This document shows, piece by piece, positions 1 to 33,033 of a DNA stretch of 33,033 nt. Position numbers and translations under genes: made by a program. Each line of letters begins with the position of its first letter. The stretch's first letter is position 1. The notes beneath the pieces are model-generated. The model was not told the DNA's origin, did not search any database, and saw nothing but the letters and a program-made list of their open reading frames with translations. Origin of the DNA: Candidatus Angelobacter sp. Gp1-AA117 (lineage in GTDB: Bacteria; Acidobacteriota; Terriglobia; Terriglobales; Acidobacteriaceae); assembly GCA_003223515.1 (NCBI GenBank), contig QHVI01000061.1, forward strand, positions 1-33,033, in the 5' to 3' direction.

Positions 1-138
1 TGTTTGCCTTCCTCACAACATTGCAAGATTCTGCACCGCAAGTCGTCCCCTAATGCTTTTGCCATCCTCTATGTTGTCGCAGGAGCTTCGCCGAACCTGA
101 CAATAGCATAACTTTAATCAGTACGCTATTAACTAAAA

Positions 139-147
139 TGGTATAAT
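139..147 (+). promoter_or_regulatory. Extended -10 promoter element upstream of pgl
   Basis: The sequence TGG-TATAAT is a perfect extended -10 (TGn followed by TATAAT). It would place transcription start near 154, about 35 nt before the pgl start codon. I see no convincing -35 hexamer at 16-18 bp, which is tolerated for extended -10 promoters. The predicted leader would begin inside the short repeat at 151-180. No GTGA-N6-TCAC palindrome lies here, so pgl is probably outside the regulon seen further right. This is a motif match only. Confidence 0.4.
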
Positions 148-150
148 TTC

Positions 151-180
151 CTCCGCGTTCTCCGCGGCCTCTCCGGTGAA
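151..180 (-). repeat. Divergent inverted copy of the dispersed 'ccgcagaggacgcagagg' repeat
   Basis: Read on the minus strand this stretch is ttcaccgg-agaggccgcg-gagaacgcgg-agg. It resembles the purine-rich block of the longer repeats at 1717-1790 and 4567-4633 (ttaaccgcagaggacgcaaagaacgcagagg type). It lies in the leader of pgl, so it would be transcribed. It is short and divergent, so common origin is likely but not certain. Confidence 0.4.
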
Positions 181-188
181 AAGGTTTT

Positions 189-926
189 ATGTCTACCCGT
201 GAAATAAACATCGCCTCAGATATCACAGCCCTGTCCCGCATGGGTGCCGATGAATTTGTTCGCCGTGCCAAAGAGAGCATCGCCGAGCACGGAATATTCA
301 CCGTCGCCCTCTCCGGAGGCTCAACCCCCCAGGGCGCTCACGCTCTGTTGGCAGAGTACAAGGATTTGCCCTGGAATAAAATCCACATCTTCTTTGGCGA
401 CGACCGCCACGTCCCCCCCGACGATAAAGACAGCAACTACCGCGCCGCTAAAGAATCACTGCTTTCGAAGATCAATATTCGTGCTGAAAACATTCACCGC
501 ATATACACCGAACTGGATGCCCAAACCGCCGCCCAGCAATACGAAGATGAATTGAAGAAATTCTTCCAACTTCCTGCAGGCCAGTGGCCCCGCTTTGATC
601 TCATCATGCTGGGCATGGGTCCCGATGGTCACACTGCTTCCCTTTTTCCGGGCACTGCTGCTTTGAATGAAAACTCCCGATGGGTAGTCGCCAACTGGGT
701 GGAGAAGCTCAACACCTGGCGCATTACCTTCACTTTTCCCCTGATCAACCACGCCGCCGAAATCCTCTACCTGGTGGCCGGCGACGAGAAGACCGATGTA
801 TTAAAAGACGTGCTCGAAAATCCAAACAGAAATCTTTATCCCTCTCAGCGAGTGCAACCCATCGATGGCAAAATGATCTGGGTCATCGAACACGGCGCCG
901 CGAAGCTGCTGACAAATCTCAAATGA
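189..926 (+). CDS. pgl: 6-phosphogluconolactonase
   Basis: This 245-aa protein should hydrolyse 6-phospho-D-glucono-1,5-lactone to 6-phosphogluconate, the second step of the oxidative pentose phosphate pathway, in the cytosol. Family signatures are visible: the phosphate-binding SGGSTP near residue 43, the FFGDDRHVPPDDKDSN segment near residue 80 (matching W/F-x-DER-x-VP...SN) and the LGMGPDGHTASLFPG motif near residue 152. Length is normal for the DevB/SOL family. The ATG at 189 is preceded by AAAAGG 4 nt upstream, a usable ribosome site. The gene stands alone, with an extended -10 upstream and no obvious terminator after its TGA. Glucosamine-6-phosphate deaminase is a distant relative, but the GxDGHTASLFPG motif favours Pgl. 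I am confident of the family. Confidence 0.93.
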   Translation: MSTREINIASDITALSRMGADEFVRRAKESIAEHGIFTVALSGGSTPQGAHALLAEYKDLPWNKIHIFFGDDRHVPPDDKDSNYRAAKESLLSKINIRAENIHRIYTELDAQTAAQQYEDELKKFFQLPAGQWPRFDLIMLGMGPDGHTASLFPGTAALNENSRWVVANWVEKLNTWRITFTFPLINHAAEILYLVAGDEKTDVLKDVLENPNRNLYPSQRVQPIDGKMIWVIEHGAAKLLTNLK

Positions 927-1135
927 TCAGTCAGCAGCAGTAAGGCTGTTGTCTTTAATTTTTCGCAATCGGCGTGGCGGGCTGCAAAGCCATAAAAACA
1001 TTGTCTGCAAATGCAAAGAAAGTATGGGCGTTCCTCAAAAGAGATCCGCGCAGCCGAGGGTGGCTCCGTTGGCTATCGCGGCAGGAATCCCGGCGGCTGC
1101 GGTCCATTCGATCTTTTTAGATGTTCCCGGGATAT

Positions 1136-1177
1136 GTGACCACCGTCACGGTTCAATCTGCGGTGCGGTAGTAAGGT
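1136..1177 (+). promoter_or_regulatory. CRP/FNR-type operator plus -10, upstream of the CBS gene
   Basis: A perfect palindrome GTGAC-CACC-GTCAC occupies 1136-1149. Exactly 22 bp later is TAAGGT (1172-1177), a plausible -10. This spacing puts the palindrome centre at -41.5 from a start near 1184, the class II CRP/FNR activation geometry. The resulting leader of about 17 nt contains the strong GGAGGAAG ribosome site of the next gene. The palindrome and spacing are seen directly; the regulator family is inferred. Confidence 0.65.
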
Positions 1178-1200
1178 GAACTGTACGTCTGGAGGAAGTC

Positions 1201-1677
1201 ATGAAAGTCCACGATGTAATGTTGAAGAAACCTGTTTACTGCACTCCGTCCGATGACATTGCTCTGGTCGCAGCAGCGCTCAACGATTACAAGACCAGCA
1301 TCATGCCGGTAACGGAACACCACCGGCTGCCTTCGAAACTGGTTGGCCTGGTGACGGCCTGGGACATCTGCGACAAAGTAGTGGCAAAGGCCAGAGATCC
1401 CTACGCCGTGAATGCAGGCGATTGCATGTCTATGCAATTCGAGTTCTGCGAGCCGGGAGATTCTATTGACCAGGCGCTTCTTAAGATGCGTGGGGCCGGA
1501 GTGTTGAGACTGCCAGTGACGAATCAAAAGGGAGAACTGGTCGGCACTATCTCCATGGGAGACATTATTCGACACCAGGCGGCAGACAGCAGAAAGCTCT
1601 TTGAAATAATGGCGGCAGTCTGCGTCAACGACGGCGCACCGGAACACATCGGCGAAGTAGTTGGGATGGCGGTATAG
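1201..1677 (+). CDS. Two-CBS-domain protein
   Basis: The 158-aa product is little more than a tandem pair of CBS domains (a Bateman module). CBS1 spans about residues 1-62, starting VHDVMLKKPVYCTPSDD and ending LVGLVTAWDIC. CBS2 spans about 72-125, CMSMQFEFCEPGDSIDQAL to LVGTISMGDII. Such modules bind adenosine nucleotides and usually act as energy or redox sensors; the partner is unknown here. No catalytic domain or membrane segment is fused. GGAGGAAG lies 2-9 nt before the ATG and fixes the start. The gene follows an operator of the regulon. Stand-alone CBS proteins of this kind (for example mycobacterial Hrp1) are known hypoxia-regulon members, which fits its neighbours. The precise role is unknown. 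Confidence 0.9.
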   Translation: MKVHDVMLKKPVYCTPSDDIALVAAALNDYKTSIMPVTEHHRLPSKLVGLVTAWDICDKVVAKARDPYAVNAGDCMSMQFEFCEPGDSIDQALLKMRGAGVLRLPVTNQKGELVGTISMGDIIRHQAADSRKLFEIMAAVCVNDGAPEHIGEVVGMAV

Positions 1678-1716
1678 CAGTCAGCATTCAGCCTTTTGAC
1701 ATTCAGGAGGGCGTTT

Positions 1717-1790
1717 AACCACAGCGTAGCGGAGGCCCAACCGAAAAACCTTTAACCGCAGAGGACGCAAAGAACGCAGAGGACGCAAAA
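1717..1790 (+). repeat. Dispersed intergenic repeat, copy A
   Basis: This copy contains aaccacagcgtagcggaggc, a short spacer, then ttaaccgcagaggacgcaaa and a second agaacgcagaggacgc block. The same two-part arrangement recurs at 4567-4633. It sits between the CBS gene and mgtA and contains no open frame of note. The 1678-1953 interval holds nothing else I can identify. Confidence 0.75.
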
Positions 1791-1953
1791 ATAGTTTATG
1801 TGTATTTGCTCCGGCACTGTTTTTATATCGGTCCCGATGACCTGATTCCTGAAATCTCCCGACCCTCCATTTGAAGCCACAGACAATAACACAATCAATG
1901 AGCGTCATACTCTTTCACGTTCATCATGCTCAAGCTGGGCAAAGCTTGCGGCA

Positions 1954-1997
1954 GTGACAGCCGTCACGCAACAAAATTTCTTCACTTTGCATACAAT
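1954..1997 (+). promoter_or_regulatory. CRP/FNR-type operator plus -10, upstream of mgtA
   Basis: The palindrome GTGAC-AGCC-GTCAC lies at 1954-1967. TACAAT, a good -10, lies at 1992-1997 after 24 bp, 2 bp more than at most other sites; a poorer hexamer (cataca) starts at exactly 22 bp. Transcription would begin near 2002-2004, a few bases before the ATG at 2007. The element lies inside the longest open frame (from 1926), which argues that the frame's first 27 codons are not translated. Confidence 0.6.
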
Positions 1998-2006
1998 GAT
2001 GCTGCA

Positions 2007-4505
2007 ATGGAGCCAGTATTGAATTCAGCGAACATCGCTCCGGCAACTCAGTTGCCCTCCGGATTGGCTTCACAGGAAGCCGAAAAGCGGCTGAAGCAGT
2101 TCGGGCCCAATGATCCCGCTCCATCGCACCAACGATCTATTGTTGGCGAGTTGCTGCTGCTGTTTGTCAACCCACTGGTCATTATTCTTCTACTGGCAGC
2201 CGTTATCTCGGGGTTCATCGGCCAGTTGCTGGATGCCGGGATCATCGTAGTGATGGTGCTGGTTGGAGTGGCGATCAACTTCTACCAAACCTACCGCTCG
2301 AAGGTTGCCATTGAGAGTTTGCGGGCGCGGGTTGCGCCCACAACAAATGTATTGCGGGATGGCCAGTGGCAGGAGATCAATCGCCGTGACGTTGTGCCCG
2401 GAGACATCGTCCGGCTTTCGGCTGGAGACCTGGTCCCAGCGGATGCCCGGCTGCTCAACGCCCGCGACCTTTACGTGCAGCAGGCCGCGCTCACAGGCGA
2501 ATCTCTTCCAGCAGAAAAGCAGGCGAATGGCAACGCCGCACCCAACACCCCGGATTCCCTCAACATGGTTTTTCTAGGCACATCTGTAGTAAGCGGGACC
2601 GCGGTCGCAGAGGTGGTGGCCACCGGCAGGCAAACGGCATTTGGAGATATCGCCGAGCGTCTGGCGGCGCGTCCGGAAGAGACTGCATTCGACCGTGGCT
2701 TGCGCCAGTTCGGCGGGCTCATCATGCGCGCTGTTATATTCCTGGTGCTTTTCCTGCTGGTGGTAAGCATTGTTCTGCATCATGACACGCTGGAGTCTAT
2801 GCTATTTGCAATCGCGCTGGCCGTGGGCCTGACGCCCGAGTTCCTGCCCATGATCACCTCGGTCACTCTGTCCCGAGGTGCGGTGGTCATGGCGCGCAAG
2901 AAGGCGATCGTCAAACATCTCTCCGCGATCCAGAACTTCGGCAGTATTGACGTGCTGTGCAGCGACAAAACCGGAACCATTACCACGGGAAACATGGCGC
3001 TCGACAGCTCTCTGGACCCCTTTGGACACCCGGCAGAGAGGCCGTTCGAGCTGGCTTACATCAACAGCAAATTCGAGACAGGCATTCGCAGTCCTCTGGA
3101 CGCCGCTATTCTCAAACGGCCATCACCTGCGGCAGATGGTTTTGAGAAGCGTGACGAAATTCCCTTCGATTTTGAGCGCCGTCGTCTTTCGATTGTGGTG
3201 GAACACTCTTCGCAGTGGACGCTCATCACCAAAGGCTCCCCTGAAGGAATTTTCCCGCTGCTCTCCGCTTATGAAATCAATGGAGAGACACGCGCCATCG
3301 ATGCAGAGGCTCTCGCCTCGTTTCACAAAATCTATGAAGATCTAAGCCGTCAGGGGTTTCGCTTGCTGGCCGTGGCCTATGCCAAGGTGTCTCCGCAGCG
3401 GGCTTATTCCGTTGCCGATGAGCATGACCTGACGCTGGCGGGCTTTCTGGGATTCGGTGATCCTCCGCTGGCCGATGCCGGCGAGGCGATTGCAGCCTTG
3501 AAGCGTGATGGCGTCGAGGTAAAAATCATCACCGGTGACAGCGATTTGGTCAGCGGCAGAATCTGCGGCCAGGTGGGCATCGATCCCGGAAAGATTGTTC
3601 TCGGCTCAGAACTCGACAAGATGAGCGATGGGGCCCTGGGCCATGTTGCCGAACAGGCAACCGTATTTGCGCGAGTTTCTCCGGCACAGAAAAACCGCAT
3701 CATCATGGCGCTCAAACACCGCAGCCACGTGGTCGGTTACATGGGCGACGGCATCAATGACGCCCCTTCGCTGCATGCCGCCGACGTGGGCATCTCGGTT
3801 TCCACAGCCGTGGATGTGGCCCGCGATGCCGCGGATATCATCCTGCTCGAGCCGGGTTTGCGGGTCCTGCACGATGGAATTCTGGAAGGCCGCAAGGCCT
3901 TTGGCAACGTGATGAAGTACCTGCTGATGGGCACCAGTTCCAACTTTGGCAATATGCTCAGCATGGCGGGAGCATCTTTGTTTCTCCCGTTTCTTCCCAT
4001 GCTTCCCACACAGATCCTGCTGAACAATTTTCTCTATGACATGGCGCAGATCACAATTCCCAGTGACCGCGTGGATGAGGCATACGTCCGCGCTCCTCAG
4101 CAGTGGGACATCCGGCTGATTCGCAATTTCATGCTTTTCATCGGCCCCATCAGCTCGATCTATGACTTCCTGACCTTTTATGTGCTCCTTTATCTGCTGC
4201 ATGCCGGCCAGCAGGAATTCCATACCGGATGGTTCGTGGAATCGCTGGCCACGCAGACGCTGGTACTGTTCGTGATCCGTACTGCGGGAAATCCGCTTCG
4301 CAGCCGTCCCAGCCCGGCGCTCACCGCCACGACTCTGGCCATTGTCTTGATCGGAGTCTTGCTGCCTTTTACGCCTATCGCTGCCGATCTGGGGTTCACG
4401 CCCTTGCCGCCGATCTATTTTGCGTTTCTGGCAGGAGCAACGGTTACCTATCTTCTGCTCGTTGAGGTTGGAAAGCGCTTCCTGATGCGGAGAACGCTGC
4501 GCTGA
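2007..4505 (+). CDS. mgtA: MgtA/MgtB-type magnesium-translocating P-type ATPase
   Basis: This 832-aa protein is a P3B ATPase of the inner membrane, expected to import Mg2+ using ATP. Visible elements in order are: an N-terminal cation-ATPase domain (LASQEAEKRLKQFGPNDPA), TM1-2, the actuator TGES near residue 161, the ion-binding TPEFLPMI helix near 276, the phosphorylated DKTGT aspartate near 319, the hinge GDGINDAP near 580, and a six-helix C-terminal block. The NFGNMLSMAGASLFLPFLPM segment is very typical of MgtA rather than of Ca2+ or K+ pumps. It is somewhat shorter than enteric MgtA (about 900 aa). An upstream in-frame start at 1926 is possible, but that stretch carries the operator and -10, so I prefer the ATG at 2007, giving a leaderless or nearly leaderless mRNA. 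No mgtL-like leader is seen. Confidence 0.92.
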   Translation: MEPVLNSANIAPATQLPSGLASQEAEKRLKQFGPNDPAPSHQRSIVGELLLLFVNPLVIILLLAAVISGFIGQLLDAGIIVVMVLVGVAINFYQTYRSKVAIESLRARVAPTTNVLRDGQWQEINRRDVVPGDIVRLSAGDLVPADARLLNARDLYVQQAALTGESLPAEKQANGNAAPNTPDSLNMVFLGTSVVSGTAVAEVVATGRQTAFGDIAERLAARPEETAFDRGLRQFGGLIMRAVIFLVLFLLVVSIVLHHDTLESMLFAIALAVGLTPEFLPMITSVTLSRGAVVMARKKAIVKHLSAIQNFGSIDVLCSDKTGTITTGNMALDSSLDPFGHPAERPFELAYINSKFETGIRSPLDAAILKRPSPAADGFEKRDEIPFDFERRRLSIVVEHSSQWTLITKGSPEGIFPLLSAYEINGETRAIDAEALASFHKIYEDLSRQGFRLLAVAYAKVSPQRAYSVADEHDLTLAGFLGFGDPPLADAGEAIAALKRDGVEVKIITGDSDLVSGRICGQVGIDPGKIVLGSELDKMSDGALGHVAEQATVFARVSPAQKNRIIMALKHRSHVVGYMGDGINDAPSLHAADVGISVSTAVDVARDAADIILLEPGLRVLHDGILEGRKAFGNVMKYLLMGTSSNFGNMLSMAGASLFLPFLPMLPTQILLNNFLYDMAQITIPSDRVDEAYVRAPQQWDIRLIRNFMLFIGPISSIYDFLTFYVLLYLLHAGQQEFHTGWFVESLATQTLVLFVIRTAGNPLRSRPSPALTATTLAIVLIGVLLPFTPIAADLGFTPLPPIYFAFLAGATVTYLLLVEVGKRFLMRRTLR

Positions 4506-4566
4506 TTCCCTGCTTAGGAACTTCCTGCAATTCCGGTGCTGGCCAGCGTGGTTTAGATAAGAATTG

Positions 4567-4633
4567 AACCGCAGCGTAGCGAAGCCACAACCAAAAGCTT
4601 TCACCGCAGAGGGCGCAGAGGACGCAGAGGTAA
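4567..4633 (+). repeat. Dispersed intergenic repeat, copy B
   Basis: It starts aaccgcagcgtagcgaagcc and continues with ttcaccgcagagggcgcaga and gacgcagaggtaa. It matches copy A (1717-1790) in both halves and in orientation, each copy lying shortly upstream or downstream of a regulon gene. It does not encode a protein. Its function, if any, is unknown. Confidence 0.75.
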
Positions 4634-4896
4634 CAAAAGTGTTGATAATGTATTGAATTTGGCGGTGTGTTGCTCCCTATGGACCGCACGCGCCCTTGGC
4701 TCCCGGGAGAATTCGTCGCAAGCAGAGAAGAATTCGAACGTTAGCAATACAAAGGCACGAAGTATTGCGAAGGATTTCTGATCAAAGCCTTATGAAACTT
4801 TTCGCGATTAGCCTTACCGCTTTGCGGGGATTGCTCTAGCGGTGTACCGCCAGTGCGCGGTCCAATTTGGCATCTCTTCAGCAGACGCAGATGACA

Positions 4897-4910
4897 GTGA
4901 CGCACGTCAC
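4897..4910. promoter_or_regulatory. Orphan GTGA-N6-TCAC palindrome
   Basis: The sequence is GTGAC-GCAC-GTCAC, a perfect 5+5 palindrome like the gene-linked copies. On the plus strand the hexamer 22 bp downstream is ccgggc, and on the minus strand gatgcc; neither resembles a -10. No gene starts nearby in either direction. It may be a decayed promoter, a decoy, or the promoter of an unrecognised short transcript. Confidence 0.4.
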
Positions 4911-4970
4911 CACGCAATCGGGTTAGAAATGGCCGGGCAACAGAGCGTCGCCTGACTTCCTCTTGGTTGA

Positions 4971-5258
4971 TCAAGCCGCTGTTTTGCTGGTCTTCACATT
5001 CGCTTGCGGGTGGTGCATGCGATAGAAGAGATTATGAATAGGAACGAAGAGCAATGAGATATACGCTCCATAGATAAAGCTCTCCAGCGCTCCCACAACG
5101 AATCGCACGGGCGTAATCCACCTGAATCCGGGCAAGAAGGTTTCCAGTAGCCGGATGTACGCAGGATTGCTCGCAGCAAGGTTCCAGGCCACGAACAGGC
5201 AGAATGTGAGCAGGAAGAAGGAGCCGAGCGACCAGAACCAGACTTTGATCTTCAACAT
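4971..5258 (-). CDS. Small two-helix membrane protein, DUF5676-like
   Basis: The 95-aa product has two predicted membrane helices, about residues 8-28 (FWSLGSFFLLTFCLFVAWNL) and 54-75 (FVVGALESFIYGAYISLLFV), with a short polar C-terminus. The layout, in particular the G-x-x-x-x-F-x-x-G-x-x-x region of the second helix, resembles DUF5676 membrane proteins, whose function is unknown. AGGAG lies 9-10 nt before the ATG, supporting the start. It is divergent from the next gene, and an operator on its side of the shared promoter region suggests co-regulation. The family call is from memory of the pattern and is moderate. Confidence 0.7.
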   Translation of the reverse strand: MLKIKVWFWSLGSFFLLTFCLFVAWNLAASNPAYIRLLETFLPGFRWITPVRFVVGALESFIYGAYISLLFVPIHNLFYRMHHPQANVKTSKTAA

Positions 5259-5305
5259 GATGCGTCTCCTGGAACCAGCATGCCCTGTTCGCCTGACCGG
5301 GCGCG

Positions 5306-5319
5306 GTGATACACGTCAC
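5306..5319 (-). promoter_or_regulatory. CRP/FNR-type operator for the minus-strand membrane protein gene
   Basis: The core is GTGA-TACACG-TCAC. Read towards the minus-strand gene, the nearest hexamer to the expected 22-bp position is gcatgc (5283-5278) or, one base further, catgct, a weak -10. Predicted transcription start is near 5271, giving a leader of about 13 nt that includes the gene's ribosome site. It is one of a pair of palindromes whose centres are 29 bp apart in this divergent region. Confidence 0.5.
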
Positions 5320-5334
5320 AATGCACTGTGCTGC

Positions 5335-5376
5335 GTGATGCCGGTCACGTACCGGTATGCGCCTTGGCCCCATAAT
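5335..5376 (+). promoter_or_regulatory. CRP/FNR-type operator plus -10 for the gene at 5390
   Basis: The palindrome GTGA-TGCCGG-TCAC occupies 5335-5348. CATAAT (5371-5376), five of six matches to the -10 consensus, begins exactly 22 bp after it. Transcription would start near 5383, seven bases before the ATG at 5390. This makes the earlier in-frame start at 5357, which lies upstream of the -10, unlikely. Confidence 0.65.
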
Positions 5377-5389
5377 CTATGCTGGTGAA

Positions 5390-6229
5390 ATGTTTTTGGC
5401 AGAGTTAACACAGAACAGAGTGGCTTATTTGCGCCGGACCACGGAGAGACTTAGCGGATGTCTTTTGTTTGCTGTCATGGCAGCAAATCATCCAGTGATG
5501 GTGCAGACGAATGCTCCCGATCACAGGCCGAATACCTCGAGTACGGCGGCAACGCCCTGTGTGGAACCTGCTCCCCTCTTTTCTGCCGCAGACTATGAGG
5601 GTCCGTTGAACAAGGCGGTGACATATTTTTCCCGCAAGCTGGAAATCAAGACTGTCCACGAGCCCCGTTCTGGCAAAGGACACAAGCTTTGCAGCCTTAG
5701 CTCCGCAGACAAATTTCGCCTGTCCTTCAACAATACGGTTGAGCCGGTAACGTTTGTGGGGGCGGCATTCAATGCCGGCCTGGATCAGGCGCAGAACAAT
5801 GACCCTTCTTTCGGCCAGGGAATGGCCGGTTACGGTAAACACTATGCTGCGGCGCTGGCGGACAGCGCTTCTGAAGACTTCTTTCACACCTTTGCTTTCC
5901 CGGTTATCTTCCGTCAGGATCCCCGCTACTATCGAAAGTTTGAAGGACCCATAAGCCACAGGCTCGGCCATGCTCTGTCCCACATTTTTGTGGCCCGCAG
6001 CGATTCCGGCAAACCCATGCTTAATTTTTCTGAATGGCTCGGCACCACTGCTTCCACGGCGCTGGCTAATACCTACCATCCGGGAAACCGCCGCGGAATC
6101 GGTCCCGCGGCATCACGCATCGCTGTAAGTATTGGCACGGACGCAGGCTTTGACGTATTGCGCGAGTTCTGGCCGGAACTGGTGCATACCTTCAGGCTGC
6201 CATTCCGGGTGCGCGGAAATCATCCGTAA
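5390..6229 (+). CDS. Conserved protein of unknown function, probably exported
   Basis: I do not recognise a named function for this 279-aa protein. After a basic N-terminus (YLRRTTERLSG) comes a short hydrophobic stretch that could be a weak signal peptide, then a low-complexity Thr/Pro/Ala linker to about residue 55. The conserved-looking body contains PLNKAVTYFSRKLEIKTV, GYGKHYAAALADSASEDFF, PVIFRQDPRYYRK, a serine-rich ARSDSG turn and LNFSEWLGT. This pattern of G-Y-G-K-x-Y plus QDPRYYR recurs, from memory, in acidobacterial hypothetical proteins. I prefer the ATG at 5390 because the promoter -10 at 5371-5376 excludes the earlier start at 5357; the ATG at 5477 would remove the hydrophobic stretch. 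It is divergent from the small membrane protein and shares its regulatory region. Confidence 0.75.
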   Translation: MFLAELTQNRVAYLRRTTERLSGCLLFAVMAANHPVMVQTNAPDHRPNTSSTAATPCVEPAPLFSAADYEGPLNKAVTYFSRKLEIKTVHEPRSGKGHKLCSLSSADKFRLSFNNTVEPVTFVGAAFNAGLDQAQNNDPSFGQGMAGYGKHYAAALADSASEDFFHTFAFPVIFRQDPRYYRKFEGPISHRLGHALSHIFVARSDSGKPMLNFSEWLGTTASTALANTYHPGNRRGIGPAASRIAVSIGTDAGFDVLREFWPELVHTFRLPFRVRGNHP

Positions 6230-6253
6230 TCCACTGTCTCGCCTGTATACCAT

Positions 6254-6295
6254 GTGACCCGTGTCACAGCACTGGCGCCGACAAAGGGGTCAACT
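6254..6295 (+). promoter_or_regulatory. CRP/FNR-type operator plus -10 for the adh-pfk operon
   Basis: A perfect palindrome GTGAC-CCGT-GTCAC lies at 6254-6267. The hexamer 22 bp further, tcaact (6290-6295), is a weak -10, as expected for an activator-dependent promoter. Start of transcription would be near 6302, leaving AGAAGG as a ribosome site for the ATG at 6316. Confidence 0.6.
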
Positions 6296-6315
6296 AAAGG
6301 GTAGAAGGATGGTGG

Positions 6316-7509
6316 ATGATGGCAACAGCAGAGATAACAGCAAACAATGTTGGCGTGACTGCAAAGACGGCAACCACAACCATGAAAGCTTTGGTGTTTC
6401 GAGGAGCAAATAAAATCGCGGTTGAGGAAGTTCCAATCCCGCGGCCGAAATATGGTGAAGCCGTGATGCGCGTTACGTTGACCACGATTTGCGGCACTGA
6501 CGTGCACATTTTGAAAGGCGAGTACCCGGTGAAACCGGGCCTGATCATCGGGCATGAAGCTGTGGGAGTGATTCACGAGCTTGGGCCGGGAGTTACCGGC
6601 TACACGAAAGGCGACCGCGTTCTCATAGGCGCTATCACGCCCTGCGGCCAGTGTAATGCCTGCCTGAGCGGCGACCTGTCACAGTGCGGCGGCCCAATCG
6701 GCGGATGGAAATTCGGCAACACTATCGACGGCTGCCAGGCTGAGTATGTGCTGGTTCCCAATGCTGAGGCAAACCTGGCGAAGGTCCCCGAACATCTGCG
6801 TGACGAAGAAGTGGTGCTGCTGGCAGACATTGCTTCCACCGGCTTTTCTGCATCAGAAAGCGCGCCGGTAAAGATAGGCGACACCGTCGCCATTTTCGCG
6901 CAAGGCCCGATTGGGCTGTGCGCAACCGCGGGTGCCCGCTTGCATGGCGCAAACTGCATCTACGTGGTGGATCCAAATCCCGGACGGCTGGCAGAGGCAA
7001 AAAAGATGGGCGCTGACGTTGTGTTAAGCAGTAATGAGATTGATCCAGTGAAGGAGATCCTGCGGCTGACGAATGGCCGTGGTGTGGACGTGGCCATTGA
7101 AGCCCTTGGCCAGCAAGCCACGTTTGAAAATGCACTGCGTGTCCTGCGGCCTGGTGGAACCCTTTCCAGCCTAGGAGTGTATTCCGGCAAGCTTTCCATA
7201 CCGCTGGAAGTGTTTGCCGCCGGACTGGGCGATCACAAGATTGTGACTACACTCTGTCCGGGAGGCAAAGAGCGTATGCGCCGGCTCATGGAGCTGGTTG
7301 CGCACCGTCGTGTAGACTTGACCCCGCTGCTCACCCATACGTTTCCGCTGGAGCGCATCACAGAAGCCTACGAGCTTTTTGCTGCGCAACGCGATGGAGT
7401 GCTGAAGGTGGCGATCCGAGTGCAAGGCAGAATTCCCGAAGAGCCTGGCCCAAATCGCGGACGTGAGGCGGCTTTACTATCGGGAAACAGAAACAATGAA
7501 CTCTGCTAA
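6316..7509 (+). CDS. Zinc-dependent medium-chain alcohol dehydrogenase
   Basis: This 397-aa protein belongs to the zinc MDR family and most resembles bacterial secondary-alcohol or threonine-dehydrogenase-like enzymes using NAD(P). Visible are the catalytic zinc ligands in TTICGTDVH (near residue 60) and GHEAVGVI (near 80), the four-cysteine structural-zinc lobe CGQCNACLSGDLSQC (near 113-127), and the Rossmann glycine run AQGPIGLCA (near 197). Two extensions flank the usual 350-aa core: about 22 Ala/Thr-rich residues before MKALVF, and a tail after KVAIRV. AGAAGG precedes the ATG at 6316, and nothing precedes the inner ATG at 6382, so I keep the long form. Its last 14 bases overlap the start of pfk. 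The substrate is uncertain; a fermentative role would suit the regulon. Confidence 0.88.
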   Translation: MMATAEITANNVGVTAKTATTTMKALVFRGANKIAVEEVPIPRPKYGEAVMRVTLTTICGTDVHILKGEYPVKPGLIIGHEAVGVIHELGPGVTGYTKGDRVLIGAITPCGQCNACLSGDLSQCGGPIGGWKFGNTIDGCQAEYVLVPNAEANLAKVPEHLRDEEVVLLADIASTGFSASESAPVKIGDTVAIFAQGPIGLCATAGARLHGANCIYVVDPNPGRLAEAKKMGADVVLSSNEIDPVKEILRLTNGRGVDVAIEALGQQATFENALRVLRPGGTLSSLGVYSGKLSIPLEVFAAGLGDHKIVTTLCPGGKERMRRLMELVAHRRVDLTPLLTHTFPLERITEAYELFAAQRDGVLKVAIRVQGRIPEEPGPNRGREAALLSGNRNNELC

Positions 7510-8584
7510 AACGATCGGCATTTTAACCGGCGGCGGTGACTGTCCCGGATTGAATGCCGTGATTCGGGCAGTGGTAAAGTCGGCCATCCTGCAATATGGA
7601 TGGCGCGTGATCGGGATCGAAGACAGCTTCGATGGCCTGATCTGGCCAAACCGGTATCGCGAACTCCAATTAGAGGACGTCAGCGGAATCCTGGCTCGCG
7701 GCGGAACGATCCTCGGGACAACCAATCGCGGCAATCCCCTGGCTTACCGGGTCCCGGAAAACGGCAAAGAAAATGTCTGTGATTTCAGTGACCGGGTCAT
7801 CCGGAATGCCCATGAGCTTGGTCTGGATGGTCTCATTGTCGTCGGTGGCGATGGGACCATGCGGATCGCTCTCGAACTATACCGCAAAGGGCTCAACCTC
7901 GTAGGTGTTCCCAAAACCATTGATAATGATCTCAACGCAACCGAAATCAGTATTGGGTTCGATACCGCTCTTCACACTGCTTCTGAGGCCATCGACAAAG
8001 TACACAGCTCGGCAGAGTCACACCATCGAATCATGGTCATCGAAGTCATGGGTAGGGAGGCAGGCTGGATTGCCCTTGAGGCTGGCCTGGCCTCAGGCGC
8101 CGACGCCATCCTTATACCTGAAATCACTTTTGATCTGGAGAAAATCTGCACCTGTGTACGACAGCGTGAGAAAGCGGGGAAGACGTTCACTATCGTGGTA
8201 GTTGCTGAAGGAATCGATATTCCAGCAGCGGGCGGAAGTGGCTCGAGTACCGGAAAGCGTCTGCACCCGCAGCCTGGCATGGCTGCAAATTGGGTGGCTG
8301 AAGGCCTGGCGCGCTGTACGGGGCGTGAAACCCGCGTGGCAGTGCTGGGCCATATTCAGCGCGGAGGAGCGCCTTCTCCGTTCGACCGCATTCTAGCCAC
8401 GCGTTTTGGCGCAGCGGCAATTGACCTGGTTGCCCAGGGAGAGGTTGGCAAGATGGTATGCCTGACCCATGGCGCAATCGGACAGGCAGATATTGCCGAG
8501 GCTGTGCGCATCACCCGCTGCGTTGACCCGCATGGAGAACTAGTCCGCATAGCCAGAGCCACAGGTATTTGCTTCGGTGATTAA
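7496..8584 (+). CDS. pfkA: 6-phosphofructokinase, group A
   Basis: The 362-aa protein phosphorylates fructose-6-phosphate to the 1,6-bisphosphate in glycolysis. Motifs in order are GILTGGGDCPGLNAVIRA at the N-terminus, GGTILGTTNRGNP, VVGGDGTM, PKTIDNDL, the active-site region EVMGREAGWIAL, and GHIQRGGAPSPFDR. The glycine of GGDGT is the ATP-type residue, whereas the lysine of PKTIDND is usually seen in pyrophosphate-dependent enzymes; such G/K mixtures are known in ATP-using members. I predict ATP but this is not certain. The ATG at 7496 overlaps the end of adh, suggesting translational coupling in one operon. The open frame extends upstream to 7463, but those residues (MRRLYYRETET) do not belong to the family. 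Confidence 0.93.
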   Translation: MNSAKTIGILTGGGDCPGLNAVIRAVVKSAILQYGWRVIGIEDSFDGLIWPNRYRELQLEDVSGILARGGTILGTTNRGNPLAYRVPENGKENVCDFSDRVIRNAHELGLDGLIVVGGDGTMRIALELYRKGLNLVGVPKTIDNDLNATEISIGFDTALHTASEAIDKVHSSAESHHRIMVIEVMGREAGWIALEAGLASGADAILIPEITFDLEKICTCVRQREKAGKTFTIVVVAEGIDIPAAGGSGSSTGKRLHPQPGMAANWVAEGLARCTGRETRVAVLGHIQRGGAPSPFDRILATRFGAAAIDLVAQGEVGKMVCLTHGAIGQADIAEAVRITRCVDPHGELVRIARATGICFGD

Positions 8585-8685
8585 ACCTTTTCAATACAGC
8601 CCAAGCCACAAACAAAATCTTCCCGCCGATCAAATGGAGGAGCGCTCATTGAGCGTGTTCGCTGGATTCAGAACAGCACGAGGAA

Positions 8686-8727
8686 GTGATAAGCATCACA
8701 TCTTTGAAGCCAACTGATGCTTACAAT
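8686..8727 (+). promoter_or_regulatory. CRP/FNR-type operator plus -10 for the DUF5335-like gene
   Basis: GTGAT-AAGC-ATCAC is a perfect palindrome at 8686-8699. TACAAT (8722-8727), five of six -10 matches, starts exactly 22 bp after it. Transcription is predicted at about 8734, the A of the ATG, implying a leaderless mRNA. It is the clearest example of the promoter type in this window. Confidence 0.7.
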
Positions 8728-8733
8728 GAATCC

Positions 8734-9165
8734 ATGAAAACTGACACATATACCACGGCTGCCTCTCCACTGGACAGTGTTTCCAGTGAGAAGATCTCAC
8801 CGGAGAAATGGCCCGCTTTCTGCAAAGCATTCACACAGCAATCCCATGGAATCCTGGTCAGTGTAGAACGCCGCGATGAGGACACCGGCAGCGAAACTGT
8901 AGCAGAGGCGCACGGCCTCGCGTTTGAAGAACTCTCGAGCCACATCCTGAAGAATGGAGTGGCTGCTGTTACGGTTGTGATGGAGGGCAAGCCCCGCAAG
9001 ATAAGGCTGGATATGACCGGCCCTACCGAGCTTCGGGGGTATCGCAATCCCCAAGGCTGGCCAGTGCGCCTGGAGATTTCATCGGCGTCCGGAGCGCGAA
9101 TCCTGCATTTTGCTGGAGAAATGCGCACCAGCCGTGGCGCCAGCGCCAACTCCTGGGGAGAGTAA
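8734..9165 (+). CDS. DUF5335-like protein
   Basis: The 143-aa soluble protein has a variable, Ser/Thr-rich N-terminus (about 25 residues) followed by KWPAFCKAFTQQSHGILVSVE, a long helix-strand pattern, and a C-terminal LEISSASGARILHFAGE. The opening W-x-x-F-x-x-x-F-x-x-Q-x-x-G-x-L-V-x-V pattern and overall length fit DUF5335, a family of unknown function. The frame extends upstream to a GTG at 8686, but that codon is the first triplet of the operator palindrome, so the ATG at 8734 is the better start. No ribosome site precedes it, consistent with leaderless translation. It lies between pfkA and usp, each with its own operator or operon, in the same orientation. Confidence 0.75.
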   Translation: MKTDTYTTAASPLDSVSSEKISPEKWPAFCKAFTQQSHGILVSVERRDEDTGSETVAEAHGLAFEELSSHILKNGVAAVTVVMEGKPRKIRLDMTGPTELRGYRNPQGWPVRLEISSASGARILHFAGEMRTSRGASANSWGE

Positions 9166-9174
9166 AGCAAGCTT

Positions 9175-9216
9175 GTGATGCTTGTCACAGCGCAGTTAAG
9201 CTGCCCGGGGTTGAAT
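9175..9216 (+). promoter_or_regulatory. CRP/FNR-type operator plus -10 for usp
   Basis: The palindrome GTGA-TGCTTG-TCAC lies at 9175-9188, 10 bp after the preceding stop codon. TTGAAT (9211-9216), four of six -10 matches, begins 22 bp after it. Transcription would start near 9223, which excludes the ATG at 9222 and leaves AAAGGAGA as the ribosome site for the ATG at 9243. Confidence 0.65.
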
Positions 9217-9242
9217 AGAGTATGGAAAAAAGGAGATGCACT

Positions 9243-9704
9243 ATGAAAGTCCTGCTGGCAATCGATGATTCAACCTGTTCCAGTTCAGCCGTGGAAAGTC
9301 TCATCAAACAATCCAGGCCCGCGGAAACCGAAGTGCTGGTTTTGCACGCTATTGAATCAGGTAAACTGATGCCTATTTCCTATAGTTATGGCATGGGACC
9401 CATATTTCCCCAGGATTACACTGCAATCGTCCAGCAATGGCGCAGTGAAGGTGAAGCGCTGGCCGCTCGCGCGGTACAACGGCTGGAAGCAGCCGGTTTC
9501 AAAGTTTCCAGCCAGGTGGAAGAAGGCGATGCTCGGGACGTGATTCTCAACTGTGCGCAAAGCTGGCACCCAGACCTGATCTTGATGGGTTCGCATGGAA
9601 GAAAGGGGCTGGATCGATTCATGCTGGGCAGCGTTTCGGAAGCCATCACGCGTCATGCCCCATGTTCAGTAGAGGTAGTGCGGACGCCGGCAGTGGCGGC
9701 TTGA
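9243..9704 (+). CDS. Universal stress protein, single Usp domain, ATP-binding type
   Basis: This 153-aa protein is a single Usp domain. It begins MKVLLAIDDSTCSSSAVE, the canonical first strand with the Asp that contacts adenine. It ends with GSHGRKGLDRFMLGSVSEAI, which fits the G-2x-G-9x-G-S ATP-binding signature, so it should bind ATP and dimerise in the cytosol. AAAGGAGA lies 8 nt before the ATG at 9243, while the ATG at 9222 has none and would lie at the predicted transcription start. Single-domain Usps are common members of hypoxia and stationary-phase regulons, matching the operator upstream. Downstream DNA turns into gene remnants with no terminator visible. Confidence 0.92.
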   Translation: MKVLLAIDDSTCSSSAVESLIKQSRPAETEVLVLHAIESGKLMPISYSYGMGPIFPQDYTAIVQQWRSEGEALAARAVQRLEAAGFKVSSQVEEGDARDVILNCAQSWHPDLILMGSHGRKGLDRFMLGSVSEAITRHAPCSVEVVRTPAVAA

Positions 9705-9845
9705 GTAAACTCCGTAGAAGAAGATTATCCAATAACGTTGGGCGCAGACAGCGCACCGAAAGTCATGGCTCACTGACACATTGCAAACCAAACTACAGCT
9801 TGGTGTTCAGGATGGAACTGCAATTGCCTGGAAGCTTCTCCCCGC

Positions 9846-10022
9846 CTATTCACGCAATGACGCTTCCACAATGTATCGCTTGGGAGCGTTGCCGATGTAA
9901 TGGAACGGATAGCAGGTGACCAGCGTGAGTGATGGTTGGGACCTGGCATCCAGTGCGCTTACATTATCAGGCGTTGTGATTGCTATCTGGTCCACTACGT
10001 AGAATTTACTGCTGGTTGGCAT
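9846..10022 (-). pseudogene. Sortase C-terminal remnant
   Basis: On the minus strand the frame ending at 9846 reads SKFYVVDQIAITTPDNVSAL, then LTLVTCYPFHYIGNAPKRYIV and EASLRE before a stop. The TLVTC-YPF-x-YIGxAPKR pattern is the catalytic-cysteine region of sortases, as in the class with TLTTCYPF...GSAPKRF. Only about 58 residues remain. The catalytic His and upstream beta-barrel are missing, and no ribosome site precedes the Met at 10022. It abuts an oppositely oriented transporter remnant at about 10044. I read it as the surviving 3' end of a sortase gene broken by a rearrangement. The motif is strong; pseudogene status is an inference. Confidence 0.7.
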
Positions 10023-10043
10023 GTGCTCCCCATGGACGCCGTG

Positions 10044-10553
10044 AGGTGGTCTGAACTCCGCACTCGTATTACCTCAACCATAACTACAAATGTTTACGGT
10101 TGCTTTGTGGTGGGCGCTCTCCAGGGTACGCTTACCAGTCTGAGCTTCTGGGCCTTGGGAATCGATTCACCAGTATTGTGGGGCGCGGTTACGGGGGTGT
10201 TCTCGCTGGTTCCCATCCTTGGAAGTTCCATCGTCTGGCTACCCGCCTCGGTCGCGCTTCTGCTTACTGGCCATTTTATAAAATTCGTAGTCCTGCTGGC
10301 TTTGGGAGCGACTGTGATTGGGACGGTTGATAATGTTGTGCGTCCAGTCATCATTCATAAAAGCCTGCATCTTCATCCCATTCTGGCCTTCTTCGCTCTT
10401 GTGGGTGGCGTGCAGTTGTTTGGCGTGGTTGGATTGATTGTGGGGCCGGTGATTTTGTCTGTCACCATTGCGTTGCTCGCCATGCTGGAGGAAGACCTGA
10501 GCGATACCAAGAGAATTGCAATCAAAGCTTCAGCAACCGCGCAGACAACGTGA
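10044..10553 (+). pseudogene. AI-2E/PerM-family transporter, 3' remnant
   Basis: The reading frame from about 10044 to the stop at 10553 gives TNVYGCFVVGALQGTLTSL, FWALGIDSPVLWGAVTGVFS, VPILGSSIVWLPASVALLL, GTVDNVVRPVIIHKSLHLHP and GLIVGPVILSV. This is the characteristic C-terminal half of the AI-2 exporter (TqsA/PerM) family, with four to five membrane helices. Family members have about 350 residues; about 170 remain here. The open frame runs back to 9936, but those codons are antisense to the sortase remnant and unrelated to the family. Loss of the N-terminal helices should abolish function. It may still be transcribed. Confidence 0.75.
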
Positions 10554-10620
10554 GTGCATCTTCTCTTGATGGCTAAATCAGATTTGCCCAGCTACTGCAC
10601 CAAGCGGTTGATCCTTGCAG

Positions 10621-10851
10621 CGCGCGGTGTACTTCAAACCAGACAACTATCGGGCATTTTTACTCTTAGGTGAAGGCATACTATGGCGCTCACCGGTGGG
10701 ACGACGCTGCATGGGCTTTTAGCGATGCACCGAGCTGAGTCCTCAGAGTGAGGAAGCGCTGCATTATCCGGGAATGACATATCGCCATGCCGGACGCCGT
10801 GCCGAAGCGATCAAGCTCTATAAGCGCAGATGGAATTTCTTCACTTTGTGA
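10621..10851 (+). pseudogene. TPR-protein remnant with compensating frameshifts
   Basis: Three adjoining frames read as one TPR protein: RAVYFKPDNYRAFLLLGE (10621-10674), then one base shifted AYYGAHRWDDAAWAFSDAPS (10676-10735), then back in the first frame LSPQSEEALHYPGMTYRHAG and RRAEAIKLYKR until TGA at 10849. The Y-x-A-x-x-x-L-G-E, W-D-D-A-x-x-A-F and A-E-A-I-x-L-Y spacing is typical of tetratricopeptide repeats. The middle stretch in the original frame contains a TAG stop, so no intact protein is made. There is no start codon context. One indel near 10675 and a compensating one near 10735 explain the pattern. Confidence 0.6.
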
Positions 10852-10868
10852 AACGTCAAATCACAAAG
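10844..10868. repeat. Perfect 8-bp inverted repeat (hairpin)
   Basis: CTTTGTGA (10844-10851) pairs with TCACAAAG (10861-10868) across a 9-nt loop. The half sites resemble the GTGA/TCAC palindromes nearby but are spaced 9 rather than 6 bp apart, so they do not fit the operator. It has no T-tract and is not an intrinsic terminator. It overlaps the end of the TPR remnant and lies 4 bp before the operator-like site at 10873. Confidence 0.5.
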
Positions 10869-10872
10869 CGCG

Positions 10873-10914
10873 GTGATGGCGCTCACATCCACTGATACAT
10901 GGTCTTCTTATTCT
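10873..10914 (+). promoter_or_regulatory. Orphan GTGA-N6-TCAC palindrome with a -10-like hexamer
   Basis: GTGA-TGGCGC-TCAC lies at 10873-10886, and TATTCT (10909-10914) starts 22 bp after it, matching the promoter layout of the island. No recognisable gene follows on the plus strand: short frames after 10921 stop quickly, and the next plausible genes are on the minus strand. It could drive a non-coding RNA or be the surviving promoter of a lost regulon member. Confidence 0.4.
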
Positions 10915-11059
10915 GTAGTTGAAAGTATTGTCTTGAAAAATCCGCCTGTCCTGCTGCAACCAGCATCTTGACTGCTGGACATCAGGTGGTCCTTTTCCGC
11001 ATCAACCAGGGTGGGGCTGAAACATTTCACAGACACGTGAAGAGACCGTCAGCTAAGTT

Positions 11060-11299
11060 TCACGAGGTGCTGACAAAGTGCCCTGTCAAGAAGCGCATAG
11101 TCACCATGTCGTACTCGCGCCTGTGTCCGCACTTGTAACAGGTGCGGGTCGTTTTGCCGGCGACAGTCCTTGGGAATGAATAACTGTAATCGCTATGGAT
11201 GCACTTGGGCATGGCCCGCGAGCACAGCCATGTGGCAGCGCCCAACACCGTTCGCACCACTCCAGCGGTGAACACCAAAGTCCTGGTAATCAAACGCAT
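11060..11299 (-). CDS. Small zinc-ribbon protein of unknown function
   Basis: The 79-aa ORF has a moderately hydrophobic N-terminus (LVFTAGVVRTVLGAATWL) and then a half-ribbon: MPKCIHSDYSYSF, a basic linker, and TCYKCGHRREYDMVTMRFL. The single Cys, the C-x-x-C-G and the following hydrophobic-YD-x-x-x-M pattern resemble small zinc-binding proteins that I associate with acidobacterial genomes. No good ribosome site precedes the ATG at 11299, and the region around it is full of remnants, so it could be decaying. Function unknown; domain assignment from the cysteine pattern only. Confidence 0.45.
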   Translation of the reverse strand: MRLITRTLVFTAGVVRTVLGAATWLCSRAMPKCIHSDYSYSFPRTVAGKTTRTCYKCGHRREYDMVTMRFLTGHFVSTS

Positions 11300-11351
11300 G
11301 GCGCGCCGATGAAGTGGAAATGATAAAACCCAGGCACACGGCCGCTATTCA

Positions 11352-11549
11352 TCATGCCGACCGCAGCTTTCCACACTGTAAGCAACGTGATTCAGAGCAG
11401 GGTGTAATGGAGCCGCAGGCCCGGCATATCGTTTGCGATCGATACCCTGGCACCTGGACCTGTACTGCTCCGCTTCTATACAGGCGAAAGATGGAAAACA
11501 CTGAGACCAAAGCGAAAAAAACGCCAACACAAATACTGGTTACATCCAT
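11352..11549 (-). CDS. Membrane-anchored small zinc-ribbon protein
   Basis: The 65-aa product has one predicted membrane helix (about residues 6-24, ICVGVFFALVSVFSIFRLY), a short linker, and a complete four-cysteine ribbon CRACGSITPCSESRCLQCGK near the C-terminus. AAAGGTG lies 6 nt before the ATG at 11549, which supports a real start. Opposite-strand frames across it have no domain signature. It is the second small zinc-ribbon ORF in a row on this strand. A membrane-tethered zinc ribbon might bind nucleic acid or another protein, but I cannot name a function. Confidence 0.5.
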   Translation of the reverse strand: MDVTSICVGVFFALVSVFSIFRLYRSGAVQVQVPGYRSQTICRACGSITPCSESRCLQCGKLRSA

Positions 11550-11996
11550 AAAACGGCACCTTTCTAATGTGACGGTCCCCCAAATACGACCCCTTAAGGC
11601 GGAGTGGCAAAATAGAGAGACGTGCAGGCTGAGGGTCCGCTATTACATCGGTTGCGCAGGAAGCCCGCCGCGAGAGTGGAGCAATCAATCCAGAGGTACG
11701 ACGGAAGAGATGCGTGCGACTTCCTTAAGGTTAGTCGTCCACCTCTGTCAAAGCAACTTATATTTTCCAGGGAAGCTGGAACGCATGTTATAGCAGCATA
11801 TAGTGCACACTTCTGGTTTCCAGTCCGGTGAATGAAAGGTCAGAAAAATAGATCGGGGAGGAGAAATCGCACGCGGCATCCCGTAACAGGATGGGACGAC
11901 CAATTTCAACAGGCCCTCAGATTGAGGCCGCGCGTGAAATTCCCAGACACAGGACCGCCCGGAACGCGGTGCGCAAATCCGGGCAGTGATCCTGGT
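11550..11996. other. Gene-poor stretch with a possible helix-turn-helix remnant
   Basis: Around 11709-11790 the plus strand reads ACDFLKVSRPPLSKQL followed by AGTHV. This recalls the excisionase-type HTH of antitoxins (A-A-x-x-L-x-V-S-R-P-x-L-x-K-L-L...GTHRR). It lacks the rest of the domain, has an internal deletion and no credible start, so I treat it as a doubtful fragment. The remainder shows nothing I can support. Confidence 0.25.
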
Positions 11997-12200
11997 CTAC
12001 AGGACTTTTACGTTCTCCGCCTGCCAGCCTTTTGGGCCGCGGGTGACGGTGAATTCTACGGCTTGGCCTTCCGGCAAGCTGCGGAATCCGCTGGCTTGGA
12101 TGGCGGAGAAATGCACAAATACATCTCCATCGCCACTGTTACGGGTAATAAATCCAAATCCTTTCGCGTCGTTAAACCACTTCACGATTCCTTGTTCCAT
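11997..12200 (-). CDS. Cold-shock protein, CspA family
   Basis: The 67-aa protein is a single cold-shock domain, an OB-fold RNA chaperone that melts mRNA structure. RNP1 (KGFGFIT, residues 13-19) and RNP2 (VFVHFSAI, residues 27-34) are intact, and the length is normal. AAAGGAAAA precedes the ATG at 12200. A TATAAT on the minus strand at 12331-12326 suggests a leader of about 120 nt, in line with the long regulatory leaders of csp genes. It is transcribed away from the short ORF at 12460. Family assignment is secure; which paralogue it is cannot be said. Confidence 0.95.
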
Positions 12201-12325
12201 GTTATTTTCCTTTGTTTCTTGGATGTTCCTGCTGAGAAGATTGACTGGTTTCTGTGAGGTGGGTTGTCGCTATTAAGGCTGGACCGGCTCGCCGACCGCT
12301 GGTGAATCACTTAACGGGAAATTTG

Positions 12326-12331
12326 ATTATA
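12326..12331 (-). promoter_or_regulatory. Candidate -10 for the cold-shock gene
   Basis: The minus strand reads catg-TATAAT-caaatt, a perfect -10 hexamer in a locally AT-rich stretch. No good -35 is found at the usual distance. If used, transcription starts near 12319 and leaves a leader of about 120 nt before the csp start. Motif match only. Confidence 0.4.
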
Positions 12332-12459
12332 CATGTTATTGAACGTCCAAACTGCCAGGACCAAAGATAAATCGCGTCCTGACAGTGTTATTGCTGAATT
12401 GTCCCCGTTGCGTGCAAAAGTGACCATTTTGGGTAGTTTCGGTCTGCCATAATCCGCCT

Positions 12460-12639
12460 ATGAGAGACGATAAAGAGCGAATAGATAAGGGGATATGGCC
12501 GCCACTGAAAGATACTGGGCACCAATTGAGCAGGGAGCAGGCACGCATCATGCACCAGATTTGGAAAGAAAGCAATCAGAGAGCTGCTGTGTCTGTCCTG
12601 GAAGCCCGCAGACTGGACAGGGAGAAAGGGCAGCTTTAG
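12460..12639 (+). CDS. Short charged ORF, unknown function
   Basis: This 59-aa ORF starts MRDDKERIDKGIWPPLKDTG and continues with a strongly helical, charged stretch (SREQARIMHQIWKESNQRAA, VSVLEARRLDREKGQL). CATAAT at 12448-12453 would start transcription right at the ATG, implying leaderless translation; no ribosome site is present. The composition looks protein-like rather than random, but I recognise no family. It lies between csp (divergent) and another short ORF. It may be a real small protein or a chance frame. Confidence 0.35.
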   Translation: MRDDKERIDKGIWPPLKDTGHQLSREQARIMHQIWKESNQRAAVSVLEARRLDREKGQL

Positions 12640-12714
12640 ATTGCACGGACGCAAGATGCCCAGCAATCCCTAATTGACTCAACATGACAACAGAAAAAAG
12701 AGTAGTCTTAAGAT

Positions 12715-12858
12715 ATGAGTCAAACTAAGATGATTGGTCCCCAGGTTCCTCGTCCCAAAGCGGTGGTTAAAGGACCCATCCGCTGTCACAAATGCCAATT
12801 GATTTGCCAAGATGGCGAAGAATATCGCAACCACACTTGTGACCGCGTGCAGAAGTAG
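12715..12858 (+). CDS. 47-aa protein with a Cys/His zinc-binding pattern
   Basis: The ORF encodes MSQTKMIGPQVPRPKAVVKG followed by PIRCHKCQLICQDGEEYRNH and TCDRVQK. Cysteines at 24, 27, 31 and 42 and histidines at 25 and 40 give a C-H-x-C-x3-C...H-x-C arrangement that could bind one zinc ion. The basic N-terminal tail and compact finger suggest a nucleic-acid or protein adaptor, but this is a guess. No strong ribosome site is visible. Together with the two minus-strand zinc-ribbon ORFs it makes three tiny Cys-rich ORFs within 1.8 kb. Confidence 0.45.
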   Translation: MSQTKMIGPQVPRPKAVVKGPIRCHKCQLICQDGEEYRNHTCDRVQK

Positions 12859-13012
12859 AAGCCATCGGATTCCCCTCAAACATCCCGCTTAAGCGTCAAC
12901 TTGCGACCAGCACAGCGCAATTGCCAGCCGCGGATAACCGGTTCTATTTAGCACCGGCGAAGTGCGCTCCGATTGCTCGTGGATACGCCGCAGTGCCAGT
13001 GGCCTGTAAGAA

Positions 13013-13048
13013 GTAAATGCCAGCATATCCGGCGTTTACTCGCTTTTA
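13013..13048 (+). terminator. Possible weak terminator after the 47-aa gene
   Basis: GTAAATGCC pairs with GGCGTTTAC (one G-U wobble) across a 9-nt loop and is followed six bases later by a TTTT run. The stem is only moderately stable and the T-run short. The rest of the 12859-13201 gap holds no gene I can support, and I find no clear promoter for the glucan synthase. Confidence 0.3.
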
Positions 13049-13201
13049 GTCCTGCCTGACTGCGGCAGCATCGTACGCCCTTTCTTGCTATAGCATAGAG
13101 TACAAAGTGCGGCTTTCCATCCCTGAATTTCGCGTGACTATTGAGAATTCCGGCAGGAGAGTTGCACCAGCAGGCGCGTTTTCTTCAGAGAGACAATTCA
13201 T

Positions 13202-16200
13202 TTGAATAGCTGGCAGAGGCACGGGAATTTGCGGCAAATCGGGACACTCCTGCGCAAACGGCTTTGGGAGACAAGGCCGGACGGAGGAGAAGCACCTCTG
13301 CGCTCAGAGCTGTTCAGCAGAGAGCAGATGGAGCAATATGGCAAAATCCTGGCGGCCTCTCACGCGGTCGCCCAGGGGCGTGCGCGGGACGAGCTTTTGT
13401 CGAGATTAGCAGGTAATGAAAGGGTACTGAATGAAACCTGTCATCTTCTGACCACCGCGATTAAAACGAACCGGCGCATCGCGCCCGCCGGGGAATGGCT
13501 GCTCGACAATTTCTATTTGATCGAACAGCATATCCGGACTGCCAGGAGACATTTACCTAAAGGTTACAGCCAGGCGCTTCCTCGCCTGCTCAACGGGCCA
13601 TCGGCAGGTTTGCCGCGCGTGTACGACCTGGCTCTGGAGACGATCTCACACGGAGATGCCCGGCTGGATTCCGAGAGTCTCAGTGGGTTCGTGGCGGCTT
13701 ACCAGACCATCCGGCCCCTGAAGTTAGGAGAATTATGGGCCATTCCCATCATGCTGCGGCTTGCATTGATCGAGAATCTCAGGCGCGTTGCCGCACTGAT
13801 TGCCGCCGACAGGCTGGATCGCAACCTGGCTAACACCTGGGCAGACAAGATGACGGAAGTTGCGGAAAAAGATCCAAAGAACCTGATTCTTGTAATCGCG
13901 GACATGGCGCGTTCCCATCCCCCAATGGTGAGTTCATTTATTGCGGAGTTGGCGCGCCGTTTGCAGGGACAGGGTCCCGCATTGGCATTGCCGCTGACCT
14001 GGATTGAGCAGCGGCTCTCAGAGTCCGGGACAACGATTGAAAAACTGGTGCGGTCCGAGAACCAGAGGCAAGCCACCGATCAGGTCTCCATCAGCAACAG
14101 CATCGCCAGTCTCAGGTTCCTGGATGCCACCGACTGGCGTGAGTTCGTCGAGTCCATGAGCATTGTCGAGCGCACGCTCCGCGAGGATCCCCAGGGTGTA
14201 TACGGCAAAATGAGTTTTGCCACCCGCGACCGCTACCGCCACGTGGTTGAGAAGATCGCCATGCACAGTCACTCATCAGAAGGCGAGGTGGCCGGTAAAG
14301 CAGTCCAACTGGCGCATGAGAGTTGGGAGAAGAAAAAAAGCTACGCCGGGCACGTCGGTTTTTATCTGATTGGAGCAGGGCGCGAAACGCTCGAACAGTC
14401 GGTGGCGATGCAAGGATCCATTTTACGGTCTTTGCGAACCATAAGCCGGCGCCATCCCTTGCTGTTGTATTTAGGCCCGATCCTGGTAGCCACAGCTCTT
14501 TTCACCCGGCTCCTGATCGTAAAAGCGCACGCCAATATCACGCGAGATTCAACCCTTGGAGTTGTGACCGTCCTTACGTTGATGGTTGTGAGCCAGTTTG
14601 TTGTCACAGTGTTTAACTGGCTGATGACCAAGCTGGCGGTGCCAGACCTGCTGCCGCGCATGGACTTTGCCCAGGGAATACCGCCTGAGTTCCGCACCCT
14701 GGTCGTGGTTCCAACCCTGCTTACAACTCCGGAGAGCGTTGGGGACCTGGTGGAAGCGCTGGAGGTCCGTTTTCTAGCCAACCGCGATGAGAATGTCCAT
14801 TTCTGTCTTCTGTCGGATTTTCGCGATGCCGATTGCGAGAGCCTGCCGGAAGACGGGCCCCTCCTGGATCTTGCTCAGTCAAAAATCACAGATTTGAACA
14901 GGAAGTACAGTCGCCAGGAAATGGATACTTTCTTTCTTTTTCATCGGCCCCGGCGCTGGAATCCAGGCGAGCAAATGTGGATGGGTTACGAGCGCAAACG
15001 AGGCAAACTCGAGAACTTAAACTCATTCCTGCGCGGCCAGCCGGGCGATCATTTTTCGCGCATTGTGGGAAAAACGGCGGCCCTGCGAAGCGTCCGCTAT
15101 GTGATTACCCTGGATACTGATACGCAGTTGCCGCGCGACTCGGTATTTGATTTCGTGGGAGCCATGGCCCACCCTCTCAACCAGCCCATTTATGACAACA
15201 CCAAAGGGCGCGTTGTCCAGGGCTACAGCATCATGCAGCCTTCTGTGGCCGTGAGTCTTCCGGGCACAAATCGTTCGCGTTATGCCCGGCTCTGGAGTGG
15301 CGAACCGGGCATTGATCCATACACGCGCTCGGTATCCGACGTCTACCAGGATGTTTTCGGCGAGGGTTCTTTCATCGGCAAGGGAATCTATGAGGTGGAT
15401 GCCTTCGAGCAGGTACTGGGCGGCCGTTTTCCTGAAAATCGCATTCTCAGCCACGACCTTATCGAAGGCTGTTATGCGCGGTCCGCTCTCCTGAATGACG
15501 TACAACTCTATGAGGACTACCCGGCAACGTATGACGCGGACGTGGCCCGGCGTCACCGCTGGATTCGCGGTGACTGGCAGATCGCGCGCTGGATACTGCC
15601 GCGCGTGCCCGGTCCGCAGCATAGGGCGGTGAAAAATCCTCTTTCCGTCCTCTCTCGATGGAAAATCCTGGACAATCTGCGCCGCAGCCTTGTGCCAGCC
15701 TCACTGGTCCTCTTGTTGCTTTTCATCTGGCTGCAGTTATCGCCCGTCTGGACGTGGAGCCTGGCGGTACTCGCAATGGTCTTTGTTCCTATTCTGTTCA
15801 GCTTTGTCCTTGACCTGCTCCAGAAACCAGAAGATGTGGCGGCAAAACTGCACATGTCCGAAGCCATGCGTTCTTTCGGCCGGCATTTCGCCCAGGGGTT
15901 GTTCACATTTGCCTGCGCTCCGTATGAAGCTTTCTTCAGCCTTGACGCAATTGTCCGGGCTGTATGGCGGATGCTTTTTTCGCATCGAAGGCTTCTGGAA
16001 TGGAATGCATCCAGCGAGCACAAGCACAAGAACCGGTCCAGCCTTGCGGAGACTTTTCGCCGCATGTGGTTTGCACCTGCTCTGGCAGCAGTTGGCCTGA
16101 TTGGCATAGGCATGCTCAGGCCAGCAAGCCTCGCCATAGCGGCCCCGATATTACTGACTTGGTTTGCATCCCCGGCGATGGCGTGGTGGATCAGCCGGCC

Positions 16201-19200
16201 GCTGGCCCGCCGCACAGTAAGCCTCTCTCGTGAACAGACCTTTTTCCTCCGGAAACTCTCACGCAAAACCTGGTCTTTTTTTGAGAAGTTCGTCAGTGCA
16301 GAAGACCACTGGCTTCCCCCGGACAACTATCAAGAGGGCCCCGTGCCGGCCGTGGCTCACCGCACCTCACCCACCAACATGGGACTGGCCTTGCTCGCCA
16401 ATCTTTCTGCCTATGACTTTGGCTATCTTACAGCGGCACAGTTGCTTCACCGTACCAGCCAGGCGTTCCAGACCATGGCGTTATTGGAGCGGCATCGAGG
16501 ACACTTTTATAACTGGTATGAGACGCAGACACTGAAACCCCTCTCGCCTCTCTATGTCTCTACTGTTGACAGCGGAAATCTGGTTGCTCACATGCTGACC
16601 TTAGAGCCGGGTCTTGCCGGCCTCGCGGACCAGAAGATACTTGCCCCACATTTGTTTCGCGGCCTTCACGATGCTCTGGCGGCCTTGCTGGATTGCTGCA
16701 ATGAAGACATCGTGAAAAAAACTTCTTCTCAAGATACTGAAGCGGCAAAGTCTACGCGTCTTCAGGCTGTTGACCTGCTTAAGCAACTGGATGCCTTGTG
16801 TCTGTCTCCACCAATCACCTTATCATCTGCCCGCTCGTGCCTTGAGCTGCTTGGCACAGCAGCCGCACAAATGAATGAAAGCGCTAAAAAACTGGGAGAA
16901 AACCAGGCGGGTTGGTGGGCCGATGCCTTTGTCGGCCAGATCCACGCTGCTCTTGAAGACCTGACCTTCCTCGCCCCCTGGGCTGTGGTTGCGCACCCGC
17001 CGAATGAGTTAAATGGATTTGATCTAAGCAAAGTTCCCACCCTGCATGAGCTGGCAACGTGGGATTCGGAATTCCTCTCAGTCATCGAACACTCAAGCAA
17101 CCCTGACGTGGCCGTGCGCAAGTGGTTGGATGAAGTGAAACTGCTCATCGGCGAAGCGAGTCATCGTGCCCAGGACCGGCTTGCGGAAATTGAGCGCCTC
17201 GCCCGGCAATGTAAGGAATTTGCGCGGATCGAGTACGACTTCCTCTACGACGAGGCACGTCATTTAATGACGATTGGATACAACGTCAGCGAACGGCGCC
17301 GGGATTCGAGTTACTACGATCTGCTGGCATCGGAAGCAAGACTGGCTAGTTTTGTGGCCATCGCCCAGGGCCAGGTCCCACAAGAAAACTGGTTTTCGCT
17401 GGGCCGCCAGCTTACCAACTCCGTGGCCGGACCAACTCTCCTCTCATGGGACGGATCAATGTTTGAATACCTCATGCCGCTGCTGGTAATGCCGAGTTAT
17501 GAAAACACGCTGCTCGATGAGAGTTACAAGGCGGCAGTGGAGAGGCAGATTGAATACGGCATGACGCGGGCCGTGCCCTGGGGAATCTCCGAATCCGGAT
17601 ACAACGTGCTTGATACGCACATGAATTATCAATACCGCGCCTTTGGGGCGCCTGGTCTCGGCCTGAAGCGCGGGTTGGCTGAGGACCTGGTAATCGCGCC
17701 TTACGCTTCGAGTTTGGCGCTGATGGTGGCTCCCGAGCGGGCCTGTACGAACTTACAAAGGCTGGCGGCTGCGGGTGCAGAAGGCAGATATGGCTTCTAT
17801 GAAGCCATTGACTATACTCCCTCGCGAGTGCCCCGGGGACAGTCCAATGCGATTGTCCGGTCGTATATGGCCCATCATCAAGGGATGAGTTTGTTAAGCC
17901 TCTCCCATGTTCTCCTGGACCGGCCGATGCAGCGCCGCTTTGAATCTGTTCCCATATTCCAGGCTACCGCGCTGCTGCTGCAAGAAAAAGTCCCTAAAGC
18001 AACAGCCCTCTATTCAGCACCGGACGAGTTTCCTGAGAGCCGCAGGATCACGGATGAACTCGATACCCCAGTGCGCGTTTTTGCCAGCCCCAACACCCCC
18101 ATTCCGGAGGTGCAGTTGCTGTCGAATGGCAGGTACCACGTGATGGTCAGCAATGCAGGCGGTGGTTACAGCCGGTGGAAGGACATGGCGGTGACCCGGT
18201 GGCGTGAAGACACCACTCGCGATCCCTGGGGGACTTTCTGCTACATCCGCGACGTTGCCACAGGCGAGTTCTGGTCTTCTGCCTATCAGCCAACTGTGAA
18301 ACCTCTGGAATCGTATGAGGCCATTTTCTCTGAAGCCAAGGTCGAGTTCCGCTGCCGTGAGGGAGATCTGGAGGCCCATACGGAGATTGCCGTCTCTCCG
18401 GAGGACGACATTGAATTGCGGCGGGTCACGCTCACCAACCGCGCCCGCAAACGCAGGGTGATCGAGATAACCAGCTACGCCGAAGTTGTTCTGGCCTCAC
18501 CTGCCGCAGATGTTCTGCATCCGGCTTTCAGCAACCTCTTCGTGCAAACCGAGATACTGGAGCAGCGCCGGGCAATTCTTTGCACGCGGCGGGCCCGGTC
18601 TCGCCACGAGCAGGCGCCGTGGATGTTCCATCTCATGGTCGTCCATGGCGCGGATGTTGGGACGGTGTCCTACGAAACCGACCGCATGCGATTCATCGGA
18701 CGGGGACGAACGGTAGCCAACCCCCAGGCAATGAGCGGTACGGCGTCTTTGTCGGCCAGCCAGGGATCGGTCCTGGATCCCATTGTTGCCATCCGCTATC
18801 ACGTCATTCTGGAGCCTGGCCAATCCGCCACTGCCAATCTGGTTTCCGGTGTCGGCCAGACTCGCGACCGTTGCCTCCAATTGGTGGACAAGTATCAGGA
18901 CCGCCATCTGGCAGACCGGGTCTTTGATCTCGCATGGACGCACGGGCAGGTGGTCTTGCGGCAACTCAATGCTACCGAGACGGACGCGCAGAGTTTTGGA
19001 CGGCTTGCCGGTTCCATTCTCTATGGCAACTCATCGCTGCGGGCCGAACCTTCTGTGCTGGGCAATAACCGCCGTGGGCAGTCGGGCCTGTGGGGCTATA
19101 CGATTTCCGGCGACCTGCCCATTGTATTGCTGCAAATTGGAGATGCTGCCAACATTGACCTGATCCGCCAGTTGGTGCAAGCCCATGCGTACTGGCGGCT

Positions 19201-21961
19201 GAAAGGACTTGCGGTTGATCTGGTCATTTGGAATGAGGATCACGCCGGATACCGGCAACTGCTGCAGGAGAGGATCATGGACTTGGTGGCGGCAGGTATC
19301 CTGGCCAGCTCCGCGGGACGGGGAGAGATCTTTGTCCGGGTCGCAGAACAGATATCGAATGAAGACCGGATCCTCTTTCAAGCCGTCGCGCGGGTCATCA
19401 TCACCGATGCGCGTGGCCCGTTGCACACCCAGATCAGTACCCGCCGCGCCCTGGAAATTGAAGTTCCGCGTGTACGGACCAGAAGCTCCAGCCGCGATGG
19501 TGGGCACGTTGGTAGTGATGAGCTGCCGTCCCGCGACTTGATTCATTTCAACGGGCTGGGTGGATTCACTCGCGATGGGCGCGAATACGTGATGACCATG
19601 GCCCATGATCAGATGTCCCCTGCGCCCTGGGTGAATGTGATAGCAAACGCGGAGTTTGGCACGGTCATCTCTGAGAGTGGCTCAGCCTATACGTGGAGCG
19701 AAAATGCCCACGAGTTCCGCCTCACTCCGTGGCATAACGATCCGGTGACCGACGCCAGCGGCGAAGCATTTTTCCTGCGGGATGAAGAGAGTGGCGATTT
19801 CTGGTCGCCAACGCCGCTTCCAGCCCGCGGAACAGGGCCTTATGTGACCCGCCACGGTTTCGGCTACAGCGCCTTCGAGCACACCGAAGACGGCATCAGC
19901 TCAGAGCTACAGGTGTATGTCGCGCTGGATGCTGCGGTAAAGTTCTCAGTTTTGAAAGTGAGCAACAACTCCGGCCGTAGCCGCCGCCTCTCCGCAACCG
20001 GGTATGTGGAATGGGTGCTGGGAGACACGCGCCCCAAGTCAGTCATGCACGTATTGACTGAGGCTGATCCGGTGACCGGAGCGGTGTTCGCCCGCAACGC
20101 ATATAACTCAGAGTTTCCCGGCAGGGTCGCTTTTTTTCACACAAACCAGACAGCAACAACGTTCACGGCAGACCGGACAGAGTTTCTCGGCCGCAACGGA
20201 ATACTGTCGAACCCAGCCGGCATGTATAAGACACGGTTGTCCGGAAAGCTTGGCCCGGGATTGGACCCATGCGCCGCCATCTGCGTTCCTTTCAAACTGC
20301 TGGATGGCCAGCAGTTTGAGATCGTCTTCATCCTTGGCGCGGGAGAAAATGCTGCAACCGCCGTAAAACTCATTGAGCGTTTTGGCAGCGGTGAGGCGGC
20401 CCGCACTGCCTTGGAATCAGTATGGCATTACTGGACACATACTCTCGGCACAGTGAATGTGGATACACCTGACCAGTCAATCAACGTGATGGCCAACGGG
20501 TGGCTCTTGTATCAGACATTGGCATGCCGTCTATGGGGCCGTAGCGGATATTACCAATCAGGTGGCGCTTTCGGTTTCCGCGACCAGCTTCAGGATGTGA
20601 TGGCGCTGGTGTACGCTGAACCAGCCCTGGTCCGCAAGCAGCTCCTGCTTTGCGCCTCGCGCCAATTCCGTGAAGGAGATGTCCAGCACTGGTGGCATCC
20701 CCCTTTCGGCCGGGGAGTACGCACCCATTGCTCAGACGATTATTTGTGGCTGCCATTGGCGGTTTGCCGCTACGTTGTTGCCACAGGCGATACCGGAGTG
20801 CTGGATGAAGCCGTCGCCTTCCTTGAAGGCCGCCCGGTACAGCCGGAAGAAGATTCTTATTATGATCTTCCGGGACGATCAGCAATCACCGGTACTTTGT
20901 ACGATCATTGCGTCAGGGCGATTCAGGCCGGCCTCCACAGAGGCGTGCACGGGCTTCCTTTAATCGGCTCCGGTGACTGGAATGATGGCATGAACCTGGT
21001 CGGTGAGCATGGCAGCGGCGAAAGCATCTGGCTGGGATTTTTCCAGCATGAAGTATTGACGCGCTTCGCTGATCTGGCCCGCCGCCGCGGTGACTCCATT
21101 TTCTGCGAACGTTGCCTGTCGGAAGCAGCCCAATTGCGCCAGAGTTTGGAACAAAATGCCTGGGACGGAGAATGGTACCGGCGGGCGTATTTCGATGATG
21201 GCTCGCCGCTGGGGTCGGCTACCAATCCCGAATGTCAGATCGATTCCATCGCGCAGAGCTGGTCTGTCTTGTCAGGCGCAGGCAATGCACAACGTTCCCG
21301 CATCGCCATGGATTCTCTGGACAAGCGGCTCGTGGACCGCGAGCATGGCCTGATCAAATTACTGGCGCCGCCCTTCGACACGTCTGACCTTGATCCCGGC
21401 TATATAAGAGGATACGTTCCAGGAGTAAGGGAAAACGGCGGACAGTATACGCACGCGGCCATCTGGGCCGCCATGGCATTCGCCGCCCTGGGCGACAGAA
21501 CACGCGCGTGGGAGCTGTTTCGCATGATCAATCCGGTAAATCATTCGCTTTCCAGTGAAGCCATGGCAGTCTACAAGGTAGAACCTTATGTGATGGCGGC
21601 TGATATCTACGCAGTCGCGCCGCACACTGGCCGTGGCGGATGGACCTGGTATACGGGATCTGCCGGCTGGATGTACACGCTGATAATTGAGTCATTATTA
21701 GGTCTGCGAGTGGAAGACGATAAGCTCTCCTTAACGCCGTGTTTTCCAGCGGAGTGGACAGAGTTTAAGGTGCACTACCGCTTTCGGGAAACGGTTTATC
21801 ACATCTCTGTCCTGCAATCCCCCGAACATCATGCCGGGATGAATTTGATGATGGACGGCATTCCCGGCGATGGCAAGACCATTAAGCTGGTTAACGACCT
21901 ACAAGAACATTTTGTGGAGCTGACCTGCGCATCGGCAGAATCACCAGTCCCGTCCCGATGA
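13202..21961 (+). CDS. ndvB: Cyclic beta-1,2-glucan synthase (NdvB/ChvB/Cgs type)
   Basis: This 2,919-aa inner-membrane enzyme should polymerise UDP-glucose into beta-1,2-glucan, trim it and cyclise it for the periplasm. In order: a soluble N-terminal region (PLRSELFSREQ... LLDNFYLIEQH), TM helices from about residue 418, a GT84 domain with the LDTDTQLPRD DxD motif near 635, GSFIGKGIYEVDAF near 720 and the RRHRW R-x-x-R-W motif near 786, more TM helices at about 829-993, a glycoamylase-like domain (RTSPTNMGL near 1053 to SESGYNVLD near 1470), and two GH94-type beta-sandwich modules near 1626 and 2116. The final GH94 catalytic domain has HCSDDYLWLPL near 2509 and GSGDWNDGMN near 2590. Length matches Brucella and Rhizobium Cgs (about 2,850). 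The start is TTG at 13202, since the next ATG (13328) would cut into conserved PLRSELFS. It is a single-gene unit. Confidence 0.93.
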   Translation: MNSWQRHGNLRQIGTLLRKRLWETRPDGGEAPLRSELFSREQMEQYGKILAASHAVAQGRARDELLSRLAGNERVLNETCHLLTTAIKTNRRIAPAGEWLLDNFYLIEQHIRTARRHLPKGYSQALPRLLNGPSAGLPRVYDLALETISHGDARLDSESLSGFVAAYQTIRPLKLGELWAIPIMLRLALIENLRRVAALIAADRLDRNLANTWADKMTEVAEKDPKNLILVIADMARSHPPMVSSFIAELARRLQGQGPALALPLTWIEQRLSESGTTIEKLVRSENQRQATDQVSISNSIASLRFLDATDWREFVESMSIVERTLREDPQGVYGKMSFATRDRYRHVVEKIAMHSHSSEGEVAGKAVQLAHESWEKKKSYAGHVGFYLIGAGRETLEQSVAMQGSILRSLRTISRRHPLLLYLGPILVATALFTRLLIVKAHANITRDSTLGVVTVLTLMVVSQFVVTVFNWLMTKLAVPDLLPRMDFAQGIPPEFRTLVVVPTLLTTPESVGDLVEALEVRFLANRDENVHFCLLSDFRDADCESLPEDGPLLDLAQSKITDLNRKYSRQEMDTFFLFHRPRRWNPGEQMWMGYERKRGKLENLNSFLRGQPGDHFSRIVGKTAALRSVRYVITLDTDTQLPRDSVFDFVGAMAHPLNQPIYDNTKGRVVQGYSIMQPSVAVSLPGTNRSRYARLWSGEPGIDPYTRSVSDVYQDVFGEGSFIGKGIYEVDAFEQVLGGRFPENRILSHDLIEGCYARSALLNDVQLYEDYPATYDADVARRHRWIRGDWQIARWILPRVPGPQHRAVKNPLSVLSRWKILDNLRRSLVPASLVLLLLFIWLQLSPVWTWSLAVLAMVFVPILFSFVLDLLQKPEDVAAKLHMSEAMRSFGRHFAQGLFTFACAPYEAFFSLDAIVRAVWRMLFSHRRLLEWNASSEHKHKNRSSLAETFRRMWFAPALAAVGLIGIGMLRPASLAIAAPILLTWFASPAMAWWISRPLARRTVSLSREQTFFLRKLSRKTWSFFEKFVSAEDHWLPPDNYQEGPVPAVAHRTSPTNMGLALLANLSAYDFGYLTAAQLLHRTSQAFQTMALLERHRGHFYNWYETQTLKPLSPLYVSTVDSGNLVAHMLTLEPGLAGLADQKILAPHLFRGLHDALAALLDCCNEDIVKKTSSQDTEAAKSTRLQAVDLLKQLDALCLSPPITLSSARSCLELLGTAAAQMNESAKKLGENQAGWWADAFVGQIHAALEDLTFLAPWAVVAHPPNELNGFDLSKVPTLHELATWDSEFLSVIEHSSNPDVAVRKWLDEVKLLIGEASHRAQDRLAEIERLARQCKEFARIEYDFLYDEARHLMTIGYNVSERRRDSSYYDLLASEARLASFVAIAQGQVPQENWFSLGRQLTNSVAGPTLLSWDGSMFEYLMPLLVMPSYENTLLDESYKAAVERQIEYGMTRAVPWGISESGYNVLDTHMNYQYRAFGAPGLGLKRGLAEDLVIAPYASSLALMVAPERACTNLQRLAAAGAEGRYGFYEAIDYTPSRVPRGQSNAIVRSYMAHHQGMSLLSLSHVLLDRPMQRRFESVPIFQATALLLQEKVPKATALYSAPDEFPESRRITDELDTPVRVFASPNTPIPEVQLLSNGRYHVMVSNAGGGYSRWKDMAVTRWREDTTRDPWGTFCYIRDVATGEFWSSAYQPTVKPLESYEAIFSEAKVEFRCREGDLEAHTEIAVSPEDDIELRRVTLTNRARKRRVIEITSYAEVVLASPAADVLHPAFSNLFVQTEILEQRRAILCTRRARSRHEQAPWMFHLMVVHGADVGTVSYETDRMRFIGRGRTVANPQAMSGTASLSASQGSVLDPIVAIRYHVILEPGQSATANLVSGVGQTRDRCLQLVDKYQDRHLADRVFDLAWTHGQVVLRQLNATETDAQSFGRLAGSILYGNSSLRAEPSVLGNNRRGQSGLWGYTISGDLPIVLLQIGDAANIDLIRQLVQAHAYWRLKGLAVDLVIWNEDHAGYRQLLQERIMDLVAAGILASSAGRGEIFVRVAEQISNEDRILFQAVARVIITDARGPLHTQISTRRALEIEVPRVRTRSSSRDGGHVGSDELPSRDLIHFNGLGGFTRDGREYVMTMAHDQMSPAPWVNVIANAEFGTVISESGSAYTWSENAHEFRLTPWHNDPVTDASGEAFFLRDEESGDFWSPTPLPARGTGPYVTRHGFGYSAFEHTEDGISSELQVYVALDAAVKFSVLKVSNNSGRSRRLSATGYVEWVLGDTRPKSVMHVLTEADPVTGAVFARNAYNSEFPGRVAFFHTNQTATTFTADRTEFLGRNGILSNPAGMYKTRLSGKLGPGLDPCAAICVPFKLLDGQQFEIVFILGAGENAATAVKLIERFGSGEAARTALESVWHYWTHTLGTVNVDTPDQSINVMANGWLLYQTLACRLWGRSGYYQSGGAFGFRDQLQDVMALVYAEPALVRKQLLLCASRQFREGDVQHWWHPPFGRGVRTHCSDDYLWLPLAVCRYVVATGDTGVLDEAVAFLEGRPVQPEEDSYYDLPGRSAITGTLYDHCVRAIQAGLHRGVHGLPLIGSGDWNDGMNLVGEHGSGESIWLGFFQHEVLTRFADLARRRGDSIFCERCLSEAAQLRQSLEQNAWDGEWYRRAYFDDGSPLGSATNPECQIDSIAQSWSVLSGAGNAQRSRIAMDSLDKRLVDREHGLIKLLAPPFDTSDLDPGYIRGYVPGVRENGGQYTHAAIWAAMAFAALGDRTRAWELFRMINPVNHSLSSEAMAVYKVEPYVMAADIYAVAPHTGRGGWTWYTGSAGWMYTLIIESLLGLRVEDDKLSLTPCFPAEWTEFKVHYRFRETVYHISVLQSPEHHAGMNLMMDGIPGDGKTIKLVNDLQEHFVELTCASAESPVPSR

Positions 21962-22434
21962 GACTCGTACAAGTGACCAGCCATTTTTGCGTGGCACCGG
22001 GAGTGCGTTTAGCGTTTGTGCCGAAGCTTTGGCTCCGTGTCGACGGTTATCCACAATTTGCCCCCCGAAATTTTCTTCTTTACATAGTAATATTTCTATA
22101 ATATGTTTACTAACATCGTGATGCTCCATGCCCTCGGCCCACGAGCTTCGTCCTCCGCATATCCAAGCTGTCTTGATTGGAACAATGCCGAGCCCGCCCG
22201 AGATTATCGCTATGAAAGTTTTCTCGCTGCCCGGGACCGCTGCCTTGTCCTCCGCTGTAAGCGCATCGGAAAATGCTTCCGCTTCTGCCGGCCCTCTCCA
22301 GCCGGCAGACCTAACACTCAAAGTGTTAGGAATTCTCCAAGCGTTAGGGAAATCCCCGCATTGGCGCAGAGTCTAACGCTCTAACGGTCTAACGCTTCGA
22401 AAACGGCTTAGGCGCAGAACCTGGATAGTGGGGC
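21962..22434. other. Non-coding stretch between ndvB and the MFS terminator
   Basis: Open frames here on both strands lack domains and ribosome sites. The stretch has an AT-rich core at about 22075-22115, rare in this window, with several TATAAT-like hexamers (for example near 22097). It is followed by a block of hairpins and CTAAC-type repeats. No intrinsic terminator is evident directly after ndvB. Confidence 0.5.
22286..22396. repeat. Hairpin block with CTAACGCT-type repeats
   Basis: Two perfect hairpins are stacked: TGCCGGC/GCCGGCA (22286-22307) and CCTAACACT/AGTGTTAGG with a 3-nt loop (22310-22330). They are followed by AGCGTTAG (22340-22347), which can pair with CTAACGCT (22373-22380). 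The latter is the first of three tandem 8-mers: CTAACGCT, CTAACGGT, CTAACGCT (22373-22396). The same CTAAC core therefore occurs in both orientations six times within 90 bp. The spacing is not CRISPR-like. It may be a structured RNA, a protein-binding array or a small intergenic repeat element. Confidence 0.55.
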
Positions 22435-22435
22435 C

Positions 22436-22467
22436 ATAAAAAAGCGTGGTATTTAGATGCCACGCTT
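22436..22467 (-). terminator. Intrinsic terminator of the MFS gene
   Basis: On the minus strand AAGCGTGG and CCACGCTT form a perfect 8-bp stem with a 10-nt loop, followed immediately by a run of T residues (six As at 22438-22443 on the plus strand). It lies 33 bp after the MFS stop codon. This is the clearest rho-independent terminator in the window. Confidence 0.88.
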
Positions 22468-22499
22468 CAAATCTGGTATAGCTGGTGCTTTGTCACACT

Positions 22500-23735
22500 T
22501 CAGGGGTACGCACTCTGGATTCGGCGAACTTCTGCCTGTGCTGCTACAACTAATGTGACCAGCAATAATATGAATGCTGCAAGCAGGAACATGAATTTGA
22601 GGCTGATGGCAAGCAGGAAGCCTGCTAAAAACATCGAGATTGGAACAATCCCGACGGAACAAAGCATTAGCACGCTCGAGACACGTCCGCGAACCGTAGC
22701 ATCCATTCGCTCCATGATCCAGGCCATGGCGTGGACGTTTGCCAGGCCTGTGCTGATTCCCATCACCAGCAATATAGAAGTGATAGTCCAGCGGCTGCTC
22801 ACCAGCGCCATGGCAGCTAGCTGCGAAACAAGAGTAAGAGAAACTAAAATCACCATGATTCCGCGGCGGCGGAGCTTAAAGATTCCGGCCAGCAGCGCGC
22901 CAATAAGGCTACCGGCCGCAAAAAAAGACAGCATAATGCCCATGATTGCAGCCGATCCAAACCTGGCATTCGCCAGATAAGTGAGGCCCAGCAGGGTCGG
23001 TCCAGTAATGCAAAGATTCATAGTCAGGGACAGGAGTACGACCGAACGAAGCTGAACATCTTTGCCTATATAGTGGAAGCCTTCGAAGACGGAGTGCAGA
23101 AGAGGTCTCTTTTCCGTCTGGACGCGCGGCGGATCGGGCAAGTGGATCAGCGTACCAACAACAAAAAGAAAGCTGACGGCGTCCAGAAAAAATGCCCAGG
23201 AAGGCCCCATCACTCTAACAACGAATCCGGCTGGCGCCGGCCCCACAATGGAGGTCAACTGAGTACGTACCCGGCTCACGGATGAGGCCGCCACCAACTG
23301 TTTCGGTTCCAGAATGAAATGCAGCAAAGCCTGGGCAGCGGGCGCATCAAATGCGTCCGCAACTCCGAACGCCGCCGCCAGCACATACATCGGCCACATG
23401 CATGAAACATGCAAGAGCACCATCATGCCGATGATCACAACAAAAACAGTGCGTGCCAGCGCCGCCATAATCATGATTTTGCGCGGAGATATACGGTCAC
23501 TGAGCGCGCCGCCAAAAAGCATGAGCACTGCACGTGGAATTGCGCCAGCCATCATCATGGTTGCCATGGCCATTACGGAGCCCGTCTGCTGCATGACGAG
23601 CCACGGCAAGCCAACGTAATAGAACTGGTCGCCCAGCAGGGAAATGGTGCTGCCTGTGAACCAGAGCCGGAAATAGCGGTCCCGAAGCGGATGGTGCGTG
23701 ATGGGAGTTGCGGCAGCAACACTCATGGTTGCCAT
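22500..23735 (-). CDS. MFS transporter, EntS/MFS_3-like
   Basis: The 411-aa protein has about 12 hydrophobic segments and the start pattern LRDRYFRLWFTGSTISLLGDQFYYVGLPWLV, typical of the drug or siderophore exporter branch of the major facilitator superfamily. The loop 2-3 motif GGALSDRISPRKIMI fits the MFS signature G-x-x-x-D-R-x-x-R/K. The second half is more variable. It should be a proton-coupled exporter in the inner membrane; the substrate is unknown. The nearest relatives by feel are EntS-type, which could relate to the NRPS 5.5 kb away, but sulfate genes lie between and I would not lean on it. AAAGG lies 15 nt before the ATG at 23735; Met4 at 23726 is an alternative start. A strong terminator follows. 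Confidence 0.85.
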   Translation of the reverse strand: MATMSVAAATPITHHPLRDRYFRLWFTGSTISLLGDQFYYVGLPWLVMQQTGSVMAMATMMMAGAIPRAVLMLFGGALSDRISPRKIMIMAALARTVFVVIIGMMVLLHVSCMWPMYVLAAAFGVADAFDAPAAQALLHFILEPKQLVAASSVSRVRTQLTSIVGPAPAGFVVRVMGPSWAFFLDAVSFLFVVGTLIHLPDPPRVQTEKRPLLHSVFEGFHYIGKDVQLRSVVLLSLTMNLCITGPTLLGLTYLANARFGSAAIMGIMLSFFAAGSLIGALLAGIFKLRRRGIMVILVSLTLVSQLAAMALVSSRWTITSILLVMGISTGLANVHAMAWIMERMDATVRGRVSSVLMLCSVGIVPISMFLAGFLLAISLKFMFLLAAFILLLVTLVVAAQAEVRRIQSAYP

Positions 23736-23926
23736 AGAGATACTTCAGCCTTTCATAGCGGTTCAGAAGCGGCAGAAGGCAGGATCTGACAATGACCTTG
23801 CAACGCTCGACGGCCAGGCTCAAAAACCGGTTGCGGTGGTACGCAGAATTTGGAAGGTCAGGTGGCGATCAGGTGATCTGCGAGTTAAGTCTGGATAAGT
23901 TGCACCAGATATGTAGATCATAAAAT

Positions 23927-24340
23927 TCACAGTCCGCGTATGCGAGCACTCGGTATTGTATTGACGTTCTGCAAGCGTCCCCATTTCCCAAAACGGAGTG
24001 GTATCGAATCCGGGGCTGGATTCGCGGCCGGCTGCGAGATTGTGGCTGGTCGGGGATGCTCTGCTTTCCTGGCGACTGGCTTTTCTTCCAGTAAGAGTCT
24101 CCGTAAAGAACGCAGGTCATTCAAGGTACGGCCAACAGCAGACAGATAACCTTCTAATTTCTCCAGGTTGTATTCCACCAAACGGAGGGCCTGCACGTGG
24201 CGTTGTGACTTTTGAGTCGTGGCGAGTTCAATCTCATGGTCAATGTCGCCTTTAGCTTCGGCGACAGTCTCGCCCAGGAGCTTGATATAGTGCTGGGCAT
24301 TTTCAATGCTGTTGAAGGGAGTTTCGATGCGTCTGTTCAT
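23927..24340 (-). CDS. Hypothetical coiled-coil protein
   Basis: The 137-aa product begins with a helical, charged region from residue 10 to about 90 (ENAQHYIKLLGETVAEAKGD, VQALRLVEYNLEKLEGYLSA, LNDLRSLRRLLLEEKPVA), likely one or two long helices or a coiled coil. A Pro/Ala-rich, probably disordered tail follows. It has no signal peptide or membrane helix. It lies 38 nt downstream of tauE on the same strand and may be co-transcribed with the sulfate operon. GAGAGCTG in front of the ATG is a modest ribosome site. I do not recognise the family. Confidence 0.65.
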   Translation of the reverse strand: MNRRIETPFNSIENAQHYIKLLGETVAEAKGDIDHEIELATTQKSQRHVQALRLVEYNLEKLEGYLSAVGRTLNDLRSLRRLLLEEKPVARKAEHPRPATISQPAANPAPDSIPLRFGKWGRLQNVNTIPSARIRGL

Positions 24341-24378
24341 GATTTCAGCTCTCGCTGTGGGTTGAAATGATTTCTGAA

Positions 24379-25128
24379 CTAAAGCAGTGATCTCGCACCT
24401 GCCACAATGAGTTGCAGGCCGATGATGAGGGTCAACAGGAGGATAGCTTTTCGGAGGCTATGAGATGGTACGTGCCTGGCCAGAACACATCCGAGCAAGA
24501 CTCCGGGTATTCCACCGCACAACAGCGCCTTTAATACCGTGCCGCTGATCGTACCAAAAGTAAAATGCAGGAGAGCCCCCAGGGATGCGAGCGCAATCCC
24601 AAAAACCAGATCTGTACCAATCACCTCAGCGGCAGTAAGGCCGGAAAAGTTGAATAGCAATACAGTCCCCAGAGCTCCGGCGCCTGCCGAAGAAAACCCT
24701 GTCTCGATCCCAATGGGAAGCCCGATCCAGGCCAGCCACGAAGCGGGTTTCTGGCCTGGGCTGTCGGGCGATCTTCGTCTCATTAACGTGAACAGGCTGG
24801 AGCTGATCAGAATCACGCCAATCACTACGAGCACCAGGGGCGTTGAAAGCCGCGCAGTAACACTGCGCAGAAGATAGGTTCCTCCCAGCACTCCGGGGAT
24901 GGCGCCCAGGAGCATCAAGCCCAGATATTGCAGATGAACTTGCTTCCCCGAAATGTAGAACGGCGCTGCAATGAGGCGCACTGCTGTGGAAAAAACCAGC
25001 GCCGTGCCCACCGCTTCGGCGCCAGAGATTCCCACCAGCAACACCAAAGCGGGAGTGGTGAAGCTGCCTCCGCCGACTCCGGTGAGCCCTACCATCAGCG
25101 CAATAACAAATCCAATCAAAACCTGCAT
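24379..25128 (-). CDS. tauE: Sulfite exporter TauE/SafE-family permease
   Basis: This 249-aa inner-membrane protein has about eight helices in two repeats. Each repeat carries the family's glycine-rich entry motif: VGLTGVGGGSFTTPALVLL near residue 12 and IGIETGFSSAGAGALGTVLL near 140. Such proteins export sulfite, sulfoacetate or related anions. The start is set by overlap: the cysH stop and this ATG share the A in TAATG, with GGGAGA 9 nt before the ATG. The frame extends 12 codons further upstream but those lie in cysH. Placement at the end of cysD-cysN-cysH suggests it disposes of excess sulfite made by APS reductase, or imports a sulfur anion; direction cannot be told from sequence. Confidence 0.88.
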   Translation of the reverse strand: MQVLIGFVIALMVGLTGVGGGSFTTPALVLLVGISGAEAVGTALVFSTAVRLIAAPFYISGKQVHLQYLGLMLLGAIPGVLGGTYLLRSVTARLSTPLVLVVIGVILISSSLFTLMRRRSPDSPGQKPASWLAWIGLPIGIETGFSSAGAGALGTVLLFNFSGLTAAEVIGTDLVFGIALASLGALLHFTFGTISGTVLKALLCGGIPGVLLGCVLARHVPSHSLRKAILLLTLIIGLQLIVAGARSLL

Positions 25129-25820
25129 TAACCATTTCTCCCGGTAAAGGTATGAATGCCGCATTCAAGTTTTTTTCCTGCCCATCGTCCGGAACGGGCA
25201 TCGCCGCCCGTTGCCGGAAGACTGGTACACGGTTCGCAGCCAATACTGAGATAGCCCTGCTCGTACAGTGGAATTCTCTCGATGCGTTGCTCCTCCGTAT
25301 AGTGGAGGACATTGCTCCACTTCCAATCCGCCAGAGGGCTGACTTTCAGAATCTGTTTGCCGCTGGGCAGTTGGTGTTGTTCGATCTTCTTCAGATGTGC
25401 TCGCGTGGAAGATTGTTCTCTGCGCAAGCCAGTGAACCACACGTCAAAGTTTTCGAGCGTGCTCATCAGCGGCTCCACTTTGCGGATCTGGCAGCAGCGC
25501 GTGGAATCAAGTGTGAACAGCCGCCCGAATGAGCGCTCCTGCTCTGTCACGCTAATGGCAGGAAGCAGATTGATCAGATTGAGATTCCATGCTGCAGCCA
25601 TACGATCGCGGTAGGCATAAGTCTCAGAGAAGTGATATCCGGTATCAAGAAACAAGACCGGGATGTCAGCTACACGCCGGCGCACAAAATCCAGCAAAAC
25701 CATATCCTCGGCTTGAAAACTGCAGGTAATGCAGGCCCTGCCTGGGTTTTGCTCAAGGACAGCATCCATTAACAATTCTGCCGTGTAGTTTTCAGCGATC
25801 TCAATCAACTTGGTTTTCAT
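25128..25820 (-). CDS. cysH: Assimilatory adenylyl-sulfate (APS) reductase
   Basis: The 230-aa enzyme reduces APS to sulfite and AMP using thioredoxin. It shows the PP-loop-type start (CSFQAEDMVLLDF), the FLDTGYHFSETY segment, a CC pair at residues 109-110, CEPC at 195-198 and the catalytic ECGIH near 220. The paired CC...CxxC cysteines bind the [4Fe-4S] cluster of APS reductases and are absent from PAPS reductases such as E. coli CysH, so the substrate is predicted to be APS. The ATG at 25820 is chosen over 25826 because AGGAG abuts the latter but sits 6 nt before the former. Its start overlaps the end of cysN by 20 bp, and its stop overlaps tauE. Confidence 0.92.
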   Translation of the reverse strand: MKTKLIEIAENYTAELLMDAVLEQNPGRACITCSFQAEDMVLLDFVRRRVADIPVLFLDTGYHFSETYAYRDRMAAAWNLNLINLLPAISVTEQERSFGRLFTLDSTRCCQIRKVEPLMSTLENFDVWFTGLRREQSSTRAHLKKIEQHQLPSGKQILKVSPLADWKWSNVLHYTEEQRIERIPLYEQGYLSIGCEPCTSLPATGGDARSGRWAGKKLECGIHTFTGRNG

Positions 25821-27528
25821 TCGCATCTCCTGTGACCGCCTGCAAGTGCCGTAGCAGCACGGCTAAAGCATCGCATTGCTTTTCCGGCAAAGAAGAAAGA
25901 GCGATAAAATGCTCACTGCCGAAAATGGTTTCGATTTCATGCCGGATGCCGTATGTCCCGGCGGAAATTGTCAGTACCGTAATGGCTCCTGAATTTCGGA
26001 ACGCCCTGGCCACGGCCTTTAACTGATGAGGATCGAATTCGGCATCAGAAAGGATCTGGCCATGCCAGCCACGGGCAAAGATTTCCCTTTCCAGTGCCGC
26101 CGCAAGATCAGGCCGGTCAACCAGCCAGACAGCGGCGGGTGGATGGCCGTTGCGCAGTATGCGCTCACGTAACTGCACCTCTCCGTGCGACCTGCTGCTG
26201 GATGACGGCCCCGTAGTAGTAACAATCATCCCCGCTGCAACTGTGGCATTGTGCATTGGATCAATCAGGATGAAGCTGCCCATGGTCCGGTTCTGCTGAT
26301 AGGGGTCAAAGTACAAAGGCTGAGTAGTTTCCAGAATCACTGAAGCAATGTCATTCATGCGAAGTGTTGTTGCTGCATTGACGGTAGAAAATGAATTGAT
26401 GTCAATGCAGTGCTGGATCGAAGAGACAGTGGCGCGCATGGTGCGTCCCGTATGCTTCAGCAGGAAAGTCTTTCCCGGCCGCATCTGATCAGAATGAAGC
26501 CATACGAGATTGGCCTGTAGCCGTGTGCCAACTTGGGGCATTGAATCCGGGCAGGCGAGGAGGTCGCCTCGCCCAAGATCTATTTCGTCCTCCAATGTAA
26601 TAGTGATCGATCTGCCAGTACCGGCCGAATCGAGTTCGCCATCGTAGCTGATGATGGATTTAATCCTGCTTTTCACTCCCGAAGGCAGCGCAACCACAGC
26701 CGCGCCTGGCCGCAAGGTCCCTGCACATACCCGCCCGGCGAATCCCCGAAATGCTGCATCAGGGCGGATTACATATTGCACCGGAAAGCGCAGTGCCGCG
26801 GAGTGATGAGCATTGGTGTCTGGGATGTTTTCAAGCAATTCCAGCAGGGTAGGCCCGTCGTACCACTGCATCTGCTCGCCGTGTTCGACTACGTTTTCGC
26901 CCTGGAGAGCGCTTACAGGGATCACACATGTGTTTCGAATGCCGAACTGCCGGCAAAATGCCTGAAATTCCTGCTCCACTCTCTGAAAAACATTTTGGTC
27001 GTAGCCTGCCAGGTCCATTTTGTTCACGGCAGCGATGACATGGTCAATTCCCAGAAGCGCTGACAGATAAATATGACGGCGCGACTGGGAAAGCAGGCCC
27101 TTGGTTGCATCAATCAGGATCACGGCAGCATTGGCAGTGGAAGCGCCGGTGACCATATTGCGTGTGTATTGCTCATGCCCCGGTGTATCCGCGATGATGA
27201 ATTTTCTTCTTGGCGTGGAAAAATAACGGTAAGCAACATCAATCGTAATGCCCTGCTCCCGTTCTGCCCGCAGTCCATCAGTAAAGAGAGAGAGGTCTAT
27301 GGGCGCGCTTGAACGGTTGATCCCGCTCTTTTGCACCGCAGTGATCTGATCTTCGTAGATCGCTTTGGAATCGTACAGGAGACGCCCGATCAAAGTGGAT
27401 TTGCCGTCGTCAACACTACCGGCTGTTGTAAAGCGAAGCAGCGACTTCTCCGGCGTTGCGGTGTGAAGCTGGACCGTCATAACCAGAGGCAAGGCAGTGG
27501 CTGGCGAGTTTACTATCGCAGTAGACAT
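25801..27528 (-). CDS. cysN: Sulfate adenylyltransferase subunit 1 with degenerate APS-kinase-like tail
   Basis: The 575-aa protein is the GTPase subunit of ATP sulfurylase, coupling GTP hydrolysis to APS formation with CysD. The EF-Tu-like domain has GSVDDGKST (37-45), DTPGH (114-118) and NKMD (169-172), followed by two beta-barrel domains ending near residue 440. About 130 further residues (457-565) start RNGHPPAAVWLV and continue ALEREIFARGWHGQILSDAE and FRNSGAITVLTISAG. They align by pattern with the APS kinase domain of CysNC fusions, but the GLSGSGKST P-loop is missing and the DGDNVR and ATP lid segments are gone. So it is probably a non-catalytic remnant. AAGGAT precedes the ATG, which overlaps the cysD stop (TGATG). 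Confidence 0.92.
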   Translation of the reverse strand: MSTAIVNSPATALPLVMTVQLHTATPEKSLLRFTTAGSVDDGKSTLIGRLLYDSKAIYEDQITAVQKSGINRSSAPIDLSLFTDGLRAEREQGITIDVAYRYFSTPRRKFIIADTPGHEQYTRNMVTGASTANAAVILIDATKGLLSQSRRHIYLSALLGIDHVIAAVNKMDLAGYDQNVFQRVEQEFQAFCRQFGIRNTCVIPVSALQGENVVEHGEQMQWYDGPTLLELLENIPDTNAHHSAALRFPVQYVIRPDAAFRGFAGRVCAGTLRPGAAVVALPSGVKSRIKSIISYDGELDSAGTGRSITITLEDEIDLGRGDLLACPDSMPQVGTRLQANLVWLHSDQMRPGKTFLLKHTGRTMRATVSSIQHCIDINSFSTVNAATTLRMNDIASVILETTQPLYFDPYQQNRTMGSFILIDPMHNATVAAGMIVTTTGPSSSSRSHGEVQLRERILRNGHPPAAVWLVDRPDLAAALEREIFARGWHGQILSDAEFDPHQLKAVARAFRNSGAITVLTISAGTYGIRHEIETIFGSEHFIALSSLPEKQCDALAVLLRHLQAVTGDANENQVD

Positions 27529-28433
27529 CAGAAATATCCTTCACGTTTCTTGGTTTCCATGGAACCTTCTTCGTCGTGGTCAATTACGCGGTTCTCCCGC
27601 TCAGAGCGGCGAAAGGCAATCATCTCTTCAATGATGAGGGGCACCGTATCAGCATCGGAGCGAATTGCGCCGCTGCACGGAGCACAGCCAAGGGAGCGCA
27701 TACGGCAGCGGACCTTTCTGGCCTTTTCTCCAGGCAGCATTCGCACTCCGGATGAAGTGAGAATAATCTGTCCTCCGCGTTCCACAGCCTCCCGCTCCTG
27801 GGCAAAGTAGAGAGGCACAATGGGGATTTTTTCCGCTTCGATGTAGAGCCAGATGTCCAACTCAGTCCAGTTGGAAAGAGGAAAGACGCGGATGCTCTCA
27901 CCCTGGTGGTGGCGGCCATTGTACAGTTCCCATAGTTCCGGCCTCTGATTTCTGGGTTCCCACTGTCCGGACGCATCGCGAAATGAGTAGACGCGTTCCT
28001 TGGCCCGTGATTTCTCTTCATCACGGCGCGCACCACCAAATGCAGCATCAAAGCCACCTTCGGCCAGCGCATTGAGAAGGGCGCGCGTCTTGAGCAATCC
28101 GCAACATCTCTGGGTTCCCAGGGCGTAAGGGTTGGCGCCTTCTTCGAGCGCCTGCCGATTGGAATGCACAATCAGTTCAGCGCCAATGGCCCGGGCGTAA
28201 TCGTCCCGGAACTGGATCATTTCGGGAAATTTGTAGCTGGTGTCAATGTGAAGCAGAGGAAAAGGTATCTTGCCGGGATAAAAGGCCTTCTGCGCAAGCC
28301 GCAGCATCACGGAAGAATCTTTCCCTATGGAATAAAGCATCACCGGTTGCGCGAATTCTGCCACGGCTTCACGCAGGATGAATATGCTTTCCGCCTCGAG
28401 TTGTCTCAGATGTTGTAAATGACTGTTCTGCAT
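27528..28433 (-). CDS. cysD: Sulfate adenylyltransferase subunit 2
   Basis: This 301-aa PP-loop enzyme adenylates sulfate with ATP, forming APS together with CysN. Visible are the P-loop [10 protein letters not shown] (near residue 36), [18 protein letters not shown] (near 60), the [17 protein letters not shown] active-site segment (near 133) and the C-terminal [16 protein letters not shown]. Length is normal. It is the first gene of the minus-strand operon cysD-cysN-cysH-tauE and overlaps cysN by TGATG. No good ribosome site or promoter is obvious upstream; only 46 bp separate it from the divergent deacetylase start at 28480. No cysC, cysI or cysJ gene lies in the window. Confidence 0.95.
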
Positions 28434-28479
28434 ACGCGTAAGCTCGTTAGCAAAGCTAGGATTGATTTACAATCGTGTC

Positions 28480-29220
28480 ATGCTTGGTTTGGTTGTAGGC
28501 GGCACCGCCATTGCAGGCGCTGCTGTCGCTGCTGGATATCAGGCGATGTGGCCGACGGCCCGCTGGTATGGCCGCACGTTCACAGGACTGCCCGCCGGAT
28601 CGAAGCAACTCGCCCTCACCTACGATGATGGTCCCAACGATCCCCATACTCTTCACCTGCTTGAGGTCTTGTCCAGGCATCAGGTACACGCAACGTTCTT
28701 CCTGATTGGGCAATACGTGCGGCAGCGTCCGGACATCGTGCGTGAAATCGCAAATGCCGGGCATGTAATCGGCAATCACACCTTCACGCACCCTCTGCTG
28801 GCAGTACAAAGCAGCGCTGAGATTCGCAATCAATTAGTCGATTGCCGCGCCGCACTGCGTGATGTGATCGGTGAGCCCTCGCGCCTGTTCCGGCCACCTT
28901 TCGGAGGACGACGTCCTGCCGTCCTGCGCATAAGCCGGAAATTAGGTCTTGAAACAATCTTGTGGAACGCAGCCGGTTTCGACTGGGAAGCTCCCCCAGC
29001 CGCCGTGATTGAGCAAAAAGTCAGCAAGCAAATCCGCGGTGGCAATGTCATCCTGCTGCATGATGGCGGGCACAAGGGAATGGGCGCTGACCGCTCGCAG
29101 ACAGTGCGGGCCACTGATAACCTGCTACAGCGTTACCTGAATGAAGGCTATGAGTTCGTTACTATTCCTGAGATGATGGGGAAAGCCGCTAGCAATCCTG
29201 TGCCATCTGCTGGCAGCTAG
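28480..29220 (+). CDS. Polysaccharide deacetylase, NodB/CE4 family
   Basis: The 246-aa protein begins with a hydrophobic, Ala/Gly-rich stretch (LGLVVGGTAIAGAAVAAGY) that is a signal peptide or membrane anchor, so it acts outside the cytoplasm on N-acetylated glycans or peptidoglycan. The NodB motifs are all present: TYDDGP (motif 1), GNHTFTHP with the H-x-x-x-H metal pair (motif 2), RLFRPPFGG (motif 3), LWNAAGFDW (motif 4) and LLHDGG (motif 5). It should be a zinc-dependent deacetylase. TACAAT at 28468-28473 predicts transcription starting at the ATG at 28480, giving a leaderless mRNA; the TTG at 28462 would sit before this -10. The gene ends 1 nt from the convergent NRPS stop. Confidence 0.9.
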   Translation: MLGLVVGGTAIAGAAVAAGYQAMWPTARWYGRTFTGLPAGSKQLALTYDDGPNDPHTLHLLEVLSRHQVHATFFLIGQYVRQRPDIVREIANAGHVIGNHTFTHPLLAVQSSAEIRNQLVDCRAALRDVIGEPSRLFRPPFGGRRPAVLRISRKLGLETILWNAAGFDWEAPPAAVIEQKVSKQIRGGNVILLHDGGHKGMGADRSQTVRATDNLLQRYLNEGYEFVTIPEMMGKAASNPVPSAGS

Positions 29221-29221
29221 C

Positions 29222-32200
29222 TCACTCCGAGCCTGCGGAAAAATAGGGCGGCCCTGCCTGATCTGGTCTGGAAGGGAGTTGAGTTAGTATGCCGGTTCCC
29301 GGCCACTGCTCTAAATTCTCGGTTACATTGCGAACCGCATTCGACAAGACTTGGCCTAACAACTCGATGTTGGGCTTCTCCATCATGGTTAAATGTGTTC
29401 CAGGCACTTGCGTCACGCGAATCTGGTTTTCAGGCAGAACTGTGTTCCATCCCAGCCAGGGAGAATCGGCATCGTCTTCCTGCGCGCGGAAAAGATGCAC
29501 GGGAATCGTAATTTGAGGCGCACAGTACCGCGCACTCGCCAGGTTGTGGGCATGAATGCGAGCTAAAGATTGCCGGAATTGAACCGCTGTAAGATCAACC
29601 CATCTGTCTGGCAGTAATCCCATTTTCCGGCACTTATCTACCAGAGCCGCAAAATCTCCATTTGCGGCCACCGCATTCAGATCGTTAATCGCCTGAAGCC
29701 GCTGATCCTCGCTGACTTGAAGGTGTCGCATGATCGTCTTGATTGCGCCCAACAGGTCCTTCTTGTCGTTAAAGTCGCTCTGGTAATCCACAGAGTCCCT
29801 GCGAGGCGCAAGATAGTAAGTATCGATCAATCCCAGGAATTCAATCTCTTCTCCTGCAGCGGTGAGTTGCGCCGCTACTTCATAAGCCGTCAATCCGCCG
29901 AATGACCAGCCAGCTATTCTGTAAGGACCTGTCGGCTGTATCGCGCGGATCATTTGCACCATTCGCGTGGCCATTTCTTCTATGGTTTGCAGTTGAGATT
30001 CAAACGCGTGCTTGGCGGGCAGCCCATAGAGGGGAATAGCTGGATCCATATAGGGAGCAAGCATAGGAACATAAATTAACTGGCCTGATCCATCATGCGT
30101 AAAAAAGAGAGGAGACTCCGAGTTGCCTTTTCTCAGGCAAATTGCTCGTTCAGTGGAGGCATGTTTGCCTTGAAACTCAATTGTGGCCGTCAGCGATTCC
30201 GCCAATGATTCAATGGTTGAATGCTTGAAAACATCCACAGCCGAGATATTGATGCCTTTCTGCTCCAGCCTGTTCACCAACCGCAAAATCATTAGTGAAT
30301 GGCCGCCCAACGAGAAAAAGTTGTCCCGCCTTCCTACCTTTTCGATTTTCAGCACTTCTTCCCAGATGGAAGCCAACATCTCCTCAAAGTCCCCTTCCGG
30401 CGCTTCATAGGCGTTCACCGCATAGGCATCTCCCTGTGGCGCCGGCAAGCTTTTCCGATCCAGCTTGCCACTGGAGGTCAGCGGCAGCGCATTAAGCTGC
30501 ACAAATGCTGCCGGTACCATGTACTCCGGCAAGCAGGCGCTCAGCTGTGTCCGGAGTCTCCCAGCCAGGCCATTCACATCGTTGGCCAATTCCTCCGTCG
30601 AGCCGCTGTTATGCGCCTCTTCTTTTGCCAGCACAACATAGGCCACCAGGCGCTTCTCCCCGGGCTCATCCTCCCGCGCCACCACAACCGCCTCCCTGAC
30701 CAAGACATCTTCCCGCAAGCGAGCCTCAATCTCTCCCAGCTCAATACGGAATCCCCGTATCTTCACCTGATGGTCGTTGCGCCCCAGAAATTCGATGTTC
30801 CCATCGTCCAGCCATCGCGCCAAATCACCCGTTTTGTACATGCGGGCGCCGGGCCTGAAGGGATTGGCAACAAATTTTGCCTGCGTCAGTTCCGGACGAT
30901 TCAGATATCCACGAGCGAGACCATCACCTGCGATATGCAACTCACCGGGCACACCGATCGGCTTAGGATGGTTGAATTGGTCAAGGACATAGATCTGTGT
31001 ATTGTCAATGGGGACGCCGATCGGAACAAAGGAGTAATTCAGCTTTGAGCAGTCATATGCCGTTACATCAATAGCTGCTTCTGTTGGGCCATACAAGTTA
31101 TGCAATACAGCGTTGGGAAATTTTGTCTTGTAACTATCTACTGATGGTTTACCCAGTGCCTCTCCACTGCAAAAGATCCGTTTCACCGTGTGGCAAGGAG
31201 CCGCTGCATTTTCCAAAAATGTATGCAGCATCGACGGAACAAAGTGCAGGGTTGTTGTCTTCGTTTGGATAATAAGTTTTTCCAGGTAATGTACGTCCTT
31301 ATGTCCGTCCGGAGCAGCAAAAACAAGCGCAGCTCCAGCCATCATGGGCCAGAAGAACTCCCAGACAGAAACGTCAAAGCTGTAAGGTGTTTTTTGCAGC
31401 ACAATGTCGGTGGGACTCAAGTGATACGTTTTTTGCATCCAGTGAATTCGATTCACCAGGGCTTTATGTTCCACCAGCACACCTTTGGGTTTGCCGGTAG
31501 AACCCGAGGTATAGATCACATAATTTAAATTGTGAGGCTTCACCTCCCGGAGCAATTCGACATTCTTCTCTTTTAGAGCAGCAACGCAGTTACGAACCTC
31601 CGGCCATTGCCGGTCCAAACTGATTAACCTGCTGCTTTGCCCTGATAAAGAGCTTATTCTATTGGCAAATTTTTCCTGAGTAAGGACAATCGCCGCCTGA
31701 CTGTCTTCCAGCATGTAGGCCAGGCGCTCATCCGGATAATCGGGATCCAACGGCAGATAGGCGCCACCCGCCTGTACTATCCCCATGATCCCCACCATCA
31801 TGTCAAGAGACCTTTCAACACACAGACCGACTATGCTGTCCGGCTTAACTGCGTGGGCCTGCAAATACAACGCCAGATCGGTGCTCTTGTCATAAAGTTG
31901 CCGATAGCTCAGTTTCCGCCCGCCAAAGACTACGGCTGTCTTGTCAGGATTGATCCGAACCTGCTCGATAAACAGCTCATGAATACATTTATCGCTTGGG
32001 TAGTCCGCCCGGGTGTCGTTGAACCCGACCAACAACTGCTGCTCCTCTGCTTCGCCCAGAAACTCCAACTCACGAACTCTGGCTGTGGACGCGGCCGTGA
32101 TCGCCCGGCATAAGATGTCAAAATGATTGGCCATGCGGGCAATCGTTTCCGGCTTATACAGTGACGTGTTGTAGGTGAGTGATCCTCTAAGTCCCTCCGG

Positions 32201-33033
32201 CGTCTCCAGAAATGTTGCTGTAAAATCAAATTTGCTGACTTCACTCTGCAACCGGTAGGGCGGAAAACGCCGGTCGAACGCTCCTACATCAGCATTCTGC
32301 AGTATCAGCATCACCTGAAAGATGGGAGTGATGGCCAGATTACGCTCCGGTTGCAGCCTCTCCACGATCTTTTCAAACGGCGTGTCCTGGTTCTCGTAAG
32401 CCTCCAGACAGGTCGCCTTCACCTGCCTCAACAAATCCGTAAACTTTTGTTCGCCTTCCACCTGGCTGCGCATCGCCAAGGTGTTCACGAACATCCCGAT
32501 CAGCCCTTCCGTCTCCCCGTACTGCCGGTTCGCAATCGGACTGCCGACACAGATATCACTCTGCCCCGTGTACCGGTACAGCAACGTCTGAAAGGCCGCC
32601 AGCAGCACCATGTACAGCGTCCCGCCCTGTCGCTCCGCCACTTGCTTCAACTGCTCCGTCAAGGCTGCATCCAGACTGAACCTGTGTGTCGCCCCGGCAA
32701 AGCTCTGCACGCTGGGACGCGGGTAATCGGTCGCCATATCCAGGCTCTCGGCCACTCCCCCCAGCTTCTTTTCCCAGTAGGCCAACTGCTGCTTCAGCAC
32801 CCCACCTTCTTCCAGCCAGCGCCTCTGCCACACACTGTAGTCGGCGTACTGGATGGGCAGCGCCGGCAACTCCGGCTCCCGCCCTGCACGCAAAGCTTCC
32901 AGAATCAATCCCAGTTCTTTGATCAATACACCAATCGACCAGCCATCACTGATGATGTGGTGCATGGTCAACATCAGCACATGCTCTTCATCTGCCAGCC
33001 TGATCACCTTGCCCCGCAGCAGCGGCCCGCGAG
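29222..33033 (-). CDS. Non-ribosomal peptide synthetase, terminal C-A-PCP-TE module (5' end outside window)
   Basis: The frame is open to the right edge, so the N-terminus is missing; 1,270 residues are visible. Numbering from 33007: a condensation domain to about 305, with HHIISDGWS at 16-24; an adenylation domain (about 330-850) with YTSGSTGKPKG near 495, LYGPTEAAIDV, YKTGDLARW and the SSGKLDRKSL lysine; a carrier domain with phosphopantetheine serine in LGGHSL near 903; and a type I thioesterase with GWSFGG near 1034, LGLIDTY, and histidine in GTHLTMM near 1205. The specificity residues read D-V-W-H-F-S-L-I-(D)-K, close to the serine code of EntF, so L-serine is predicted. It is the chain-terminating module: the TE would release or cyclise the peptide. 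The product is unknown. Confidence 0.93.
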   Translation of the reverse strand, partial: RGPLLRGKVIRLADEEHVLMLTMHHIISDGWSIGVLIKELGLILEALRAGREPELPALPIQYADYSVWQRRWLEEGGVLKQQLAYWEKKLGGVAESLDMATDYPRPSVQSFAGATHRFSLDAALTEQLKQVAERQGGTLYMVLLAAFQTLLYRYTGQSDICVGSPIANRQYGETEGLIGMFVNTLAMRSQVEGEQKFTDLLRQVKATCLEAYENQDTPFEKIVERLQPERNLAITPIFQVMLILQNADVGAFDRRFPPYRLQSEVSKFDFTATFLETPEGLRGSLTYNTSLYKPETIARMANHFDILCRAITAASTARVRELEFLGEAEEQQLLVGFNDTRADYPSDKCIHELFIEQVRINPDKTAVVFGGRKLSYRQLYDKSTDLALYLQAHAVKPDSIVGLCVERSLDMMVGIMGIVQAGGAYLPLDPDYPDERLAYMLEDSQAAIVLTQEKFANRISSLSGQSSRLISLDRQWPEVRNCVAALKEKNVELLREVKPHNLNYVIYTSGSTGKPKGVLVEHKALVNRIHWMQKTYHLSPTDIVLQKTPYSFDVSVWEFFWPMMAGAALVFAAPDGHKDVHYLEKLIIQTKTTTLHFVPSMLHTFLENAAAPCHTVKRIFCSGEALGKPSVDSYKTKFPNAVLHNLYGPTEAAIDVTAYDCSKLNYSFVPIGVPIDNTQIYVLDQFNHPKPIGVPGELHIAGDGLARGYLNRPELTQAKFVANPFRPGARMYKTGDLARWLDDGNIEFLGRNDHQVKIRGFRIELGEIEARLREDVLVREAVVVAREDEPGEKRLVAYVVLAKEEAHNSGSTEELANDVNGLAGRLRTQLSACLPEYMVPAAFVQLNALPLTSSGKLDRKSLPAPQGDAYAVNAYEAPEGDFEEMLASIWEEVLKIEKVGRRDNFFSLGGHSLMILRLVNRLEQKGINISAVDVFKHSTIESLAESLTATIEFQGKHASTERAICLRKGNSESPLFFTHDGSGQLIYVPMLAPYMDPAIPLYGLPAKHAFESQLQTIEEMATRMVQMIRAIQPTGPYRIAGWSFGGLTAYEVAAQLTAAGEEIEFLGLIDTYYLAPRRDSVDYQSDFNDKKDLLGAIKTIMRHLQVSEDQRLQAINDLNAVAANGDFAALVDKCRKMGLLPDRWVDLTAVQFRQSLARIHAHNLASARYCAPQITIPVHLFRAQEDDADSPWLGWNTVLPENQIRVTQVPGTHLTMMEKPNIELLGQVLSNAVRNVTENLEQWPGTGILTQLPSRPDQAGPPYFSAGSE

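Follow-up and report, generated by a model that had tools for sequence, protein, structure and literature searches.

Nine CRP-like palindromes in a soil acidobacterial genome mark a predicted regulon and point to an uncharacterised cysteine-bearing CRP/FNR-type regulator

Nine GTGA-N6-TCAC palindromes lie within 9.75 kb of a 33,033-nt stretch of Candidatus Angelobacter sp. Gp1-AA117 (contig QHVI01000061.1; hereafter the window). Judged by their sequence context, they are real operator-like sites of a gene switch found across a lineage of soil Acidobacteriota. For their reader, the evidence favours an uncharacterised regulator of the CRP/FNR type that bears cysteines and is probably a low-oxygen or redox sensor. 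The best explanation of the whole, which we hold at a probability of roughly three in four, is a regulon in which one trans-acting CRP/FNR-superfamily activator, most likely of a family designated A1, would act on all sites and run an oxygen-limitation or energy-stress programme. A dimer of this activator would bind TGTGAY-N4-RTCACA through a CRP-like recognition helix; the site often has its centre near −41.5, and the dimer would there stand in for the −35 element (class II). A further dimer apparently has its site 22 bp away at many of the lineage's promoters, which would leave a third recognisable half-site. The activator is predicted to regulate its own gene, and in part of the lineage a putative partner, a cNMP-domain protein lacking the HTH, would be encoded just 3' of it. 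The motif, its geometry in this genome, the co-distribution of regulator and operator, the cysteines, the helix and the gene content are all read directly from sequence.

The original prediction had listed nine palindromes, and all its coordinates and sequences proved exact (Table 1); the other 22 kb of the window is free of the motif, as it had said. The clustering was claimed to be non-random, and dinucleotide shuffles bear this out, with a mean of 0.38 sites, a maximum of 3 and 0/100 reaching nine. Eight of the nine extend to GTGAY-N4-RTCAC, the exception being the site at 10873, and every one (9/9) falls outside the calls of a simple gene caller, which agrees with the intergenic or pre-start placement first described. 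Eight sites in 9.75 kb, compared with 85 in 6.48 Mb, amount to a cluster in their own right, with a Poisson mean of 0.13 and P ~2e-12, a value that applies to a stretch chosen for its sites. No Rfam element reached the gathering score in window positions 1-13500.

Table 1. Putative operators, −10-like boxes and predicted target genes in the window
Feature	Positions	Strand	Remarks
Operator 1 GTGACCACCGTCAC	1136..1149	+	centre 58.5 nt 5' of CBS gene start
CBS-pair protein, 158 aa, predicted target	1201..1677	+	PF00571, two stretches
Operator 2 GTGACAGCCGTCAC	1954..1967	+	precedes mgtA
TACAAT −10-like box	1992..1997	+	24 bp past operator 2
mgtA, Mg2+-type P-type ATPase	2007..4505	+	TIGR01524 above cut-off
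Operator 3 GTGACGCACGTCAC	4897..4910	+	orphan, without convincing downstream gene
95-aa protein, membrane-like by eye	4971..5258	-	no family match (Pfam/NCBIfam)
Operator 4 GTGATACACGTCAC	5306..5319	+	within divergent promoter region
Operator 5 GTGATGCCGGTCAC	5335..5348	+	29 bp from operator 4
CATAAT −10-like box	5371..5376	+	22 bp past operator 5
Unknown-family protein	5390..6229	+	ATG 5390 by eye
Operator 6 GTGACCCGTGTCAC	6254..6267	+	55.5 nt 5' of adh
adh, zinc-type alcohol/threonine-dehydrogenase-like protein	6316..7509	+	PF08240, PF00107
pfkA, 6-phosphofructokinase	7496..8584	+	PF00365; NF002872 above cut-off; overlaps adh end
Operator 7 GTGATAAGCATCAC	8686..8699	+	centre 41.5 nt from A of ATG 8734; leaderless-like
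TACAAT −10-like box	8722..8727	+	22 bp past operator 7
143-aa protein	8734..9165	+	no Pfam/NCBIfam match
Operator 8 GTGATGCTTGTCAC	9175..9188	+	61.5 nt 5' of usp
usp, universal stress protein	9243..9704	+	PF00582
Operator 9 GTGATGGCGCTCAC	10873..10886	+	no convincing gene after; orphan, relic or chance
TATTCT −10-like box	10909..10914	+	22 bp past operator 9

A genome-wide scan, which the prediction had called for, found 85 matches to GTGA-N6-TCAC against 15 for the reversed pattern; 61 related genomes hold 2256 against 341. Equal density in coding DNA had been named as the result that would speak against operators. Instead, 55 of the 75 sites in 41 stretches of this genome are intergenic, where 23% were expected (p ~7e-20), and the remaining 20 lie within coding sequence. 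Among 1536 gapped palindromes ranked over 80 regulator-centred loci (1.08 Mb; orthologous neighbourhoods, the best 80 of 378), GTGA-N6-TCAC comes first, with 213 intergenic copies against 3.5 expected from base composition and 11 coding copies. At 39 intergenic sites of this genome, T precedes the arms in 25 and A follows them in 30; because only these arm-adjacent bases are clearly preferred, the sites do not form part of a longer repeat. The reversed control does imply about 15 sites per genome, and the 20 coding sites could be read in the same way. Against an origin by chance or as a dispersed repeat stand the shuffles, the intergenic bias, the spacing to −10-like boxes described below, the first rank among palindromes and the narrow flanking preference, so that we put its probability close to nil and consider it ruled out for the set as a whole. 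The single sites at 4897 and 10873 may still be chance, and a search of the window found no convincing downstream gene or product for either.

The sites had been related to both CRP and FNR boxes, and only the CRP half of that kinship survives. Counts of the FNR-type sequence TTGAY-N4-RTCAA in this genome show no enrichment (17 against 13), which makes the sites CRP-like rather than FNR-like and eliminates the FNR-type box as the active sequence here; the window sites carry GTGA, not the TTGAT-N4-ATCAA of an FNR operator. Within family f1, genomes with more regulators tend only modestly towards a higher motif density (Spearman 0.36, p 0.03).

Promoter geometry in this genome would fit a class II activator: TANNNT lies 20-24 bp 3' of the site in 15 of 44 gene-facing flanks, against 24 occurrences over the other 55 gaps. 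Elsewhere the −10 spacing is untidy, and the counts come mostly from homologous promoters. In 54 promoters of relatives that have a half-site upstream, the commonest TANNNT gaps are 17 (13) and 11 (8), with 22 and 24 totalling 4; where the half-site is downstream (63 promoters), TANNNT falls at two places, gaps 23-24 (7) and 44-46 (5). Among the labels first given to the genes, mgtA stands (TIGR01524, 888.8 bits; cut-off 610.75), and the DUF5335-like label for 8734-9165 does not, as neither Pfam nor NCBIfam matches it; these databases also gave no match for the 5357-6229 frame. Two starts were set by eye rather than at the outermost ORF start, that of mgtA, for which the gene caller picked 2019, and that of the unknown-family gene. 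Operator 4 sits 54.5 nt from the start of the gene for the 95-aa protein.

The regulator was predicted to be a member of the CRP/FNR family whose gene lies outside the window, and this is the best reading, supported by sequence. The reader most likely belongs to the subgroup of L042 (A1 family; contig C64:33916-34638, outside the window) and/or its neighbouring paralogue (C64:37081 on). The N-terminus of each holds C-x2-C-x8-C, and another cysteine lies in the beta-roll; this set is kept in 112 of 115 close regulator copies, and from it we infer a cysteine-bound Fe-S cluster or other redox switch. C13, C16, C25, Cys64 and R204-E205-T206-V207-x-R209 are invariant (30/30), and the recognition helix, G-[TS]-[STA]-R-E-T-V-[ST]-R, is CRP-like. 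Subfamily placement rests on Pfam, NCBIfam and a search of solved structures. Superfamily membership is clear (PF00027, 69.6 bits; PF13545, 66 bits; both above cut-off), and the NCBIfam Fnr score is far below its cut-off (47.9 against 228 bits). In an alignment with FNR, the C122 column is not conserved, and the fourth invariant cysteine, Cys64, aligns to FNR AIRSG. A fold model (mean pLDDT 82.6, pTM 0.64) is closest in Foldseek to the cAMP-binding GlxR and Mtb CRP, with TM mostly 0.7-0.8; among the 50 matches listed, GlxR/CRP-type structures lead, whereas FNR is represented in row 50. By sequence and model, then, the family stands closer to CRP/GlxR than to FNR, which, together with a fourth cysteine away from the C122 place, leaves an Fe-S cluster not assured. 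The model is silent on cluster geometry because its N-terminus, including the first cysteines, is of low confidence.

Co-distribution and linkage make the A1 family the most likely regulator of these targets. Sites lie upstream of the regulator's own gene in 88 of 115 close copies. In a first sample of genomes, 33 carry both the regulator and the three-half-site operator, 3 of the 36 regulator-bearing genomes lack this form, 0 have the form alone and 25 have neither; in a second sample the counts are 13 with both, 4 of 17 without the form, 10 of 132 regulator-less genomes with it and 122 with neither. Four genomes are common to both samples, the genomes are phylogenetically non-independent, and a homologue scoring below 150 bits was treated as absence of the regulator, a cut-off fixed before the comparison. 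In four genomes (G087, G162, G198 and G196) the only site or sites are found 27-90 bp away from the match to the regulator, in three of them on its 3' side.

CRP-type sites are common to many family members, and another paralogue might be the main reader, with the cysteine family one occupant of several. The candidates are L016, which has lost the cysteines and keeps a nearly identical helix (GTSRESVSR), and L019, which lies beside a RIC gene and about 1.3 kb from a site (GTVRELVSR); both helices hold R-E-x3-R. This is improbable, as the three-half-site operator and the own-promoter sites track the cysteine family, no site occurs around L016 in either its 3.2-kb locus or a 13-kb stretch, and the L020/L021 helices (R-[SA]-R-V-[SN]-F-F) presumably do not read GTGA. 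Catabolite-type control by a cAMP-dependent CRP would suit the site consensus, which we take to equal that of E. coli CRP, the GlxR- and CRP-like fold, and the best NCBIfam match of L042, a CRP model. That match scores 61.8 bits under a cut-off of 266, however, and the A1 family has N-terminal cysteines and lacks the aligned cAMP-pocket residues, with LG-LTAVVGGTPYEA in place of the GELGLF...RSA of CRP; pocket and score together disfavour this control, and we give it very little weight.

A rather unlikely variant keeps the regulon and the regulator and replaces oxygen limitation as the signal with NO, nitrosative or general thiol redox stress. A site precedes an MFS gene (NarK-like by eye) that adjoins a RIC-type gene (ScdA_N + Hemerythrin) and a molybdopterin-oxidoreductase-like gene (by eye), and superfamily cysteine switches can sense disulphide state (CprK; PMC2610375). 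Most named targets are instead fermentative or stress-survival genes, and in Acidobacterium capsulatum usp genes rise as O2 declines, two of them 7- and 56-fold on a drop to 0.1 umol/l (PMC11636273).

For the A1-family regulon, the predicted window targets are Usp, CBS, MgtA, ADH and PFK, and those elsewhere are PFOR, acyl-CoA ligase, cytochromes c, Rieske, the transporter beside RIC and more Usp. This set would fit oxygen limitation or energy stress and appears to resemble a hypoxia/dormancy regulon; binding, activation, cluster and signal are predictions from the same sequences. Tentatively, and at less than even odds, the family could be an undescribed CRP/FNR sensor class that replaces FNR in much of the lineage, with a Cys13/Cys16/Cys25/Cys64 cluster, CRP-type specificity and a tandem-dimer operator of 22-bp spacing. 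An HTH-less next-gene paralogue under the same operator might then tune the activator by heterodimer titration or signal competition.

E. coli CRP acts at class II promoters through a TGTGA half-site, an R-E-x3-R helix and a site near −41.5. The regulator here shares the superfamily fold, the half-site and the helix, and its sites may often be placed in the same way; it differs in lacking the aligned pocket residues, in its extra N-terminal cysteines and in its predicted fermentative and stress targets. The M. tuberculosis DosR dormancy regulon includes CBS and PFK genes and, like the window, Usp; its regulator is a LuxR-type response regulator with an unrelated operator. In the Burkholderia cenocepacia lxa (low-oxygen-activated) locus, usp and metabolic genes are reportedly clustered and switched on at low oxygen, a likeness by gene content, in a different phylum. 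That locus holds 50 genes and is tied to persistence (PMC4505428). FNR/ANR proteins are [4Fe-4S] oxygen sensors with four essential cysteines and the box TTGATNNNNATCAA (PMC4505428); the regulator here resembles them in its N-terminal cysteine triad, distant fourth cysteine and probable anaerobic-response targets, and differs in C-x2-C-x8-C, in Cys64 rather than the C122 place, and in GTGA rather than TTGA. Hypoxia-induced Usp belongs to the DosR regulon (PMC11841059), and the M. xanthus NmpRSTU oxygen regulon has Usp and P-type ATPase targets, as the window set does, with a CBS-domain protein discussed as linked (PMC11841059); its controller is an NtrC-like two-component system, not CRP/FNR.

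No description of the motif or of the regulator subgroup was found in the open-licence full-text literature, outside which most subscription papers and all supplements lie, or by term search in PMC11636273, PMC8407424, PMC11841059, PMC4505428, PMC12531629, PMC8510549 and PMC9603854; neither 'Fnr' nor 'Crp' occurs in the main text of the first. Acidobacteriota abound in soil, and for one of them measurements of the transcriptional response to the loss of oxygen exist (PMC11636273). A sequence-derived list of candidate regulator, operator and targets makes this response directly testable and offers a route to annotate hypoxia and dormancy genes across uncultured Acidobacteriota.

Conservation at orthologous promoters, whose absence the original prediction had named as refuting, is mixed: it holds for the regulator and window-type pfkA, partly for adh, and was not found directly upstream of mgtA. 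Within the genus a site lies upstream of the regulator gene in 8 of 9 cases. No same-genus mgtA orthologue (0/6) has an operator directly upstream, even with one mismatch allowed; in 2 of the 6 a site heads a usp-mgtA operon. For adh, a site heads the gene group in 2 of 5 close orthologues, and a regulator gene is less than 7 kb away in 4 of 5. Most pfkA orthologues outside the genus have no preceding operator, and in the three genomes of the genus whose PFK is more distant (~50% identity) no site lies upstream of it. Both same-genus orthologues of window-type pfkA (2/2) have upstream sites, common to a divergent gene, and in one genome (G001) only 1.9 kb separates pfkA of the window type from a paralogue of the regulator.

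The palindrome set of the window is real. All nine GTGA-N6-TCAC palindromes of the original prediction lie exactly where it placed them and, as it claimed, outside predicted genes (calls are from a simple codon-usage caller, with approximate starts). The window is otherwise free of the pattern, and 100 dinucleotide shuffles of it gave a mean of 0.38 sites and never nine. The proposed scan of the genome (6.48 Mb, 206 contigs, the window being contig 51) returned 85 copies of the stricter form, GTGAY-N4-RTCAC, versus 15 of a reversed control pattern; sites of mixed Y/R type number 39. Coding and intergenic densities were unequal: within 405 kb (40 stretches and the window), 75 GTGA-N6-TCAC sites, part of the genome-wide set, divided into 55 intergenic and 20 coding, with 23% intergenic expected (p about 7e-20). 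Thirty-eight of the 40 stretches were chosen for holding a listed site, wherever located, and two (contigs 58 and 1) for other CRP/FNR genes; the intergenic share was 39/49 in the first 21 stretches and 16/26 in the last 20. In the first 21 (267 kb), scrambled palindromes occurred twice (AGTG arms), not at all (GTAG arms) and once (GAGT arms); an FNR-type palindrome occurred 6 times, once in intergenic DNA. The regulon idea was right in outline.

CRP/FNR paralogues had been proposed as the place to look for the regulator, and six proteins of this genome carry HTH_Crp_2. Two of these adjoin each other in the contig 64 cluster, with an N-terminal C-x2-C-x8-C triad and a recognition helix reading SRETVSR or TRETVTR, and appear to represent a new candidate regulator subgroup with an unusual cysteine set. 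Cys13, Cys16, Cys25, Cys64 and the R-E-T-V-x-R helix are invariant in 30 orthologous loci from related genomes. Among the best relatives, the triad and Cys64 are both present in 112 of 115 full-length copies (101 distinct), the exceptions being two lacking only Cys64 and one lacking only the triad. The triad is lost in more distant homologues, including this genome's own paralogue L016, and the helix differs in two other paralogues, L020 and L021. The position of FNR Cys122 showed no conservation in the family alignment. No NCBIfam model attained its cut-off with L042, one of the pair; the best was CRP (61.8 of 266), and Fnr scored 47.9 of 228.

Several results tie this subgroup to the operator. 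A site lies 61–81 nt before the regulator start in eight of nine genus members, within the available upstream sequence in 18 of the 30 orthologues, and within 250 bp upstream in 88 of the 115 copies. Scanning genome contigs with the regulator family gave 378 relatives, and the best 80 loci of these were analysed; all have Acidobacteriota/Terriglobia titles except one from Ignavibacteria (L157) and one from Thermoanaerobaculia (L123). In an unbiased scan of these 80 loci for 1536 gapped palindromes, GTGA-N6-TCAC ranked first and TCAC-N8-GTGA second, the latter being what an adjacent dimer site at a distance of 22 bp should leave. GTGA stood at gap 8 after 130 of 448 site flanks (mean over gaps, 4); such counts are non-independent, and the half-site forms precede 15 of 25 downstream gene clusters. 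The predicted three-half-site operator and the lineage-wide distribution are also new.

With a regulator cut-off of at least 150 bits fixed before the comparison, the three-half-site pattern occurred in 33 of 36 genomes with the regulator versus none of 25 without; weaker homologues extend to further genomes (48/61 at E up to 1e-20). The pattern was absent from all four f1 genomes (f1 being a family of relatives) below this cut-off, and outside f1 occurred only in the three of the 61 genomes above it. In an even phylum sample of 149 genomes (regulator threshold, E up to 1e-45) the pattern was present in 13/17 with the regulator versus 10/132 without, and outside f1 in 5/7 versus 9/127. Motif density rose with regulator number across the 61 genomes (Spearman 0.69; control pattern, 0.32) and within f1 (0.36, p 0.03). 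In four relatives (G087, G162, G198 and G196) the genome's only site or overlapping pair lies 27–90 bp from the regulator match, and for the last three of these relatives it is on the 3' side of the match. In genome G030 the regulator is present without the three-half-site operator, and TTGAY-N4-RTCAA is abundant (33 vs 6); another CRP/FNR system may be dominant there.

Promoter geometry agrees in part. For 44 flanks of this genome that face a gene start no more than 260 bp away, 15 occurrences of TANNNT fell at gaps 20–24 from the palindrome, versus 24 across the remaining 55 gaps tested. Sixteen of these flanks have the palindrome centre 41.5–64.5 nt from the start codon; at site 8686 and several others this distance is 41.5–44.5 nt, as expected for a class II site at −41.5 whose message is leaderless or nearly so. 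Sites with a downstream half-site have a typical start-codon distance of about 79 nt (median, n=40), and for those with an upstream half-site it is 41.5–50.5 nt in 14 of 31. Dimers at −63.5 and −41.5 would be consistent with these distances, an arrangement with which the −10 data agree only in part. In the relatives' regulator-centred loci the −10 picture is less clean than in this genome: at 121 unambiguous sites TANNNT peaks at gaps 22–23 (5 and 8) and also occurs at gaps 4 and 11 (4 and 5), while promoters with an upstream half-site peak at gaps 17 and 11, sets that are dominated by homologous promoters. Because this spacing is mixed, our confidence that the cysteine-bearing subgroup acts at these operators is slightly lowered, to about 0.75.

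Fermentation, electron transfer and stress survival account for most of the named targets; several targets match no family. According to passages of PMC11636273, several uspA genes of Acidobacterium capsulatum are up at lowered O2, two by 7- and 56-fold; neither "Fnr" nor "Crp" occurs in its main text. We infer that the signal is oxygen limitation or redox, with NO a serious alternative.

Sites, genes and other features by location
Feature	Location	Description
Site cluster	contig 13	eight sites: Usp, DUF308, P-type ATPase, rubrerythrin-like, lactate/malate dehydrogenase, acyl-CoA-ligase genes
Two perfect palindromes, 22 bp apart	G000 (this genome) contig 13, 38017 and 38039 (= L023:12018 and 12040)	divergent promoter region; distance to start: minus strand, 42.5 and 64.5 nt; plus strand (gene Usp-like by eye), 60.5 and 82.5 nt
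Site cluster	contig 64	two regulators, tandem Usp, HTH-less cNMP protein
Site cluster	contig 60	Rieske, cytochrome c
Site cluster	contig 38	multihaem cytochrome
Single site	contig 18	precedes PFOR
Single site	contig 11	precedes MFS transporter adjoining RIC
HTH-less cNMP-domain protein	L022:8709-9203	copy in this genome, immediately after the regulator; PF00027 only; site 42.5 nt before start
Words resembling the window repeats	L022, near 9220
Short intergenic repeats	window 1740-1800 and 4590-4635	type CGCAGAGGACGCA
Gene-poor region	window 9900-13100	includes orphan operator 10873
AI-2E transporter	window 10032-10553	lacks N-terminal part (profile positions 184-323 of 327)
ORF	window 13328-21961	2877 aa
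Gene group, minus strand	window 22500-28433	sulfate assimilation by eye
GTP-binding sulfate adenylyltransferase type sequence	window 25801-27528	by eye; within minus-strand group
Long ORF	window 29222-33007	condensation-domain (NRPS-type) piece by eye

A further candidate novelty is an HTH-less partner. Of 97 distinct regulator copies whose downstream sequence extends to 700 bp or more, 15 are directly followed by an ORF of 145–183 aa with a cNMP-like domain and no HTH, and GTGA-N6-TCAC stands between the two genes in 14 of the 15. Ten of these sites lie 42.5–56.5 nt and one 35.5 nt before the called start of the ORF; the other three overlap that start, which was probably called too early. We might speculate that the partner is an antagonist acting through heterodimer formation.

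Conservation of the palindromes at orthologous promoters, also proposed as a check, held for the regulator gene, window-type pfkA and some adh genes, and failed directly before mgtA. Five of the other 60 genomes, all from outside the genus, have close orthologues of the window adh (71–74% identity); in G009, G019, G030 and G051 the gene lies within 7 kb of a regulator gene, and in two of the five an operator heads the adh gene group. By eye, genes for Usp, acyl-CoA ligase and P-type ATPase are among the neighbours of some adh orthologues. Window-type pfkA (67–68% identity) was found in two same-genus genomes, both with upstream operators that a divergent gene shares, and in one of them, G001, a regulator paralogue lies 1.9 kb away; most of the more distant PFKs examined lack an upstream operator. 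Six same-genus genomes have mgtA, in no case with an operator immediately before it. G001 and G007 have mgtA in second place behind a usp gene, and an operator precedes the start of that usp by 63.5 nt; for the other four, no operator was found in about 1.5 kb upstream. Because orthologues of the window genes differ in their operators, regulon membership appears to turn over between species.
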